This document shows positions 1 to 64,000 of a DNA stretch of 64,000 nt, in pieces. Source of the DNA: Shewanella psychropiezotolerans (lineage in GTDB: Bacteria > Pseudomonadota > Gammaproteobacteria > Enterobacterales > Shewanellaceae); contig NZ_CP041614.1 of NCBI RefSeq assembly GCF_007197555.1, positions 4,704,001-4,768,000 of the forward strand, read 5' to 3'. The translations under genes were made by a program, and so were the position numbers. The first letter of the stretch is position 1; each line of letters starts with the position of its first letter. Below the pieces are notes generated by a model. That model saw nothing but the letters and a program-made list of their open reading frames with translations, searched no databases and had not been told where the DNA came from.

Positions 1-141
1 TGCCACACCTGTGTATGCTAATGCCACAGGAAAATGGATAGCTATGGGATAACTAAAGCCTAACCCTAGCCCACAAAACATAAAGAAGATAAACACCACA
101 GGAGGCGGTATGCGTACCCCTGCACCTTTAGCATCATCCAT
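1..141 (-). CDS. Partial membrane protein, possibly isoprenylcysteine methyltransferase-like (N-terminus only)
   Basis: The first 47 codons of a minus-strand gene are present; the rest lies beyond the left edge. The ATG at 141 has a good AAGGA ribosome site eight bases upstream. The residues read MDDAKGAGVRIPPPVVF, followed by a hydrophobic stretch. An N-terminus with an I-P-P-P motif just before the first membrane segment is typical of small integral membrane proteins of the isoprenylcysteine carboxyl methyltransferase (ICMT/DUF1295-like) group. That assignment rests on this short stretch only. It could be another small membrane protein. Confidence 0.45.
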   Translation of the reverse strand, partial: MDDAKGAGVRIPPPVVFIFFMFCGLGLGFSYPIAIHFPVALAYTGVA

Positions 142-234
142 CACTAATATCCTTATTTTGGCTCAACTTATCAATTTACCGGATGAACCTAACTCTCATT
201 GACGACTGAAGTTAAGCTCATATTGCCAAGACTG

Positions 235-897
235 TTAGATACCAAAGGCGCCTTTAATGCCCTCTATCGCCATCTGTGTTCCTATGACGGCGAGAATAAG
301 GCCCATCATTCGGGTGATAGCACCGAGTGCTGCATTGCCTAAATAGCTAACCAGCTTTCCACCTGAGATAAAGAAACCGTAGGTGACAAGGCAAAGAACA
401 CCAAAGGCCCCTATGGTGATCAACATTTCCTCTATGCCCCCTCCCGCCGAAAAGCTCATGGCTGTGGCTATAGTTCCTGGTCCAGCTAAGATCGGCAGAG
501 CCAGTGGGGATACCGCTATGCTCAGAGCAGCCTCACGTGCCTTAGCCTTATCACTAGCATTTTGTTTACTCTCACGTAATTGTTGATTATCCGGGTGATG
601 CACGCTGGAATTATTTCCCTGCAGCATATGAAAACCAATCAAGAAAACCAGTAAGCCCCCCGTTATCCTAAATGCAGATAGCGATATTCCAAACAGGGTA
701 AAAATATACTGACCAGCGAGTGAGAATAAGGTAATGATGATAAAAGCCAATAGCAGGGCCCTAAATGCGATGGCTTTCGTGGTTTGCTCATCTTCTTCCG
801 AGGTTAATCCTAAAAATATTGGCACATTCGCAATAGGATTCATGATGGCGAAAAAACCCATAAACACAGTCCCCATGTGCAACCAAAGTCCATCCAT
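235..897 (-). CDS. MarC family integral membrane protein
   Basis: A 220-residue, very hydrophobic protein with about six membrane segments and no signal peptide cleavage site. The N-terminal part contains F-A-I-M-N-P-I-A-N-V-P-I-F, the hallmark of the MarC/UPF0056 family (E. coli YchE, YhgN and MarC are relatives). A second helix pair near residues 130-145 contains P-I-L-A-G-P-G-T-I, a symmetrical half-repeat of the first. Length matches the family. The start at 897 is preceded by AAGGAAAG. The biochemical role of the family is poorly defined: some members have been linked to amino-acid export, and MarC itself is no longer regarded as a drug-resistance protein. It stands alone, with the S9 peptidase more than 250 bp further up the minus strand. 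Confidence 0.85.
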   Translation of the reverse strand: MDGLWLHMGTVFMGFFAIMNPIANVPIFLGLTSEEDEQTTKAIAFRALLLAFIIITLFSLAGQYIFTLFGISLSAFRITGGLLVFLIGFHMLQGNNSSVHHPDNQQLRESKQNASDKAKAREAALSIAVSPLALPILAGPGTIATAMSFSAGGGIEEMLITIGAFGVLCLVTYGFFISGGKLVSYLGNAALGAITRMMGLILAVIGTQMAIEGIKGAFGI

Positions 898-1092
898 ATT
901 GTTCTTTCCTTAAAGCAGAGATAAATGAGTATATTCTTGGGGTGGATTATATTTCGTCAGCCCATATAGATAACATCAGCGGGAAATAATCACAAACACT
1001 AAAAACTTAGGAGCATCCTATCCCTAATATCAGAAACTAGATTAAAATCTGAACATTGGGAAGAAATATGCAGGCTGATAGCTCAGGCCCTT

Positions 1093-1130
1093 ATAACAGA
1101 AAGCCGAGTCTATACTCGGCTTTCTGTTAT
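1093..1130. terminator. Strong hairpin, probable terminator of the S9 peptidase gene
   Basis: A perfect 17-bp inverted repeat (arms 1093-1109 and 1114-1130) encloses a 4-base loop. It lies about 20 bp downstream of the S9 peptidase stop. The T tract is short, so it could act in either direction or serve as an mRNA 3' end stabiliser. Confidence 0.7.
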
Positions 1131-1151
1131 TGACTGAACTTAAGATTATGA

Positions 1152-3971
1152 CTAGTCCGCTTTCTTATACTCGATATAAGCTTCACCTTGGGTCAACCAA
1201 GTCGGAGCAGGTGTTCCCTTAAGATAATGATCGAAATACTCCATCATGCGGATGCTGTAATCCAGCTTATTAGGATACTTCTTCAGATGATGTGGCTCAT
1301 CTTGGTATTGTAGGAAGACCACATCTTTACCGGCGCGACGCATCGCTAAATAGAGCTCGATACCTTGCTCCCAAGGCACTGCATCATCTTTATCACCAAA
1401 CATGATCATCATAGGTGTCTCGATGCGCTCGGCGTAGAAAACTGGTGAGTTCTCGATGTACTTCTGCGGCGCGCGAAATAGGCTCTCGCCGATACGGCTC
1501 TGGCCCGTTTCATACTGGAACTGACGCGCTAAACCACTGCCCAAACGTATACCGCTATAGGCGCTGGTCATATTTGAAACGGGAGCTCCGGAGACGGCGG
1601 CCTTGAAGATGTGAGTCTGAGTCACCGCAAATGCCGTTTGATAACCGCCCCATGAATGGCCTTGAATACCTATGGCATCGGGATCAGCAACGCCCATCTC
1701 GATGATCTTCTGCACACCCGACGTTAATGCCTGAACAGATGTTGCTCCAGGATAGCCAACTTCGAATCTGATATCAGGCAGAAAGATGGCGTAGCCATTA
1801 TCGGCATACCAGGCAAAGTTAGGCCTATGATTGATCTTCATCTGTGGGAAAGCGTGCAACCTGTCACTCATGAAACGATAGAAATACACCAACACTGGGT
1901 AGCGCTGACCTTCGACATAGTTAGTTGGCTTAATTAGCACACCGTCCAGAGGCTGACCATCGCCATTAGTCCAATGGACTAACTCAGACTTTCCCCAATT
2001 AAACTGACGTTTCTGCGCATCAAAGTCAGTCTGCTTGTTGGCTTTTTGCGGCGTTAAATACTCGGCTGTATAAAGATCTGGAAACAGGTCATAGCGCTCT
2101 TTGGAGAAGACTATAGTTTCTGTATTTTTACTGCGTGTCAGCGTCTTTAGTTTGTAATCCCCCTCCATCAGGGTTTTAACACCTGCAACCCCTATGGTCG
2201 AAAGATAATACCCGTCACCTTTGGTTCTCTCGCTATAACCATGAAGTAAGACTTGCTGATCTATGGCTAGCACATCGGGATGATTCTTATCGTCGACTAA
2301 ACCAGTAACCCGATATTGAATACCTTGCTTACGCCCTTTACCTGCTGTCAGCTTAAATGCCTCATGTGACTGAGTATTCACCTGCCAGATGTCGTACTTA
2401 TCGTATACCAGGAAACCTGCATCATCTTTCAACCAAGGGCCGAAACCATATCCCGGTGCATTCGATGGATAGTCATGATCTTCATCGGCGAATGACACCT
2501 TCAAGTCTTTAGTCAGATTAGTGCGTCTATCTTCCGAGATTTGATACAGGTAAACATGACCTTGCTGAAAGTAAGTCACATAACGCTCGTTTGGCGAAAG
2601 AATGGGGTCTTCGCTGCTCGGCTGTTGAGTTAACACTAAACTCTTACGTCCGGTATTAAGATCGATAAGATAATAATCCCGGTAAAAACCGGCCCAAGTG
2701 ATCATCTTACGATAGGGAATGTCGGAGCTTGCTAACACGAAACGAGTCTGTTCCTCTAACTCAACATCCGGCACAGTTTCATCGGCCAGCTGGACTAAGT
2801 TGTTGCTATTAAGGTGCAGTACCGCCAGATAAGTGCGCTTCTGCTCCTTCTCGTATTGTTTAACCTCATTAGGCTTAATGCGCGCATCGTCACCGTGCCA
2901 TATTCGTAGCTTTCGCTGACCCGTGACGATTGACTCATCGAACAAGTCTTCTTGCTTCTCAATTGTCGCGAGCGCTAACTGCTGACTCACGTGAGGCACA
3001 CGTCCAAAGAACAGACGTTGACTATCTTCGGAAAATCTCAACTTAGTATAACGGTTAAGCTTCCACTGTTTCGATGTCGGCGCGGCTTTAACCTCAGAGG
3101 TTTCTATATTAAACAGTGATAAGTTATATGAACGCCCATATGGCTCAACATCCGCTGCGCCATGAGTAAAGCCAATATATTCCCCATCGTCACTGAGTGA
3201 TACATGGCCAATTTGTTGATTATTATATTGGCGCACTATCACTCTGGTATTGTTACTAAGCTTAAACAGGACTAACTGATGAACCTTAGCCTTAGTATTA
3301 TTGCTGGCTACTATCAGGTGCTTGCCACTCTTATCGAAATAGTAGTCGGTGACATGAGCCACTTTATGGCTAGTGCCATTTTTCAGTACCACAAGCTCAA
3401 ATGGTGAGCCCTTGTCGAACTTATCGACTTCGACTTCTTCACTCTTATCGTCGTCTGCCGATTCTTCTTTATCTTTCTTGTCTGATTTATCTTCTTTTGC
3501 CTCGAACCAGATAGCCAAATGACTAGCAGATTCGTTAAATTCAAACTTTTTCACTCGCTCAAAACGCGTCTCTTTACCCGTTTGAGTATCGAGTAACACC
3601 ATGGCGGGTTTTAGCTTTTTCTTTTCTTGCTTCGATGCTTTCTCAAGTTCAAGCAGAGGTGTCTTCACACTAAAAGCAACAAAACGGCCATCAGCGCTAA
3701 CCTTGGGCTTAGAGCCACCATCGACACTGAATGTTTTTGTCGACGTTAAACTCTTCACCAAACCATGACTGTCGCCACGATCGGGACAGATCTCAACGGC
3801 CAGTGTGGTCCCCGAATCAGAAAGCACGGGCTTCTTCAGTGATTCAAAGTGCATGATGTCATTGGGTGTTATCGCCGGATGCGCCGCCATGGCATAACCA
3901 CCAGCGGTCAGTAAGCTCGTCGATAGGAATAGCAAGGATGCAATTGGTAGTGACTTCAAGGTCTTCCTCAT
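1152..3971 (-). CDS. Secreted S9 family (prolyl oligopeptidase-type) serine peptidase
   Basis: A 939-residue protein that starts with a signal peptide (MRKTLKSL then a hydrophobic core, cleavage near the AMA-A site around residue 29). The central part is a long beta-propeller-like region. It includes a highly charged segment, rich in E, D and K, near residues 155-190. The C-terminal third is an alpha/beta hydrolase domain with G-H-S-W-G-G; the nucleophile is Ser773. A downstream G-D-K-D-D segment supplies the acid and E-P-H-H-L the histidine. This is the layout of exported dipeptidyl aminopeptidase/acylaminoacyl-peptidase enzymes, which cleave short peptides. The gene is monocistronic, with the 17-bp hairpin just downstream and a long upstream region that holds a MITE-like repeat. 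Confidence 0.9.
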   Translation of the reverse strand: MRKTLKSLPIASLLFLSTSLLTAGGYAMAAHPAITPNDIMHFESLKKPVLSDSGTTLAVEICPDRGDSHGLVKSLTSTKTFSVDGGSKPKVSADGRFVAFSVKTPLLELEKASKQEKKKLKPAMVLLDTQTGKETRFERVKKFEFNESASHLAIWFEAKEDKSDKKDKEESADDDKSEEVEVDKFDKGSPFELVVLKNGTSHKVAHVTDYYFDKSGKHLIVASNNTKAKVHQLVLFKLSNNTRVIVRQYNNQQIGHVSLSDDGEYIGFTHGAADVEPYGRSYNLSLFNIETSEVKAAPTSKQWKLNRYTKLRFSEDSQRLFFGRVPHVSQQLALATIEKQEDLFDESIVTGQRKLRIWHGDDARIKPNEVKQYEKEQKRTYLAVLHLNSNNLVQLADETVPDVELEEQTRFVLASSDIPYRKMITWAGFYRDYYLIDLNTGRKSLVLTQQPSSEDPILSPNERYVTYFQQGHVYLYQISEDRRTNLTKDLKVSFADEDHDYPSNAPGYGFGPWLKDDAGFLVYDKYDIWQVNTQSHEAFKLTAGKGRKQGIQYRVTGLVDDKNHPDVLAIDQQVLLHGYSERTKGDGYYLSTIGVAGVKTLMEGDYKLKTLTRSKNTETIVFSKERYDLFPDLYTAEYLTPQKANKQTDFDAQKRQFNWGKSELVHWTNGDGQPLDGVLIKPTNYVEGQRYPVLVYFYRFMSDRLHAFPQMKINHRPNFAWYADNGYAIFLPDIRFEVGYPGATSVQALTSGVQKIIEMGVADPDAIGIQGHSWGGYQTAFAVTQTHIFKAAVSGAPVSNMTSAYSGIRLGSGLARQFQYETGQSRIGESLFRAPQKYIENSPVFYAERIETPMMIMFGDKDDAVPWEQGIELYLAMRRAGKDVVFLQYQDEPHHLKKYPNKLDYSIRMMEYFDHYLKGTPAPTWLTQGEAYIEYKKAD

Positions 3972-4037
3972 TTTTCTTATTGTGTTAACTTTTTTTAGGT
4001 TTTGATTGGTTTTTTATTATATTTTTTACTGAAGATA

Positions 4038-4307
4038 CTAGGGCCTGTTGACCTTTCATGGTTGTTTTTGCAGCGAGTTGTTGATTATTAATACAAGGCG
4101 GAGCTTGTGTCGTGTAGTTGCTCTACATAAACAAGCGATAACGCAGTAGAAATAGTCAACAAACGCTGCCCTGCGGGCTCATCTCAATGGCCTTATTGCC
4201 GCGTTACGTGCTTTTCGCTTAACACATTAGGCATCATCGCACGATGCCTTGCACTAAACCCATTGAAATTGAGCAAAATTCAAGCTAGAAAGATAAACAG
4301 GCCCTAG
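4038..4307. mobile_element. MITE-like 270-bp non-coding element with terminal inverted repeats
   Basis: The two ends are near-perfect inverted repeats of about 20 bp. The left end reads CTAGGGCCTGTTGACCTTTC and the right end, read inward, differs at 2 of 20 positions. No open reading frame of note lies inside. If the termini are set at GGGCCTG (4041) and its complement (4304), the element is flanked by the dinucleotide TA on both sides. That would fit TA-targeting transposases (IS630/mariner type). It lies between the S9 peptidase and isocitrate dehydrogenase promoters, so it may affect both. The rest of 3972-4537 (566 bp without a gene) shows only AT-rich putative promoter sequence. Confidence 0.7.
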
Positions 4308-4537
4308 ACTAAAGTCGTCTTTTTTAACCTTTAACGATCAATCATCGTCACAAGCTATATTTAATGCAAGTTACACTACATAAAAAAACGTGAGATTGCT
4401 CACTATTTTCTGTGAAAAATGTATAAAAGTGTTTAAAATAAAGATGTGAACAATAAGAAATAATTCCTAGTCGTAGCCTCCCTGTTTAAAGTGGGGTTAG
4501 ACAGTAGCAGTAACGACCAACCGTGGAAGGATTCTCC

Positions 4538-5545
4538 ATGTCAAAAAGAATGATAACCGTGATCCCTGGTGATGGGATTGGACCTAGTATTATCGACGCA
4601 GCAATTAAGATCCTCGATAAAGCAGGTTGTGATTTCGAATACGAATTTACCGATGCGGGTTTAACTGCACTAGAAAAGCATGGGGAACTACTACCTCAGC
4701 GCACTCTCGATATGATTGAGAAAAACAAGATCACCCTTAAAGGTCCATTAACGACCCCAGTTGGTGAAGGTTTTACCTCAATCAATGTGACCTTGCGTAA
4801 GAAGTTTTGTCTTTACGCCAACATACGACCAGTCGTGTCTTTTAAAGGTACGCAAGCGCGTTATGAAAACATTGACATCATCACAGTACGTGAAAATACC
4901 GAAGGCATGTATTCGGGTCTAGGCCAGACACTTTCTGAAGATGGTTCAACTGCTGAAGCGACCAGTATCATCACGCGTAAGGGTGCGGAACAGATCACAA
5001 CATTTGCTTACGAGCTAGCGCGTAAAGAAAATCGCAAGAAAGTGACCATAGTTCATAAAGCTAACATCATGAAGTCAACTTCGGGTCTATTCCTGAAAGT
5101 CGCTCGTGAAGTGAGCCTACGTTACCCCGACATCACCACAGAAGAGATGATCGTCGATGCAACCTGTATGAAGCTGGTCATGAACCCGGAAATCTTCGAC
5201 GTTATCGTTACCACTAACTTATTCGGTGACATTCTGTCAGATCTTTGTGCAGGTCTGGTTGGCGGCTTGGGCATGGCTCCGGGTGCTAATATAGGTAAAG
5301 ATGCGGCTATTTTTGAGGCTGTACATGGTAGCGCACCGGATATTGCTGGTAAGAACTTAGCTAACCCAACCTCGGTTATCTTGGCTTCTATCCAGATGCT
5401 TGAATATTTGGGCATGGCAGACAAAGCTGAAAATATTCGTGCAGCAGTATCTGCGGTTATCGCCGAAGGCGACCGCACCACACGTGATTTAGGTGGTACT
5501 CATGGTACGACTGATTTCACTCAAGCTGTGATAGACCGTCTGTAA
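4538..5545 (+). CDS. NAD-dependent isocitrate dehydrogenase (beta-decarboxylating dehydrogenase family)
   Basis: A 335-residue enzyme of the isocitrate/isopropylmalate dehydrogenase fold that oxidises and decarboxylates isocitrate to 2-oxoglutarate. The ATG at 4538 is chosen because GGAAGG sits seven bases upstream; a GTG at 4523 in frame has no such site. Visible motifs are I-P-G-D-G-I-G-P at the N-terminus, the substrate-binding T-S-I-N-V-T-L-R-K-K, the R-E-N-T-E-G-M-Y-S-G active-site strand, and H-G-S-A-P-D-I-A-G-K near residue 263. Asp268 in the last motif is the residue that favours NAD in this family; NADP enzymes such as E. coli Icd carry Lys-Tyr there. Isopropylmalate or tartrate dehydrogenase is less likely given the T-S-I-N-V substrate region. 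It is monocistronic and followed by a 28-bp palindrome. Confidence 0.88.
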   Translation: MSKRMITVIPGDGIGPSIIDAAIKILDKAGCDFEYEFTDAGLTALEKHGELLPQRTLDMIEKNKITLKGPLTTPVGEGFTSINVTLRKKFCLYANIRPVVSFKGTQARYENIDIITVRENTEGMYSGLGQTLSEDGSTAEATSIITRKGAEQITTFAYELARKENRKKVTIVHKANIMKSTSGLFLKVAREVSLRYPDITTEEMIVDATCMKLVMNPEIFDVIVTTNLFGDILSDLCAGLVGGLGMAPGANIGKDAAIFEAVHGSAPDIAGKNLANPTSVILASIQMLEYLGMADKAENIRAAVSAVIAEGDRTTRDLGGTHGTTDFTQAVIDRL

Positions 5546-5554
5546 AAAGACTCG

Positions 5555-5582
5555 AGTTCCTAGGTTCTAGAACCTAGGAACT
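5555..5582. terminator. 28-bp perfect palindrome between icd-like gene and rlmM
   Basis: A perfect 28-bp palindrome centred on TTCTAGAA, flanked by TTATTT on the plus side, lies between the convergent isocitrate dehydrogenase and rlmM genes. It can serve as a bidirectional terminator. Its core (CCTAGGTTCTAG or complement) recurs at gene 3' ends elsewhere in the window (9339, 16545), so it is probably a dispersed repeat used as terminator. Confidence 0.6.
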
Positions 5583-5606
5583 TATTTCCCTAGTGCCTTC
5601 TCTGAC

Positions 5607-6689
5607 CTAGAAACCTTTAGTAGGATTTAACCTCAGGTGTACAGTCACCTCATCACGATCGTGATAGAGATGCTTACAAGAAAGCTCAAACTCCTTGACG
5701 TCATTTTCCTTTAAGATCTCAGTCATGGTCTTAAGAATAGTCGAAACATCTTTATATCTGCTCTTCATCGGCAGTTTAAGGTTGAAGATAGCTTCTTTAA
5801 ACCAACCATTGATCGCCCAAGCTTCGATAAGCTCGGCTACCCGTGACGGCTTCTCAATCATGTCACACACCAGCCAATAAATGTTCTTTCTCGGTGGCTC
5901 GAAACGAAAGCCATCGGCTTGATAATGTTTAACTTGACCAGTATCCATTAACCCTTGATCCATTGCCCCGTTATCAACGGCCGCCACAAACATGCCACGA
6001 CGCACCAGTTGATAGGTCCAACCACCAGGGCAAGCCCCCAAGTCAACCGTATACAGGCCACTGGTTAAGCGTGTCTCATGCTCATCTTTAGGGATAAAGT
6101 GAATAAAGGCTTCGTCCAATTTCAGCGTTGAACGGCTAGGCGCGTCCGCTGCCATCTTGAGTCTGGGGATGCCGCAAGCATAGGGCGAGCTATTATTACT
6201 CAACGAAAATCCAACATAAGCCGTTCCCGGAGCCACGAAACAGACGTGAATAATAGGACGTTTAGGGTTTTCTTTTTCGAGCAAGATGCCCGCTTTTTTT
6301 AATTTTTGCCTTAAGGGTACGGTAAACTTACGACAGAAAGTCGACAGCTCTTTCGCTTCGTTGGTATCAGGCGTCTCAACCCTTAACTCACCCGCATAGC
6401 TGATTTTTGACAAGGCTTCGAGGATGGGTGAGATTCTGTCTTGTTCCGGTAGGTTCTTCAACAACTCAGCTGCCGCAAACATCTGCCTGGCAAAGATCAA
6501 AGAGTCTAATTTGATCTTCTGCACCAAAATATCAGCATCACCAGCATTAAAGCACTGAAAAATCACGTAGGCATCATTCTTATTGGTTTTTACGAAACCA
6601 CCAATGTCGAGCGCTGCGGCGCGGTGTTGTATCTCTGCAGCACAATCTTTCTCATAGCCTGCACGACAAAACAAAAATAGGTTAATCAT
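5607..6689 (-). CDS. rlmM: 23S rRNA 2'-O-ribose (C2498) methyltransferase RlmM
   Basis: A 360-residue cytoplasmic SAM-dependent methyltransferase acting on cytidine 2498 of 23S rRNA. The N-terminus M-I-N-L-F-L-F-C-R-A-G-Y-E-K-D-C matches the THUMP-like start of RlmM (YgdE). The Rossmann-fold motif V-D-L-G-A-C-P-G-G-W-T-Y-Q-L falls near residue 220. Downstream come D-N-G and C-D-M-I-E-K-P segments, and a catalytic Lys lies in F-N-L-K-L-P-M-K. Length equals the family norm. The start at 6689 has AGGAATG upstream. The gene is monocistronic: the preceding operon ends in a hairpin at 6784-6814. Confidence 0.95.
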   Translation of the reverse strand: MINLFLFCRAGYEKDCAAEIQHRAAALDIGGFVKTNKNDAYVIFQCFNAGDADILVQKIKLDSLIFARQMFAAAELLKNLPEQDRISPILEALSKISYAGELRVETPDTNEAKELSTFCRKFTVPLRQKLKKAGILLEKENPKRPIIHVCFVAPGTAYVGFSLSNNSSPYACGIPRLKMAADAPSRSTLKLDEAFIHFIPKDEHETRLTSGLYTVDLGACPGGWTYQLVRRGMFVAAVDNGAMDQGLMDTGQVKHYQADGFRFEPPRKNIYWLVCDMIEKPSRVAELIEAWAINGWFKEAIFNLKLPMKSRYKDVSTILKTMTEILKENDVKEFELSCKHLYHDRDEVTVHLRLNPTKGF

Positions 6690-6783
6690 CTACATTCCTG
6701 AAGCTAACCAATACTGACTTTTCAATATTGATTTTTGCGAATATTAAGTCGACACGAATATTAAATCGGCATGTTTAAACAAA

Positions 6784-6814
6784 AACGGCGACCATATTCA
6801 TAATGGCCGCCATT
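6784..6814 (-). terminator. Terminator of the gcvA-hydrolase-DUF423 operon
   Basis: On the minus strand a 12-bp GC-rich stem (with one mismatch and one wobble) and a 7-base loop is followed by TTTGTTT. It lies between the DUF423 stop and the rlmM start, both on the minus strand. Confidence 0.7.
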
Positions 6815-6889
6815 CTACACTGTCTAAGTTATTCGGCCAACTCTGACGCCAGAGCAGCACACCAAAGTTAGGCTTGCTCTAATCATGGT

Positions 6890-7278
6890 CTAATCGTTGA
6901 GTTCGACCACTCTGTTACGCCACACTGCCAATGCGATGAATAACCAGCCCAAGAGTAAACAGAAGCCGCCAATAGGCGTTATCGGTCCGGTCCATTTAGC
7001 ACCCAGTATTGCATAGGCATACAGAGAGCCCGAGAACAGCACTATGCCCCCATAAACAAATAACCCGCCCAATCGATCAACCTAGACGGTAGCCAATGTC
7101 CCGCAAAGGCCACGGCGATCAAGGCAAAGGTATGGTAAAACTGGTATTCCACCCCTAAGTTAAAGATAGCAATCATCTCTGGCGTGGCGATCTGTTTTAA
7201 ACCGTGCGCACCAAAGGCGCCGAAAGCCACCGACATGAAGCCGCTCAACGCCGCCAATAATAGAAACCCTTTACGCAT
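6890..7278 (-). pseudogene. DUF423 family small membrane protein (YgdD-like), frameshifted
   Basis: Two overlapping frames together make one DUF423 protein. The first (from 7278) gives the N-terminal half with F-G-A-F-G-A-H-G-L, the family signature, and runs to S-R-L-I-D-W-A-G before going out of frame. The second picks up at G-L-F-V-Y-G-G-I-V-L-F-S-G-S-L-Y. Adding one G to the GGG run at plus positions 7064-7066 restores W-A-G-L-F-V-Y-G-G and a 129-residue protein, the normal length. Function of the family is unknown; it has four predicted membrane helices. The ATG overlaps the stop of the upstream hydrolase by 8 bp, so the two are translationally coupled. The shift is probably a sequencing undercall; see findings. 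Confidence 0.8.
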
Positions 7279-7969
7279 CTAGCCCCCTGATAAAATTGAT
7301 ACTATGAGAAATTGCAGCATTAATGTTAGCTTCTTGGGTGCTGCCTGACGACTTTCTTGGCTTAAAACTATGATCGCCGTCGGTTAACCAATGTAATCTG
7401 ACTTTCTCCATCACAGACCAGAGTTCAACTTGCCCTTTCCCGCCAAACTTATCTCTCTCGCCCTGAATCACGCACAGAGGCGCCTGACACTCTTCGATGG
7501 GTGCAAGCCTCGGCTCACCGCCTTTGAGTGCGATAAAGGGGTACCCCAGACAGATCACACCATCAACTGGCGTATCGGCCGCAAGAATGGCCGCCATGCG
7601 TCCCCCCATAGATTTCCCCATCAAGATAATTCGCTTAGGGGAGTACTCTCGTTTGATGGCTTTGATGTGAATATTAAAATCTTTGAGTATCTTGGGCGCG
7701 CGATCCGGTGGACGACGCTTACCGTCCAAGACATTGGCTCGCATATAGGGAAAGTTGAATCTCAATACACCTATGCCATGCTCGGCACCTTTATCCAAGA
7801 GTCCTCTCGCCATCTCTTGCATAAAGTCACTGTGCATATTAGCGCCGGCGCCATGAGTAAAAATGATCAAGGTCTCATTGGGAGTCCCATCGAGCATACA
7901 CTCACTCTCTAGCAAGTCCTCAGTTTCTAAAGGGACTTTAATCAGAAAACATTTACTCTCTACGGCCAC
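7271..7969 (-). CDS. Alpha/beta hydrolase of the Tex30/KANL3 (dienelactone hydrolase-like) group
   Basis: A cytoplasmic protein of about 232 residues. Motifs include F-T-H-G-A-G-A-N-M-H-S near the N-terminus, the nucleophile elbow G-K-S-M-G-G-R-M-A, a late G-E-R-D-K-F-G acid segment and D-G-D-H-S-F-K-P for the histidine. This is the layout of the KANL3/Tex30-like hydrolases, whose substrates are not known. The frame is open far upstream into gcvA, so the start is uncertain. I choose GTG at 7969, just past the gcvA stop, because the residues upstream are antiparallel noise from gcvA. It is in an operon with gcvA (upstream) and DUF423 (downstream, overlapping). Confidence 0.75.
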   Translation of the reverse strand: MAVESKCFLIKVPLETEDLLESECMLDGTPNETLIIFTHGAGANMHSDFMQEMARGLLDKGAEHGIGVLRFNFPYMRANVLDGKRRPPDRAPKILKDFNIHIKAIKREYSPKRIILMGKSMGGRMAAILAADTPVDGVICLGYPFIALKGGEPRLAPIEECQAPLCVIQGERDKFGGKGQVELWSVMEKVRLHWLTDGDHSFKPRKSSGSTQEANINAAISHSINFIRGLDA

Positions 7970-7988
7970 TTCATCTTCGAGGGTCTTA

Positions 7989-8900
7989 TTAACCTGGGAG
8001 CAGTTCACTGCGAGACTCCTCTTCAAACATATCCAACATCCACTCACGAAAAGCCGCGATCTTGCCAATCTCGGCATGGTTCTGCTGACAAACTAAATAA
8101 TATGCATTTTTGCTGACCAAAACTTCGGGGAAAGGACACACTAACCTGCCTGCCTTAATATCGGGACGAGCCAGTACGCTGTACCCTAAGGCCACACCTT
8201 GTCCATGAGCCGCAGCTTGCAAGACCAGAGAAGAATGACTAAACATCGGCCCTTGGTTCACATTAATATCATTAATCCCGCATTGTCTAAACCAAGCTTG
8301 CCAATCATGACGGTTGGTATCATGCAGTAAGGTATGATGTTTAAGGTCACTTGGCTTATCTAATGGCTTAGAACCGTTTAATAAAAGAGGAGAACAAACC
8401 GGGATCAACACCTCATTTTTGAGCTTATCGGCGCGTAATCCAGCCCAATTCCCCTGCCCATAAAAAATGGCAACGTCGACATCATCAGAGAGCGCGGCAG
8501 CGTCATCATCCACAGCCTTAATTCTGACATCGATATCTGGATTGTTCTCGCTAAATTTGGCCAACCTTGGCACTAACCATTGAATGGCAAAACTTGGCGA
8601 CATGCTCACTGTGAGCGAGCCTATGGCACTTCTTGCCAACAACCTATCGGTCGCATCGGCAAGTTGAACGAAGATATCTTTAATGTCGAGAAAATAGCCC
8701 TGACCTTCTTCCGTTAACAATAAAGAACGGTTCTTCCGGCGAAATAATTTTAGGCTTAAAAACTCTTCCAGCGCCTTAATTTGATGACTCACTGCAGCTT
8801 GGGTCACAAACAATTCTTCTGCGGCGCGAGTAAAGCTGAGATGCCTAGCTGCGGCCTCAAATGCTTTCACCGCGTTCAATGGAGGTAAGCGTCTTGACAT
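7989..8900 (-). CDS. gcvA: LysR-type transcriptional regulator GcvA
   Basis: A 303-residue LysR regulator. The N-terminal winged helix-turn-helix (residues 5-65) reads L-P-P-L-N-A-V-K-A-F-E-A-A-A-R-H-L-S-F and T-Q-A-A-V-S-H-Q-I-K, typical of GcvA, the activator/repressor of the glycine cleavage operon. The rest is the substrate-binding domain. The family identification is strong; that the target is gcvTHP cannot be shown here because those genes are not in the window. It is first gene of a three-gene operon and diverges from a small secreted-protein gene across about 180 bp. Confidence 0.88.
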   Translation of the reverse strand: MSRRLPPLNAVKAFEAAARHLSFTRAAEELFVTQAAVSHQIKALEEFLSLKLFRRKNRSLLLTEEGQGYFLDIKDIFVQLADATDRLLARSAIGSLTVSMSPSFAIQWLVPRLAKFSENNPDIDVRIKAVDDDAAALSDDVDVAIFYGQGNWAGLRADKLKNEVLIPVCSPLLLNGSKPLDKPSDLKHHTLLHDTNRHDWQAWFRQCGINDINVNQGPMFSHSSLVLQAAAHGQGVALGYSVLARPDIKAGRLVCPFPEVLVSKNAYYLVCQQNHAEIGKIAAFREWMLDMFEEESRSELLPG

Positions 8901-9082
8901 AGTGATCAGGATCTCATTTTTTAATTAGTTTTTCTAATCCGTATTGTTACATTTTATCGTTTGTAAAGGAATGCGTTTTTGGTTAAATTTCGCACCAATA
9001 AAATGACTATAGTTAGACAGCCTCTACGACGTAACTGGGGAGTGTCTGACAACACGAATGACCCGCCCGGAGGCGTCTTAAT

Positions 9083-9310
9083 ATGATAAATCTTAAAACT
9101 GTTTTTGTACTCGCTCTTCTTACAACTGCTACGAGTGTCAGTGCCGATGAATTCGCCATAGACACAATCGATCTTCACGCAACTATAGCCACAGATCTTG
9201 CTGAGGGCATGGAGATGATGCAGCAAAACCTGAATGAAGACATGACCAGTATGCTAATAGCCACAGATCAAGCAGCTGAAGCCACTGCGAATGTAACGCG
9301 TTCCGAGTAA
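9083..9310 (+). CDS. Small exported protein of unknown function
   Basis: A 75-residue protein. The N-terminus M-I-N-L-K-T-V-F-V-L-A-L-L-T-T-A-T-S-V-S-A is a clean signal peptide, likely cleaved after Ala21. The remaining ~54 residues are acidic, Ala- and Met-rich, and probably form one or two helices; there is no Cys. The start is supported by CGGAGGCG upstream and by a real terminator just downstream at 9353. I do not recognise a family. It diverges from gcvA, so it could share regulation with it. Confidence 0.75.
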   Translation: MINLKTVFVLALLTTATSVSADEFAIDTIDLHATIATDLAEGMEMMQQNLNEDMTSMLIATDQAAEATANVTRSE

Positions 9311-9352
9311 CACTTTTAAACCAAGCCAGGCATGAACTCTCTAGGTTCTAGA

Positions 9353-9389
9353 AGCCGCATAGCTTACTTCCAGCTAATGCGGCTTTTTT
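9353..9389 (+). terminator. Rho-independent terminator of the small exported protein gene
   Basis: Stem AGCCGCATAGCT with its complement (one bulged base), 7-base loop, then six T residues. The stem is preceded by a copy of the TCTAGGTTCTAGAA motif at 9339-9352. Confidence 0.85.
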
Positions 9390-9415
9390 GTGTCTGAAAG
9401 CAAGGCAATAACAAA

Positions 9416-9435
9416 CCGCATCTAATTAGATGCGG
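9416..9435 (-). terminator. Probable terminator of thiI
   Basis: A perfect 20-bp palindrome centred on TAATTA, followed on the minus strand by TTTGTT. It lies 90 bp past the thiI stop and faces the convergent terminator at 9353. Confidence 0.55.
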
Positions 9436-9526
9436 CTTGTGAGCTTAATTGTCAGTGACTTAAATATGGCGACTGAAACATGGGCTAAATGGCCCAGCCA
9501 CTTGATAACAATCCAGGCACTGGGGC

Positions 9527-10981
9527 TTATGGACGGTATACCTTTACGTTCTCATAGCCTTGCTCTTGAAGATAAAGCGCTTGCAGCTTACTCATCACAC
9601 CACGATCGCAATAGAGCAGATAGGTTTTATCCTTGGCTAAGTCGGCAAATTGTGTCGCTAACTTAAAGAAAGGAATAGTTTTAACTTCAACACCGTCCAC
9701 CTTGAGTGGATCACGCTCCTCCTCTTCCGGCGATCTGACATCTATGATCACTTCGCTGGAATCGACTGAATCAACGGTTTCAGTCTCCGCTATCTGAGCA
9801 TCCACGCTCTTGGCTATCTCGCGGATATCTATGATCACAGCCGCCTCGATAACACGATCGATAAGATCTTCAGAGAACTTGAGTTCTTCGGCTTCAATCT
9901 TGGCAAGTACAGCCTTCACTGTCGGTTTTTGTGAGATCACGCCGCAGTATTCAGGAATAGACTTAGCGAAATCTTCAGTACCTATCTCACGACTGATATC
10001 GATGATATCTTGCTTGTCCATGGCAATTAAGGGACGAAGAATGAGTTGCTCGGTACAACGGTCGATAACATTGAGGTTAGTCAAAGTTTGGCTGGACACT
10101 TGTCCCATGGCCTCACCAGTAACCAGGGCTTGAATCCCCATCTTATTGGCGACTTTAGTGGCTGCTCGCATCATCATACGCTTGAGGATAACGCCCATCT
10201 GACCGTTATCTATTCTTTCCAGTATTTCAGTCACCACAGGATCGAACGGCACAGAGATAAACTTTACCTTGTGCGACTCACCGTACTTCTGCCACAAATG
10301 ATAAGCCACTTGCTTAACGCCGATCTCATGTTGATCGCCACCTAGGTTAAAGAAACAGTAATGAGTTCTGGAGCCACGCTTGATAAACTGATAACTAGAG
10401 ACACCGGAATCGAAACCACCAGAAATAAGCGAAAGCACATCTTCCTGGGTCGCCATAGGGAAACCGCCCAGGCCAGGAATGCGCTTCACCACCAGATAAA
10501 GATTTTCTCTGTCGATCTCTAAGTTAATCGTCATATCGGGATTCTTGAGTTTAACGCCCTTAGCCTCGGTGAACTGGTTTAAGCCGCCACCCACATAACG
10601 TTCAACTTCAATTGACTTGAAATCATGATTACCCACACGTTTAGCGCGAACACAGAATGTCTTACCCGCGAGATCATCCTTATACAAGGCCAATGTCTGC
10701 TGGTAAATATCATCCATCGACTCGAATGTACTCTCATTGACCTGCAGAATATGGGCTATACCCGGAATGCAAGCTAAACGCTCCCCAAATGCTTCAATCA
10801 GATCGGGTCTATCGCTTGGTACCATCACCATGATCTTATCCCATTCGCGCTTAACCTTAGCCGTCTCATCGACTTTCTTAAGTACGTTACGGATATTGGT
10901 TTCAAGCATTTTGGTAAAACGCATTCTTACCGGTTTGCTTTTCATCATGATTTCAGGGAACAATTTTACGATAAATTTCAT
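9527..10981 (-). CDS. thiI: tRNA 4-thiouridine synthetase / thiazole sulfur carrier enzyme ThiI
   Basis: A 484-residue enzyme that adenylates U8 of tRNA and transfers sulfur; it also serves thiamine thiazole synthesis. An N-terminal ferredoxin-like/THUMP region (residues 1-165) precedes the PP-loop ATP pyrophosphatase motif S-G-G-F-D-S-G-V-S near residue 190. [11 protein letters not shown] contains the first redox Cys. A C-terminal rhodanese domain ends in [11 protein letters not shown] with the persulfide Cys. Having the rhodanese tail is typical of enteric and Shewanella ThiI. The start at 10981 has GGAAG upstream. The gene is single, with a 55-bp inverted repeat just upstream of it. Confidence 0.95.
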
Positions 10982-11030
10982 CAGGGTCTTCCGGGGGATA
11001 AAGCCATTAAATAATATTGGGCGGTATTAT

Positions 11031-11085
11031 ACCAGTTCCATTAAGTAAGTGATCATTCAGCGATCATAAATTTAATGGAATTGGT
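11031..11085. repeat. 55-bp interspersed inverted repeat upstream of thiI
   Basis: Arms of 14 bp (ACCAGTTCCATTAA and its complement with one mismatch) frame a centre that itself holds GATCATT/GCGATCAT. The structure lies about 50 bp upstream of the thiI start. It resembles small intergenic palindromic repeats; copies elsewhere would have to be searched in the genome. Confidence 0.55.
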
Positions 11086-11209
11086 ATTACACCAGAAGCG
11101 AGGGAGATTGCCTATGTTGAATTCACAGTGTTTGCTAAGCGTAAAAGAGATAAAACCAGAGCGGTTAAAGAAAGAGTTGAAAGGGCGGAGTTAAAAAGAA
11201 ATAAGTAAA

Positions 11210-11233
11210 AAGGAAGTGCATCTGCACTTCCTT
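11210..11233 (-). terminator. Terminator of pomAB
   Basis: An 11-bp perfect stem with a 2-base centre (AAGGAAGTGCA and complement). On the minus strand it is followed by TTTTT. It lies about 40 bp past the pomB stop. Confidence 0.85.
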
Positions 11234-11271
11234 ATATTTAGTTTTTCGGCGGTGAACTTGGGCCAAGCTAC

Positions 11272-12249
11272 TTATTGCCCTACGAGTATCTCATCTGAGT
11301 ACTTGGGCTTTCCTTGCTCAATGGCTATTTCAACTCGACGATTTCGAGCCCGATTACTCGCCGAATTATTGTCAACTAACGGGTTTGAATTAGCCATGCC
11401 AACCACTTTCATCCTATTTTGGTCAAAGCCTCTCACTTTAATAAGCTCATGAGCGACGGCAACCGCACGCTTACTCGACAAGTCCCAGTTAGAGCTATAG
11501 AGCTCATTGCTGATATTCATGTCATCAGTGTAGCCCGACACAGTCACTATTCCAGGAATATCCCTGAGTAGCTCGCCAACCCTGCGAACCACAGGCTTAA
11601 ACCTAGGCTGTAAGAAGCCGGAGCCGGAAGAGAACGCCCCCTTCTCACGGATCCGAATGATTATCTGTTGCCCGAGAGACTCTATCTCAATTGCCCCATC
11701 AACAATCTCTTTATTGAGCTCTTGGGCCATCTTCTTCACTTGGTCGTTGATGTTTTCCTGAGCGGCAGCCTGTGCTTTGGACTCCTCCTCTGCCCTCGCC
11801 TTAGATTCCGACTCGGCCTTAGACTCGGCTTTGGCTTCGGCTTGCTCTTGCGCCGTCGCAGAAGCTTCACCACCACGTTGCTCACCACGTTGCTGCTGCA
11901 CACCACCGGCGCTGTCATCATCACCGGCTTGATATTCCAGTGTCGGCTCAGTCATCTCGTTGGTTTGCTGGTTAATTATCTCGATTGGAGTAGGTTCGGG
12001 GCGGCCAGGTCTGAACTCCAGAGCTATAACCGAGGTGCCCTTGGGAATATCTTTGACTTCAACTTTATTTTGCACCCCGAAGGCATATTTCATCGAGCCA
12101 GCAATCTGCTTGAACTTCATCACATCCATCTCAGAAAATGAAAGCAGGAGTACGAAGAAACACATCAGCAGTGACATCAGGTCGGCGAAGGTTGCCAACC
12201 ACAAGGGCGCGCCTGCTGGAGGACAGTCGCATTTAACCTTCTTAGCCAT
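11272..12249 (-). CDS. pomB: Sodium-driven flagellar stator protein PomB (MotB family)
   Basis: A 325-residue inner-membrane protein that, with PomA, forms the ion-conducting stator of a polar flagellum. The single membrane helix starts at P-L-W-L-A-T-F-A-D-L-M-S-L-L-M-C-F-F-V and carries the ion-binding Asp23. A long linker (about residues 110-175) is low-complexity, with repeated A-K-A-E-S-K-A-E-S units and a 12-bp tandem DNA repeat at 11871-11894. The C-terminal OmpA-like peptidoglycan-binding domain has V-S-G-Y-T-D-D-M and S-N-R-A-R-N-R-R-V-E-I. The PomB-like C-D-C-P-P start suggests sodium specificity. It lies 4 bp after pomA. Confidence 0.92.
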   Translation of the reverse strand: MAKKVKCDCPPAGAPLWLATFADLMSLLMCFFVLLLSFSEMDVMKFKQIAGSMKYAFGVQNKVEVKDIPKGTSVIALEFRPGRPEPTPIEIINQQTNEMTEPTLEYQAGDDDSAGGVQQQRGEQRGGEASATAQEQAEAKAESKAESESKARAEEESKAQAAAQENINDQVKKMAQELNKEIVDGAIEIESLGQQIIIRIREKGAFSSGSGFLQPRFKPVVRRVGELLRDIPGIVTVSGYTDDMNISNELYSSNWDLSSKRAVAVAHELIKVRGFDQNRMKVVGMANSNPLVDNNSASNRARNRRVEIAIEQGKPKYSDEILVGQ

Positions 12250-12253
12250 CCGG

Positions 12254-13021
12254 CTATTCCCCGTCCGTCGTATCTATCTGTCGCAGCTTCTCTGAAAGGT
12301 AGTTCTTTAAGAAACCTTCTATCACTCTGGGGTTTTGCCCATCTTGAATTGCGAGCACCGCATCCATGATCAGATTACGATTAAGCATCTCCTCATCCAT
12401 ACGCAGCCCCAGTTTCCCCGCAATAGGTATCGCAACCATGTTAGCGATCATCGCACCATAGAGCGTAGTTAACAACGCAATCGCCATCGCTGGGCCAATT
12501 GACTTAGGGTCATCCATATTCGACAACATACCCACTAGCCCTACCAAGGTGCCGATCATTCCCATGGCAGGGGCAACATCACCAATGGCCGTAAAAATAC
12601 TAATCCCCATTTTATGACGCTGCTCAGTGAGTGCGATATCCTTCTCTAACGCGTCTCGTACCACATCGCCGTCGTGTCCATCGACTAACATATCAACCGC
12701 TTTTTGCATAAAACTATTGTTAATTTCGGCTTCTTCCAAGGCTAAAAAACCACCTTTGCGGGCGGCATCTGCCATGGTCACAGATTGCTCGATAAGCTCA
12801 TCTGGCTTATCTATCTTAAATATAAATGCCTTAGCGCCAATTTTCACTGACCCCAAAAACTGCTTGAGGTTATATTTCATCATCACGACAAAAAACGTAC
12901 CGCATATTACAATTAACACAGAAGCGGTATCGATAAAAATACCAATACCACCACTCGTGGCCATAGCCCCAAGGATAAATCCAAATGCACCGATAAGGCC
13001 GATCAGGGTCGCTAAATCCAC
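12254..13021 (-). CDS. pomA: Sodium-driven flagellar stator protein PomA (MotA family)
   Basis: A 255-residue protein with four membrane helices. The N-terminus M-D-L-A-T-L-I-G-L-I-G-A-F-G is PomA-like. The cytoplasmic loop between helices 2 and 3 (residues ~70-150) holds the charged rotor-contacting residues. The pore-lining region reads G-D-V-A-P-A-M-G-M-I-G-T-L-V-G-L-V. Length equals that of Vibrio PomA rather than the longer proton-type MotA. First gene of a two-gene operon; it diverges from xseB across 340 bp. Confidence 0.92.
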   Translation of the reverse strand: MDLATLIGLIGAFGFILGAMATSGGIGIFIDTASVLIVICGTFFVVMMKYNLKQFLGSVKIGAKAFIFKIDKPDELIEQSVTMADAARKGGFLALEEAEINNSFMQKAVDMLVDGHDGDVVRDALEKDIALTEQRHKMGISIFTAIGDVAPAMGMIGTLVGLVGMLSNMDDPKSIGPAMAIALLTTLYGAMIANMVAIPIAGKLGLRMDEEMLNRNLIMDAVLAIQDGQNPRVIEGFLKNYLSEKLRQIDTTDGE

Positions 13022-13304
13022 AACTGCTCCTCAAATGAAACTGATTCCAGAGACATAGGCTCTGATCAGCATGAAATAGGTAAATGTTCAACATGAGGCC
13101 AATGTACTTAGACACACACGTATATTGAAAGTGATGTAATGAAAATCTGATTTTAACGATTATCAATTAAGCCATCATGGCAAAATAAATAATACCTTAC
13201 CTTCAATTATCGGACAGCTTACACGCAAGTTTAGCTTCAAATTCAATTTTTTATAAAAAAACCTCTAGAAAGCGTGCTATTGCACAAATTTAGGGCAGGC
13301 AGAT

Positions 13305-13333
13305 TTGACCCTTGCCGCTGGCTGCGATACCTT
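13305..13333 (+). promoter_or_regulatory. Candidate sigma-70 promoter of xseB-ispA-dxs
   Basis: TTGACC at 13305-13310 and TACCTT at 13328-13333 are separated by 17 bp and lie about 30 bp before the GTG start of xseB. The -35 is good and the -10 moderate. The remaining 13022-13300 between pomA and xseB is AT-rich with no gene seen. Confidence 0.45.
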
Positions 13334-13363
13334 GTCTCACGCTAATTTCTAGGAATCCTTGTC

Positions 13364-13603
13364 GTGGCTAAAAAACCTGAAAATCTCACTTTTGAAGAAT
13401 CCCTCACCGAACTCGAACGCATAGTTTCAGATCTTGAACAGGGAGATGTGTCACTCGACGATGCCCTAAAACAGTTTGAAAGAGGCATAAAGCTGGTTCG
13501 AAACAGTCAGGGAAAGCTGGAACAAGCCCAGCAAAAAGTGTCTATATTGATGCAAGAAGATGAAAAATCATCGCTGACCCCTTTTGATTCTGAGGGAGAA
13601 TAA
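13364..13603 (+). CDS. xseB: Exodeoxyribonuclease VII small subunit
   Basis: A 79-residue subunit of the XseA/XseB single-strand DNA exonuclease. The sequence L-T-F-E-E-S-L-T-E-L-E-R-I-V-S-D-L-E-Q-G is the family signature, followed by an amphipathic coiled coil (two helices to about residue 65). It starts with GTG. The stop TAA abuts the GTG start of ispA. The order xseB-ispA-dxs is a common gammaproteobacterial operon. Confidence 0.93.
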   Translation: MAKKPENLTFEESLTELERIVSDLEQGDVSLDDALKQFERGIKLVRNSQGKLEQAQQKVSILMQEDEKSSLTPFDSEGE

Positions 13604-14485
13604 GTGTTAGTCGATACGATCACTCGATACCAGCAACGTGTCGATAGCCAGCTAGAAAAGATCATTGATAGTCAAACTGTCACAGACCCTAAACTCCTTG
13701 CTGCGATTAAGCACGGCGCCTTACTCGGTGGCAAGCGTATACGACCTTTCTTGGTTTATGCCATCGGCGATATGCTCAGCATCCCACTGGAAAAGCTGGA
13801 TTCATGTGCCGCCGCTATCGAATGTGTTCACGCGTATTCTCTCATCCATGACGACCTCCCGGCCATGGATGATGATGCGCTCCGCCGCGGACAGCCTACG
13901 GTTCATGTAGCCTTCGATGAGGCCACGGCGATTCTGGCAGGCGATGCACTGCAAGCCCTTGCCTTTGAAGTCATGTGTGAGCCTATTAACGGAATAGCGC
14001 CTAGGCAAAATTTAGCCATGGTTCGCGCCTTAGCCAAGGCTTCAGGCTATTCGGGTATGTGTGGCGGCCAAGCCATGGATCTAAGTGCCACGAATAAACC
14101 AATAGACTTAGCGACGCTCACCCAACTGCACAAATTAAAAACCGGCGCCCTAATACGCTGCGCCGTTGAACTGCCTATGATTGCGGCGCAAGTATCCAAG
14201 GAAGAACAGACACTTCTAATGGAGTTTGCCGATGCCATAGGTTTAGCATTTCAGGTGCAAGACGATGTACTGGATATTATCTCTAGTACAGAAGAGCTCG
14301 GAAAACCACAAGGTTCTGATTGCGAATCAAACAAAAGTACCTACCCTCAACTACTCGGATTAGCAGGCGCACAGACTACAGCCAAGAGTTTGATTGAGGA
14401 TGCTCTATCAGCGCTGACCAAATTACCATACAATAGTCAGCTAATTGCCGAATTCGCCCGTTACATTATAGAGCGAAGAGTTTAA
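13604..14485 (+). CDS. ispA: Farnesyl diphosphate synthase IspA
   Basis: A 293-residue trans-prenyltransferase that joins IPP and DMAPP/GPP to make farnesyl diphosphate. Two Asp-rich motifs are present: H-D-D-L-P-A-M-D-D-D near residue 84 and Q-V-Q-D-D-V-L-D-I near residue 220. G-G-K-R-I-R-P-F near residue 44 binds IPP. Length is normal. It starts at GTG 13604 directly after the xseB stop and is followed 22 bp later by dxs, which supplies precursors through the DXP pathway. Confidence 0.95.
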   Translation: MLVDTITRYQQRVDSQLEKIIDSQTVTDPKLLAAIKHGALLGGKRIRPFLVYAIGDMLSIPLEKLDSCAAAIECVHAYSLIHDDLPAMDDDALRRGQPTVHVAFDEATAILAGDALQALAFEVMCEPINGIAPRQNLAMVRALAKASGYSGMCGGQAMDLSATNKPIDLATLTQLHKLKTGALIRCAVELPMIAAQVSKEEQTLLMEFADAIGLAFQVQDDVLDIISSTEELGKPQGSDCESNKSTYPQLLGLAGAQTTAKSLIEDALSALTKLPYNSQLIAEFARYIIERRV

Positions 14486-14506
14486 TAAAAGAGACAATGT
14501 ATCTCG

Positions 14507-16372
14507 ATGAGTTTGGATATTTCCCAATACCCTGTGCTTGCACAGGCTAATACCCCAGATGAGCTAAGACAGCTTCCTCAAGACTTGTTGCCACAATTGG
14601 CCGACGAGTTAAGAAGCTTTCTGCTGAAATCAGTTGGTAGATCAAGTGGTCACTTCGCTTCCGGACTAGGTACGGTTGAGCTCACAGTGGCCCTTCATTA
14701 CGTCTATAATACGCCGTTTGATCGTCTGATCTGGGATGTAGGCCACCAGGCTTACCCCCATAAAATCTTAACTGGACGCCGTGACAGGATGCATACCATA
14801 CGTCAAAAAGGGGGGATACATCCTTTCCCATGGCGTGAAGAGAGTGAGTACGATACCTTCAGCGTCGGTCACTCGGGTACATCGATCAGTGCTGCATTGG
14901 CTATGGCCGTTGCCGCAGAGAAAGAGCAGGCCGGACGAAAAGTCGTTTCAGTCATAGGTGATGGTGCCATGACCGGCGGAATGGTATTTGAAGCCATGAA
15001 CCACGCAGGCGATCTTCACAATGACATGCTGGTCGTGCTTAACGATAATGAGATGTCGATCTCAGAGAATGTGGGCGCACTCAATAATCATCTAGCCCAA
15101 CTCATGTCTGGTCGATTGTACACCACGATTAGAGAAGGCAGTAAGAAGGTACTCAAAGGCATGCCAGTCATCAAAGAGATGGCAAAGCGCACCGAGGAGC
15201 ACCTCAAGGGCATGGTTGTCCCAGGCACCATGTTTGAAGAGCTAGGGTTCAACTATATCGGCCCAATCGATGGCCACGATGTCGATGCTTTGGTCGAAAC
15301 GATGCGCAATATGCGTAATCTGTCCGGACCACAAATTTTACATATCATGACCAAAAAAGGTCGTGGTTATGAACCTGCAGAGAAAGACCCTATCGGCTGG
15401 CACGCCGTGCCCAAGTTCGATCCATCAACGTTCGAGAAGCCAGCATCTAAGCCTAGTCATCCGACCTTTTCACAAGTGTTTGGAAAATGGCTGTGTGATA
15501 TATCGGAGCAAGATGACAAGGTCCTTGGCATCACCCCCGCGATGCGCGAAGGCTCAGGCATGGTTGAATTTTCTCAGCGATTCCCCAAGCAGTATTTCGA
15601 TGCAGCTATCGCCGAGCAGCATGCCGTCACTCTCGCTGCAGGCTTTGCCTGTGAAGGGCTCAAGCCTGTCGTCGCTATCTATTCGACGTTCCTTCAGCGA
15701 GGTTACGACCAGCTGATACACGACGTTGCGTTGCAGAAACTCCCTGTGCTGTTTGCTATAGATCGTGGTGGCATAGTGGGGGCAGATGGCCCGACTCACC
15801 AGGGCGCCTTCGATCTGAGCTTTATGCGTGCCATACCCAACATGGTCATCATGGCGCCATCCGATGAAAATGAATGTCGTCAGATGCTCTACACAGGTTA
15901 CTGCTATAAAGACGGTCCTACTGCCGTGCGTTACCCTCGAGGAAGCGCCACGGGTGAGCCACAAGTCGAAGAGATGACAGCCCTGCCAATTGGCAAAGGT
16001 TTGATCAAACGACAAGGCACTAAAATTGCCATACTCAACTTCGGCACACTCTTAGACAGTAGCTTGGTCGCAGCCGAATCTCTCGATGCAACAGTCGCCG
16101 ATATGCGCTTCGTTAAACCCTTAGATGTTGAGCTGGTCAAACTGCTTAGCGAAAGCCATGATCTGCTTGTCACGGTAGAAGAGAATGCCATCATGGGCGG
16201 CGCAGGTTCCGGAGTATTAGAGGAACTGCAACAACTGAAACGTCCTATGCCTGTGTTGCAAATAGGCTTACCGGATGAGTTTATTAAGCATGGCGAGCAG
16301 AAAGAGATCTTGGCCGAACTTAGACTCGACAGTGCGGGAATTCTTGCACAAATAGAAGAGTATCTTAAATAA
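14507..16372 (+). CDS. dxs: 1-deoxy-D-xylulose-5-phosphate synthase
   Basis: A 621-residue thiamine-diphosphate enzyme that condenses pyruvate and glyceraldehyde-3-phosphate, the first step of the DXP isoprenoid pathway. The ThDP/Mg motif [18 protein letters not shown] to N-D-N-E-M-S-I lies at about residues 150-185. [10 protein letters not shown] and the transketolase-like [13 protein letters not shown] (catalytic Glu) follow, with the C-terminal domain at 490-621. Last gene of xseB-ispA-dxs, closed by a perfect 30-bp terminator palindrome. Confidence 0.97.
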
Positions 16373-16389
16373 GCTTGATTGGTATCTTA

Positions 16390-16419
16390 AAAAAAGGACT
16401 GCAATTGCAGTCCTTTTTT
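16390..16419 (+). terminator. Terminator of the xseB-ispA-dxs operon
   Basis: A perfect 30-bp palindrome: a GC-rich 9-bp half-stem flanked by A6 on one side and T6 on the other. It starts 17 bp after the dxs stop. Symmetry means it can also work for minus-strand transcription. Confidence 0.92.
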
Positions 16420-16568
16420 GTGTCCGGAACACTTATGTATATTTCCCACGGAGGGATAGAAATATACTTTGTATATAGATATTCACTTATTAAGATAAGA
16501 GCTATCCCCGGAGACCATGAAAGGCCTAAGAGGGGATTTTTATACCTAGAACCTAGGAACTTCTGATA

Positions 16569-17198
16569 TTAAGCCTTCGTATCTACCGAACCACCGCCTT
16601 GAGACACCATCACCATAGCAGGGCGCAATAGACGCTCATTCAAGATGTAACCTTTCTGCATGACCATCATTACCGTATTCGCGGGGAATTCAGCGCTAGG
16701 CTGCATGCCGATAGCCTGGTGATGCTCTGGATTGAAAGCTTCACCTTGTGGGTCTACCACTTTCAGACCGAACTTATCCACGGTAGAGATAAAACTCTTG
16801 AGTGTCAGTTCAACGCCCTCATAGATAGCTTTAGTCTCTTCGGCTTCTGCGTCTGTTCCCTGAAGCGCACGCTCCATATTATCGATCACAGGAAGTAGCT
16901 CATTGGCAAACTTCTCCAGAGCGAACTTACGAGCTTTCTCAACATCTTGAGCTGCACGACGACGAATATTGGCCTCAGATGCTGCAGCGCGAGTCACTGA
17001 GTCTACCTGCTCCTCGACTTTAGCTTGAGACTCGGCTAGTGCCTGCTCTAACTCTTCAATACGAAAGTTGGCTTGGGTTAACTCATCCATCAAACCTGCT
17101 CCATCTGTGCCAGTTTCAGCTTCATCAGCAGTTAGAATTTCACCTTCTACCACAGTATCGACTTGTTCTTGTTCCGCTTTACTCGATTCGTTGCTCAT
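16569..17198 (-). CDS. grpE: Nucleotide exchange factor GrpE
   Basis: A 209-residue co-chaperone that releases ADP from DnaK. The acidic N-terminal ~45 residues are followed by a long coiled coil (about 45-110) and the C-terminal beta domain with the signature [17 protein letters not shown]. The ATG at 17198 has GGAGTAAG upstream. It is transcribed from a clear heat-shock promoter at 17297-17324 and is divergent from nadK, a conserved arrangement in gammaproteobacteria. Its 3' end faces dxs; a CCTAGAACCTAGG repeat lies just past the stop. Confidence 0.96.
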
Positions 17199-17296
17199 TC
17201 TTACTCCAGCTAAAATGCTTTGTTTCTGCTTGCTCTGGGCATATACTCAATTAACTTGAAAATGCTCGATCTCGCATACCAAGTTGTTTGAACATA

Positions 17297-17324
17297 TTAT
17301 GGGGATCAAATTACCGGATTCAAG
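17297..17324 (-). promoter_or_regulatory. Sigma-32 heat-shock promoter of grpE
   Basis: On the minus strand CTTGAA (17324-17319) and CCCCATAA (17304-17297) are separated by 14 bp. This is very close to the sigma-32 consensus CTTGAA-N13..17-CCCCATNT. It lies about 100 bp upstream of the grpE start. Confidence 0.85.
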
Positions 17325-17339
17325 GCCTAGCAGATAATT

Positions 17340-18218
17340 ATGCCTAAAACATTTCAAACTATCGGCCTAATTGGAAAGCCGAACCATCACGGCACCCATC
17401 TCACTCTGAAACGTTTACACCATTGGTTGTCTATGCAAGGCTTCGATATATTGGTGGAAGAAAGAGTCGCCGCCGAGGTTGGCCCTCAATGCGAATCAGT
17501 CGATCTACTCGAATTAGGTGAGCGATGTGACTTAGCCATCGTCGTTGGCGGTGATGGTAATATGTTAGGTGCCGCTCGAGTACTTGCCAGATTCGACATA
17601 GGTGTTATCGGTGTCAACCGAGGTAACCTGGGGTTTCTGACTGACCTTCCTCCCGATTCTTTCGAGAACGCCTTGGGCGAAGTGCTCAATGGCAGTTTCG
17701 AAACTGAATTTCGTTTCTTGCTCGAAGCCGAGGTTCATCGCCATGGCCATATGAAGTCCAGTAATACAGCCGTCAACGAGGCGGTACTGCATCCAGGCAA
17801 AGTCGCTCATATGATAGAATTTGAGGTCTATATCGATGATGTCTTCATGTACAGTCAACGCGCCGATGGCATGATAGTGTCGACACCGACTGGCTCGACC
17901 GCCTATTCGCTTTCTGCTGGCGGAGCCATACTGACACCCAATCTCGAAGCCTTGATATTAGTGCCCATGTTTCCCCACACGCTCTCTTGCCGCCCCATAG
18001 TGGTCGATGCTTGTAGCAAGATTAAGTTAGTTGTCTCACCCGACAATGGTGATAATTTGGAGGTGAGCTGTGATGGACACGTCGCCTTACCTGTCCTTCC
18101 CGGTGACGAGATATTGATCAAGCGCAGTCATGAGCGACTCAGGCTAATCCACCCCAAGGGCCATAACTACTTCCACGTGCTAAGAAGCAAGTTAGGCTGG
18201 GGAAGTAAACTCTTCTAG
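17340..18218 (+). CDS. nadK: NAD kinase
   Basis: A 292-residue ATP-dependent kinase that makes NADP. The motif [10 protein letters not shown] is at residues 68-77 with the catalytic Asp72. [10 protein letters not shown] and the later [14 protein letters not shown] complete the family signature. Length is standard. In many relatives recN follows; here a minus-strand TPR-TonB gene does. Confidence 0.96.
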
Positions 18219-18241
18219 CGATTAGTTATCAGACATATCAG

Positions 18242-18275
18242 AAATGGCCTCGAATTACTCGCGGCCATTTTTTTA
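18242..18275 (+). terminator. Terminator of nadK
   Basis: An 8-bp stem AAATGGCC with its complement, a 13-base loop and a run of seven or more T. Confidence 0.85.
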
Positions 18276-18292
18276 TTTTATTGCAAAGTAAG

Positions 18293-19477
18293 TTAACTTC
18301 TATCTAAGGTAAAATCTAATTGAACCAGGCTGTCTGCAGCAACAGGTTTCCCATCAACAAATTTGGGTGCATAGCGCCACTTTTCCAACGCCTTTAGGGA
18401 TGCTCGTTCAAACCCTGAACTTCCCTTAGAATTAACCACTTTGGGATCTGTCACAAAACCAGACTCATTGACAGTAAAAGCAACTTGTACCCAGCCCTCT
18501 TTTCCAGTGCTAGCTGCTGACATGGGATACTTTGGATTGATACGATACAGGGGAGTTTGCTCTTGATTTTCCTGCCAAGGGCGCATACTGCCTATTGCGA
18601 TGCAGTGCTTTGTTGAAGATTCACTATCCCCCTCTTTTTCGTATAGCTCAACTAGACGAGCATGTGACGCCAGTTCATAGGGATGGCTGTAATTCAGTTT
18701 TGAGAACTGGGTTATCACCTCTTCAAAAAGTGGAATGGCTTTACTCTCTCTCCTCTCTGCAAACCAAATCATGCCAGCAGTGTAAGTCGCCTCCACTCTT
18801 TTCAAAGCATCTTGTGGCAACTTTTCCTGGTAAATCTCGAAGGCATCAAGCGCATAATCGCGCACTCTACGATCATAGTATTCAGAGTTTTTTAGCCCAT
18901 TAAAGGCACTCATTTGCACACTGGCTAACAGTAGTGGACGTTCACTGTCTTCGGCTATCCCTACCGCATGATGATATTGAGATTTGGCTTTTCTTGCATC
19001 TGAGCTTGTCTGCGCAGCACCAAGTAAAGGATCGATAGTCTCTAAAGAGTCCTCTCCAAACTCAGTTTCGTAAATACTTAGGGCAATCAGGTAAAGCTGA
19101 TGAGCCTTCTCTGCACGTTCATTTTTAGACTTCCTGTCTAGACTCTTATCTTTGTGTTGTAAGGCCGTCGCATAATTTAACGCCAGATTGGCAGTATCTA
19201 AGCTCTTATCACCGAACTCTTGTTGGCCCAATTCATATGACTCGGCCGAATACTGGAGCATTGCAGCAGCATCATTGTCTGTCACAGCATGCTTATACGC
19301 CTTGTAACTATCATTGAAGGTTACTGCCACATCAGACACTGGGCTAATATCTGAGGCAGACTTTAAGCCAAGCACCGGGGTAGACTCAGTGGCTGAAAGC
19401 AAAAAACTTGGGGCAGCGATTAAAAGAGTAAGGCCTAAAAGCTTAGGTTTAGCTAGAAGATGAATAGGTGACATCAT
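18293..19477 (-). CDS. Exported TPR protein with C-terminal TonB domain
   Basis: A 394-residue protein. The N-terminus (two Met codons, then hydrophobic residues up to about 27) is a signal peptide. The middle (about 50-290) consists of helical TPR-like repeats. The last ~90 residues form a TonB C-terminal domain: Y-P-M-S-A-A-S-T-G-K-E-G-W-V-Q-V-A-F-T-V, then F-E-R-A-S-L-K-A-L-E-K-W-R-Y. A genuine TonB has an N-terminal membrane anchor and Pro-rich spacer; neither is present. This is therefore a periplasmic TonB-fold protein of unknown partner, of a type common in Shewanella. Single gene, convergent with nadK. Confidence 0.8.
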   Translation of the reverse strand: MMSPIHLLAKPKLLGLTLLIAAPSFLLSATESTPVLGLKSASDISPVSDVAVTFNDSYKAYKHAVTDNDAAAMLQYSAESYELGQQEFGDKSLDTANLALNYATALQHKDKSLDRKSKNERAEKAHQLYLIALSIYETEFGEDSLETIDPLLGAAQTSSDARKAKSQYHHAVGIAEDSERPLLLASVQMSAFNGLKNSEYYDRRVRDYALDAFEIYQEKLPQDALKRVEATYTAGMIWFAERRESKAIPLFEEVITQFSKLNYSHPYELASHARLVELYEKEGDSESSTKHCIAIGSMRPWQENQEQTPLYRINPKYPMSAASTGKEGWVQVAFTVNESGFVTDPKVVNSKGSSGFERASLKALEKWRYAPKFVDGKPVAADSLVQLDFTLDRS

Positions 19478-19620
19478 AAATATCCATATTTATACAAAGT
19501 GAATAATAACGAGACCAGAGGTCTCTGTTACATCACCCTAACTGAAACACCACCATGACTCCAGCAATTACAACTTTAGATTTACAAAGTTTAACCAATA
19601 AAGATAAAACGTGTATGGCA

Positions 19621-20679
19621 CTAAAAGCTAAGCTGGCGAGACAAGCTAATCAGTTCAGCTTCTATCACCTTAGCATTTATCTGCGACAAACTGATAAGCT
19701 CGAGTCGGGAGTCCATCACATCATCTAGCTCGGTAATCGTCATCTCACCATCAACCAGATTAATTCCGGCAATGCCCTCGTCGGTAATAACTACGGCTTT
19801 AAAGCGTAATACATCTAAACTTTTCACCCAAACCAGAAGCTCATCGAAGTTAAATTCATAACTTGGGTCAAATACCCAGCCACAACTATAAGCTCCCTCG
19901 CCCACATTTGATTTAGACACAATGCCACGTTCGTCAAACTCCAATACACCGGCATTATAATCGAGCTCAAACACACTGGTTTTAGGAGTTAACAAGGATA
20001 CTGGCTTACTGGGTTTTGCTGCAGGTATGACCGCAGGTTCATTTAACAGGGTCATTAACTCGTGAGGCAATGCCGCAGAATCAACCCCAGCCATGCTGAC
20101 AGTGAGTAAGCTGCTGGCCTTGTTAAACTTCGGCCCTAGCAGGCTTTTCTGCTGCAGATAATCTTTAAGATCAGCCAAACTATCTCGGGTATAGAGGTCG
20201 GCCTTAGTCGCCAATATGATATCCGCGACCTCGAGCTGCTGATTGAAAATATCATGTTCCCGATAACGTGCATCGGTGACTTTTCTGGCGTCGACCAGAC
20301 ACAGGGTGGACTTTAATTTAATCACATTCTGATAGTGAGGCTCACTGAGCACCTTAAGCACTTCCCTTGGATGGCCCAACCCCGTCGGTTCTATCAGCAG
20401 TCTATCTGGCTTTGCCTTAGCGATAAGCTGATTGATGGCAACCTGCATAGGCACACCTGCTGCGCAGCACATGCAGCCACCAGCTACTTCACGAATTTCC
20501 ACAGTCTCACCGCTCCCGCCCAGCAAAGCGGCATCTATGCCCACTTCACCAAATTCATTGACTAGCACGGCCCATTTCTCATTCACTGGCTTATCGGCTA
20601 ACAGACGCTTGATTAGCGTGGTCTTGCCAACTCCTAGAAAACCGGTAATAACATTGGTGGCAATTGGCTTAATGATCAT
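19621..20679 (-). CDS. COG0523 (CobW/YjiA family) P-loop GTPase, putative metal chaperone
   Basis: A 352-residue cytoplasmic GTPase. Motifs in order: Walker A G-F-L-G-V-G-K-T-T-L near residue 14, the metal-binding G-G-C-M-C-C near residue 68, E-P-T-G-L-G-H-P switch region, and A-T-K-A-D-L guanine-specificity motif near residue 156. The C-terminal CobW-C domain is shorter and lacks an obvious His-rich tail. Family members deliver zinc, cobalt or nickel; which metal cannot be told from sequence, and no zinc-regulated neighbour or Zur-box is evident. Confidence 0.88.
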   Translation of the reverse strand: MIIKPIATNVITGFLGVGKTTLIKRLLADKPVNEKWAVLVNEFGEVGIDAALLGGSGETVEIREVAGGCMCCAAGVPMQVAINQLIAKAKPDRLLIEPTGLGHPREVLKVLSEPHYQNVIKLKSTLCLVDARKVTDARYREHDIFNQQLEVADIILATKADLYTRDSLADLKDYLQQKSLLGPKFNKASSLLTVSMAGVDSAALPHELMTLLNEPAVIPAAKPSKPVSLLTPKTSVFELDYNAGVLEFDERGIVSKSNVGEGAYSCGWVFDPSYEFNFDELLVWVKSLDVLRFKAVVITDEGIAGINLVDGEMTITELDDVMDSRLELISLSQINAKVIEAELISLSRQLSF

Positions 20680-20967
20680 CTTAAGGCCCAGAACGAGTTA
20701 GAAGTAAAGTAGCCGTCCAGTGTAGTAATTAATCTTACAAGTCTCAATACCTGTTACAAAGATCCCTCTCCTAATCGTTCAAGCGCAAGGTCCAACATCA
20801 CAACTTAGATACTTAATCAGCCAACAAGCGCAACATACGCATAAAAACAGTGCGATTGAACTCATTTTTTGATCTGTTTCATATCCAGTTAATGGACACC
20901 TGTATAGAATCCTATCGAAGCTCAAATAAATGAGCTCAACATAATAATTATTGATGGGTCACAAAAT

Positions 20968-22362
20968 ATGAATTTTCTAAAAACTGCAGCTGCGGCTGCG
21001 ATCTCGATTGCGTTATTATCAGGATGTAATGACGAAACAATTATCAACAACCCCGTTGAACCTACACCAGATAGCACTAATGTTCGCTTCGGTACTTATA
21101 ACTTATCATTCGATCGCAGCAGCTTCGAACAACTTGCTGCAGAGATGGCTTTAACCACTCCTGAGCAAGAAGCCTTAATGGAGAAGTGGTTCGATGAAAC
21201 CTTAACTGAAGACGAACTTAAAGTGGCAGAAAAAGTCATTCAGATCCGTAACGTCGCAGCTATAATCCAGACTGAACGTCCGGCAGTATTGATGATGGGC
21301 GAATTTAACAACGATGGCATGGGTGAGAATCAAGACGCTATTAAAGGTTTTCGCTTAAACTACTTAGCGGTACCACAAAATGGTCTAGGGACCACTTCTG
21401 ATGATAAGAAGATGCTCGAACCGATTCAATTCGCTTATTTCGAGAACTTCTCAACCAACACAGGTCTGCTCAGCGAATTCGATCTAGACCGAAACGGAAC
21501 TGTAGCACTACCAGGCGATGCTTGGGGCTTCGGTTTCTACCACGGCCAATATGCCTTTGGCTTACTGTCTCAGTACCCAATCGATACTGATAACATCCGC
21601 ACTTTCCAAACCTTCAAGTGGAAAGACATGCCGGGTGAAACTAACCCAACAATCACTAACTGTGAAGATGAAAACAATCCAATTCCAGAAGGCATGAAGT
21701 GTGGCGATGAATGGTATACAGCAGAAGCTTGGGCCGAAAAGCCATTGTCTTCTAAAAACCATGTGGATGCGCCTATCCTAATCCCTACTGCCGATGGTGA
21801 AAAAGTGGTTCACTTACTACTCTCTCACCCGACGCCACCCGTTTTTGATACGCTCACACAGAACAACAAGATGCTTAACCGTGCAGAGATTAAATTCTGG
21901 AGTGACTATGCATCAAATGCCGACTACATCTATGATGATGCCGGTGTCAAAGGCGGCCTAGGGCTAGATGCTTCTTTCGTCGTTATGGGCGATCTTAACG
22001 CCGATCCAGAAAATGGTGATGGCTTCCTCGATTCAATTCAAAACCTAATGCATCATGAACGTGTAAACGTACTGGCAACCGATGGTGTTTACGCGCCTAA
22101 CAGCCTAGGGTCTACTGAATGTGTAGCACTTGGTGGTTGTGGCGATAGCACCTACCCAGATCGCATCACCAGTACCTTCGGTCTACGTGTCGACCATGCT
22201 ATTCCGTCAAACGATCTTAACATCACAGACTCAGGCGTATTTTGGCCTGCAAGTTTCGAAGACGGCTACATGCTTATGAATGATGAGCGTGTTGGAAAAT
22301 GGGGCAACGGCAAGGATATCTCTTCCGATCACCGTTTGGTATGGATTGAAGCTGAGCTGTAA
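20968..22362 (+). CDS. Lipoprotein of the endonuclease/exonuclease/phosphatase superfamily
   Basis: A 464-residue protein with a lipobox L-L-S-G-C; Cys20 would be acylated. The following 20 residues are a Pro/Asn linker. The mature part starts V-R-F-G-T-Y-N-L-S-F-D-R and ends with V-V-M-G-D-L-N-A-D-P-E-N-G-D-G and S-S-D-H-R-L-V-W, the metal-binding N, GDxNxD and SDH signatures of the DNase I-like fold. Substrate (nucleic acid, phospholipid or phosphate ester) is unknown. Such proteins are commonly phosphatases or nucleases used to scavenge phosphate. Monocistronic, with its own terminator. Confidence 0.85.
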   Translation: MNFLKTAAAAAISIALLSGCNDETIINNPVEPTPDSTNVRFGTYNLSFDRSSFEQLAAEMALTTPEQEALMEKWFDETLTEDELKVAEKVIQIRNVAAIIQTERPAVLMMGEFNNDGMGENQDAIKGFRLNYLAVPQNGLGTTSDDKKMLEPIQFAYFENFSTNTGLLSEFDLDRNGTVALPGDAWGFGFYHGQYAFGLLSQYPIDTDNIRTFQTFKWKDMPGETNPTITNCEDENNPIPEGMKCGDEWYTAEAWAEKPLSSKNHVDAPILIPTADGEKVVHLLLSHPTPPVFDTLTQNNKMLNRAEIKFWSDYASNADYIYDDAGVKGGLGLDASFVVMGDLNADPENGDGFLDSIQNLMHHERVNVLATDGVYAPNSLGSTECVALGGCGDSTYPDRITSTFGLRVDHAIPSNDLNITDSGVFWPASFEDGYMLMNDERVGKWGNGKDISSDHRLVWIEAEL

Positions 22363-22430
22363 TTAGCTCACTTTGAAAGCACAAGAATAAGCGCTTTATT
22401 CAGTGCCACTCTTTATTCAGAGATAAGTGA

Positions 22431-22456
22431 AAACCGCCATAGTGGGCGGTTTTTTA
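22431..22456 (+). terminator. Terminator after the EEP lipoprotein gene
   Basis: Stem AAACCGCC/GGCGGTTT with a 6-base loop followed by T residues. Confidence 0.88.
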
Positions 22457-22531
22457 TGACTAAAAAATGGGTTAAACCAGCTTATCTTATCTTCGAGTCA
22501 ATCAGGTTAAACCGGAACCGGAAAATCACAA

Positions 22532-24036
22532 TTAGTGGCCCACAGACACGCTAGCTTGTCGTTCAGGCTTATCATAAATAGCAAACTTACTGATCAGCTT
22601 TTCGCTGGGATCATTCATGCCTATTACGTTCACATCGACGCCCAGCTTTCTAAATTTCAATATGACCTTATCTAATGCCGCAACCGCTGTAATATCCCAG
22701 AAATGTGCATCGGACAGATCTAAGGTAATGGCATCCGCCAGCTTCTTAAATTCAAATAGCCCGATAAAGTGATCAGCCGAGGCAAAGAAGATCTGACCAT
22801 GTACCCTGTGAGTAACATGCTCGTCCTCAATAACCACCTCATCCCTGACAGCTAATATGCTGCGACTCTTATTGGCATAGAATAAGGATGCCAGCACGAC
22901 TCCGACTAACACACCGATAGCCAGATTGTGCGTCATCACCACCACGACCATAGTTGAAATCATAACTAAATTGGTCGATAGAGGATGATGTTTAAGATCG
23001 GCAAGCGACTGCCAGGAGAAAGTGCTAATAGCCACCATGATCATCACAGCCACTAGGGCCGCCATGGGGATTAACTTCAGCCATGCGTCTAGAAACAACA
23101 CCATGAACAGCAAGAATATTCCTGCCGCCAGGCTAGAAAGCCTACCCAGTCCACCAGACTTGATGTTGATAATCGACTGACCAATCATGGCACATCCCGC
23201 CATTCCCCCCATCAGGGAAGCACCAATATTCGCAATACCTTGACCCTTACACTCACGGCTCTTGTTGCTATAGGTGTCGGTCAAGTCATCGACAATACTC
23301 GCCGTCATCATAGACTCGAGTAACCCAACAACGGCTAATGCTAAGGAGTAAGGAGTAAGGAGTAAGGCAAGATGATCCATAGAGTCTCGAGTGTCACAGG
23401 TACATCCGGCCAGAGGAACACAGGCAATGAGTCCGGCAAACTCCCCATATCACCCACAGTGCGGATATCCATCCCGGTATAGATGACAATCATGGTCAAC
23501 AGCACGATACACACCAGAGGTGATGGGATCTGCTTGCCAATTTTGGGGATCATAGGAAACAGATAGATTATCGCTAATCCCAGAGCCGTCATGGCATAAA
23601 CATGCCAACTGACATGGGTCAGCTCCGGGAGTTGCGCCAGAAGAATGAGTATCGCCAGCGCATTCACAAACCCGGTGATCACAGAGCGGGACACTAGCCG
23701 CATCAAGTCTGCCAATTTCAGATAGCCTATGACTATCTGAATGATCCCTGTGAGTAATGAAGCGGCTAACAGATACTCTAGACCATGGTCTCTGACCAGA
23801 GTCACCATCAGCAAAGCCATCGCCCCGGTTGCACCGGATATCATGCCAGCCCTGGCGCCGCTAAAGGCAACGATAACGCAGATGCAGAAAGAGGCGTACA
23901 GACCGACCTTAGGGTCAACTCCGGCAATAAGAGAGAAGGCGATAGCTTCGGGAATAAGCGCAAGTGCAACGACAATGCCAGACAGCAGGTCGCCGCGGAT
24001 GTTAGACATCCAATCGATTTTAAATTGTGTAAACAT
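22532..24036 (-). pseudogene. SulP family anion transporter with STAS domain, interrupted by a 7-bp tandem repeat
   Basis: An inner-membrane transporter (SLC26/SulP) of about 502 residues when repaired. The upstream frame (ATG 24036, AGAGG four bases before it) covers helices 1-8, with [15 protein letters not shown] and S-G-A-T-G-A-M-A. It runs into a stop after [10 protein letters not shown]. The downstream frame resumes at [14 protein letters not shown] and covers the remaining helices and the C-terminal STAS domain (residues ~400-500). Between them the unit AAGGAGT (plus strand) is present three times; one copy gives a continuous frame. Two extra copies add 14 bp. No partner gene (carbonic anhydrase, for example) is adjacent. 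Confidence 0.85.
23343..23367. repeat. Three-copy 7-bp tandem repeat within the SulP gene
   Basis: AAGGAGT is repeated at 23343, 23350 and 23357, followed by a partial AAGG. This is a classical slipped-strand site; copy number 1 or 4 keeps the SulP frame and 2 or 3 breaks it. Confidence 0.9.
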
Positions 24037-24263
24037 TAAACCTCTACTTTTCATCAGACGGCCGAACTTTTCGTCAGGCAGCCAAAGCCTGATTCAGAAA
24101 TCTGAAAGATAAATATAACCAAGACATCCATTTTATTCTAAGGAAGATTACCAGTACCGAACACAACCAGATAAACTCCTCGATTTATCAAGCCGCCCAC
24201 TTACACACCAAACGATACTCAAACATTCCATCATGAGTTAAATTACAATCATTTCCTTGAAAA

Positions 24264-24304
24264 TCAAACATCATGACCCCAAGCAAGGGTTTGCTTATGT
24301 TTGA
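24264..24304. repeat. Compound hairpin at the 3' side of the Y1 transposase
   Basis: An outer stem TCAAACAT (24264-24271) pairs with 24297-24304, and an inner hairpin AAGCAA-GGGT-TTGCTT lies at 24281-24296. The bulge CATGACCCC is on one side only. It is 35 bp past the transposase stop and may be an imperfect palindromic end or a REP-type structure recognised by it. The rest of 24037-24338 between sulP and the transposase holds no gene. Confidence 0.45.
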
Positions 24305-24338
24305 AAGATGACTTTTAACTGGATATCTTGGGTCTTAA

Positions 24339-25319
24339 TTAAGCGCTATCTAGCCATCGATGACAGTTGGCTGCACCTTGCCGGCGCTTGCGCTCAAGAT
24401 GTTCACAATAGGCCGTTAACTCTTGAGTGTTACCCACGGGCCCTTTGAAAATATTGGTAAACTCTGTGGCCAGTTTTATCCAGTTTTCTTGCGGGATATT
24501 AAGTCTATTTAAAATAGTAGCCGACTCTTGACTCATATACCCTCGCTTGTCAGCTCTGACTATTCGTCCAGTATCATCAACAAGTTGCAGATAATCTTTA
24601 GCACTGAACATGACTCCTTTAGCTATGCCTTTGCTCTCATTACCAACAAAGGGCAGCAGTGATGTTGGCTGCTCACCTTTCATGGCAGCTTGGATGCGTT
24701 TTTGAATACTAGTGAAGTCTGAGGTTTCCGGTGTAGCGGCCATCTTGGCACGGATAGGATTCAAATCTACATAGGCCATACAGGCAAGTACTGCTGCTTC
24801 ATCAAGCAGAGCCTGGGACTTAAACCTTCCCTCCCAGAAACGGCCTTTACACTTGTCCTCTGCATTAGCTCTACGAGCGATAGGTTCGTTGAGTGCCCGC
24901 ATAAACCAAGAGATGTCCATCAGCCTTAAGCGGTACTCTTTTACTCGTTTATTGATAATGTTTTGTTGATAGGATTCAAGTGGTTCACCTTTAACAAAAT
25001 CATGATTTAGGCTATCCCCTTTAAACAGCTTTTGCCATTGGGTGACCACCTCTACATCTGACCAATGCTTAGCTAACTCCACATCAATACGTAACACGAG
25101 ATGTAAATGATTACTCATGACTACATAAGCACAAATATCAATGGCAAACACAGATGAAAGTTCCAGTAGGCGACTTTCAACCCAATCCCGTCTATGCTCA
25201 TAGGATTGACCTGTATAATTATCGACTCCACACAAAAAAGCCTTTCTAACACAACGAGATATGCAGTGGTAGAATAATGTATCCTCCAAACTTACTAATG
25301 ATTTTCTTGGTGTCGGCAT
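24339..25319 (-). CDS. REP-associated-type (Y1, HUH) transposase
   Basis: A 326-residue protein from the ATG at 25319, chosen because AGGGGA lies eight bases upstream. It contains A-Y-V-V-M-S-N-H-L-H-L-V-L-R with the metal-binding H-x-H, preceded by F-Y-H-C-I-S-R-C. A helix beginning C-K-G-R-F-W-E-G-R-F-K-S-Q and A-Y-V-D-L-N-P-I-R-A-K follows, the signature of the IS200-like Y1 transposases associated with REP sequences (RayT/TnpA-REP). The C-terminal ~110 residues are an extra domain common in the marine members. The short direct repeat ATCTTGGGT lies at 24325-24333 and 25376-25384, one on each side of the gene. Confidence 0.85.
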   Translation of the reverse strand: MPTPRKSLVSLEDTLFYHCISRCVRKAFLCGVDNYTGQSYEHRRDWVESRLLELSSVFAIDICAYVVMSNHLHLVLRIDVELAKHWSDVEVVTQWQKLFKGDSLNHDFVKGEPLESYQQNIINKRVKEYRLRLMDISWFMRALNEPIARRANAEDKCKGRFWEGRFKSQALLDEAAVLACMAYVDLNPIRAKMAATPETSDFTSIQKRIQAAMKGEQPTSLLPFVGNESKGIAKGVMFSAKDYLQLVDDTGRIVRADKRGYMSQESATILNRLNIPQENWIKLATEFTNIFKGPVGNTQELTAYCEHLERKRRQGAANCHRWLDSA

Positions 25320-25397
25320 AACAAATCCCCTCAACAGCTCTCACGTAAGCTTAGTCAAGGGATCTTCATCAGACAATCTTGGGTGTCTTGGTTATTT

Positions 25398-25571
25398 CTA
25401 TCCTCTTAGCCCATACACCAGAAATAAGCATACCTCCATATTAGTGTCAACTGAGCTAACATCATTTATGCTGATATGCCTTATCTCGGCTAACGCTGGG
25501 ATGCAAGAAAACAGAGCGAAGACGAGCAGGAATAAAGAAAAAACTCTGGTCATTACACTCGTTTTCAACAT
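25398..25571 (-). CDS. Truncated small secreted protein next to the transposase
   Basis: A 57-residue open frame beginning at ATG 25571 with a very good GAGGGGGG ribosome site. The first ~30 residues are a signal peptide ending in A-L-A. The mature start E-I-R-H-I-S-I-N-D-V resembles the beginning of the small secreted proteins at 34284-35664, but the Cys-containing second half is missing and the frame ends 12 bp before the transposase-side direct repeat. It looks like a member of that family cut short by the mobile element. Function unknown. Confidence 0.45.
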   Translation of the reverse strand: MLKTSVMTRVFSLFLLVFALFSCIPALAEIRHISINDVSSVDTNMEVCLFLVYGLRG

Positions 25572-26033
25572 TACCCCCCTCTCTAAATTTGACAATGTCA
25601 TTGAAGTTACCCTCCATATTTTATACACAGAGTGTAAACATATTTGCTCGGAAAAGTCTGATAATTGTTCCTGGTTCGACTGGTATTTTGTTTTGCAGCC
25701 AATGCCGATTAGGGAGGAGGATACCATCTCATCATGTATTACGAACGCGTGTCTTGTAGGGCTGTCAGATCTTGTTTATCGGTAGAGCAACGAGCATAAC
25801 CAATCCGTATTTCAGTCATAAATATGTACGGTTAGGGGGCCACAAAAGAGATTGTTATCGTACCACTCATATGAGACAACTTCATCGCCCATTTCGCGGT
25901 GATCAGTAGGTACTGTTTAACTGTCCGTTCAACGATCCTCTTCCGTACAGGTCGCGAGACACTAAAATTAAGCGTCACGAAACCTCTTACTGAAGTAATA
26001 ACTAAAGCTTAGTAAGACGTTCAACATGTGCCA
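25572..26033. other. Intergenic stretch between truncated secreted gene and candidate immunity gene
   Basis: 462 bp without a credible gene. On the plus strand at 25735-25770 it carries an ATTACGAACG-centred motif related to copies near 34700 and 34930. On the minus strand around 25840-25920 a short open frame with H-R-E-M-G-D-E-V-V-S-Y-E-W-Y can be read, which might be debris of an older cassette. Confidence 0.4.
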
Positions 26034-26471
26034 TTAATTGTGGGTGGCATCATTTACCGCCACTAGTAAAACCAACTCTGAATATATTTTAAGAACCAAT
26101 CCACTCTCGAATCCTAATACCATATGATAATTGTCCTCAGATTGCTCAGAAGGTAAGAATCCTTCCATAAGATTCAAATCATCAGGATGTAAGTAGCCAA
26201 TATAACTGAGGCAGTCATCTTCAGAGAATGGCTTTTCACTGTCTCTTGGATTAACCCTAAAAATATCAACTGACTTAAATACTAGTTTCAGCTTTTTGTA
26301 TTGTTCTAGTTTAGCCCATTCCCCGGAACATTTTTTCCAATCGAGTTCTACAGTTCGCTCTTCAATATTGTATGCTAACTTCACAAAATCAAAATTTGAA
26401 TGTAAGTCCAAAAATGTTCCAGTAAATTCAATAGCGATAGAGTCTACAATTTTAAAATTTTCCAATAACAT
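26034..26471 (-). CDS. Candidate immunity protein for the RHS toxin
   Basis: A 145-residue acidic cytoplasmic protein with no signal peptide and no family I recognise. It starts at ATG 26471, separated from the RHS stop by a single base, so the two are translationally coupled. In polymorphic toxin loci the small gene directly after the toxin almost always encodes the cognate immunity protein, and that is the basis of the call. Predicted alternation of beta strands and helices (F-K-I-V-D-S-I-A-I-E-F-T, then L-V-L-K-I-Y-S-E-L-V-L-L-V-A-V) would suit a small alpha/beta fold binding the toxin domain. Confidence 0.65.
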   Translation of the reverse strand: MLLENFKIVDSIAIEFTGTFLDLHSNFDFVKLAYNIEERTVELDWKKCSGEWAKLEQYKKLKLVFKSVDIFRVNPRDSEKPFSEDDCLSYIGYLHPDDLNLMEGFLPSEQSEDNYHMVLGFESGLVLKIYSELVLLVAVNDATHN

Positions 26472-26472
26472 T

Positions 26473-29400
26473 CTATTGCCCTTTTGATTTTAAATATCGG
26501 TCAACCATCCTCAGCATTCTTGCATCACCAGGAATAACATCTCCATCTTTTGTGATACTGCCAACTTGACCCTTTCTAGGACCTTTAGGTATTACATTAT
26601 TCTTATATGCTTGAGCATGGGGGGTTGGCACAGAAACATTACCAAGTTCCTTTGAAGAGTGTGCTTTACCTCTTAGATCTACTCGAATTTGACCTTCAGT
26701 AGTTTTAATCGTCACACTATTTTTATTTCCATTTCTTAACGCTAATTCCTCTCCACGCTCAACGATAGTTTGTTTCTTTGTAACATCAGGCGCCCTACCT
26801 AACTTTAACTTACGCTCAGCTAAAGATTGAATCCCTGCTTTCCCAGCTATGAACGCCGCACTTGTGAGGTTGCCTGTTTTTTGGTACTCCTCATAGCCAG
26901 CCTCAAAAGCATCGATACCTGAATGTATGCTATCAACGGCTTGCCCTGGTCCCGACCATGATATGGCATAGCTCATGTCACCTTTAATAGAACTATAACC
27001 TTTAGCAAAGCTAGCATCATTGCCGTAGCCTTGTTGAGCATTGTTGCCCAGCCCCCCAATCTTATCAACCTTAACATCAGCTTGCTGAGCAGTTTGCGAT
27101 TTATTAGCGCCAGAGTCAGCCTGCCTATTGTCCATTCGGACTCTTGCCCCAAAGGCTGCACCATGCGCTCCAGTATCTACGCCTTTGAGTCTGGAGCCGG
27201 TCATGACATCATCTGACGCATACCCTGTTGGGTCTGTCCCTGCCATCGGGTTATTCATAATATACGAATACGGATTAACACTTTGCGTCGATGTCGGGCT
27301 CTGAATAAACGGATCCACCGACATAAAGCGACCCATGTTGTAATCGTACACCCGACCGTTCATATGAATAAGCTGCTGCTCGTTCAAGTGCTCATGGTCG
27401 GTGAAACCACGGCGGTTACGGTTAGTATCAAGCAAATCGCCTAAGCTACCCGCCACACTCGCCGTAGCCGTACGCCCGAAGGGGTCGAAATAGCGCTGAC
27501 TAATGATATTACCATTGTGGTCCACCATCGTCGTGGCACTGCCTAATCTGTCTCGCAGGGTATACAGCAGCTGATGGCTCTTTTCCGGGGTGTAACTGAG
27601 CACGGCGACATCATCAATGTAGGCTCGCCAACTGCCGTCGCTGTCCGATTCAAACAACTTATCGACATAGTGAGTCTTAGTGGTTTTGCCACTCACGGTT
27701 CGGGTTTGCAGTGCGCGCATATTATCGCTGCCATAGACAAACGCCGTGCGGGTGTTGTTGCCCGGCCCACGTCCATTGATGGTCAAGGGTTTATCCAGTG
27801 CGTTATAGGTCATGGTTAACCCGTCACCAACAAGCAGATTACCCCGACTGTCATAGCTAAAGGTGACGCGCTGATTATTGACTTGCTTAGTGATGGCGCA
27901 CACGCGGTTTGGCCCATTACACGCGCCATACTCATAGGCGTTAGCCGTGTTAACACTATAATCGGACTTTTTCAGCAAGTTACCCACCGCATCATAGCCA
28001 TAATCGACGGTAGCGGCGAACGGGGTACTGTTATCGTAGATAGCAAAACCCCCATTGCTAAAGTTGTACTGTTTTAGACGGTTCAGATTGTCATACACAT
28101 AACGCTTTTCTAATCCTGTGACGGCATTGCGTTCAGCCGTGAGGTTCATAAAGCTATCGTAACGCTCATAATAATGATTATGCAGCAGGCCCAAGCTACT
28201 GCTCACCTGAGTGCTGGCCATGGTGCCTTCACTGTTATAGCTGCTGGTTTGCTCTAGTAGAACATTGGCCATCTGACTGCCCGTTAGGTGGCCTGCGGCG
28301 TCCATGTCGGTGACGGTGCGATAGATATAACCCGAAGCCGCATTACGCGTCTGGTTCAGGTAACCAGACTCGTTATAGCGGTACTCCAGCGTTAACCCAT
28401 TGGGGTAAGTCAACGCCTTAGGCCGACCATAAAAGCTGTCGTATTGATGACTGACAGTACGAGTGACACCATCTCCACCGACACTCGTGGCGACTCTGAC
28501 CGAGCTCGAATCTAATTGCAGGTGACTGTTATAAGCGTAACTTCGGCTGATGCCATTTGCAGTTTCTGACGTCAATAGCCCTTGCTTGAGGGTATCCCAG
28601 GTGTAGGAAGCCGTACCTGGAGCATTACCGCCTGCAGTCGTTTGGCTGGTTATGCGCCCCAAAGTATCGAACACATAGCGTTGCACCACACCATTGGCAT
28701 CGGTTTGCCTGTCCAGTTCGCCTAAGGTGTTATAACCGAAGGTGGTAGTGCCTTGGTTGGGGCCAACCACCTGAGTCTTATGACCAAAGCCATTATAGCT
28801 GGCCACTATTTTGTTATGGTTCGCATCCTCAATGACCAGAGGACGCCCCCCACCATCATAGGCAAAGCGACTACTGCCGCCTGCTGCATCGACGGTTTCA
28901 TAGAGTAAGCCTTGCATGCCGTAGGTGCGCGACATGGTGCGACCATCAACCGTGATATCGGTTTTCAAACCGGTATAGTCATAGGTAGACATTAATCCAC
29001 CTGACTCACCATTTGGCAGACGTCGAGTCGTTGGTCTATCGAAAGCATCGAAACCACTGAACTGAGTATATTCAGCGGTGTCACCATCGTAATAGGGCAA
29101 AGACTCATGAGTCAGATGCCCAAAGCTGTCATATTTTTTGTCCAGATACTGATAGCGACTACCATCAAATGCTTGAGTGACACTGAGTAAGAAGCGACCT
29201 AAGCTATCGAGGTAAACTTCTTTTGTCGGCATGCCTGCAGAGGTGGTACGTGTCATCAATTGAGCATAAGCCGGACGATTGTTGCCATTGGACGCGACTA
29301 AGTACCTCAGATATCGAATAGGGCTCCCCGTTTGGCTTACCTCAACCGGTCGCCCTATGGCATCGTACTGAGTTTGGGTAATCATACTGTTCGGCGCCGT

Positions 29401-32400
29401 CACTTTGGTGGGGACACCTAAACCCATATTATATTCAGTTTTAGTGATATGACCTTTGGCGTTAGTCACTTGGTAAGGGAGGTAACCATCATCCGCAACA
29501 CTGGACCCATTTTTAGTGTAATTAAATGACGTTGTTCGAGCTGAAAGGTGGCTGCAAGTACTAGACTGTCCGGTTACCGTGGATGATAAAGGCAAGCCAT
29601 AATCATTAAGCACCATAACGTCACTACGGCTGCAAGCACTGCCCGATGCAGTGTAAACAATGCGGGTAGGTTTGTGATGAACCTCGTCCCAAGACTCAAT
29701 CGTTTGCGTTGCCACTTGAGCGATATCAGCACTCACTGCTGGGTCGTTCGCCCAATCACGATTTTCGACGGTATTGGTCGTCATCACCGCATTAAATTTT
29801 GATAAAAACCAGTTATCTGTGTCTGGCGTGAACACGGTATCGACCACGGTTTGGTAGCTATTGGCGCCACCATCAATATAATCGGTGACCGTTTGAGTGC
29901 GCTTACTAATATTGCCAAACTCATCAACAGCACTCGGAGCAATGGTTTGCTCAACCGCGCTGCGCCGCTCACTGGACCCACTTAACCCGTAGCTGTTGGT
30001 GATAGTGCGGGTATTGATGTTGTGATACACGCCGGTAATCGTGTGCTGCGGGTTGTCAGTCCAGCTTTGTGTGGTCGTTGCCACTGTGATGCCATTGACA
30101 CTCACCGTTTGTGATTCAAGCAAGCTAACAAAGGGGAATTTTTGCCTGAAGACACTCATGGTCACTTTATTGCGACTGACATCTTTTTCAACCACTTCTC
30201 TAAACCCAGTGAAGCCCCTGCCTTGCAGATTATACATGGCGCCTTTGTAGGCGTACTCGGTTTCATTGACTCCACCGATGCCATTGCTTTGCTCAAACGA
30301 TTGCACCACGTACATGCTGGAGCCAAAGTGAATATAGCCATCACCGACATAATCATGGTCGGTATGGTACATTTTTGTTTGGCCTGCACTGGCTTCGCCC
30401 GTAGAGAGCGGGCGGTAACGCCACTGGCTGGTGTTACCTAAGCCGTCAGTGACAGACGCTAAATAATCAACCGGTTGGTAATCGCTAGGGGTTATGCCTG
30501 TGCCTGAGCCATAATTCCGACTGATATAGCCACCGTAATCGGCCCCCCACAGACTTGAGGCGGGCTCATCTATCCAGGTTCGATTGTGTTGACCTTGAAC
30601 TATCCGAGGGCCATATGCTGTTATCATATCAACTAACCCATCGCCAAACGCATCGGTAAATGTGGCTTGATATGCACTCCCTTTATATTGTGTTGGTTCT
30701 TGAGTTAGGCCGTAGCTTCCATCGCTATTTCTGGTGAATTTAATAGCGTCATATTGATAAATGGATTCATCAAGACTGCGTGAGTCAATCGGTGCTGTTG
30801 GGAAATTAGCCTGGGTTGATGTAGCGAAATCCTGATATAAACCATCACCGCAGAATGTTTTGGTATTCCACTGATAGTTAATGGGTACCACAATGCTTGC
30901 GCAGCCTGTAATTAATCTTTTGTTTGGCAGAAGAATTTCATTGATACCATCGCCATCAATATCTTGTGAATGGAAACTGTCAAAATGCATGGGATAGGTA
31001 ACATCGAAAGGCTCCTCAGAAAATGCTTTTATAACAAAAGAGCGTTGCTTTAATGAGACATTGCCCGTGAATGCTTGCCATGAAGTAAAATCTGCGTTCC
31101 CGGTATTTAGCATATACCCCAGTTTTATTTTGCCCCCCTCAATTTGTTGCCACGCGATAATATCGGTCAGTCCATCCCCGTTCATGTCGGTCATATAATT
31201 GAAGAAAAAGAAATCTGTTACTATATGGCCAGGGTTTTCAAAAAAGCCGAAGCTAGGGGCGTCTTTACTTTCAAAAACAATATTATTACCCATGCTTTGG
31301 TTTAGCATGAATTGTTTCAAGCCTTTTACTGGCACAGCCCCAAAAACACTTCGATTACTAAAAAGTGCTAAATCAGGTAACCCATTGCCATCAATATCAC
31401 CCACCGCATTTAAGCTCATATCTGTTTGTTCAGCATCCTCTCTCGTCGAGGTGATGACGATACTGGTTTGATAGGGGTGAGTCGATGAGCCTGTGTGGAC
31501 AAAAAGCTCCCACTTAATGGTGCCATTCCTTGCTCTTCGCATGAGCAAATCAGGCAGGCCATCGCCATTAAAATCGGACATATTTTCTATGACATCCGGG
31601 TTTTTAAGCTTTCGATGGTCATAAGAGATATTGGTTTCTATGAAGCTATCTGAATTGTTAGCAGAAAATCGAATAGCGACGTTATTATTAACGGGCTTAA
31701 CAATGTCAGTTCTACCATCTCCATCAATATCAGCCACTGAGCATGTTTTCTTGCCTGTAACGGCTTTATAGTAGCAAACATCTTTATAGCCGTATTCATG
31801 CTGCCCTGTTTCTCTTTGTTCGGCATCTGAATAGTACGTAGGAAAATCAAGTACTCCATCACCATTGGCATCCGCGACGGGGGTCAATTCATAGGCTTTA
31901 ACGACGCCATCAAAGATGTGCTTGCCATCCAATTTAAGTGGCTCGCTTGTGATGGTAATGGGGGTATCTTCCCACGAAAAATGCGTCATCTGACGACACT
32001 GTGACTCCCCATTGAATTGACCACAATGCTGCACAGAATCTAGCAAGGTTTTCTTGCTTATCTGGCTTTGTTTAAAGCCAAGCTGATATCGTGATACCCA
32101 ATTTTCAGAGCCGAAATACGTTTCTATCGATGTTAATCGTTGTGTCGTTTTTAATCGTCCACCTTGGATATAGGCATTACGCTTATCAAGACGCGCTTCA
32201 TAGATGAACTTAACTTGTCTATCTCCGAGATTTGAATTCGTCCCCGTGTAGTAAATACTTTCAAGTAGATGCTCACCAGCTTCAGGATTAAAGTAACGAT
32301 AATCAATGGTATTCATTCCATCAGAGTAGGATTCTTGAGTCACCTTCCAACTTAACGTTGTTGTTAACCCCTCAGGATTGAAACGACTATTGCCGTTAGC

Positions 32401-32598
32401 CCCATAAGTGGCTGTTGAACCATCGGGACGATAGACCGTAAAATGCGTTGAAGCGCCATTAATTGCACCCGATTGCATAACTTTAACAAAGCTGTCCATC
32501 TCGGTGCGGTACTCAGTGCCGCTGGTGCCATAGCTGCCAGAGGTGATGAGCCGCTGCCCATTCAAACAAAGCCTGTCGGTATCGGCATTAAAGGTCAC
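26473..32598 (-). CDS. SpvB/TcdB-like FG-GAP and RHS-repeat polymorphic toxin (main part)
   Basis: 2041 residues from GTG 32598. The frame is open further upstream to about 32744, where it joins the SpvB-like N-terminal part after one G is restored. Domains: FG-GAP/VCBS repeats at about 230-560 (D-A-D-G-D-G-V-L-D, D-F-N-G-D-G-L-P-D, D-I-D-G-N-G-L-P-D and others); TcdB-like middle; many Y-D repeats from ~1050 to 1600; RHS core at ~1675-1790 with D-R-L-G-S-A-T-T-M-V-D and F-D-P-F-G-R and N-P-Y-S-Y-I-M-N-N-P. After D-P-T-G-Y the ~250-residue C-terminus is variable and ends in a compact domain with V-D-L-R-G-K-A-H-S and P-T-P-H-A-Q. That tail is the presumed toxin; its activity is not assignable from sequence. 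The G+C of the RHS section is higher than in the neighbours. Confidence 0.88.
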   Translation of the reverse strand: MTFNADTDRLCLNGQRLITSGSYGTSGTEYRTEMDSFVKVMQSGAINGASTHFTVYRPDGSTATYGANGNSRFNPEGLTTTLSWKVTQESYSDGMNTIDYRYFNPEAGEHLLESIYYTGTNSNLGDRQVKFIYEARLDKRNAYIQGGRLKTTQRLTSIETYFGSENWVSRYQLGFKQSQISKKTLLDSVQHCGQFNGESQCRQMTHFSWEDTPITITSEPLKLDGKHIFDGVVKAYELTPVADANGDGVLDFPTYYSDAEQRETGQHEYGYKDVCYYKAVTGKKTCSVADIDGDGRTDIVKPVNNNVAIRFSANNSDSFIETNISYDHRKLKNPDVIENMSDFNGDGLPDLLMRRARNGTIKWELFVHTGSSTHPYQTSIVITSTREDAEQTDMSLNAVGDIDGNGLPDLALFSNRSVFGAVPVKGLKQFMLNQSMGNNIVFESKDAPSFGFFENPGHIVTDFFFFNYMTDMNGDGLTDIIAWQQIEGGKIKLGYMLNTGNADFTSWQAFTGNVSLKQRSFVIKAFSEEPFDVTYPMHFDSFHSQDIDGDGINEILLPNKRLITGCASIVVPINYQWNTKTFCGDGLYQDFATSTQANFPTAPIDSRSLDESIYQYDAIKFTRNSDGSYGLTQEPTQYKGSAYQATFTDAFGDGLVDMITAYGPRIVQGQHNRTWIDEPASSLWGADYGGYISRNYGSGTGITPSDYQPVDYLASVTDGLGNTSQWRYRPLSTGEASAGQTKMYHTDHDYVGDGYIHFGSSMYVVQSFEQSNGIGGVNETEYAYKGAMYNLQGRGFTGFREVVEKDVSRNKVTMSVFRQKFPFVSLLESQTVSVNGITVATTTQSWTDNPQHTITGVYHNINTRTITNSYGLSGSSERRSAVEQTIAPSAVDEFGNISKRTQTVTDYIDGGANSYQTVVDTVFTPDTDNWFLSKFNAVMTTNTVENRDWANDPAVSADIAQVATQTIESWDEVHHKPTRIVYTASGSACSRSDVMVLNDYGLPLSSTVTGQSSTCSHLSARTTSFNYTKNGSSVADDGYLPYQVTNAKGHITKTEYNMGLGVPTKVTAPNSMITQTQYDAIGRPVEVSQTGSPIRYLRYLVASNGNNRPAYAQLMTRTTSAGMPTKEVYLDSLGRFLLSVTQAFDGSRYQYLDKKYDSFGHLTHESLPYYDGDTAEYTQFSGFDAFDRPTTRRLPNGESGGLMSTYDYTGLKTDITVDGRTMSRTYGMQGLLYETVDAAGGSSRFAYDGGGRPLVIEDANHNKIVASYNGFGHKTQVVGPNQGTTTFGYNTLGELDRQTDANGVVQRYVFDTLGRITSQTTAGGNAPGTASYTWDTLKQGLLTSETANGISRSYAYNSHLQLDSSSVRVATSVGGDGVTRTVSHQYDSFYGRPKALTYPNGLTLEYRYNESGYLNQTRNAASGYIYRTVTDMDAAGHLTGSQMANVLLEQTSSYNSEGTMASTQVSSSLGLLHNHYYERYDSFMNLTAERNAVTGLEKRYVYDNLNRLKQYNFSNGGFAIYDNSTPFAATVDYGYDAVGNLLKKSDYSVNTANAYEYGACNGPNRVCAITKQVNNQRVTFSYDSRGNLLVGDGLTMTYNALDKPLTINGRGPGNNTRTAFVYGSDNMRALQTRTVSGKTTKTHYVDKLFESDSDGSWRAYIDDVAVLSYTPEKSHQLLYTLRDRLGSATTMVDHNGNIISQRYFDPFGRTATASVAGSLGDLLDTNRNRRGFTDHEHLNEQQLIHMNGRVYDYNMGRFMSVDPFIQSPTSTQSVNPYSYIMNNPMAGTDPTGYASDDVMTGSRLKGVDTGAHGAAFGARVRMDNRQADSGANKSQTAQQADVKVDKIGGLGNNAQQGYGNDASFAKGYSSIKGDMSYAISWSGPGQAVDSIHSGIDAFEAGYEEYQKTGNLTSAAFIAGKAGIQSLAERKLKLGRAPDVTKKQTIVERGEELALRNGNKNSVTIKTTEGQIRVDLRGKAHSSKELGNVSVPTPHAQAYKNNVIPKGPRKGQVGSITKDGDVIPGDARMLRMVDRYLKSKGQ

Positions 32599-32711
32599 TG
32601 CACGGGTGAAACCATCTTGGGCATGGGTCGCCCCGCAACGGCTTATCGCTGAGCCGGTATTGAGTGACCAACCAACACCGACTATGCCGTTACCACTTTG
32701 TGAGCTATAAC

Positions 32712-33653
32712 TCAGAGAAACCTTAGGCTGAATACCCGCGCGCCCGGGGGTAAGTCAATAGGAATTTGATAGCTCGCTTGGCCACCAGAGACAGAAGCTT
32801 GCCCCTTGAGTACTGCAGCATCTAAATTAACTAATTGAGAAGGTGCAGCATTACTGCCTGTGGCATTGGGTACCTCAGCATCGGTTGTTTGTAACCACTG
32901 CTCAAGTTGAACGTTCAGCTCATTGACCTCATGAGTTGTGCTACCAATATCGGTAATAACAATGCTATTTTCAAACTTCCCATCCAATGAAATAACTAAC
33001 TCTGCATCGGATGTTCCGTTGATATTTTGATACCTAACCGCCCCTTGCTTTATTTCTGTCGCATTAGATGCAGTAAACTGTGCATAAGTTAAGGTTGATA
33101 GGTCCCAAGAACTGCCATTACGGGATAATTTTATGACACTACCTTGGTCAGGAATAAACAGTGGGATAAATATTTCACCTGCTATAGGCACAAACTTTGG
33201 AGGACGAACCAAATACAAATGTCCATTGGTATCTTGGTAGACGTTGTAATCTAACCGTTCTATTGAAAAAGACTCTGATGTTATCGGTGCACTAAGATCT
33301 TGTAACTCAACATTAGCACTATAGCCACTACATAGTGTTTGCTGACAAGCTTTAATCTTATAAAAATACAAATATTGGCTTTTACTTGATAAGACTAAAC
33401 TTCTTCTACTGTGGGAACTGGAATATATTTGAGTCCAAGAAGAGTTATTTGTTGACTCGAATAAGCTGTATACGATGTTACGACCACCGGCAATCCCACT
33501 TACAGATGTCCATTCAAGCCTGATTTCATTGCCAGATTTGTTGCCAGTCAAATTTGGAGTGCCGACCCCCGGAAGCGAGGTCGCAACGACAGACCAAGAA
33601 AGCAAGCACAGCGACAACAAAACGGTAACAAACCTAAGAGAAATTAAGCGCAT
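32712..33653 (-). CDS. N-terminal part of the SpvB-like RHS toxin: signal peptide, Fn3-like and SpvB segment
   Basis: This frame encodes the front of the RHS protein. From ATG 33653 a signal peptide (M-R-L-I-S-L-R-F, then a hydrophobic core ending V-V-A) precedes an Fn3-like domain (L-E-W-T-S-V-S-G and Y-F-Y-K-I-K-A-C). It reaches S-V-S-G-G-Q-A-S-Y-Q-I-P-I-D-L-P-P-G, the start of the SpvB domain, then hits a stop after 13 aberrant codons. Adding one G to the GGG run at plus 32743-32745 gives L-P-P-G-R-A-G-I-Q-P-K-V-S-L-S-Y and continues in the downstream frame. The joined protein has 2393 residues. The ATG at 33653 is preferred over 33725 because it starts the signal peptide. Confidence 0.8.
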   Translation of the reverse strand: MRLISLRFVTVLLSLCLLSWSVVATSLPGVGTPNLTGNKSGNEIRLEWTSVSGIAGGRNIVYSLFESTNNSSWTQIYSSSHSRRSLVLSSKSQYLYFYKIKACQQTLCSGYSANVELQDLSAPITSESFSIERLDYNVYQDTNGHLYLVRPPKFVPIAGEIFIPLFIPDQGSVIKLSRNGSSWDLSTLTYAQFTASNATEIKQGAVRYQNINGTSDAELVISLDGKFENSIVITDIGSTTHEVNELNVQLEQWLQTTDAEVPNATGSNAAPSQLVNLDAAVLKGQASVSGGQASYQIPIDLPPGARVFSLRFL

Positions 33654-34283
33654 ACAAATACGTCCACAACACATGATGCGGAAAAAGTACACCCTTTTAG
33701 TGCGATATGTCAACATTTGAAACACTCAGACAACAAGCCTCACATCGACGGTTAACAAAAAGACAGGCAGCATAAGGTATAAAGTGTTGCATTTCATGTG
33801 GCGGGGGGATGTAGTAACTTAATATCGCACATGGTGTTGTTATCGGGTTTATTTTTGCGAAATTGATTAGGTCAAATCAGCACCATGTGTGTCTAGATTT
33901 TGAAAACAAAAGAAAGTATCTGGGAATTTTCTAGACGGGGTCTGAGGTCCAACGGAGTCTAAAGTTACTCTAAGCTTCTGTGCCTTCTCAGTAACGGGTT
34001 GCAAGCGCTCTTCCTTTATAAACCTAGCTCTTGTTATAGCTACCTATCACAAGGATGTTTATAACTTATGTGGAAGAAAATCCACTTAAATATTCATATA
34101 TCATTGCAGTGAACTCTATTGATAGCCTCTTAAAGTAACTTTCCGTACCCTTGCCCTCCCCCCATGAACTATTGAAAACTAGAGGATTTAAGACAAAAAT
34201 AGACACCGACCTTGCTAAACCCGAGGTGACCATATATGTCCCGTCTTTTGTCTTTTCTGCACTTACTAACTTGCGGGCATTCG
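33654..34283. other. Gene-free region upstream of the RHS toxin
   Basis: About 630 bp with no credible open frame. It holds the inverted-repeat arm at 33777-33808 and presumably the promoter of the RHS gene. The part 34130-34250 has mixed composition, unlike coding DNA, and may be eroded mobile-element sequence; no transposase motif could be read. Confidence 0.4.
33777..33808 (+). repeat. Left arm of a 33-bp inverted-repeat pair bracketing the small-protein array
   Basis: The 33 bases starting at GTATAAAGTGTTGC match the reverse complement of 36306-36338 at 28 of 33 positions, including TTCATGTGGCGG. The two arms lie 2.5 kb apart and enclose the three small secreted-protein genes and an IS6 remnant. 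Confidence 0.7.
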
Positions 34284-34625
34284 CTATTCAGTAATCGTAA
34301 CTGAATGAACAAAGCAAGAACCATTTGCGTTTTTTACTGCGTCATCGACAGCTATTGTGACTTTTTTATTTGATATTTTTGCAGCCAGTGCTAAAGAAAA
34401 AGTACTGTGACCATTTCCACCTTCACTGCGAAATCTCGCAACTACCAAGCCACCAGACAGTGGACATGTACCTGCTGAGGTAAAGCCATTTAAAACCACA
34501 TAATCGCCATTTTCACGCGATTCGATCCCTCCAAGCCTATTGATCGTGTCAGTATGAACGAATATTTCCGCATACGAATTGCTTGAGAATATATACGCGA
34601 ATGCAAAAATAAATACCTTTTTCAT
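34284..34625 (-). CDS. Small secreted protein, array member 1
   Basis: 113 residues from ATG 34625 (AGGGAAAG upstream). Signal peptide M-K-K-V-F-I-F-A-F-A-Y-I-F to S-Y-A, then a mature domain of ~94 residues. It has two Cys (G-T-C-P-L-S-G-G and G-S-C-F-V-H) and a G-L-V-V-A-R-F-R-S-E-G-G-N-G core. The pattern I-x-x-I at the mature N-terminus, Cys, strand, G-rich turn, A-L-x-A-K, strand, G-S-C is shared with the next two genes. This suggests one beta-rich family with a disulfide. I do not recognise the family. It lies between the RHS toxin and its paralogs on the same strand. Confidence 0.65.
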   Translation of the reverse strand: MKKVFIFAFAYIFSSNSYAEIFVHTDTINRLGGIESRENGDYVVLNGFTSAGTCPLSGGLVVARFRSEGGNGHSTFSLALAAKISNKKVTIAVDDAVKNANGSCFVHSVTITE

Positions 34626-34979
34626 TACTTTCCCTAATTTATTATGTATTGCTTCAGCCACAATAAATGGCTGCAAACTTGTTGCGATTCGAGCCCAAAA
34701 GGCGCGCGTTCGTAATTCATGTTCCCACTCTTTCCTAATAACGAAGGGGAGCATCATTGACGACAATTTAAAAGCGAATATTTTCAGCGACTTACTATCG
34801 AAAGGTTAAAGGTAACTCTATTTATCTCAAAAACACGTCTCAAAAACCAAAATCACAAAAACTGATCTGACCGTTGATTTCTAAGTCATTATTACCCTGT
34901 ATAATTCAAAGTGACACCTGCTTACACGTATTACGAACGGGGGGCTGAAGGTTAGAAACCTCCGGCTAACCGATTATAT
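34626..34979. other. Spacer between small secreted-protein genes 1 and 2
   Basis: 354 bp without a gene. It contains two ATTACGAACG motifs, one on each strand (about 34680-34720 minus, 34928-34952 plus). A small hairpin GGTTAG/CTAACC lies at 34950-34971 beside the stop of gene 2 and may act as a weak terminator. Confidence 0.45.
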
Positions 34980-35297
34980 TTACCATATACCTGCATAGGT
35001 TATAGGTCCCGCGGTATTTATTTTTGGCGTTCCCAAGATTAGTTTCTCTGATGTAGTCATCTTTGTTAAAACTACACTCCACAAAGATTTACCACCGGGT
35101 GTTGTTGTATCAATATAATAATTATAACAACATGGAAGGGCTTGGGAATTGAACTCATTAAGGTTTCTAAAATACACCATACCGCCTGGCGTTATTTGCC
35201 ATTTTATTAGGCTCATGTCATTTACTGTAATCCAGTCTGTCGCATTTGCGGATAGCGTTGTAAATAAAATTGAAAACATTATGACTATTTTTTTCAT
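34980..35297 (-). CDS. Small secreted protein, array member 2
   Basis: 105 residues from ATG 35297, with GGAG seven bases upstream. Signal peptide M-K-K-I-V-I-M-F-S-I-L-F to S-A-N-A. The mature domain reads D-W-I-T-V-N-D-M-S-L-I, then G-G-M-V-Y-F-R-N, a C-C pair (L-P-C-C-Y-N-Y-Y-I-D), P-G-G-K-S-L-W-S-V-V-L and G-P-I-T-Y-A-G-I-W. The order of strands and the G-K followed by a hydrophobic L-T repeat match array member 3. Function unknown; a structural, adhesin-like or toxin-accessory role is possible. Confidence 0.65.
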   Translation of the reverse strand: MKKIVIMFSILFTTLSANATDWITVNDMSLIKWQITPGGMVYFRNLNEFNSQALPCCYNYYIDTTTPGGKSLWSVVLTKMTTSEKLILGTPKINTAGPITYAGIW

Positions 35298-35331
35298 TTG
35301 TGCTCCGTATCTATTAAAATTGGTGTCTGAT

Positions 35332-35664
35332 TTACTTGATCACTATATGCTTAAGATTTTCAATGGTGTTATATAAACTACAGCTACCTGTACCACCCAA
35401 CCAAACATTAGATTTGGCTGCATACGCAGTAAGTACGGCACCCAGAGTCATCTTACCAACCTCGGTGGTGCCATCAAATACATAGTTATAACCTTGATTA
35501 GTTTGGCAGTCAGGTAGATTAGTAGGTCGCGGACTAATCGTTAACATCACATTTTTTCCAACGCCGGGTCCCACCAACACTCGGGTAATTTTGGTGGTGT
35601 TGATACTACTGGCAAAACAACTACTGGCAAAACAAGCCATCATAACTAGAGCTAGTTTTTTCAT
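35332..35664 (-). CDS. Small secreted protein, array member 3
   Basis: 110 residues from ATG 35664. The signal peptide holds a duplicated C-F-A-S-S block, encoded by a 15-bp exact tandem repeat at 35606-35635. The mature domain has D-C-Q-T-N-Q-G-Y-N-Y-V-F-D-G-T-T-E-V-G-K-M-T-L-G-A-V-L-T-A and later G-T-G-S-C-S-L-Y, giving one likely disulfide. The stop is 34 bp before array member 2 starts, so the two are probably cotranscribed. Similarity to members 1 and 2 is weak and by pattern only. Confidence 0.65.
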   Translation of the reverse strand: MKKLALVMMACFASSCFASSINTTKITRVLVGPGVGKNVMLTISPRPTNLPDCQTNQGYNYVFDGTTEVGKMTLGAVLTAYAAKSNVWLGGTGSCSLYNTIENLKHIVIK

Positions 35665-35770
35665 CTAATATATCCTTTTAATAATCATCAACGGGACTGG
35701 CTCTGACTCATAAATAGCGACTCAAACCTCAGGGGGCTATTTTACAATAAAGGGATAAAAGCTAATTAAC

Positions 35771-36217
35771 GATTCTGTCGCATCTTTGAGAAACGAAGTG
35801 ATCCCAGTCTCCTCCAAGCACGGTTACGCCGCTAAAGAATAGCTCCCATAGCATTATCTCATCAGCATCTTTCATCTGACCTTTACGGAGCATTTGCCAT
35901 AACTCGACACGGCTATCGTGGCTTCAGCCCCTGCCACCGATTTGAATCCAAGGGCGATACGCATCTTCCATTTTACCGCTCGAAGACTCTCTGTTCCACA
36001 ATATTATTCAGGTACTTTACCTGCAGCACCTCGATTATATAAGCAGCCATACCATCGAACGGCCATCAGGATTTTGGCTGAAGTAAACTTTTTTGGCGAA
36101 GCTGAAGGCCATAGGAAAAGTTCATACACCAAACAAATGCCAACCTAGCATCACTGCGGGCAGGCCTATGTATCGCCTGTGTAGATCATTTCTGAAGCTT
36201 CAAGATGCGACAGAACC
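35771..36217 (-). mobile_element. IS6-family remnant with internal deletion
   Basis: A 447-bp stretch bounded by inverted repeats: plus-strand GATTCTGTCGCATCTT at 35771 and, read inward, GGTTCTGTCGCATCTT at 36217. Reading the minus strand gives pieces of an IS6-type transposase: I-L-M-A-V-R-W-Y from the N-terminal region, then V-K-Y-L-N-N-I-V-E-Q and A-L-G-F-K-S-V-A-G-A-E-A-T-I-A from the C-terminal region. Frames are broken and the catalytic middle (DDE part) is gone. Inactive, but the ends still look intact. 35665-35770 shows no gene. Confidence 0.7.
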
Positions 36218-36305
36218 AAATTCCCGATGAACTAAATAACAATGCTGTAGTTAGGAATGTTTTTTTCATATTTTCACCTTAAGTTACCTATATGGAAGAA
36301 TTAAG

Positions 36306-36338
36306 CCCCTCCGCCACATGAAGCGCAACAGTTTATAC
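36306..36338 (-). repeat. Right arm of the 33-bp inverted-repeat pair
   Basis: Reverse complement of 33777-33809 at 28 of 33 positions. It ends exactly where the IS6-like terminus GGGGTTGTTGCAAA begins at 36339. Confidence 0.7.
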
Positions 36339-36600
36339 GGGGTTGTTGCAAAAAGAGATGGTATTGGTGAATATACTAGTTTACTTCTTAGAGTCGTCAC
36401 ACTATGAGCAACCCTGAATCTAAATGGAAACACTTTTGCTGCAGAGGTGAGCCTGGTGTCTGTTCGTTGGTATGGATCCCTCCCCCATGAGTTATGCCAA
36501 CCTCAGTGACATGCTATTATAGCGATGGGTATCGGTGCATCGTACGACACTCTATCGCTGGTTCATCGAATATAGTCCAGCAATAACAGGCGAAATCCGC
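36339..36600 (+). mobile_element. IS6-family 5' fragment
   Basis: Starts with GGGGTTGTTGCAAA, close to IS6-family termini (compare GGCACTGTTGCAAA of IS26). About 60 bp on, coding remains on the plus strand read K-W-K-H-F and V-S-L-V-S-V-R-W-Y-G-S, then, after a frame change, M-S-Y-A-N-L-S-D-M-L-L and R-T-T-L-Y-R-W-F-I-E-Y-S-P. This is the helix-turn-helix N-terminus of an IS6-type transposase. The catalytic domain and right end are missing. It faces the opposite way to the remnant at 35771. Confidence 0.7.
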
Positions 36601-36626
36601 CTTCTAAGATTATTTGCCCCCCCTTT

Positions 36627-36678
36627 CCAGCATGTTGATCACCGAAGTGTTCATGTGTGGCTGTAGGGCCACACATTT
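36627..36678 (-). repeat. Degenerate second extra copy of the nqrF 3' region
   Basis: On the minus strand this reads M-C-G-P-T and, after a one-base shift, [10 protein letters not shown], matching the nqrF segment [16 protein letters not shown]. It is cut short after that. It lies beyond the operon hairpin. Confidence 0.7.
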
Positions 36679-36708
36679 CGTTGGCCTTTGTCATAAGCCT
36701 TAAACTAA

Positions 36709-36732
36709 AAGCGCAGCCCTTAGGCTGCGCTT
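36709..36732 (-). terminator. Terminator of the nqr operon
   Basis: A 10-bp perfect GC-rich stem AAGCGCAGCC with its complement and a 4-base loop, followed on the minus strand by TTTTAGTTT. It lies between the two extra nqrF tail copies. Confidence 0.8.
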
Positions 36733-36760
36733 CATCAATATCTAAGAAACAAAACAAACT

Positions 36761-36867
36761 GTCTAATCACCGAAGTCATCTAGCAGGATGTTTTCTTCTT
36801 CGACGCCCAGACTCTTCAACATGTTGATCACCGAAGTATTCATTTATTGCAGTAGGGCCACACATTT
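36761..36867 (-). repeat. First extra copy of the nqrF 3' end
   Basis: The first 47 bp of this copy (36761-36807) are identical to the true end of nqrF (36901-36947), including the stop codon. The next 60 bp are diverged but still encode [18 protein letters not shown], with one residue changed. A one-base shift breaks it upstream near M-C-G-P-T. It has no start and is a partial duplication, not a gene. Confidence 0.85.
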
Positions 36868-36902
36868 AATTGACCCGATTCAAAATCATAATCTCAGAAA
36901 GT

Positions 36903-38120
36903 CTAATCACCGAAGTCATCTAGCAGGATGTTTTCTTCTTCGACGCCTAAGCTCTCCAGCATATTAATGACAGAGGTGTTCATAATCGGAGGGCCACACA
37001 TGTAGAACTCACAATCTTCCGGGGCCTTGTGATTTTTAAGATAGTTCTCATAAATCACATTGTGGATAAAGCCGGTGTAGCCATCCCAGTTATCTTCGGG
37101 GAGAGGATCGGACAGTGCTACATGCCAGACAAAGTTTTCATTCTCGGCAGCTAGCTTGTCAAATTCATCTTGATAGAAGACTTCTCGGGTAGATCGTGCG
37201 CCGTACCAGAAGCTCATCTTACGTTTAGTCTTCTCGCCCTTAAGCTGATTGAAGATGTGTGAGCGCATTGGCGCCATACCTGCACCACCGCCAATAAACA
37301 CCATCTCGGCATCGGTCTCCTTAACGAAGAACTCACCGAAGGGGCCGGATATCGTTACCATGTCACCGGCTTTAAGGTTAAAGATGTAAGATGACATCTT
37401 GCCCGGTGGCACACCGTCTGAAGGCGGCGTAGCAATACGCACGTTGAGCATGATGCGGCCTTTCTCGTCCGGGTAATTCGCCATAGAGTAAGCACGCAGC
37501 ACATCTTCATCGACTTTAGATACCAGCTTGAACAGGTCATACTTATCCCAGTCACCACGATACTCGTCCGGAATATCGAAATCGCTGTAGTTGACCTGAT
37601 GAGCCGGCGCTTCTACCTGAATATAACCACCCGCCTTAAATTTAACGTCTTCGCCTTCGGGTATCTTCAGCAATAACTCTTTAATGAAGGTGGCTTTATT
37701 ATCGTTTGAGATAACTTCACACTGCCACTTCTTAACACCGAAAATCTCCTCTTCGACTTCAAGTTCCATATCGGTTTTAACCGCCACCTGACAGGCTAAA
37801 CGACAACCCGTTTTAGCCTCTTTCTTGGTAATATGGTCGCGCTCTGTCGGCAAGATATCCCCACCGCCAGACTTAACGATTACGCGACACTGACCGCAGG
37901 TTCCACCGCCACCACAGGCGGATGGAATAAAGATATTCTTATTGGCCAATGCCCCAAGCAGCTTATCGCCGGCTGGCGTTGTGATGCTCTTTTCTTCGTC
38001 ATCATTGATGCCGATTCTTACATCACCGGTTGAAACCAGTTTACTCTTGGCGAATAGAATCACCATCACCAGCATACTCACCACTAAGGTAAACATACCG
38101 ATACCAATTGCCATTTCCAT
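36903..38120 (-). CDS. nqrF: Na+-translocating NADH:quinone reductase subunit F
   Basis: A 405-residue NADH-oxidising subunit. An N-terminal membrane helix (to about residue 25) is followed by a 2Fe-2S domain, [10 protein letters not shown] and a later G-C-R-L-A-C-Q supplying the four Cys. The FAD-binding R-A-Y-S-M-A-N-Y-P and the NADH-binding [12 protein letters not shown] follow. C-E-F-Y-M-C-G-P-P closes the ferredoxin-reductase module and the C-terminus is L-D-D-F-G-D. AGAAGG precedes the start at 38120. Last gene of the operon; two partial copies of its 3' end lie downstream. Confidence 0.97.
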
Positions 38121-38139
38121 CGAATCTACCTTCTCTTAG

Positions 38140-38167
38140 TTCAATTTCGTTAATTCAATTTCGTTAA
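38140..38167. repeat. 14-bp tandem duplication between nqrE and nqrF
   Basis: TTCAATTTCGTTAA occurs twice head to tail (38140-38153, 38154-38167) in the 73-bp nqrE-nqrF spacer. Confidence 0.85.
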
Positions 38168-38193
38168 TCCAAGTACACGATTAGCTCACTGAA

Positions 38194-38802
38194 TTAAATT
38201 GAGATACCTGCGAACGCCATAAAGCCCAATGCCATCAAGCCTGTGGTGATAAACGTAATGCCTATACCTTGAAGCCCTTCGGGTATGGCATGAAACTTCA
38301 TTCGTTCACGCAGGCCTGCCAACATCACAATCGCCATGGCCCAACCAAAACCTGAACCCGCGGCAAACACCACGGACTCACCTAAGGTGTAATCCCGGTT
38401 AGCCATAAAAATAACCCCGGCAAAAATGGCACAGTTAACGGTTAACAGTGGCAGGAAGATCCCCAGCGAGTCATAGAGGCTAGGGATGTATTTATCTAAG
38501 AACATCTCGAGGATCTGCACTAACGCCGCGATAACACCGATAAAGGTGATCAGCTGCAGGTAACTCAAATCAATCTCAGGGTATCCGGCCCAAGCCAGCG
38601 CTCCCGGAGCCAGTACGTTGGCGTAAATCAGCTGATTTAAGGGTACCGCAAGCATCATCACGACTATCACCGCGATACCTAGACCGAAGGAGGTGGATAC
38701 CTTCTTAGAGACCGCGAGAAAGGTACACATGCCCATGAAAAATGACAGCGCCATATTGTCGATAAGAGCCGCCTGAACAAATAGATTTATATAGTGTTCC
38801 AT
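38194..38802 (-). CDS. nqrE: Na+-translocating NADH:quinone reductase subunit E
   Basis: A 202-residue integral membrane subunit with six helices. [20 protein letters not shown] is the standard start. Cys in the first helix region (F-F-M-G-M-C-T-F-L) and V-N-C-A-I-F in the fourth are two of the Cys that, with NqrD, hold an Fe centre in the membrane. Homologous to NqrD and RnfA. It lies 9 bp after nqrD. Confidence 0.97.
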
Positions 38803-38811
38803 AACCTTCTC

Positions 38812-39435
38812 TTACCCTCTCTTACGCTGAATGACATTGATAGCCCAGATCATCAAACCGATCAGGAAGAAGGCAATCGGTGGCAGTTTGAACATTTCGT
38901 TCGTTAGGTACCAGCCTCCATTTTCCACCGTTTTCAAAATCTCATGACCAAACAGAGTGCCACTGCCTATCAGTTCTCTGACAAAAGCCACGCCGAGTAA
39001 GATCACGCCATAACCCATGGCATTACCTAAGGCATCGACCACGGCCATCGGCGGCTTATTCTTCATGGCGAAGGCTTCGGCGCGGCCCATGATGATACAG
39101 TTGGTAATAATCAAACCCACAAACACAGATAGCTGGCGAGACAACTCATAGGCGATATCCTGCAGCACCATGTCGACGATGATCACCAATGAGGCGATAA
39201 TCGTCATCTGCGCGATGATGCGCACGCTGTTGGGGATAAGGTTGCGTATGGTCGAGATGATCAGATTCGAGAACACCAGAACGAAGGTCACGGCTAAGGT
39301 CATCACCAATGCCGTTTGCATCGAATTACTGACCGCTAGCGCAGAACAGACCCCAAGCACCTGCATGGCAACCGGGTTGTTCTTGAAAATAGGAGTAGAC
39401 AGCACTTCCCGAGTGGCAGCTAAACTTTTACTCAT
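38812..39435 (-). CDS. nqrD: Na+-translocating NADH:quinone reductase subunit D
   Basis: A 207-residue integral membrane subunit with six helices, including [12 protein letters not shown] and [17 protein letters not shown]. These are the two Cys-containing helices that pair with NqrE to bind iron. Related to RnfE. It starts one base after the nqrC stop. Confidence 0.97.
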
Positions 39436-39436
39436 C

Positions 39437-40219
39437 TTAAACCTCCGCAGCTTTTAGCTTGTCTAAGAAGACTTTAAAGCCTTCGCTACCAAACCAGAAT
39501 TGAATCGAACGCTGTACACCACGCCCCGTCATGGTTGCACCGCTCACGGCATCGACACCATGAATATCCCCCTCTTTTGCGCCGCCCTTAACAATTTTCA
39601 ATACTGGCTTACCCTTAGCGTCGAAAATTTGCTTGCCGCGGAACTTATCAGTCCACTCAGTCTCGTTAAGAAAGTCACCGATACCTGGGGTCTCACCATG
39701 TTCATAAAACACCACATTCTCGATAGTGTTAAAGTCGGGTTTCAATGCAACGTAGCCATAGATAATCGACCACAGGCCTTTACCATAAATAGGTAAGACA
39801 AGACTCACCAACTTGCCATTTTCGTCAAATACTTGGAAAATTCGCACTTGATCGGCACGGGTTTTAATCTTAGCTTTATCTATCTTTTTCTTTAGCTTAT
39901 GTGATGTTTCAGGGTTAATGGCCGCCATACGCTCATCGAAATCCATCACTTCGACGCGCTCTTTTGGCTCGATGGCACCAGATTCGATATCGATAAGCAA
40001 AGGCGTTACTGATTTTTCGAAGATGGCGCGGAAATCTTTATCGCCTTGGATATCCACATCCGATGCCATCAGTACATAACGCTTAAGTTCATCACGCTTC
40101 TTAACCAGCTTGCGCTCTTTGAGTAGCTCGGCGGTTCCTGTGATCATAAATGAGCACAAGAGGCTGAGGGTGATGATGAAAATCATGGTTCCCACCACAG
40201 AATCTTTCTTCAAGGCCAT
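39437..40219 (-). CDS. nqrC: Na+-translocating NADH:quinone reductase subunit C (covalent FMN)
   Basis: A 260-residue subunit with an N-terminal membrane helix and a periplasmic FMN-binding domain. The motif [14 protein letters not shown] carries the Thr to which ApbE attaches FMN by a phosphoester bond. Its start overlaps the nqrB stop by one base (TAATG). The ApbE that would flavinylate it is not in the operon; an ApbE paralog lies 8 kb away at 47660. Confidence 0.97.
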
Positions 40220-41466
40220 TATGATTTAGCTCCCGAATTGTCATTGCTTAATAGCGCAGCGGTGCGCTTAGCTCTGCGCTTAATATTGGCGCGAGCAACC
40301 ATGTAATCGAACAGAGGCGACCACAAGTTAGCGAATAAGATGGCTAGCATGATCCCCTCTGGCATTTTCAGGTTCATCACCCGAATGAGCACAGTCATAA
40401 AACCAATCAAGATGCCGTATGCCAGCTTGCCCTGACGGGTATAAGAGGTCGTCACCGGATCCGTGGCCATAAACATCATGGCGATGGCAAAACCACCGGT
40501 CACAAGATGCCAAGTCCAAGGCATAGCGAACATATCATTCTTGCTTGAACCGATAAGGTTAAACATGACAGAGGTTAAGATCATGCCAAGCATAACGCCG
40601 GCAACGATGCGCCAATCGGCTAAACGCGTGGCAAGCAGTAAGCAACCACCTAACAGCAAGGCCAAGGTACTGGTTTCACCGATTGCACCTGGGGTAAAAC
40701 CAAAGAAGGCGTTCCACCATTGAGGGTCAGAGAAAGCTTGATACCAGGTATAATCGGCAAAGCTCAACTTACCCGCCGCGGCTTGGGCTAACGCTGTCGC
40801 TCCCGAGAAACCATCGGCTGCGACTAAAAGCGCAGGCTCAGCAATCTGAGTCGGGTAAGCAAAGAAGATAAAGGCTAAGCCCGCTAATGCCGGGTTAAGG
40901 AAGTTATATCCCATACCGCCGAAGAGCTCTTTAGCGATAATAACGCCGAAGGTGATCCCCATGGCGATTAACCATAGCGGCGTTGATACAGGTAATATCA
41001 AGGTAAACAATAAGGCGGTAACGAAGAAGCCTTCGTGCAGCTCTTGGCCACGCACCTTAGCGAACACCATCTCCCAAAGCAGACTCACTAGCAGCGCCGT
41101 AAGATAGATTGGAATATAGAAGCTTGCGCCATAGAGAAACAAGCCGATAAGACCCGTCTGTTCGGTGAGGCCACCAAAAATAAGGTCAAAAGGCGCGAGT
41201 TGCCATACATCCGGGGTGGACAAGCCAGATGCAATTGCGATTTGTGCCTGAAGTCCTAAGTTGTATAAGCCAAATAAAATAGCAGGCATTAAGCAAAGAC
41301 CCACTAAGGTCATGGTACGTTTCACATCGATGGCATCACGAACGTGCACCTTACCTTTAGTGCTGCGGCCGTTTGCGATAACTAAGGATCTAAGATACCC
41401 CTTCATCGCCTGACCCGGCGCGTAGTAGTCTTCCTGAACGTCAGGCTTTTTGTCTTTATTACTCAT
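40219..41466 (-). CDS. nqrB: Na+-translocating NADH:quinone reductase subunit B (covalent FMN)
   Basis: A 415-residue membrane subunit with about ten helices, which forms much of the sodium path and binds riboflavin and a covalent FMN. The FMN site is G-F-S-G-A-T-A-L. The family start P-G-Q-A-M-K-G-Y-L-R and the V-H-V-R-D-A-I-D-V-K-R-T-M segment are present. The ATG abuts the nqrA stop (TAAATG). Confidence 0.97.
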   Translation of the reverse strand: MSNKDKKPDVQEDYYAPGQAMKGYLRSLVIANGRSTKGKVHVRDAIDVKRTMTLVGLCLMPAILFGLYNLGLQAQIAIASGLSTPDVWQLAPFDLIFGGLTEQTGLIGLFLYGASFYIPIYLTALLVSLLWEMVFAKVRGQELHEGFFVTALLFTLILPVSTPLWLIAMGITFGVIIAKELFGGMGYNFLNPALAGLAFIFFAYPTQIAEPALLVAADGFSGATALAQAAAGKLSFADYTWYQAFSDPQWWNAFFGFTPGAIGETSTLALLLGGCLLLATRLADWRIVAGVMLGMILTSVMFNLIGSSKNDMFAMPWTWHLVTGGFAIAMMFMATDPVTTSYTRQGKLAYGILIGFMTVLIRVMNLKMPEGIMLAILFANLWSPLFDYMVARANIKRRAKRTAALLSNDNSGAKS

Positions 41467-42837
41467 TTACCCTTCCCTCTCTATTATGTCCAGACAAGCA
41501 CGAAGCTCTTTACCGAAATCGTATTTTCCCGGACAAACAAAGGTACATAATGCTAAATCTTCTTCGTCTAACTCTAATGCGCCAAGCTCCTGCGCCTCAT
41601 CGGTATCACGGACCACTAAGTCGCGAACCAACAAGGTAGGCAACACATCCAAGGGCATCACGCGATCTAACTGACCAAATGCCATCATGGCGCGCTGTGA
41701 GCCACCAGTGTGGGTGGTCATATTGAATAGCTTCTTCGAACGATTGAAACGTGAGGTTACCGCGCGAGTGATAGAGAATTTATCCGAGCCACCGCGGATC
41801 CAAGACAGCAATTCATGCTCAGAATCTTCGGTCAATGCGGTGATTTGATTGTGAAATCGGCCAAGGTAGCTGTGTGGACCTGAGGCTGTGTGACCCGAGA
41901 GTACAGAGCCTGAAACCACCCGGGAAAAACCTGGTGTTAACTCATCCTTAATACTTTCAACAAGCTCGGCGCCGAGTTGAATGCGGATAAGCCTAGGGTT
42001 AACCACATCCGGGCCGGCAATAGATACGACACGATCGGTATAAAGCTCACCGGTCAGAAATAGCTTGCCGTAGGCAATCACGTCCTGATAGCCAATATGC
42101 CAAACAGGTCGTTCGATACCCACTGGCAGAGTAAAGTGAATGTGAGTACCCACTAATCCGGCAGGGTGAACTCCACTAAAGCGCTTGGTTTCGACTCGAG
42201 GAAGATCATGACCCGGCAGGTTATCGCCTTCGTCATGGCACAGGTAAACCTTATTGTCGGTTAAGCGAGTGAGCACCTGCATACCGGTTAAAAACGCTTT
42301 TTCTTGTTCGGCAATGATAATACGTGGCTCTGCCGCTAACGGATTGGTATCCATAGCAGTGACGAATATGCCTGCAGGCGATGAACCGAGTTCTGGAACC
42401 CGAGAAAAAGGGCGAGTACGCAGGGCTGTCCATAAACCACTATTAACTAAGTTGGCTTGAACAAGTTCACGACTCACTTGAGCAAGATCGTCATAGGATT
42501 CGAAGCTGATGCTGTCATAGCCGTGACATCTAATCACCACAGACTGAAGTACACGACGCTCGCCACGATGAATCGCCACGACCTCACCACTAGCGGGAGC
42601 GGTAAATATCACACCAGGTGTTCTCTTATCTTCGAACAGCGGCTGGCCTTTCTTAACCTGTGCACCCACTTCAACCAACATACTAGGTTTTAAGCCAACG
42701 TACTCTTCGCCAAGAATGGCCACATGAGATGACCTGGAGAAATTTTCAATCTCTTGCCTGGGCTCTCCGGCAATAGGGACATCTAGGCCCTTCTTTATTG
42801 TTTTAACCTGATCTGAGAAACCTGACATCACAATCAT
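41467..42837 (-). CDS. nqrA: Na+-translocating NADH:quinone reductase subunit A
   Basis: A ~450-residue cytoplasmic subunit that contacts ubiquinone at the membrane face. Family landmarks: T-I-K-K-G-L-D-V-P-I-A-G-E-P near the start, F-T-A-P-A-S-G-E-V near residue 80, and D-T-N-P-L-A-A-E-P. The C-terminal C-T-F-V-C-P-G-K-Y-D-F-G resembles that of RnfC. Homologs usually begin a few residues before T-I-K-K-G; ATG at 42837 or 42828 are both possible and neither has a good ribosome site. First gene of the operon. Confidence 0.94.
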   Translation of the reverse strand: MIVMSGFSDQVKTIKKGLDVPIAGEPRQEIENFSRSSHVAILGEEYVGLKPSMLVEVGAQVKKGQPLFEDKRTPGVIFTAPASGEVVAIHRGERRVLQSVVIRCHGYDSISFESYDDLAQVSRELVQANLVNSGLWTALRTRPFSRVPELGSSPAGIFVTAMDTNPLAAEPRIIIAEQEKAFLTGMQVLTRLTDNKVYLCHDEGDNLPGHDLPRVETKRFSGVHPAGLVGTHIHFTLPVGIERPVWHIGYQDVIAYGKLFLTGELYTDRVVSIAGPDVVNPRLIRIQLGAELVESIKDELTPGFSRVVSGSVLSGHTASGPHSYLGRFHNQITALTEDSEHELLSWIRGGSDKFSITRAVTSRFNRSKKLFNMTTHTGGSQRAMMAFGQLDRVMPLDVLPTLLVRDLVVRDTDEAQELGALELDEEDLALCTFVCPGKYDFGKELRACLDIIEREG

Positions 42838-43144
42838 CAACCATAAAAATTAGGATAATGAATGGTAAATGCTTGTTAACTAAAATACCGATATTGAGGT
42901 CACATTACATTCCAGAACTGTAAGCCAACAACGGAATTTAGCTCAGATTTGTGAGATAGATTTACAATCGAATAAATATGAGAACCACAATGTAGCTTTA
43001 CAACAAAATAAATACATAGGGCTCGAAAGAGGATAGATCCGGAATAAATTAGAATACATAGTTTAAAAATCATCTACAGAAGTTAATACTTAGTGGATAA
43101 AGTTGCCTAAGCCTCACTTTTTGGACGAATAAAATAGTACATGA
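42838..43144. other. Promoter-containing spacer upstream of nqrA
   Basis: About 307 AT-rich bp with no gene. It must hold the nqr operon promoter on the minus strand; I could not pick a single convincing -35/-10 pair. Confidence 0.5.
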
Positions 43145-43867
43145 CTAATGTTTGCTCGCCTGCTCCTTTTCAATATCTAACGCTTGCATACCCGCAGTAA
43201 TCGCCATTACAGCTTTAGATTTAAACTCACGGCGATAGAGAGTGTAAACAACGAACAGGCTAGCGCAAATAAATAAAGCGGGATGGAAAAACCAGCACAT
43301 GACTGCCATCGAAAAATAGTATGCTCTTAAGCCATAATTATAGGAGTGCGCCGCCTGATCTTGCACTATCGCCATCTGCTTTGCGTAGTTTTTAAGGTTT
43401 TCATTACAGCCGCTCGGCTCGAAAGGCGCCGCCCCCACCATCACATTAAGAAAGCCATATTGGCGCATAGACCAGGTAAACTGAAAGAAAGCCATCACGA
43501 AGATGAAGGTCAATAAGGCCAATTTAACTTGGATTAACAAGTGCACCGGAGTGGCGGTATAAGGAATGGTTGTTATCACAGCTTCTAAGCGCTCCACTTG
43601 AGCAAACAGGGTGAGCACCCCCGCGAGTACCAGCATTGTTGTAGAAGCGAAAAAAGTGATGTTACGTTCCAGGTTCGCCAGTAAGGCCGCCTCTCCGACT
43701 CGAATTTCACGAGTCATCAGCTCATTCATCCAATGAATTCTATGTTGATGTAAGCACCTGGCGATACAGTTAGTGGTTTTAGCCTTACGGCGCGCAAAGG
43801 TGGTATAGCCCACCCAGCAAAAGAAAAAACACACAAAAGAGACTACATCTAGAACCGAAAAAGACAT
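43145..43867 (-). CDS. DUF599 family membrane protein
   Basis: A 240-residue protein with about four membrane helices. The R-N-I-T-F-F-A-S-T-T-M-L-V-L-A-G segment and R-A-Y-Y-F-S-M-A-V-M-C-W-F-F-H-P are characteristic of DUF599. The function of the family is unknown. It is monocistronic between the nqr operon and the divergent metallopeptidase gene. Confidence 0.85.
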   Translation of the reverse strand: MSFSVLDVVSFVCFFFCWVGYTTFARRKAKTTNCIARCLHQHRIHWMNELMTREIRVGEAALLANLERNITFFASTTMLVLAGVLTLFAQVERLEAVITTIPYTATPVHLLIQVKLALLTFIFVMAFFQFTWSMRQYGFLNVMVGAAPFEPSGCNENLKNYAKQMAIVQDQAAHSYNYGLRAYYFSMAVMCWFFHPALFICASLFVVYTLYRREFKSKAVMAITAGMQALDIEKEQASKH

Positions 43868-44089
43868 ACAGACCTACTAAAGTCATAAACTTAAGGCTAT
43901 TAAACCAGTTTTACGCTCGAGTAACCATCACTCTAATGGGAAAATATGTTTTTTAATTAACAATCGTTTGGTCAAGTTTAAACAATTAAAAACATTAGCA
44001 AGCCTAGAGTCTATCTAGCTTTGGCGTGCGAACACCTTATCCCCTGCTACACTTTAAATTAACTATCGAACGCTAAAAAAGGAACGGTA

Positions 44090-47000
44090 ATGGATTACTC
44101 AAATAGATTCTTTAAGCTTGCACTGTTAAGCTTTTTCTTATCTGCTACGGGGCTATCAGGATTTGATGCGGCCGCAGCCAACGCGACATCTGAGTCGCAA
44201 GATGCGTCGAACTCCCATCGTGTCTTCCCTTCTGTAACACTTCCAGAACCCGCTAACGGTGAACATGCCATAGGTCTACTTGGTACTAAACTTCCTGAAG
44301 TGGCGGCTTGGTACGGTAAAACTCCCGCCCAATTTGCCAAGATGATCAGACAGGACACGAGTGTCTGGCTAGATAAACAAGGGCGAGTTTTCTATGTAGA
44401 GATCGAAGAGCCTAGTCAACAAAGCATGACAGAGCCTTTGATTACACCAGAAACAGCACTTAACCAAGAGCAAACGTTCAAGTTACATAGCAGGCCTGGA
44501 GCGCCCAGAACCATATTGTTAGATTTTGATGGCCACACTACAACAGGCACAGCCTGGAACAACTCCTATGGCACACCTATTGTGTCACCCCCTTACAACC
44601 CCTATGGTGTTCCCGAGACCTTTACACAAGACGAGCTCGATAGAATTTACCTGATGTGGCGACAGGTCGCCGAAGACTTTGCCCCCTTTAATGTCGATGT
44701 CACCACAGAAGATCTCACTGACCCAGATGACCTTGCTGCCGATCCTATAGCCCGTGAAACGTCAGGCGATCAACTGTTCGGCACTCGAGTGGTAATAACT
44801 CAGAACACCTTTTCCAACTGTGGCTGTGGTGGCTTTGCCTACCTCAGAGCATTCGATGATTACGGATCCAATACCAATTACCTAAAACCCGCCTTCGTAT
44901 TTAACTCGAGTGTTGTCGGTGCTGGTGAGGCTATCTCCCATGAAGCAGGTCATAACTTAGGGCTAAGCCATGATGGACAAACAGACGGAACCGGTTATTA
45001 CACAGGCCATGGCTCTGGCGTAACAGGCTGGGCACCGATTATGGGGGTGGGCTATTATCAAGAATTAGTGCAGTGGAGTATGAACACCTATCCACTGGCA
45101 AATCAGCCTCAAAATGATATCTCGGACATTCAATACTATGGTGCCCCTTTGATATCTGATGACCATGTCGATGACATGAGTATCGTCGACGATGTGACAT
45201 CCATGACTGTCACAGATAATGGCGCAACAAACCAACTCGATGCATTTGGTCTTATCCACCTCAGTAGCGATCAAGATATGTTTAAGTTCGATGCGGCGGC
45301 AGGTAGCTTCAGCATCTCAATCAATCCTGACGATGTTAGCCCAAATTTAGACATAGAGGCCAGCCTCTATGACAGCAGCGGAGCCTTACTGCAAACTGAC
45401 AATGTCGCAAATATTCTATCGGCATCACTGGGCGGCAGCTTCGCCAGTGCCGGAACCTACTTCCTGATGATAGATGGTGTAGGTAAGGGGGATCCTCTGG
45501 ATACGGGCTATCCCGATTACGGCAGCTTAGGCCAATATATAATCTCGGCAACGGTTCAAAGCTCATCAAATCTTCAAGGACCAACGGCTAATATCGGCAC
45601 CATAAGTTATTCACCAACTTTTGCACCTACCTCTGTGTCATTTAGTAGTACAGGCTCAACAGACGATGGCGACATTGTGAGTTATGACTGGCTTTTCGGT
45701 GACGAGACTGAAGTCACAACCACAAATCCTGTCGATGATCCTACTCATGAGTACCTAGTCCCAGGGGAATACACTGCCACCTTAACAGTCACCGATAATG
45801 ATGGCTTAAGTGACCAAAACTCTATTGCAGTGTCAGTCCTGAATCGAGCACCAATTGCGGTAATAGCAGGAGATCCACTTACGGGCCAGGCAGCATTGGA
45901 GGTCACATTTGATAGCACAGGCTCAAAAGATGATGATCCCCAAAGCAGTATCAGCTTCAATTGGGACTTTGGTGATGGCGCAAGCTCAACGGAGGCGATG
46001 CCAACACACCTTTATACAGCCGCTGGTGGCTATACCGCAACTCTTACAGTCACCGACAATTTAGGGGCCAGTGATTCAGTTAATATCAATATTAGCGTGG
46101 ATGCACCTCCCTTTATCAACCAAATTGCTTATGGTGAGATATTCACAGCAGGCAATGTTAGCGGCAACTACCAAGACTCGGCCCTCGATAGCGGCTCGAG
46201 TCAGACGATTACGGAACGCCAATCTGGCGGTAAGAAGCAGAACCGATTCAGCTACCTGACCCATACTTGGTTATTTAGCATCACATCGGGCAACTTAGTG
46301 GAATTACATCTGGATGCCAGTATGTCCAGTCCCCCCGATTTACCCACCTTGCCCGACGATCAAATAATACTGTCTTACTCGCTCGACAATGGAGTCTCTT
46401 TCTCCAATTTTGCCACACTTTCAAACAGTGATAATGGCCATTACAGCGCCATGCTGCCTCAAGGTGTCAGCGGAGAAGTAAGAGTAAGCGTAACAGACAG
46501 CGATCAGACTGCGGGAAACAATACCTCATTCGATAGTATTACAGTTTCTAATCTCTATATCCGTTCGGAAACGGATGCAAGTCAAACTAAACCCAATGCA
46601 CCTTCGAATATAGTCACTGGTCCGGTTTCATCTAGCCGAATAGTTCTGAACTGGACTGATAATTCATCAGATGAATCGGCATTTCACATAGAGCGCTCCC
46701 TGAATAACATTGACTGGGCAGCTGCTGGTACCGTTGCTGCCGACACGAGTGGCTACAGTGATACAGGCCTCGCCGCCAACACCGACTACTATCACAGAGT
46801 CTATGCCTCTAATGGCGCCGGTAACTCAAGTATGTCCACCACAGGCATTGCGACTAAGACTCTGGCAGCGAGTGATTTCAATTTAACAGCTACAGGACGT
46901 AAACAGAGAGGGGTAAAACATATAGATATTACCTGGGCTGCCTATCCCCTCATAGATATCTATCTCGATGATATGAACTCACCATACCTATATGGTTCGG

Positions 47001-47137
47001 ACGTAGAAGCTGAACTCACTACCAGCCCTTACGAGTATGATATCAACACAGGTATCAAAGGAGGCACAAGCCATAGGGTTAAGGTATGTAATGCCGACAG
47101 TAATGACTGCTCACAGGAGATTACAGTGCTCTTCTAA
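44090..47137 (+). CDS. Secreted zinc metallopeptidase with PPC, PKD and Fn3 domains
   Basis: A 1015-residue exported enzyme. Signal peptide to about residue 29; propeptide to ~140; catalytic domain with H-E-A-G-H-N-L-G-L-S-H, zinc ligands His284, His288 and His294, and a downstream M-G-V-G-Y-Y (Met-turn). That is the metzincin pattern. A PPC-like domain (D-M-F-K-F-D-A-A-A-G, ~400-480) follows, then two PKD domains, each with T-A-T-L-T-V-T-D-N (~495-665), a beta-sandwich (~670-820), an Fn3 domain with I-V-L-N-W-T-D-N-S-S-D-E-S (~835-920) and a last ~85-residue domain. The modular tail suggests binding to polymers or cell surfaces. Monocistronic. Confidence 0.88.
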   Translation: MDYSNRFFKLALLSFFLSATGLSGFDAAAANATSESQDASNSHRVFPSVTLPEPANGEHAIGLLGTKLPEVAAWYGKTPAQFAKMIRQDTSVWLDKQGRVFYVEIEEPSQQSMTEPLITPETALNQEQTFKLHSRPGAPRTILLDFDGHTTTGTAWNNSYGTPIVSPPYNPYGVPETFTQDELDRIYLMWRQVAEDFAPFNVDVTTEDLTDPDDLAADPIARETSGDQLFGTRVVITQNTFSNCGCGGFAYLRAFDDYGSNTNYLKPAFVFNSSVVGAGEAISHEAGHNLGLSHDGQTDGTGYYTGHGSGVTGWAPIMGVGYYQELVQWSMNTYPLANQPQNDISDIQYYGAPLISDDHVDDMSIVDDVTSMTVTDNGATNQLDAFGLIHLSSDQDMFKFDAAAGSFSISINPDDVSPNLDIEASLYDSSGALLQTDNVANILSASLGGSFASAGTYFLMIDGVGKGDPLDTGYPDYGSLGQYIISATVQSSSNLQGPTANIGTISYSPTFAPTSVSFSSTGSTDDGDIVSYDWLFGDETEVTTTNPVDDPTHEYLVPGEYTATLTVTDNDGLSDQNSIAVSVLNRAPIAVIAGDPLTGQAALEVTFDSTGSKDDDPQSSISFNWDFGDGASSTEAMPTHLYTAAGGYTATLTVTDNLGASDSVNINISVDAPPFINQIAYGEIFTAGNVSGNYQDSALDSGSSQTITERQSGGKKQNRFSYLTHTWLFSITSGNLVELHLDASMSSPPDLPTLPDDQIILSYSLDNGVSFSNFATLSNSDNGHYSAMLPQGVSGEVRVSVTDSDQTAGNNTSFDSITVSNLYIRSETDASQTKPNAPSNIVTGPVSSSRIVLNWTDNSSDESAFHIERSLNNIDWAAAGTVAADTSGYSDTGLAANTDYYHRVYASNGAGNSSMSTTGIATKTLAASDFNLTATGRKQRGVKHIDITWAAYPLIDIYLDDMNSPYLYGSDVEAELTTSPYEYDINTGIKGGTSHRVKVCNADSNDCSQEITVLF

Positions 47138-47255
47138 CCCGATCCAATAAGAGCAGTCATAGTAAACTTTAAGCAAAACATGGCTATAGGCCGCGTTTTT
47201 ATCTCTCTGACTCAGGCTAAGTCACGGGGCTAAACCTTGATTTTAAGCCTCAATA

Positions 47256-47663
47256 TCACAAGGCCTGTAACTCTACCGACTTGGTCTGGGGCATATAACA
47301 TAGACCATCATCGGCGCAGCCCTGAAAGCGCACCTTGACTTTGCCCGCACCCTCGAAGGGAACCCGCACCCTTAATGGCTGACGAAAGACACCCACCTCA
47401 CCAAAATAGGGGTCTTGCTTCTGCTGCGCCGTGACAGAGAATATTGGCTCACCTAAGGTTAATTCGGGTGAAGCGGACTTGAACGACAACCGCTTCTGGT
47501 AGAGATAATACCCGGGAACGGTATCGAAGCTTATGATCAACTCATTTCCGACCACACTTTGACTGTAGGGGAAAGCCTGTTTCACAGGCAGAAACTCCTT
47601 TTGAGTTTGCGCCTGTGCGAACATGCTGGCCATAAAGCAAGATATGATAAATAACAGTCTCAT
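47256..47663 (-). CDS. Stand-alone DsbD-alpha-like periplasmic domain protein
   Basis: A 135-residue protein with a signal peptide (to A-Q-A near residue 19). The mature part matches the N-terminal immunoglobulin-like domain of DsbD: F-L-P-V-K-Q-A-F-P, P-G-Y-Y-L-Y-Q-K-R-L near residue 52, and F-Q-G-C-A-D-D-G-L-C-Y-M-P-Q near residue 115. The last segment carries the two redox Cys of DsbD-alpha, the domain that passes electrons to periplasmic partners. The membrane (beta) and thioredoxin (gamma) domains are absent. Its ATG overlaps the ApbE stop by 4 bp. It is the last gene of the redox cluster. Confidence 0.85.
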   Translation of the reverse strand: MRLLFIISCFMASMFAQAQTQKEFLPVKQAFPYSQSVVGNELIISFDTVPGYYLYQKRLSFKSASPELTLGEPIFSVTAQQKQDPYFGEVGVFRQPLRVRVPFEGAGKVKVRFQGCADDGLCYMPQTKSVELQAL

Positions 47664-48541
47664 GATTGGATAAACTCCGCGTCTTGATGAAGGGTTAACT
47701 TGTCGTCGATAAAGGCAAAACCAATCGAATCAGGGACATCCAGAGTCGGCTTTATGGTTAGTGCCGTACTGTATATTCCCGCCTCTAATGCCGTGTCAGC
47801 GACCACTGTGGATGAGAGCACCTGAGGATGTACCCCGCCTTTGGCTAATATATGTGACGTCTGGCCATCACTGAATTGGTAATGACGTTGATAATGAGCC
47901 GAAGTGGTGAGCGCCTGATTATTCAGGGGCAAAGAGAAGAAAGGTTTTTGGGTGTCTTTAGGGTTGAGCACGGCCACAACAAACGGATTGCCATCAAGCT
48001 TTTGACCAAAGGTGCGAATGTCACCGCCGAAATTAATCAAGGCCCCGGTGACGCCGGCGGCTTTCACTAAATCCACTGCTTGATCGACGCTGTACTCCTT
48101 AATCACCCCGCCTAAGTCAAACCGAGTCTGAGAATGAGTAAAACTGAGATTCATTCCCTCAAGTGACCAGGAATTGAGCCCCATATAGGGCTCAATGCTG
48201 AGGTATAACTCCTCCCGGCTCAGGTCTGGCTGGCAGGCCTTAAGGTATTTAAGGCTACCGATTGTGATGTCGAAGATGCCTTGGGTAGCCTCGCAGTACT
48301 GACGTACCAGCCTTAGAATAGTCCATGTTTCATGATCGAGTTCCACCCTATCACTCCCACGAGAATTAATCTGCCGACTTAGCCAGGAGTCCTTGTCATG
48401 GAAGTTATATTTAGCTTCCAGTCGCCGGGTATTGTCTTCGATAGCCAGAGCCAGAGGCTCGGCTTCATCGGCGAACAAGATAACTTCACAGGGAACCGTC
48501 ATGGCGGTGAAACGATGAACATAAACAAGGTTAGAACTCAT
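47660..48541 (-). CDS. ApbE-family FAD:protein FMN transferase
   Basis: A 293-residue protein with ApbE hallmarks: F-D-L-G-G-V-I-K-E-Y-S-V-D near residue 148, L-I-N-F-G-G-D-I-R, and V-V-A-D-T-A-L-E-A-G-I-Y-S-T-A (Mg/FAD site). Such enzymes attach FMN to Thr or Ser in a D-x-x-[ST]-G-A-[ST] motif. Unusually there is no signal peptide or lipobox at the N-terminus, so this copy may act in the cytoplasm or have an unrecognised start. I chose ATG 48541; a TTG at 48553 is in frame. It overlaps the DUF3570 stop and is coupled to the DsbD-alpha-like gene. Confidence 0.85.
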   Translation of the reverse strand: MSSNLVYVHRFTAMTVPCEVILFADEAEPLALAIEDNTRRLEAKYNFHDKDSWLSRQINSRGSDRVELDHETWTILRLVRQYCEATQGIFDITIGSLKYLKACQPDLSREELYLSIEPYMGLNSWSLEGMNLSFTHSQTRFDLGGVIKEYSVDQAVDLVKAAGVTGALINFGGDIRTFGQKLDGNPFVVAVLNPKDTQKPFFSLPLNNQALTTSAHYQRHYQFSDGQTSHILAKGGVHPQVLSSTVVADTALEAGIYSTALTIKPTLDVPDSIGFAFIDDKLTLHQDAEFIQS

Positions 48542-49781
48542 AGGTTGCCCCAACTACCCACCACTGGCTCTCATAGCCATTACTCCTGTCATAGTAGGCC
48601 GCCAAAGCATTAAGACGCAGTCGCTTAGTCGCCTTTACACTGACACCAAGCTCATAGGCATTGGCATCGAAATCCCCCAGACGCAGATCCGATGTGGCAT
48701 AACCGGTAGCCGCAAATGAAGGGTCGGCGGAATCTGGATCGACAAAGAAGTCTGCCGCAGTCTGAGTGTACCAAAAATATCCCGGAGTCAATGTCAGCCA
48801 ATCCAGCAGTTCGATACTTAATTTGCCGCCAACTTGGTGGGAGGTGACCCCCCAATCATCGGTAAAATACTTGTAACGTGGGCGAATAACCACAGATGAG
48901 CTAAAGCTGTAGAAGGTCTGAATATTAATCCCGCCGGAGAGTCGTTTATCGGGCCGGGTATCCTGACCTAGAAAGACCTCATCGTCCGCTATCACGCCAT
49001 CGTCATCTATGTCTATCTCACGCAACACAGTCAGGTAATGATTGCTCAAATACCCGGACTTGTATCCGGAAAAAAGGGTAAATGTGGCATAAAAGTTTGC
49101 GGTAAAAATCTGAGATAGCCCAAGTTCGATATCACTGTTAAAGATATCTTGCCACTCTTGGGTGTTACCGAAGTTCTCATATTCCTCAAATGCCAAGGTC
49201 TTATCGAGCAGTAAGGAGCCTCCTATGGTATAGGAGCGATTCTTACGACTGTCGGCATAGATGAGCACCTGACCATTGATGCCCATGCTTTCATAATCTT
49301 CCTCCTGAGAGTAGTTAAGGCCTAGGCTCCACTCATCACGCTTCTTGTCTCTGTAAGTCAGGTTAGCGCTGCTAGAGTAGCGGGTATCTTCGAGCTCATA
49401 GGCCTGCACGGCATAGGCATCCCGATAAGGGTCATAACCCGCACGAATCACCTCAGTAGTTTGCCCCTGTGCCAACTGGGTTTTCTTGGCTCGATTGAGC
49501 AAGTCCTGGTTGCCCGATACCGGAGTTGTCGGCCCCCAGGCGGGAGATGCACCCGAAACCGTGTCATAACCCAGCTCTGCGGTCAGGGTCCAATCCAAAC
49601 CGAAGTTTTTCTCAATAGAGAGCAGATTGTCGCCAGCCTTGACCTTATCGCCGTACTCCTCGAAGTTCATATGATGAATCGAAATATGATCCGCCGCCTC
49701 GACCTGAGCCGGGAGGGATAATGCGCCTAAGCCTGAGGCTGCTACGCCGCTTAGGATTGTCAGTGTTAATTTTTTACTCAT
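48531..49781 (-). CDS. DUF3570 protein, predicted outer-membrane beta-barrel
   Basis: A 416-residue protein with a signal peptide (to V-E-A-A near residue 30) and many amphipathic strands alternating with charged turns, ending in ...V-G-A-T-Y-E-F, with the terminal Phe usual for outer-membrane proteins. Residues 73-79 read D-T-V-S-G-A-S, which fits the D-x-x-[ST]-G-A-[ST] flavinylation motif; the following P-A-W-G-P-T-T is less like NqrC. D-I-D-D-D-G-V-I-A-D-D-E is a possible calcium loop. Function unknown. In the family, neighbours are typically DUF4266, ApbE and a thioredoxin, as here. Confidence 0.85.
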   Translation of the reverse strand: MSKKLTLTILSGVAASGLGALSLPAQVEAADHISIHHMNFEEYGDKVKAGDNLLSIEKNFGLDWTLTAELGYDTVSGASPAWGPTTPVSGNQDLLNRAKKTQLAQGQTTEVIRAGYDPYRDAYAVQAYELEDTRYSSSANLTYRDKKRDEWSLGLNYSQEEDYESMGINGQVLIYADSRKNRSYTIGGSLLLDKTLAFEEYENFGNTQEWQDIFNSDIELGLSQIFTANFYATFTLFSGYKSGYLSNHYLTVLREIDIDDDGVIADDEVFLGQDTRPDKRLSGGINIQTFYSFSSSVVIRPRYKYFTDDWGVTSHQVGGKLSIELLDWLTLTPGYFWYTQTAADFFVDPDSADPSFAATGYATSDLRLGDFDANAYELGVSVKATKRLRLNALAAYYDRSNGYESQWWVVGATYEF

Positions 49782-49813
49782 TGGTATTCTTATTTAAGTT
49801 TAAGCCATTGATA

Positions 49814-50500
49814 CTAGTTACAACCACAGCCGCCGCCACCGACGCCACTGCCACCCACAGAACCTTGCTTATAGGAGAAGACTTTCTCCGAGAAGCGGTC
49901 AAACTCAGGCACTACGCCGCCGGGCTTCATCGCCTTCTCGGCCAATGTGCCTTTCTCCCAAGGCTTTACCGGGTCTATCCCCAGCCACTCATCGAGAAAT
50001 GACAACATGGACTCATCATCTTTTGCATCTGCCACCTCAATTTCTGGCATATTCTCGAAGGAGAGAGTAGATGAAAGAGTCGGAGACATAGGCTGCGAAA
50101 TAGTCGGTGAAACACCTGGGCCGAACGAGATATCGTTCGCCAAAACTTCAGGGGCAGATAACAGCAGACTTGGCCGCTTAGGAGCGACTAGCTCGACATT
50201 ACGTCTCAGGCCTGTGATCGCCCCCTGACTGGAATACACGGAAGAGGAGACACTAGTGGACTGATGATAACGACCATTGGCGCTGACCGTCTCTTGTATC
50301 GAGCCTGGTACTGATTCTGGTACAGAGGCCTGCGCAGTTCCTGAGCCAATAGTCTGATTCAGCTTCTTAGTGTTAATTTCAGGCGGATTTTCGCCCTCAC
50401 CCAAGCCACTAAGATCAATATCCAATGTCGCCTTTGCACCGAATGACACGCTCAAGAGAGCGGATATCAGGCTTAACTTACATTTCATTTTTTTCTTCAT
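49814..50500 (-). CDS. DUF4266 protein with extended N-terminus
   Basis: 228 residues from ATG 50500 (ATG 50524 is also in frame). A signal peptide (to G-A-K-A near residue 24) is followed by a ~130-residue Ser/Thr/Pro-rich region of low complexity. The last ~50 residues are DUF4266: V-K-P-W-E-K-G-T-L-A, then G-S-V-G-G-S-G-V-G-G-G-G-C-G-C-N. The usual DUF4266 protein is a lipoprotein of only about 70-100 residues; the long spacer and lack of a lipobox Cys are unusual. The Gly-rich C-x-C tail could bind a metal or form a thiol bond with the thioredoxin partner upstream. DUF3570 follows 33 bp after the stop. Confidence 0.85.
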   Translation of the reverse strand: MKKKMKCKLSLISALLSVSFGAKATLDIDLSGLGEGENPPEINTKKLNQTIGSGTAQASVPESVPGSIQETVSANGRYHQSTSVSSSVYSSQGAITGLRRNVELVAPKRPSLLLSAPEVLANDISFGPGVSPTISQPMSPTLSSTLSFENMPEIEVADAKDDESMLSFLDEWLGIDPVKPWEKGTLAEKAMKPGGVVPEFDRFSEKVFSYKQGSVGGSGVGGGGCGCN

Positions 50501-50520
50501 ATTACTCGTATCTCCGCCCT

Positions 50521-50586
50521 TCATTTAGCCAATCCCAGGGATCTGATATCATCGATTATCACTTGTCTGATGTTATTCATATTGCT
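50521..50586 (-). repeat. Partial duplicate of the tlpA-like gene 3' end
   Basis: Reading the minus strand gives N-M-N-N-I-R-Q-V-I-I-D-D-I-R-S-L-G-L-A-K and a stop, against N-N-I-R-K-V-I-I-E-D-I-R-S-L-D-L-A-E at the end of the thioredoxin gene. The linking sequence GATACGAG-AATATGAA is also duplicated. It has no start and lies just before the DUF4266 ribosome site. Confidence 0.8.
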
Positions 50587-50620
50587 CGTATCTTCATTTT
50601 TCCCTTCATTCGATTATTCA

Positions 50621-51100
50621 TTATTCGGCTAAATCCAGAGACCGAATATCCTCGATGATCACTTTTCGAATATTATTGATAGCGCCGTATCTCACCTTGA
50701 GAACCTTGCCTTTGTAGACGTAATACAAAGCCGGCATACCAGTGGGCTGAAAATCTGCGACCAGCACTTGCTCCGGATCGGCTACCACTCGAAAAGTCAG
50801 ACCTAATTCCCGTTGGAATGCCAGTCCCACGTCGACGTCTTCATCGACATCGACACCGACTATGCTTACTCCGCGCCCGGCTAACTGACGAGACAATATC
50901 TCAACCTCGGGCAGTTCTTCACGGCATGACACGCACCACTGGGCAAAGAAATCTATGATAGTCAGCTCATTGGGGTTCAGACCTAACTCCTGCATCGCCT
51001 TAGATGAAAGCAAGTCTCCCTGTTGATAGCCATACGCCGATGGCGAAAGCGTTGTAAACACTAAAGAAACGATCACGGCCCACCTTTTAAACATAAACAC
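50621..51100 (-). CDS. TlpA/ResA-like exported thioredoxin
   Basis: A 159-residue periplasmic thioredoxin-fold protein. The signal peptide ends at A-Y-G near residue 24. The active site is F-F-A-Q-W-C-V-S-C-R-E-E-L-P near residue 57; C-V-S-C with the following E-E-L-P is the TlpA type. The cis-Pro is in T-G-M-P-A-L-Y-Y-V. It starts the redox cluster; Cys partners in DUF4266 and the DsbD-alpha-like protein make a thiol relay plausible. Its 3' end is partly duplicated downstream. 51101-51220 before it separates it from the Tad operon. Confidence 0.88.
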   Translation of the reverse strand: MFMFKRWAVIVSLVFTTLSPSAYGYQQGDLLSSKAMQELGLNPNELTIIDFFAQWCVSCREELPEVEILSRQLAGRGVSIVGVDVDEDVDVGLAFQRELGLTFRVVADPEQVLVADFQPTGMPALYYVYKGKVLKVRYGAINNIRKVIIEDIRSLDLAE

Positions 51101-51220
51101 CTCTAATAAAACGAATTATTTTCATTCAAGCATTCACAGATATGAATGCGATTCTAGATTCTGATCCTAGTTCCTAATCTCAAGTCCTAAGCCTTAGGTT
51201 CCGATTTAAAACTCCTGGCT

Positions 51221-52438
51221 TTAAGTTTCTATTTCCTCCCGCAATACTAAGCTAGCCTTAGTCTCAGTCTGCAGTGCCTCACGAAAGAAGGCTTCCAGCT
51301 CCTGGGTATTTTGCGCGTCATACACCTTGCCCTTAACACCGGCACACTCCCTGAATTGCTGCAGGCGGCGATCGCTGACTCCGAAGCCGATAAAGCTCAT
51401 CTCGATATGATGTTTATCCTGGATAGCCCGGCACAAGCCTTGTTCAATCAGATCATCCAGATGAAAGCCCTGGTCTGCACCATCGGTGAACAACACCAAA
51501 CGCTGTATCAGTTCTGGCGACTCAACAGGGGGGATCTGCCATTCCTCCTGCCACTGGGGCAGCAAGGTGCGCACGCCCCAGATCAAACCTTGATAGGAGG
51601 AAGTCGTGCCACTGGTGACTAGGGCATCGACCCTCTGTTTCACCAAATCGAGATCTTGCGTCAGGGGCAAGATCGTCACATCCATGCTGCAGGCGTCCAG
51701 CCATTTGCTGGCAAATGTCGTATTAATATTCAGGTTGGCGGCGGGCTCAGCAAGATCGTTCACCGTTGCGGCATAATCCACACTGTATTGGCCATAACTC
51801 AGACCATCGACACAGGTGACCTTGTCCGCAGATTTTGGCATCCAGGGAGCATTGAGCACACCGACTCCAGTCTCGAAGGGCACCAAAGAAAACCTCACCG
51901 CACCGACTTCATCTGCATCTTGCTGTCGAATATCTTCGAGGGCGCCATTGATGATGCGTTTCAACTGAGGTAACTGAGCGGACATGGATCCAGAGATATC
52001 CAACACCAAAGCGAGATCCATGGGTAAGGGCGTCGAGTTGATCACCAAGTGTGAAGTTGCACCAGTATCTGAGGAGAGAGATACATCTGTGCGCGCCGAC
52101 TCTGGAAGCAGCGCCATCATGGTCGGGTTGAAGCGATAACTCGCCTTTATGCTGCAGCGATTTCTGCCGTCGATGGCTATCTGGGCTTCACCATCATGGA
52201 TCACAAAACCGGGACGATAATAATCCAAGATACCCACAAGCAGGGCTTGATCGGCCCGCTGTGAATAACCGCAGGCGAGAGACGCTGCATCCGATGCCTG
52301 ACCGGCCCGGGTCACCGTCAGCAGATACATGGCCAGTAAGATACTGATGGCAATCATCGCCAACATGAAAGGTAAACAGATCACAAACATCAGGGAGATA
52401 TCCCCATGCTGTCTATCGTAACCAAGACGTTTTGTCAT
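51221..52438 (-). CDS. tadG: TadG-like pilus-assembly protein with von Willebrand factor A domain
   Basis: A 405-residue protein. The N-terminal Tad-type membrane helix (D-I-S-L-M-F-V-I-C-L-P-F-M-L-A-M-I-A) is of the kind found in pseudopilins. A vWA domain follows from about residue 140, with the MIDAS motif D-I-S-G-S-M-S and a later D-G-A-D. Such proteins are thought to anchor or regulate the Flp pilus at the cell surface. Its start overlaps the tadF end by about 25 bp. Last gene of the Tad operon. Confidence 0.85.
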   Translation of the reverse strand: MTKRLGYDRQHGDISLMFVICLPFMLAMIAISILLAMYLLTVTRAGQASDAASLACGYSQRADQALLVGILDYYRPGFVIHDGEAQIAIDGRNRCSIKASYRFNPTMMALLPESARTDVSLSSDTGATSHLVINSTPLPMDLALVLDISGSMSAQLPQLKRIINGALEDIRQQDADEVGAVRFSLVPFETGVGVLNAPWMPKSADKVTCVDGLSYGQYSVDYAATVNDLAEPAANLNINTTFASKWLDACSMDVTILPLTQDLDLVKQRVDALVTSGTTSSYQGLIWGVRTLLPQWQEEWQIPPVESPELIQRLVLFTDGADQGFHLDDLIEQGLCRAIQDKHHIEMSFIGFGVSDRRLQQFRECAGVKGKVYDAQNTQELEAFFREALQTETKASLVLREEIET

Positions 52439-53009
52439 AATGCCTCCCTATCATCAAAGAAGAGCTCTTATAATAATCTTGGGTAAAATTGGAAAAATCC
52501 ACGATACCCAGCACGCCATTGACAGATTTAACGTCTGTCAAACACACGGTCACCTGAAACAGCTGAGCATATTTACCTAAGTTGTATCCCTCCACACTGC
52601 CCTTAGGAGATAAGTCGGCGAGACCCGTTAACCCGGTATTGCCCTGACATTTGCTGCCAGATTGAAAACCGTACCACTGCTCGCTATTTTTTTCTCCCAG
52701 GAACTTAAGCTGCTCCAGCTCGATACCGACTTGAGTATTACCGTCACTGCTGATGCCATCCAAGTGGCGCTTAGCTAAGGTCAGTAGATCATCGGCTAGC
52801 TTCTGAGTGATCGCTTGCTTATCTGTCACCCATGGCAGCTTCAAGGGCTCGACACTGACCACAGTCACCAGTGAATAGGACAGGCGGTCCAACTTGGCCT
52901 TAGTCAGCAGAGCATGGTTAATTCTGAACACGAATAGGGCCAGAGCCGCCATCACTAAAATGATCACAGGCAAGGCGATAACGCTGATCCCCTGCTGATA
53001 TTTAGCCAT
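52413..53009 (-). CDS. tadF: TadF-like minor pseudopilin
   Basis: 198 residues from ATG 53009; an in-frame ATG at 53027 overlaps tadE, and AGAGG upstream favours 53009. It starts M-A-K-Y-Q-Q-G-I-S-V-I-A-L-P-V-I-I-L-V-M, a hydrophobic pseudopilin-like helix after a short positive region. The C-terminal part has C-Q-G-N-T-G-L and C-L-T-D. Identified as TadF by position between tadE and tadG and by the helix; sequence conservation in this family is low. Confidence 0.75.
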   Translation of the reverse strand: MAKYQQGISVIALPVIILVMAALALFVFRINHALLTKAKLDRLSYSLVTVVSVEPLKLPWVTDKQAITQKLADDLLTLAKRHLDGISSDGNTQVGIELEQLKFLGEKNSEQWYGFQSGSKCQGNTGLTGLADLSPKGSVEGYNLGKYAQLFQVTVCLTDVKSVNGVLGIVDFSNFTQDYYKSSSLMIGRHYDKTSWLR

Positions 53010-53013
53010 GGAA

Positions 53014-53469
53014 TTAACGCCTCTCATGGGCTACCAACACGGTTCGCTCAAACTTATTGATGGCGCTGCCATCACCCATGCCTTCGATAAATAACATCTG
53101 ATAGGTGTAAGTAAGCCGATATTCACCATACATCTGGTCCTTATAATCCGAATCGTATTGATCCAGCACTAAGGCCTCAAGATCCTCATAATAACGTCCC
53201 TCAAGTTTCATTCTGCCATTGTCAAATAGTGGCCAATCCTGCGCATCGATCTCTTGTCTCAACAGCTGCAGAACATCTTGCTTATCATTCAGCCTGACCA
53301 CCTGTCTGGCGGCCGTAGACAGGGCCGCATCGAGCAGATTTGCCGTTAACATGAAACGGCACAGCTCGACAACCAGGAGTAAAAGAATGAAAAAAGGGAT
53401 CAGAGTCAGGGTAAATTCCAGGGTTTGACTCCCCTCTTGCTTCGACTTCACAGTTCCTTTCTCTGCCAT
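53014..53469 (-). CDS. tadE: TadE-like minor pseudopilin
   Basis: A 151-residue protein. The processing/membrane region is G-S-Q-T-L-E-F-T-L-T-L-I-P-F-F-I-L-L-L, a TadE-type sequence (G followed by T-L-E-F). The remaining ~105 residues are periplasmic. It overlaps the tadD end by 22 bp and is 4 bp before tadF. Role by family: minor component of the Flp pilus machine. Confidence 0.85.
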   Translation of the reverse strand: MAEKGTVKSKQEGSQTLEFTLTLIPFFILLLLVVELCRFMLTANLLDAALSTAARQVVRLNDKQDVLQLLRQEIDAQDWPLFDNGRMKLEGRYYEDLEALVLDQYDSDYKDQMYGEYRLTYTYQMLFIEGMGDGSAINKFERTVLVAHERR

Positions 53470-54200
53470 TGGCCATAGAAATCCAGATTTCGCTCTAGCT
53501 CCGCCTTAGTCAGATCTTGTCTGGCTATGGCCTTAGCCGCCTCTATATCGCCTTTCATCGCGAAGGCCAGGGCTAAGTTCTGGCGTAATTTTACCGTGCT
53601 TTTTCCGCGTAAATAACTGGGGTAGATAACATCTATGCCCAGCTGCGGCTTGTCATCGAGTATCCAGGCCAGAGCTAAATTATTGCGATATTCCAGACTG
53701 CCGGGATCGATATTAAGCGCCGCCTGAAACGCGCCGCGAGCCTGCTGGTATTCCTGATGCAGGGCATAACACACACCCAGACTGTTGTGGGCCACGGCGT
53801 CACCGGGCAACAAAGAGCTTGCCTGCAGCAGCGCAATCAAAGCCTTGGGCGTATCACCGGAGGCTAGCTGCGCCCGGCCTATCTCTCGCTGGATCTCTCC
53901 CCGGCTGGCATAGCCAGCCTCGCGGTTGATTCGACTCGCCTCCTTAAGTTGGTGCAATGCCATCGCATACTCACCGCTCAGGTTATAGGCGCTCCCCAGT
54001 AGATAGAGCAGCTCCACATCGTGGGGAGCTTTATCTAACAATGCTTGATAGATCTCTATGGCACTCCCCGGACGGCCATTCGTCATTGCCACCTCGGCCA
54101 AGTGACGATCATTAGCCTTGAGCTGCTCTGCTGAGAGTGAGCCTGAAGAGCCACAGGCCATAAGCTGGGTTAACAGGAATAAAAATATTAAACGCTTCAT
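53448..54200 (-). CDS. tadD: TadD-like TPR lipoprotein
   Basis: A 250-residue lipoprotein (lipobox L-M-A-C, Cys16) with TPR repeats from about residue 40 to 200: E-L-L-Y-L-L-G-S-A-Y-N-L-S-G-E-Y and A-H-N-S-L-G-V-C-Y-A-L-H-Q-E-Y are two. TadD helps pilus secretin assembly. A 14-bp sequence just before its ATG (54201-54214) recurs at the tadC stop (54275-54288). Confidence 0.88.
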   Translation of the reverse strand: MKRLIFLFLLTQLMACGSSGSLSAEQLKANDRHLAEVAMTNGRPGSAIEIYQALLDKAPHDVELLYLLGSAYNLSGEYAMALHQLKEASRINREAGYASRGEIQREIGRAQLASGDTPKALIALLQASSLLPGDAVAHNSLGVCYALHQEYQQARGAFQAALNIDPGSLEYRNNLALAWILDDKPQLGIDVIYPSYLRGKSTVKLRQNLALAFAMKGDIEAAKAIARQDLTKAELERNLDFYGQWQRKEL

Positions 54201-54270
54201 AGTTCACCTATCGAACTGAGATTGATTCGTTGGCGGCAAGATGTTTGCGGCAACGAGTAAATTAGGCATT

Positions 54271-55139
54271 TCAAAGTTCACCTATCGATGTCATAAGTTC
54301 AATGATTGTCGGCGCCACGATCAGGACTACCACAGGTATCATGACCAGCACCACGAGTGGCATGGACATCTTGGCGGGGATCTTGCCGACCTTCTCTTCC
54401 AACGCCAGATACTGGTGCTGACGGCTATCCGAGGCGATAAGGCGCATGCTCTTAGCGATGGGACTGCCGTATTTTTCTGCCTGAGACAGGGCGATAACCA
54501 TGTTTTCAATTTCGATGATGCCAGTGCGAAGGGCCAGGTTTTTCAATGCCTGGGGCCGGGAATCGAGCAGACGCAGTTCGGCTTCGGTGATCAACCACTC
54601 TCGGGACAGTTCCGGGGAGAAGTTCACCATCTCTTGACCTACCCGACCAAATACCGCCTCCAGAGTAAGACCGGACTCGACGCACACTACCATAAGGTCC
54701 AGTGCATCCGGGGTCGCTCCGGCGATGCGAGAAGAGACAAGCCGCGCCCTGAATTTGACCCAATGCTCCACCCCAATCCCGCCGATAACGGCAAACACCA
54801 CCCCTTGGCCAAGATGACCTTGTCGAAACTGAAGCCAGAATATGCCATCCAGCCGATGAAACAGCTTATCGCCACCAATAACTTGGCCACCACAAAGATG
54901 CTGGCAGCATGCTCAGAGTAGAATCCAGCTCTGAGCAACAAGGCCTTGATATCATCGCTGACCTTAATCTTAGATTGGAGCTGGTTCTGAGGCTTAGCAA
55001 AGGCCATAGCCCCGCGTTCCACAAGCTGTAAACGTGCAACGACCCCATCTCTCTGCCGCGCCTTAACGCTGCTGAGCAAGGCTAAGGAGCCCCCGGCGAG
55101 CAATAACATAAACGATACCCACAAGGATAAGGTCATCAT
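54271..55139 (-). pseudogene. tadC: TadC inner-membrane platform protein, frameshifted
   Basis: Two frames combine to 289 residues, the usual TadC length. The first (ATG 55139, overlapping the tadB stop) covers the N-terminal helix region and breaks after L-A-K-G. The second gives V-V-F-A-V-I-G-G-I-G-V-E-H-W and the GSPII-F-like domain with P-D-A-L-D-L-M-V-V-C-V-E-S-G-L-T-L-E-A-V. One extra G in the GGGG run at plus positions 54810-54813 joins them. TadC is homologous to GspF and pairs with TadB as the inner-membrane core of the Tad machine. The break is likely a base-calling undercount. Confidence 0.85.
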
Positions 55140-56071
55140 GGTCGCACCTTAGTCAGCACATTGATGATGCCAAGCCCCAGAGCTATGCTGCAAACCACAT
55201 ATAACAAGACATTGTGCCCGGCTGGCGTGTCGGTGAGCACGGCGAAGGAGGTGGGATTTTTGAAGAACATGATGCTAATCAAGATTAAAGGCAAGCTAGC
55301 TAGAATCAACGCCGTCATTCTTGGCTCTGCGGTCAGACTCTTGATCTTCATCTTGATCGCACTATTATCGTGCAGGGTTCGGCCCAGGCTATGGAGTACC
55401 TCCCTCAGTTGACCACCGTTCTCCTGGTTCAAAATAAGTGCCACAGTGAAGAAGTGAAAACTTGCATAGGGCAAACGATAACAGGCCTGTTCCAGGGCCT
55501 GCTTAAGGCCGATTCCTATGGCGAGTCTGTCGCGGATAAGCTCAAATTCACGACCGAGGAAGCCCTGCTGATACTCAGATACCTGGGCTATGGCCTGGGG
55601 CACTGAGATGCCGGCCGCCACGGCGCGGGAGATCTGACCCAACACCTGAGGAAAGGCTTGATCGAACTGCTTCATCTGCATCGAGCGCATCAACCAGAAA
55701 AAACCTAAGAAGCCGATAGTCGGCACCAATATCAACAGTGCCAGGCGCACATAAACAGGCAAGAAACCACTCATTATCCAGCTGGTGATAGCCGACGTAA
55801 CCAGACCCAGATAAAGGAAAGTTTTCCCCTTGAGCCCGAATAGGTTATCGATACGAGACTCCAGTCTTCTGAGCCAGCGTAGCCAAGGACTCACTTCCTG
55901 CTCCCAACCAAAGAGTGACTTAGACACAGATTTATCTTGGGCCTTGAACTTAGTCACGCTCAACAGGCGCCTTCGAGTCTGACGACGCTGGCCAATGTAA
56001 TACCAAGAAGAAACAGCACTGACTGTCAGGCTCAATACCAGGAGAAAAATGGCGCACAGAGCAAACATCAA
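55136..56071 (-). CDS. tadB: TadB inner-membrane platform protein
   Basis: A 311-residue protein with an N-terminal helix, two helices in the middle (T-S-A-I-T-S-W-I-M-S-G-F-L-P-V-Y), a GSPII-F domain (Q-I-S-R-A-V-A-A-G-I-S-V-P-Q-A-I-A-Q) near residue 145, and two C-terminal helices. It overlaps cpaF by 4 bp (ATGA) and tadC by 4 bp. Confidence 0.92.
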   Translation of the reverse strand: MMFALCAIFLLVLSLTVSAVSSWYYIGQRRQTRRRLLSVTKFKAQDKSVSKSLFGWEQEVSPWLRWLRRLESRIDNLFGLKGKTFLYLGLVTSAITSWIMSGFLPVYVRLALLILVPTIGFLGFFWLMRSMQMKQFDQAFPQVLGQISRAVAAGISVPQAIAQVSEYQQGFLGREFELIRDRLAIGIGLKQALEQACYRLPYASFHFFTVALILNQENGGQLREVLHSLGRTLHDNSAIKMKIKSLTAEPRMTALILASLPLILISIMFFKNPTSFAVLTDTPAGHNVLLYVVCSIALGLGIINVLTKVRP

Positions 56072-57414
56072 TTCACTCCCATCACTTGCTTGAGTCTGGT
56101 ATCTAGCTGGTAATATCTGGCCTTCTCGATAAATTTAGGCACTTTTTGTGCAGACAAGAATTGCCCCAACACATTGCCTTGGCTGTCCTGCCCCTGATAA
56201 TCGAAGCGAAACAGATCATGGGTAAGATATTGATCTCCTTCCAGACCAACCAGTTCGGTGATATTGGTCACCCGACGTCGACCATCCCGCATTCTCTCGA
56301 TCTGCACAATAATGTCTATGGTTGCGGCTACCTGACGCCGCAGGGCCTGTGCCGGCAGGTTAACTTCCGCCATCAACAGCATGTTTTCCAGACGGATCAA
56401 CGCATCGGATGGCGAGTTGGCGTGCAAGGTACACATGGAACCATCATGGCCAGTGTTCATCGCCTGCATCATGTCAAATGCTTCGGCGCCACGCACTTCG
56501 CCGAGAATGATGCGATCCGGACGCATACGCAGGGCGTTCTTCAATAAACGACGCTGATCGACGGCCTCCAGACCTTCAGCGCTCGCCGGACGCGTCTCGA
56601 TACGTATGACATGGGGCTGCGCCAATTTTAATTCTGCCGCATCTTCTATGGTGATGATCCGCTCCTCGGGTGAGAAACCAAACGACATGGCATTGAGTAG
56701 CGTAGTCTTACCCGCACCCGTGCCGCCGGAGATCAGCACATTCACCCGGCAACGGGCTATGATGTCCAGCAAGGTCACCATATCCGCCGACATGGCCCCA
56801 AGCTCGGCTAACTGGCTCAGACTACGTTTGTTATCGCTGAATTTACGGATCGAGATACAAGTGCCATCCAGGGCCAGAGGTGGAATGAGTACGTTAACCC
56901 GGCTGCCATCGGGCAGGCGGGCATCGACCATAGGATTCGTCTCATCGATCCTGCGGCCAATGCGGCTCACAATTCGTCGGGCTAAATTGAGCACATGCTC
57001 CTCATCGCGAAAGCTGATTTCCGCCGACTTGAGCTTACCTTTATGCTCGATAAACACTTCCTTGTGGCCGTTGACCATGATGTCGGTGACATCGGGATCA
57101 TCGATCAACACTTGCAGCGGCCCCAGGCCTAACATTTCGTCCACCAGGCGCAGCATGATCTGCTTCTGTTCCTGGCCTCCCATGGGCAGTTGATGACGCT
57201 GGGCTATATCGCCCACGGCCTCGAAGGTCCGAGTCTCTAGCTCCTCACGGGAGAGTTGGATCACAACGGCGGGTTCGATAGCGAGCATAACTTCACTGTG
57301 GATCAAGGCGAATCGACTCTGCTGACGCTCGGAATCTTTGACCGACTCGCTCATAGCTACCGAACCAGAGCGAGGCGACGGGCTCTGATTAGCCGATATT
57401 TTTCGTCCAAACAT
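56068..57414 (-). CDS. cpaF: CpaF/TadA pilus-assembly ATPase
   Basis: A 448-residue secretion ATPase of the VirB11/PilT class. The start at ATG 57414 overlaps the cpaE stop (TGATG) and has GGAGAG upstream; a TTG at 57432 is in frame but inferior. Walker A is [15 protein letters not shown] near residue 220; the Asp box and Walker [11 protein letters not shown] follow, with His box [14 protein letters not shown]. It powers Flp pilus extension. Confidence 0.95.
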
Positions 57415-58268
57415 CAGTCTCTCCTGAACCAAAGTTTCATTCGGCTCACAGGAGCGACTTGTTCACCCGTCACTCTGGCAGCGAGTTGCTTAAACACCCT
57501 ACCGAGTCGACCGTTATCGTCGGCAACATGGCTTCCCAGAGTCGCGGTGGATAACATCTTCTCCGGGCTAAATGGGATCACTAGATCTACGCTCTGGCCC
57601 AGAGCTTGATTGACGTCGGTTAACGAGATCAAAGAAGCCTTCTCTGGCTTAGTATGATTAAGGATCAGAATCGTCTGCTGATCATGATCTGTCGCCAGCT
57701 GAGTCAATAATTGATTGGTATGACGAATCGAGGCCAGTGTCGGCTCTACGATGACGATACGAATATCAGCGCTACGAATAGCCTCGAAACCGACACTGTC
57801 ACGCAGACAGAAAGAGGGGATATCCCAGATCAGATAATCTGTCTGTTGCTGACAAAATTGTGAAGTCGCTTCTAAGGCCTCCGAGTCGGGCCAAAACTCC
57901 TGGGCCAACTGCTGACTATAGCCGGTAAAAACGTGCAATTTCTCCGCCGCCTTCACTCCGCTACGCTCGAACACTATAGGCTCCAGACGCTCGGGATACT
58001 GCAACATCTCGGTGAGCCTATTATTGGCACTGATATTCAGATGCAGATCTAAGTCGCCGCTAACAAAGTCCAGATCCGCGCAGGCGACCCGCTTGTCGAG
58101 TTGCTGTGACAACACCCAGGCAAGGTTAGCCGCGACACTGGTGCTACCCGCTCCGCCCTTGGCGCTGGCAACGGCGATACGTTTGCCTAACTCACCCGAT
58201 GCTACCCGGTATTGTGAATAATCGGTCTGAGAGCCGCTATCCTGAATCTTGTAAATATTTGAAGTCAT
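57414..58268 (-). CDS. cpaE: CpaE/TadZ pilus localisation protein, MinD/ParA-like
   Basis: A 284-residue protein with a deviant Walker A motif A-S-A-K-G-G-A-G-S-T-S-V-A near residue 35 (the Lys-Gly-Gly-x-Gly pattern of MinD/ParA) and a following A-D-L-D-F-V-S-G-D-L-D-L-H. The N-terminal receiver-like domain of larger CpaE proteins is missing. TadZ places the Tad machine in the cell. Confidence 0.9.
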   Translation of the reverse strand: MTSNIYKIQDSGSQTDYSQYRVASGELGKRIAVASAKGGAGSTSVAANLAWVLSQQLDKRVACADLDFVSGDLDLHLNISANNRLTEMLQYPERLEPIVFERSGVKAAEKLHVFTGYSQQLAQEFWPDSEALEATSQFCQQQTDYLIWDIPSFCLRDSVGFEAIRSADIRIVIVEPTLASIRHTNQLLTQLATDHDQQTILILNHTKPEKASLISLTDVNQALGQSVDLVIPFSPEKMLSTATLGSHVADDNGRLGRVFKQLAARVTGEQVAPVSRMKLWFRRD

Positions 58269-58374
58269 CTAGAGTAGGCCCTTAGACTCATGTTGAGAGA
58301 TATCCTAAATTGCAAGACAAGCACTTTGCCTCCCACGACTAGGGCTGGAAGCTGGTTAAAATATGTATTCATAA

Positions 58375-59001
58375 TTAATTCCCAGAACCGCCTGATAGCG
58401 CGCCTGAGATTGGTGAAGACTCCCTCAATGGGGCATTGGGTTGAGCATAATATGCTTCCAGAGTCGACACAGCCTTGCGGCCCTCGGTCGCAGACAAGGT
58501 CTCGCCCACCACCAAATCCCGAGGGTTTGCCACCATCTGAGCCAAGGCGCTGGCATTGGCACAGCCAAAGTTAGCCGAACGTTTAAAACTGTTGAGAATC
58601 GTCTTAGGCTCTTTGCCCGCATCACAATGGCGAACTAAGGTGCGATACGACTCGACCACCAGAGTCAGATCTTCAGAGGTGCTGGCAGACTCCCTCCGAA
58701 GGGTCCGGATCTGCGAGGGATATATATTTCTGCGGTGCAATAATTCCTGCACCGAGTTCAGCACCTTTTCTCCCCGTGAAGAGTGAGTTTCGATACGTAC
58801 TCTTAAGTTGGCTGGATCGCCCTGGCGCAGCAGGAACTCTTCCAATGCCGCCCTGTCTTCGCTATCGAGTGTTTCTGCGATTAACCGCAGAGAAAACACA
58901 TGGGTCACCGCCTCGATGGCGATATCGGGCTGACGTTTTATCGGATCGCCAGAGCAAGCCAAGAGCAGACTGCTAAGCAGCAATAAAATAATTAAGCGCA
59001 T
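58375..59001 (-). CDS. cpaD: CpaD/RcpB-type pilus lipoprotein
   Basis: A 208-residue lipoprotein (lipobox L-L-L-A-C, Cys16). The central region resembles an OmpA-like or secretin-associated fold (L-R-V-R-I-E-T-H-S-S). F-G-C-A-N-A-S-A-L-A-Q-M-V-A-N-P-R-D-L-V is the CpaD signature and R-R-x-V-x-x-L-x-x-Y at the C-terminus fits too. It starts 8 bp after cpaC and is followed by a 106-bp gap before cpaE. Confidence 0.85.
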   Translation of the reverse strand: MRLIILLLLSSLLLACSGDPIKRQPDIAIEAVTHVFSLRLIAETLDSEDRAALEEFLLRQGDPANLRVRIETHSSRGEKVLNSVQELLHRRNIYPSQIRTLRRESASTSEDLTLVVESYRTLVRHCDAGKEPKTILNSFKRSANFGCANASALAQMVANPRDLVVGETLSATEGRKAVSTLEAYYAQPNAPLRESSPISGALSGGSGN

Positions 59002-59009
59002 GACTCACC

Positions 59010-60405
59010 TCAGTAATAAAATCCGTTGTCGCCGAGCAGACGCAGCTGACGATTATCGTTCGGGTTAACTTGCGTATCCAACGAGCTGAGCACTCCCCTT
59101 CGGGGCCAGGCCAGCAGGCGCTCGACATCGCTCATGGGAATGAGTCCGTCGGTAGGCAGAGGCAATGAATCCCCCCGGGTGGGTTCAACCAGATAGGCAG
59201 TGGCAATGATGATCAGCTCAGTCTCCTCACGCTTAAACTCATTGGAGCGAAACAAGGCCCCGAGAATGGGGATATCGCCAATCCAGGGCATCTTTTGCAT
59301 CTGCTCAATGTCGGTGGATTGCAGCAGGCCGCCGAGAACGAAGCTCTGGCCACTGGCCAGCTCTATGGTGGTCGATGCCTTACGTGTCATGAATATCGGA
59401 AATGATGAGTCTCCCATCACCACATTGGTGCTCTGGGATATGGTACTGACTTCAGGTTCTATCTGCAGGCTGATGCGATTAGGGCTTAACACGGTAGGTT
59501 TAAAATCCAGACGCACACCGAAGGGCTTATATTCTATGCTGACAGTGTCGCCATAGATCAGCGGAATGGGCACCTCTCCCCCACCAAAAAGGAGGCCTTC
59601 TCACCGCTAATCGCCGTCAAGTTAGGCTCGGCCAATACTGATATCATGCCATTGGTCGCTAACGCGTCGACCATGACCGAAAGGTTGCTCCAGCCCAGAC
59701 CATCGATAAAGGCGAGTTTGCCTGTGCCAAATCCTTGGGAGCCCCACTTGATACCGAGTTTATTGGAAACATTACGTGATACCTCGGCGATCCTCACTCT
59801 CAGGTTGACCTGAGTCGACATGGTGATCTGCAACTGATTGATCAGCTCACCTTTACTGGCAGTGCCCGATTTAGCCTGCTGCCCGCCGCCATTTTGACCT
59901 TGTTGCTTAGCTCCCTTAGCCTGATCCGAAGATTTCCCCCCTGCTTGCCTTGCGAGGATTGAGGTTGAGAGACATAACCTTCAGACAGGCGAATTATCTT
60001 CTCCGCCATGGTTGGCGTCGGCACCCGGCCCTTCAGAAATAGCTTGCCTGCGATAGATTCGGCGCTGACTAAGGCATCGGGAAATTCACTTAGGATCAAG
60101 CCATTGAGTTCATCGACGTTATGACTGACCTTCACGCTTGCCGAATAGATGACATTTTCATCGGCATCGAGCACGTAGAGGGAAGTGGTGCCGGCTTGCT
60201 TGCCAAATACCATGATCTTGGTATTGGTCAATGCCTGATAATCGGCGATGGTATTACTGGAGATGAATATTGATTTGGCCGTTTTAGGCAATTGCACCAA
60301 CTCAGCTTTATTTAGGGTCACGGCTAAAATCATATTTAATGACTCTGCTTGTGATGCCCCACAAAATAACAATATACACAAAAAGGAGGTAATTACTTTA
60401 ATCAC
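59010..60405 (-). pseudogene. cpaC: CpaC/RcpA outer-membrane secretin, frameshifted twice
   Basis: Three frames make one 465-residue secretin. The first (ATG 60405) has the signal peptide and N-terminal N0/BON-like domain (V-K-V-S-H-N-V-D-E-L-N). After a GGGGGG run at plus 59936-59941 the frame changes; the second gives L-R-V-R-I-A-E-V-S-R. After GGGGG at 59578-59582 the third gives V-P-I-P-L-I-Y-G and the secretin core S-G-Q-S-F-V-L-G-G-L-L-Q with I-P-I-L-G-A-L-F-R-S. One G added at each run restores an uninterrupted frame. RcpA forms the pilus channel in the outer membrane. The Gln/Gly-rich linker lies at ~155-185. Confidence 0.87.
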
Positions 60406-61264
60406 TCTTGTCCCCTGCTTGATTTAGCACACGTTTATCACTGGCTCTGAATTCAACTAAACCTATATTGGGTTGAACGCGTTTAATATCAGGAAATATA
60501 TCGGCGATATTAATTTCATCTTGTCTATTGGCTTCATCAACAAGCTCATTGTTACTGCGTAACACTAGCGTCAATATGCCTAACTGATTGGCTAATATAA
60601 TTCTGTTGGCCTGCTTAGCTAATACTTCTAATGTCACCGCACTGTCATCGGGAATAAAACCTTTATTCTCCTTCTGCGCCGCTATATATTGTTCGACTTT
60701 GACGGCATCGTTAAAGGCAAGCACACGGACATTCCTCGCTATTGTTTTCACATACAAGCTCTGTGTTTCATTGCCCCGGGTGCGAAGCTCCTGCTCCTGG
60801 GAGGCTAATAATAAGACATCGACAAAATCCCCAGGACCCACTAAGCCAGAGTTAGCTGTCACCTGATCCACTGGCACAGAAACCGCGCGGTATCCGGGAC
60901 GAAGAGACACCGACAGAAAGCCGCCCTCTTCAGGCTTAAGAAAATCCGACAGACTCATGATATGTCCGGCAGTAAACGAGCTCACAAGCACTGAGCCATT
61001 AAACTTGAGAATATCGAACTTATCCTTACCGATATGATCCACTAAGCCAGTCAATTCATCTTCATTCAGTGCTTTCCATTCGAATAAAGAAGCACTGAAT
61101 CGCTGGCCGGATTTAATTTCCTGCTTAGCCACGAGAATTTCGTGTATTACATTCTCCGTTTTTATATCTACCTGCTTCTGGGGCGCAGAAATACTCAGGT
61201 ACAGGCCAATAAGGCCAGCCAGAGATATAAAAACCGAGAAATACATTAAACGTTTTACTGTCAT
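60398..61264 (-). CDS. cpaB: CpaB/RcpC pilus assembly protein
   Basis: A 288-residue periplasmic/inner-membrane protein. A single N-terminal helix is followed by an SAF (antifreeze-like) domain around residues 45-110 with V-A-K-Q-E-I-K-S-G-Q-R-F. The C-terminal part carries R-A-V-S-V-P-V-D-Q-V and G-L-V-G-P-G-D-F-V-D-V-L-L, the CpaB signature. It overlaps cpaC by 8 bp. Confidence 0.92.
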   Translation of the reverse strand: MTVKRLMYFSVFISLAGLIGLYLSISAPQKQVDIKTENVIHEILVAKQEIKSGQRFSASLFEWKALNEDELTGLVDHIGKDKFDILKFNGSVLVSSFTAGHIMSLSDFLKPEEGGFLSVSLRPGYRAVSVPVDQVTANSGLVGPGDFVDVLLLASQEQELRTRGNETQSLYVKTIARNVRVLAFNDAVKVEQYIAAQKENKGFIPDDSAVTLEVLAKQANRIILANQLGILTLVLRSNNELVDEANRQDEINIADIFPDIKRVQPNIGLVEFRASDKRVLNQAGDKSD

Positions 61265-61320
61265 TATGAGTATTTCTATTTAGAGATGATGGAACAGTTC
61301 CATCTATTTAAAGGTGAGCG

Positions 61321-61503
61321 TTATGATTCTTCCTGAATCGTTTCCAGCTTGGACACTATGGTCTCGTAGGCGGCATCGATAGCCTTAGTCAACTTCCCAT
61401 CCTCGCCTAAGAAACTAAACATAACCAGAGACATGGCCGCCGCTAATATTGCATATTCGATTGCAGCTGCGCCGCGCTGTTTTTTCTTGATAGTATTCAT
61501 CAT
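61321..61503 (-). CDS. flp: Flp-family type IVb pilin
   Basis: A 60-residue prepilin. The leader M-M-N-T-I-K-K-K-Q-R-G ends at a TadV-type cleavage site before A-A-A-I-E-Y-A, with the essential Glu at position +5-like and Tyr after it. A 20-residue hydrophobic helix and a short charged tail follow. It is the structural subunit of the pilus built by the downstream genes. A prepilin peptidase (tadV/cpaA) is not within the window. Confidence 0.95.
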   Translation of the reverse strand: MMNTIKKKQRGAAAIEYAILAAAMSLVMFSFLGEDGKLTKAIDAAYETIVSKLETIQEES

Positions 61504-61552
61504 ATTTTTATTCCTCTGGTGTTAATACGCTTGAATTAATATTCGATATACG

Positions 61553-64000
61553 CTAGTTATTCCCCGCGTAATCGATACAGAGAGGGATACATATTATAGC
61601 CCCCTCATAAGTCACATATGCCTCGGTTCCATCTATTTTCAGGCATCTCTTTCTTTTGCCGGAATAACCTAAACTTGATTCATCCGATGAAACATAACAG
61701 GCTAGTTTATTGTAATTCCCACTCACCTCATTATTTATAAATACTGACTGATCAAAAGGATATAGAGTTTTAATCTCATCGAAGCTTGGTATCGCCCATG
61801 TGGTCAGACCGCACAGTGAAGCGGTATTAACCTCATCGACAATCGCTGCAAGATCGTTGAATTTTTTAAACCTTGCACCGCCTTTATCATCGAATAACTG
61901 CCAGTAATTGCCACTGACCTTGTCTCGGGTGCACTTGGCGTTAGCCAACACCAATGTCACTGAGCCATTAATATCGATTAATTCATAGGGAGAGATTTCG
62001 CTGACAAAGCGGGCGATAAAAATCTTGTTATCGAGCTCACCAACAGATTTGTCGAAAAAATCCTTGCTGGAGCCATAATTGTTAGCTGTTTTAAAGGTGA
62101 AGGCCTGCTGCTTGGCTCCGTCACTGACATGGGCCTTACTTAGCCAATAGAAGAAACGTTTGCCGCCGTTGTACTTATCATATTCATCAGTCAGGGCCAG
62201 ATGGTTGGGAAACACACTGGTGTCTATGGTTCTAGAATAACTGCTACCTGAAGTGGCTAAGGTTTCTGTCTGAGTCAGGCCTGGTACCTGCCAATCGCTA
62301 TGCCCGCAGTAGTTGGCATCATTGCGCCGCTTCAATAAGCCGCTGGTGCCCATTACGTTCGACTCTGTATTAGTGCCATCATCGAATGGCAAGTTATCTG
62401 AGCCCCCAGGCAAACCATCACCCAGCAAGGTCCAGATCCTCGAATAATTAGCAAATCTGCTGTCGAATACACAACGCCAGCCTTGGGCGAAGCTGGTATT
62501 ACTCGGCAAATAGTCACCATTAATATCCAGCTTACTGAAATGGGTACCGATCACGGCATCGGCTGCGGGCACGGTATAGCCATCGCTCTTTGCCCGTGTT
62601 AAAGCTTGCATCGCCGTCGTTTGCGCCGATGTCACATCTGCGCCCGACTCGAGTGCATTTAAGCGTGCAAGCAAAATATTGAGCTCAGTATTGATGGCAT
62701 CACTGAGCCCTCCTGAGTCCAGCGCTTCGGTTAACTGGGTATAGATAGCATCGAAATCTTTTAGGGTCAGCTGCAACTGGTGAATCGCCTGATACAACTC
62801 AAGCGCTGCGCCGTGTAGCACCTGACCATTGTCTCCGGCTATCGAGGTTATCTTATTGATCACATCGTCCAGATTTTTTCCCAGAATCAACAGATAATTA
62901 AGGGCATGCAGCGCCTTTATCGAAGCCTGAGTTCGGGTCAATACTAAGTTAATGTCTGTCTTTTGCGCCTGCAGTTCGACCAAGCTAGATTGCAGCGAAG
63001 CCAAGTCTACACTCGTCGTAGTCGGGCGATTTTTTATGATCAGATCCACATAGAGTCGATATGCCACATAAGCTTCATCTAGCTCAGTTGCCAGTGCCCT
63101 CGCCTCACCGTTCAAAGCCTGCATATCCAGCTGAATCTTCTCGACATCATTAAGTACCGGGTCAGTTTTAACCATCTCGGCTAGCAGGCTGGTATTCAAG
63201 TCGATTTCCAAGATCTCTAAGGAGTTAACCCCAGTCACCGCATCGTTTTTAATGGCCAATAAACGCGCTACAAGCTCACTGGTCTCTCCCAGTATCCAGT
63301 AGGGATAATACGAATTGCTCCAACTCGGCTGTGCTATGGCACCATTGTTATATAGCACATAATCTGAACCAGACTTTGCCCAAAACGAGCCATAGCCTCG
63401 ACTCATGTTCACAGGTTTATTATTCCCCGAACTGCTTATGGCCGTTGATGCCATCACCAGAGACTCAGGGGGAGCATCCCAGCCGATCAGACCGCAAACA
63501 GAATTTAGGTTCAAAGAAGCCAGCTCGTCGACAAGCTTTGTCTTATCGAAGTAACTGCTTTTTCCGCCCCAATACCTAGGCTCACCTTCTCCATTAGAGT
63601 CAAACTGTGCCCAGCACCCTTGATTGGTATCGAAACGATATTGATTACTGCCATTGGATGACTCGGAGATAGTCATTACCTGGCCCACAGATAACATAGG
63701 GACAAATTCCATAACAATAAATTGTCCACTGGCACCAGTGGCATCCATGATTTTCCCCGGCGCATTCACTTCTGTGGCCTTAGCATTACCACGCACACGG
63801 ATCTGCAGCTTATCTTTGCTATAAACCTGTGAGCCCATATGTTGCGGATTACTGCCTACTGCAGTCCAGCTCAGGCCTGCATCATTGCTATATTCATAAT
63901 GTGAAGCCTCAACAAAACCGGGAACCCAGCTCCACTTGAGGCCATTGGTTATACCGACACTGCTGGCATTGACGATTTCCGGATGAGTAGGGGCATCGGG
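61553..64000 (-). CDS. Large exported protein with DUF1566-type domains (C-terminal part)
   Basis: The frame is open to the right edge, so at least 815 residues are present and the N-terminus is missing. The right-edge part reads as Fn3-like (W-S-W-V-P-G-F-V-E-A-S-H-Y-E-Y-S-N-D). Three DUF1566/Lcl-like segments follow, two with C-G-L-I-G-W or C-G-L-T-T-W and one with Y-C-G-H-S-D-W-Q-V-P, separated by a long helical coiled-coil region (about residues 235-440 of the visible part). It ends 49 bp before flp with no terminator between, so it may be cotranscribed with the pilus genes; a pilus-tip or adhesin role is my inference. Confidence 0.7.
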   Translation of the reverse strand, partial: PDAPTHPEIVNASSVGITNGLKWSWVPGFVEASHYEYSNDAGLSWTAVGSNPQHMGSQVYSKDKLQIRVRGNAKATEVNAPGKIMDATGASGQFIVMEFVPMLSVGQVMTISESSNGSNQYRFDTNQGCWAQFDSNGEGEPRYWGGKSSYFDKTKLVDELASLNLNSVCGLIGWDAPPESLVMASTAISSSGNNKPVNMSRGYGSFWAKSGSDYVLYNNGAIAQPSWSNSYYPYWILGETSELVARLLAIKNDAVTGVNSLEILEIDLNTSLLAEMVKTDPVLNDVEKIQLDMQALNGEARALATELDEAYVAYRLYVDLIIKNRPTTTSVDLASLQSSLVELQAQKTDINLVLTRTQASIKALHALNYLLILGKNLDDVINKITSIAGDNGQVLHGAALELYQAIHQLQLTLKDFDAIYTQLTEALDSGGLSDAINTELNILLARLNALESGADVTSAQTTAMQALTRAKSDGYTVPAADAVIGTHFSKLDINGDYLPSNTSFAQGWRCVFDSRFANYSRIWTLLGDGLPGGSDNLPFDDGTNTESNVMGTSGLLKRRNDANYCGHSDWQVPGLTQTETLATSGSSYSRTIDTSVFPNHLALTDEYDKYNGGKRFFYWLSKAHVSDGAKQQAFTFKTANNYGSSKDFFDKSVGELDNKIFIARFVSEISPYELIDINGSVTLVLANAKCTRDKVSGNYWQLFDDKGGARFKKFNDLAAIVDEVNTASLCGLTTWAIPSFDEIKTLYPFDQSVFINNEVSGNYNKLACYVSSDESSLGYSGKRKRCLKIDGTEAYVTYEGAIICIPLCIDYAGNN

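Follow-up and report, generated by a model that had tools for sequence, protein, structure and literature searches.

The gene families of this locus belong to a described flavinylation system. Clusters that combine DsbD, DUF3570, DUF4266, a thioredoxin and ApbE were published by Meheust et al. in 2021 (PMC8238504), whose main text counts flavinylation clusters by content: DsbD is present in 285 (of which 227 also have DUF3570, 221 DUF4266 and 183 a thioredoxin-like protein) and absent from 316. The suggestion of an earlier note on the same DNA that these families travel together thus agrees with a recognised flavin/thiol electron-transfer cluster. Flavinylation has been published for a homologue, the DUF3570 protein of Chlorobium luteolum, and the part of PMC12052999 available to us gives the motif consensus as D-x-x-[S/T]-G-A-[S/T]; DUF3570 clusters are known flavinylation systems, of uncertain purpose. 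The main text of PMC8238504 mentions neither Tad nor a pilus, and its supplement may list Tad loci. Among the papers searched, DUF3570 or DUF4266 appears in a single one and none joins ApbE with the Tad pilus, flavinylation with tight adherence, or tadG with DsbD, and the portions of PMC7396505 and PMC11334425 at hand have no bearing on a link between module and Tad.

In the window, that is, the whole 64,000-nucleotide stretch of Shewanella psychropiezotolerans DNA that was analysed, the five module genes are found on one strand (minus) where the earlier note had placed them, each product matching its family above the curated Pfam cut-off. They encode a periplasmic thioredoxin-like protein with the active site WCVSC (50621..51100; PF00085/PF00578), a long DUF4266 protein that ends, as had been noticed, in GGGGCGCN (49814..50524; PF14086 over residues 186–236 of 236), a predicted DUF3570 outer-membrane barrel with the motif D73-T-V-S-G-A-S79 (48531..49781; PF12094, 284 bits), an ApbE-family FMN transferase (47660..48553; PF02424, 148 bits; likely start ATG at 48541), and the lone DsbD alpha (N-terminal) domain, 135 aa long and containing the paired cysteines of CADDGLC (47256..47663; PF11412 (DsbD_N), 88 bits). 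The DUF3570 and ApbE genes overlap, those of ApbE and DsbD_N share 4 bp, and 32 bp (33 in the note) separate the DUF4266 and DUF3570 genes, all much as described; the 96-bp gap between the thioredoxin and DUF4266 genes had been called repeat-filled, which is generous, because, of a 21-nt and a 17-nt direct repeat, it holds one copy each, and the second copies fall within the beginning of the DUF4266 gene. The arrangement is far above chance, since it recurs in 22 other loci, and a scan for promoters and terminators gave sites no commoner than in shuffled sequences.

The end of a Tad operon, also on the minus strand, lies 120 bp upstream of the thioredoxin gene. From this end, the operon encodes a TadG-like VWA protein (51221..52438; PF00092), TadF (52413..53027; PF16964), TadE (53014..53469; PF07811), a TadD-like TPR lipoprotein (53448..54200; TPR families, lipobox by eye), a TadC-like T2SSF protein in two overlapping frames (54271..55139), a TadB-like T2SSF protein (55136..56071; PF00482), a TadA/CpaF-like ATPase (56068..57432; PF00437), a TadZ/CpaE-like ATPase named by its place, with matches to ParA/AAA_31 (ParA/MinD-type) families only (57414..58268), a CpaD-family lipoprotein (58375..59001; PF09476), an RcpA/CpaC secretin in three frames (59010..60405), RcpC/CpaB (60398..61264; PF16976) and a 60-aa Flp pilin (61321..61503; PF04964 at 33.8 bits, cut-off 32.2). 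By Pfam, the Tad/Flp set thus includes the Flp pilin, TadA, TadB/C, the secretin, RcpC and TadE/F; because the window copies of TadC and the secretin are frame-broken, both were located by tblastn of the S. violacea proteins, and the families (PF00482 and PF00263) were scanned on these. Since tadC and rcpA are split here and single-frame in S. violacea and S. psychrophila, the pilus genes of the window strain may be damaged or mis-sequenced. Beyond the pilin gene lies that of a giant surface lipoprotein of 2162 aa in all, which runs past the window end (61553..64000, minus strand; PF07603 (Lcl_C) on the S. violacea relative). Two conserved surface lipoproteins occur at the operon 5′ end in all nine Tad-linked 5′ ends read; one of them is homologous to lipoproteins beside both of the nearest non-Tad sister modules, and homologues of the 5′ lipoproteins were found neither in 31 other DUF3570 loci nor in 20 classical Tad loci.

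The linkage of module and pilus genes is the central result. In all 23 loci read (the window and 22 others, one of which, L077, is cut by a contig end after DUF3570), the module lies directly 3′ of tadG, in Shewanella, Photobacterium, Vibrio, Moritella and two further genera, and the gene order is kept across these six genera despite identities down to 36% for DUF3570 and 21% for TadG. The attachment to a Tad operon, which the earlier note had proposed to check by counting co-occurrence with tad genes across genomes, is therefore conserved, and the missing linkage that it had named as evidence against its model was not what was found. Among 394 genomes of the order, with the best four candidates per genome scored, 17 carry this type of DUF3570 and these 17 also carry the TadG type that goes with it, neither occurring alone. 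The 17 genomes are non-independent members of five genera only, and the alignments A2 (19 sequences, the window's and 18 of the 31 matches P0001–P0031) and A3 (17 of the 23 TadG proteins) were themselves assembled from within that group. Conversely, tad genes are present in 0 of 31 other DUF3570 loci and module genes in 0 of 20 classical Tad loci, these 20 controls and 20 class-level DUF3570 loci having been chosen by hand from longer lists; L041, a canonical copy that is broken and has no tad genes beside it, enters no count. Beyond the order, a class sample of 284 genomes contained no strong relative except the window (next best E 4.7e-39). In a tree of 14 of the 23 Tad-linked DUF3570 proteins, 2 non-Tad sisters, 19 canonical proteins and 6 of a third type, the Tad-linked proteins form one separate clade (SH-aLRT 96); proteins P0032–P0042 are 35–46% identical to that of the window, and P0039, P0040 and P0042 are 54–57% identical to that of L077. 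Pairwise distances in the TadA+TadB tree are correlated with those in the DUF3570+ApbE tree (r 0.82, a value reached in 0 of 2000 permutations), and the two trees have 10 of 19 bipartitions in common, some of the differing branches being well supported (L077 left out of both comparisons).

The module proteins of this lineage are uniform in their motifs. The WCVSC site of the thioredoxin and the C-terminal CXC of the DUF4266 protein are both present in 23/23 Tad-linked loci. The DUF4266 protein consists of a secretion signal (by eye), a low-complexity spacer and a conserved C-terminal part, and its structure model is disordered (pLDDT 53.5); at 154–290 aa, as against 71–103 aa for the canonical lipoprotein (by eye), the Tad-linked form has, according to the model, gained a long disordered spacer. 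The DUF3570 protein, in agreement with the earlier note, is predicted with good confidence to be an outer-membrane barrel (16-strand closed barrel; pLDDT 87.5, pTM 0.82), and a PDB search with the DUF3570 profile gave no match up to E 1. D-x-V-S-G-A-S, in the window DTVSGAS, is present in all 23 Tad-linked DUF3570 proteins and agrees with the published consensus, so far as PMC12052999 was available; FMN on the window protein is predicted from this motif alone. No conserved cysteine column appears in the alignment of DUF3570 from Tad-linked loci. The main text of PMC8238504 reports two motifs in DUF3570, whereas the window protein has one strict motif. Loss of a second motif was nevertheless rejected as a hallmark of the Tad-linked proteins, because canonical Shewanella reads carry at most one (one strict motif in 32 of 35 reads and none in 3, two genes having been read twice).

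The ApbE of the module has Gly in place of the Asp of A-D-A-L-S-T in TM1553 (1vrm) in 22/22 cases, as do the six canonical Shewanella copies in which the motif was read and the paralogue in the window genome. No signal peptide is visible by eye in the module ApbE, whose start is conserved in the alignment, yet its presumed substrate, DUF3570, is exported. This raises the biochemical question of how an outer-membrane barrel that is exported could be modified by an ApbE with no visible signal peptide and without the usual Asp.

The DsbD part differs among the relatives. The DsbD-like gene encodes 135 aa in 4/4 Shewanella loci and 579–653 aa in 18/18 other loci, and a Pfam scan of the long genes of four relatives found the DsbD transmembrane domain in all four; in the window cluster DsbD_N stands alone, PF02683 is absent, and the genome has at another place a gene for a full-length DsbD that comprises all three parts. 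Because the long gene is carried by all 18 non-Shewanella loci, an alpha-only ancestral design was rejected; what the earlier note had counted among the unusual features of the cluster is, among the loci read, a Shewanella shortening of DsbD. A search for solo DsbD_N proteins gave 15 matches, namely the query, five at 69–89% and nine at 26–41% identity, some of the last nine perhaps being fragments.

On balance, we favour, as somewhat the probable side of an even question, the reading that the locus represents a branch of the published DsbD/thioredoxin/DUF4266/DUF3570/ApbE system that is carried in a Tad operon and forms an envelope electron relay serving the Tad machine and lipoproteins. Points against it are the Gly and the missing visible signal peptide of the module ApbE, the partly different branching of the two trees, the few, non-independent genera and the broken tadC and rcpA of the window strain. 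Gene content, the two-way linkage with one Tad lineage, the single clade, the invariant motifs, the barrel model and the lipoprotein neighbours are its observed basis, from which we infer the electron flow and its direction, the FMN on the window DUF3570 protein and the acceptor. In the predicted relay, a cytosolic reductant would supply DsbD, operon-encoded in the relatives, while in Shewanella the full-length DsbD encoded elsewhere would feed the solo alpha domain. Electrons would then pass through the WCVSC thioredoxin to the terminal CXC of DUF4266, a protein with a long disordered spacer that may let its tail reach the outer membrane. From there they would go on to FMN attached by ApbE to S79, putatively in the lumen of the DUF3570 barrel, and finally to a surface acceptor; both the reach of the tail and the position of S79 are judged from sequence rather than coordinates. 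The relay would probably serve the Tad machine and the two large adjoining surface lipoproteins, with their Cys-X8-Cys loop as a candidate target.

The same FMN barrel, which by its model would sit in the outer membrane, could instead act in general surface or iron reduction, a form of extracellular electron transfer in which the module would reduce Fe(III) or another acceptor outside the cell while the Tad pili would only hold the cells on the surface being reduced. The 25 DUF3570 clusters linked to VIT1 iron transporters in the main text of PMC8238504 are consistent with this; however, in the nine 5′ regions that were read neither the giant nor the divergent lipoproteins contain a cytochrome CXXCH motif, the tie to one Tad lineage would be left unexplained, and we consider this reading rather unlikely. 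That a presumed envelope electron-transfer module became a fixed part of the Tad gene set in one lineage of marine bacteria suggests a pilus that carries redox wiring of its own; its most specific form, in which barrel FMN, fed by the threading Gly-rich CGC tail, would switch lipoprotein disulfides and adhesion would follow redox state, we regard as unlikely. Simple thiol maintenance, in which DsbD and thioredoxin would correct disulfides of Tad proteins with barrel and ApbE secondary, would suit such a reducing pair and the conserved cysteines of TadG (six, kept in 22–23 of 23), TadF (two) and the CpaD-like lipoprotein (two). TadG of 16 module-less classical loci, however, has 4–7 cysteines and TadF 0–4; since these numbers are similar, the Tad cysteines do not require the module and are unsupported as a special substrate, and as the barrel with its unvarying flavinylation motif would also be unaccounted for, thiol maintenance appears distinctly improbable. 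Thus, in the simplest model of the earlier note, the envelope electron-transfer cluster and the predicted barrel stand, its thiol-maturation arm is weakened for Tad, and its FMN-modified barrel is a motif-based prediction. Mere hitchhiking behind tadG, by happenstance, with co-transcription and co-inheritance in place of joint function, would fit the few genera, the block inheritance possible for operons and the tadG–thioredoxin gap in the window, but is very unlikely given that neither partner occurs alone, that order outlasts sequence divergence, and that lipoprotein neighbours are common to the non-Tad sister modules.

The favoured branch of the flavinylation system is worth comparing with its described counterparts. 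With the 2021 system it has in common the protein families, the type of flavinylation motif and the C-terminal CXC of DUF4266, and the order thioredoxin–DUF4266–DUF3570–ApbE is also found in canonical copies. However, the window type is a separate DUF3570 clade on a Tad operon, and its Shewanella DsbD is alpha only; the thioredoxin is WCVSC, whereas the paralogue in the window genome is WCGPC, and the module thioredoxin matches PF00085/PF00578 instead of PF13899, under which thioredoxins were counted in the main text of PMC8238504. Compared with E. coli-type DsbD, the solo protein matches DsbD_N along almost all of its length and has a cysteine pair at the same place, but the Shewanella copies are without the transmembrane and gamma domains, which are present in the four relatives scanned. 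The Tad operon carries Flp, RcpC, secretin, TadZ and TadA–G in the same order as classical Tad operons, and TadA of 19 of the 20 control loci is 46–54% identical to that of the window, none being found in the twentieth (L095). An OmpA-like gene follows tadG in classical loci (15/16 by eye, one by Pfam), whereas the redox module does so here; the 140–161-aa gene that mostly precedes classical rcpC has no room in the module-bearing operon, and the two conserved 5′ lipoproteins set this operon apart from the classical lineage. As to an operon-borne prepilin peptidase TadV, flp and rcpC are 56 bp apart in the window, and 271–338 bp lie between the giant lipoprotein gene and rcpC in nine loci. Altogether, the module is known as a flavinylation system, and what is new is its own DUF3570 clade fixed to one Tad lineage; with its tie to a single pilus machine and a single pair of surface lipoproteins, this branch offers a narrow and testable guess at the target of the relay.

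The five genes at window positions 47256–51100 on the minus strand, which the earlier note had read as a compact cluster, indeed form one, encoding a thioredoxin-like protein (Trx), a 236-aa protein ending in DUF4266, DUF3570, ApbE, and a DsbD N-terminal domain, with all five families above the curated Pfam cut-offs. The same strand carries, immediately upstream, a Tad/Flp operon for VWA-type TadG, TadF, TadE, a TPR protein, TadC, TadB, the ATPase TadA, a TadZ-like protein, a CpaD-like protein, a secretin, RcpC, and Flp. In the window strain tadC (54271–55139) lies in two frames and rcpA (59010–60405) in three, through either decay or assembly errors; both genes read in one frame in S. violacea and in S. 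psychrophila, the sources of the nearest named relatives of the window DUF4266 protein. At 22532–24054, a single transporter gene seems to have been cut by a frame change, giving two adjoining frames of 282 and 237 aa that overlap on the minus strand. About 4.4 kb separate the module from a presumed NQR operon (36903–42840); the lipoprotein-type ApbE of the genome is encoded elsewhere, at locus L133. The host genome, a single contig of 6.45 Mb, also carries a canonical module cluster at about 2.9 Mb, among presumed PepSY, DUF2271, and DUF4198 genes, whose DUF3570 in two frames (L004:9433–11000) may reflect indel errors in the assembly.

The attachment to a Tad operon had been singled out in the earlier note as unusual; counted across genomes, it holds for all 23 loci read that have window-type DUF3570. 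Besides the window, these comprise three further Shewanella loci, three from Photobacterium, and 16 from elsewhere in the order (nine Moritella, five Vibrio, and L076 and L077 from two more genera). The order tadG, trx, DUF4266, DUF3570 is found in all 23, followed by ApbE and then DsbD in all 22 whose contig extends far enough. Among 394 genomes of the order, the DUF3570 model matches 18 at E ≤ 1e-30, of which 17 have the Tad-linked type (E ≤ 7.4e-102) and the eighteenth, G374, only a distant non-Tad copy. At E ≤ 1e-20, a TadG model from the module loci matches exactly the 17 genomes with the Tad-linked type. Both models include members of the group, and the 17 are not independent, because they are drawn from five genera in five families. 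TadF occurs in 69 of the 394, all 17 included. No tad genes were found near DUF3570 in the 31 other DUF3570 loci. Within the genus, DUF3570 is present in 89 of 129 genomes; four are assigned the Tad-linked type from score and gene context: the window genome, S. psychrophila (G073), G095, and S. violacea (G123). The Tad-linked module is a real finding. A third DUF3570 type in Shewanella (L043–L048) accompanies thioredoxin and DUF4266, with ApbE not detected within the 20 kb read; in L113 (G740) and L124 (G813), DUF3570 lies within open frames of about 910–920 aa, perhaps fusions with another domain.

The 14 Tad-linked DUF3570 rows used in the tree form a single clade (SH-aLRT 96), joined with support of 100 by the non-Tad sister modules L078 and L079; deeper joins are unsure, because some long branches meet. 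Trees of TadA+TadB and of DUF3570+ApbE recover the same genus-level groups and have 10 of 19 bipartitions in common, several of the conflicting ones being well supported, and their distances correlate with r 0.82, a value reached in none of 2000 permutations. Judged from these sequence comparisons, the Tad operon and the module are one unit by descent. ApbE and DsbD overlap in 21/21 loci measured, and trx and DUF4266 in 19/21; in S. psychrophila and S. violacea the latter two genes are separated by 260 and 272 bp, respectively. The tadG–trx spacing is 9–97 bp in 20/21, with an overlap, by longest frames, in the other.

The longest frame of the window ApbE starts 23 bp before the DUF3570 gene end and therefore leaves no room for a signal peptide; longer ApbE reads in some relatives fall within the DUF3570 gene, in another frame. 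Aligned to TM1553 (1vrm), a solved ApbE-family structure, module ApbE retains the His of the H-I-L motif, and Gly stands in 22/22 module ApbEs at the Asp of A-D-A-L-S-T, which we take to be a metal ligand. In the canonical Shewanella module ApbEs, inspection by eye likewise reveals no signal peptide, and the six with the motif printed have Gly at this position; the third ApbE of the window genome, beside an NqrF-like frame and by eye a lipoprotein, retains the Asp. From the missing signal peptide and the Asp-to-Gly change it follows that either modification of the barrel would precede its export, or this branch operates in another way.

Two large lipoproteins mark the 5′ end of the operon. A giant one (1062–2162 aa) lies directly upstream of rcpC in 9/9 loci read, with flp between them in the window, where the 2162-aa protein (61553–64000; L104:1554–8042) adjoins flp; an Lcl_C domain was found in the two relatives scanned. 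A divergently transcribed one of about 680–730 aa is likewise present in 9/9 5′ ends. The copy at L104:8100–10283 contains an Asp-rich stretch, and Cys-X8-Cys follows its lipobox; the S. violacea relative matches no Pfam family. The N-terminal part of the divergent lipoprotein is homologous to lipoproteins of 1029 and 1022 aa beside the two non-Tad sister modules (E 1e-6 to 3e-15). Two cysteines nine residues apart follow the lipobox Cys in the eight divergent and four sister-module proteins compared, and in 4/5 giant lipoproteins compared. As far as sequence goes, the lipoprotein partnership is suggested to be as old as the DUF3570 clade. Because homologues flank the sister modules and are absent from the 31 other DUF3570 loci and 20 classical Tad loci, these lipoproteins are the best candidate acceptors.

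The classical loci (L080–L099) are 20 TadF loci without the module, one being the second Tad operon of the window genome, and belong to another Tad lineage, TadA being 46–54% identical in the 19 of 20 where it was found; module genes occur in none of them. In most of them rcpC is preceded by a 140–161-aa gene and tadG is followed by an OmpA-like one; the module lineage (L104–L112) has neither at the corresponding positions. The OmpA-like sequence was recognized by eye in 15 of the 16 control loci with the next gene printed (in the sixteenth, a stray frame had been picked) and confirmed by Pfam in one. The company of DUF3570 and DUF4266 with ApbE and thioredoxin, mentioned in the earlier note, is a known association: Meheust et al. 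2021 (PMC8238504) describe clusters of ApbE, DUF3570, DUF4266, and a thioredoxin-like protein, often with DsbD, propose a hybrid thiol/flavin chain fed by DsbD, and report flavinylation of a Chlorobium luteolum DUF3570; "Tad" and "pilus" have no occurrence in the main text of that article. The module is of this already known kind, its function, electron flow, and FMN here being predicted, and its fixed position in one Tad lineage, absent from the literature searched, is new.
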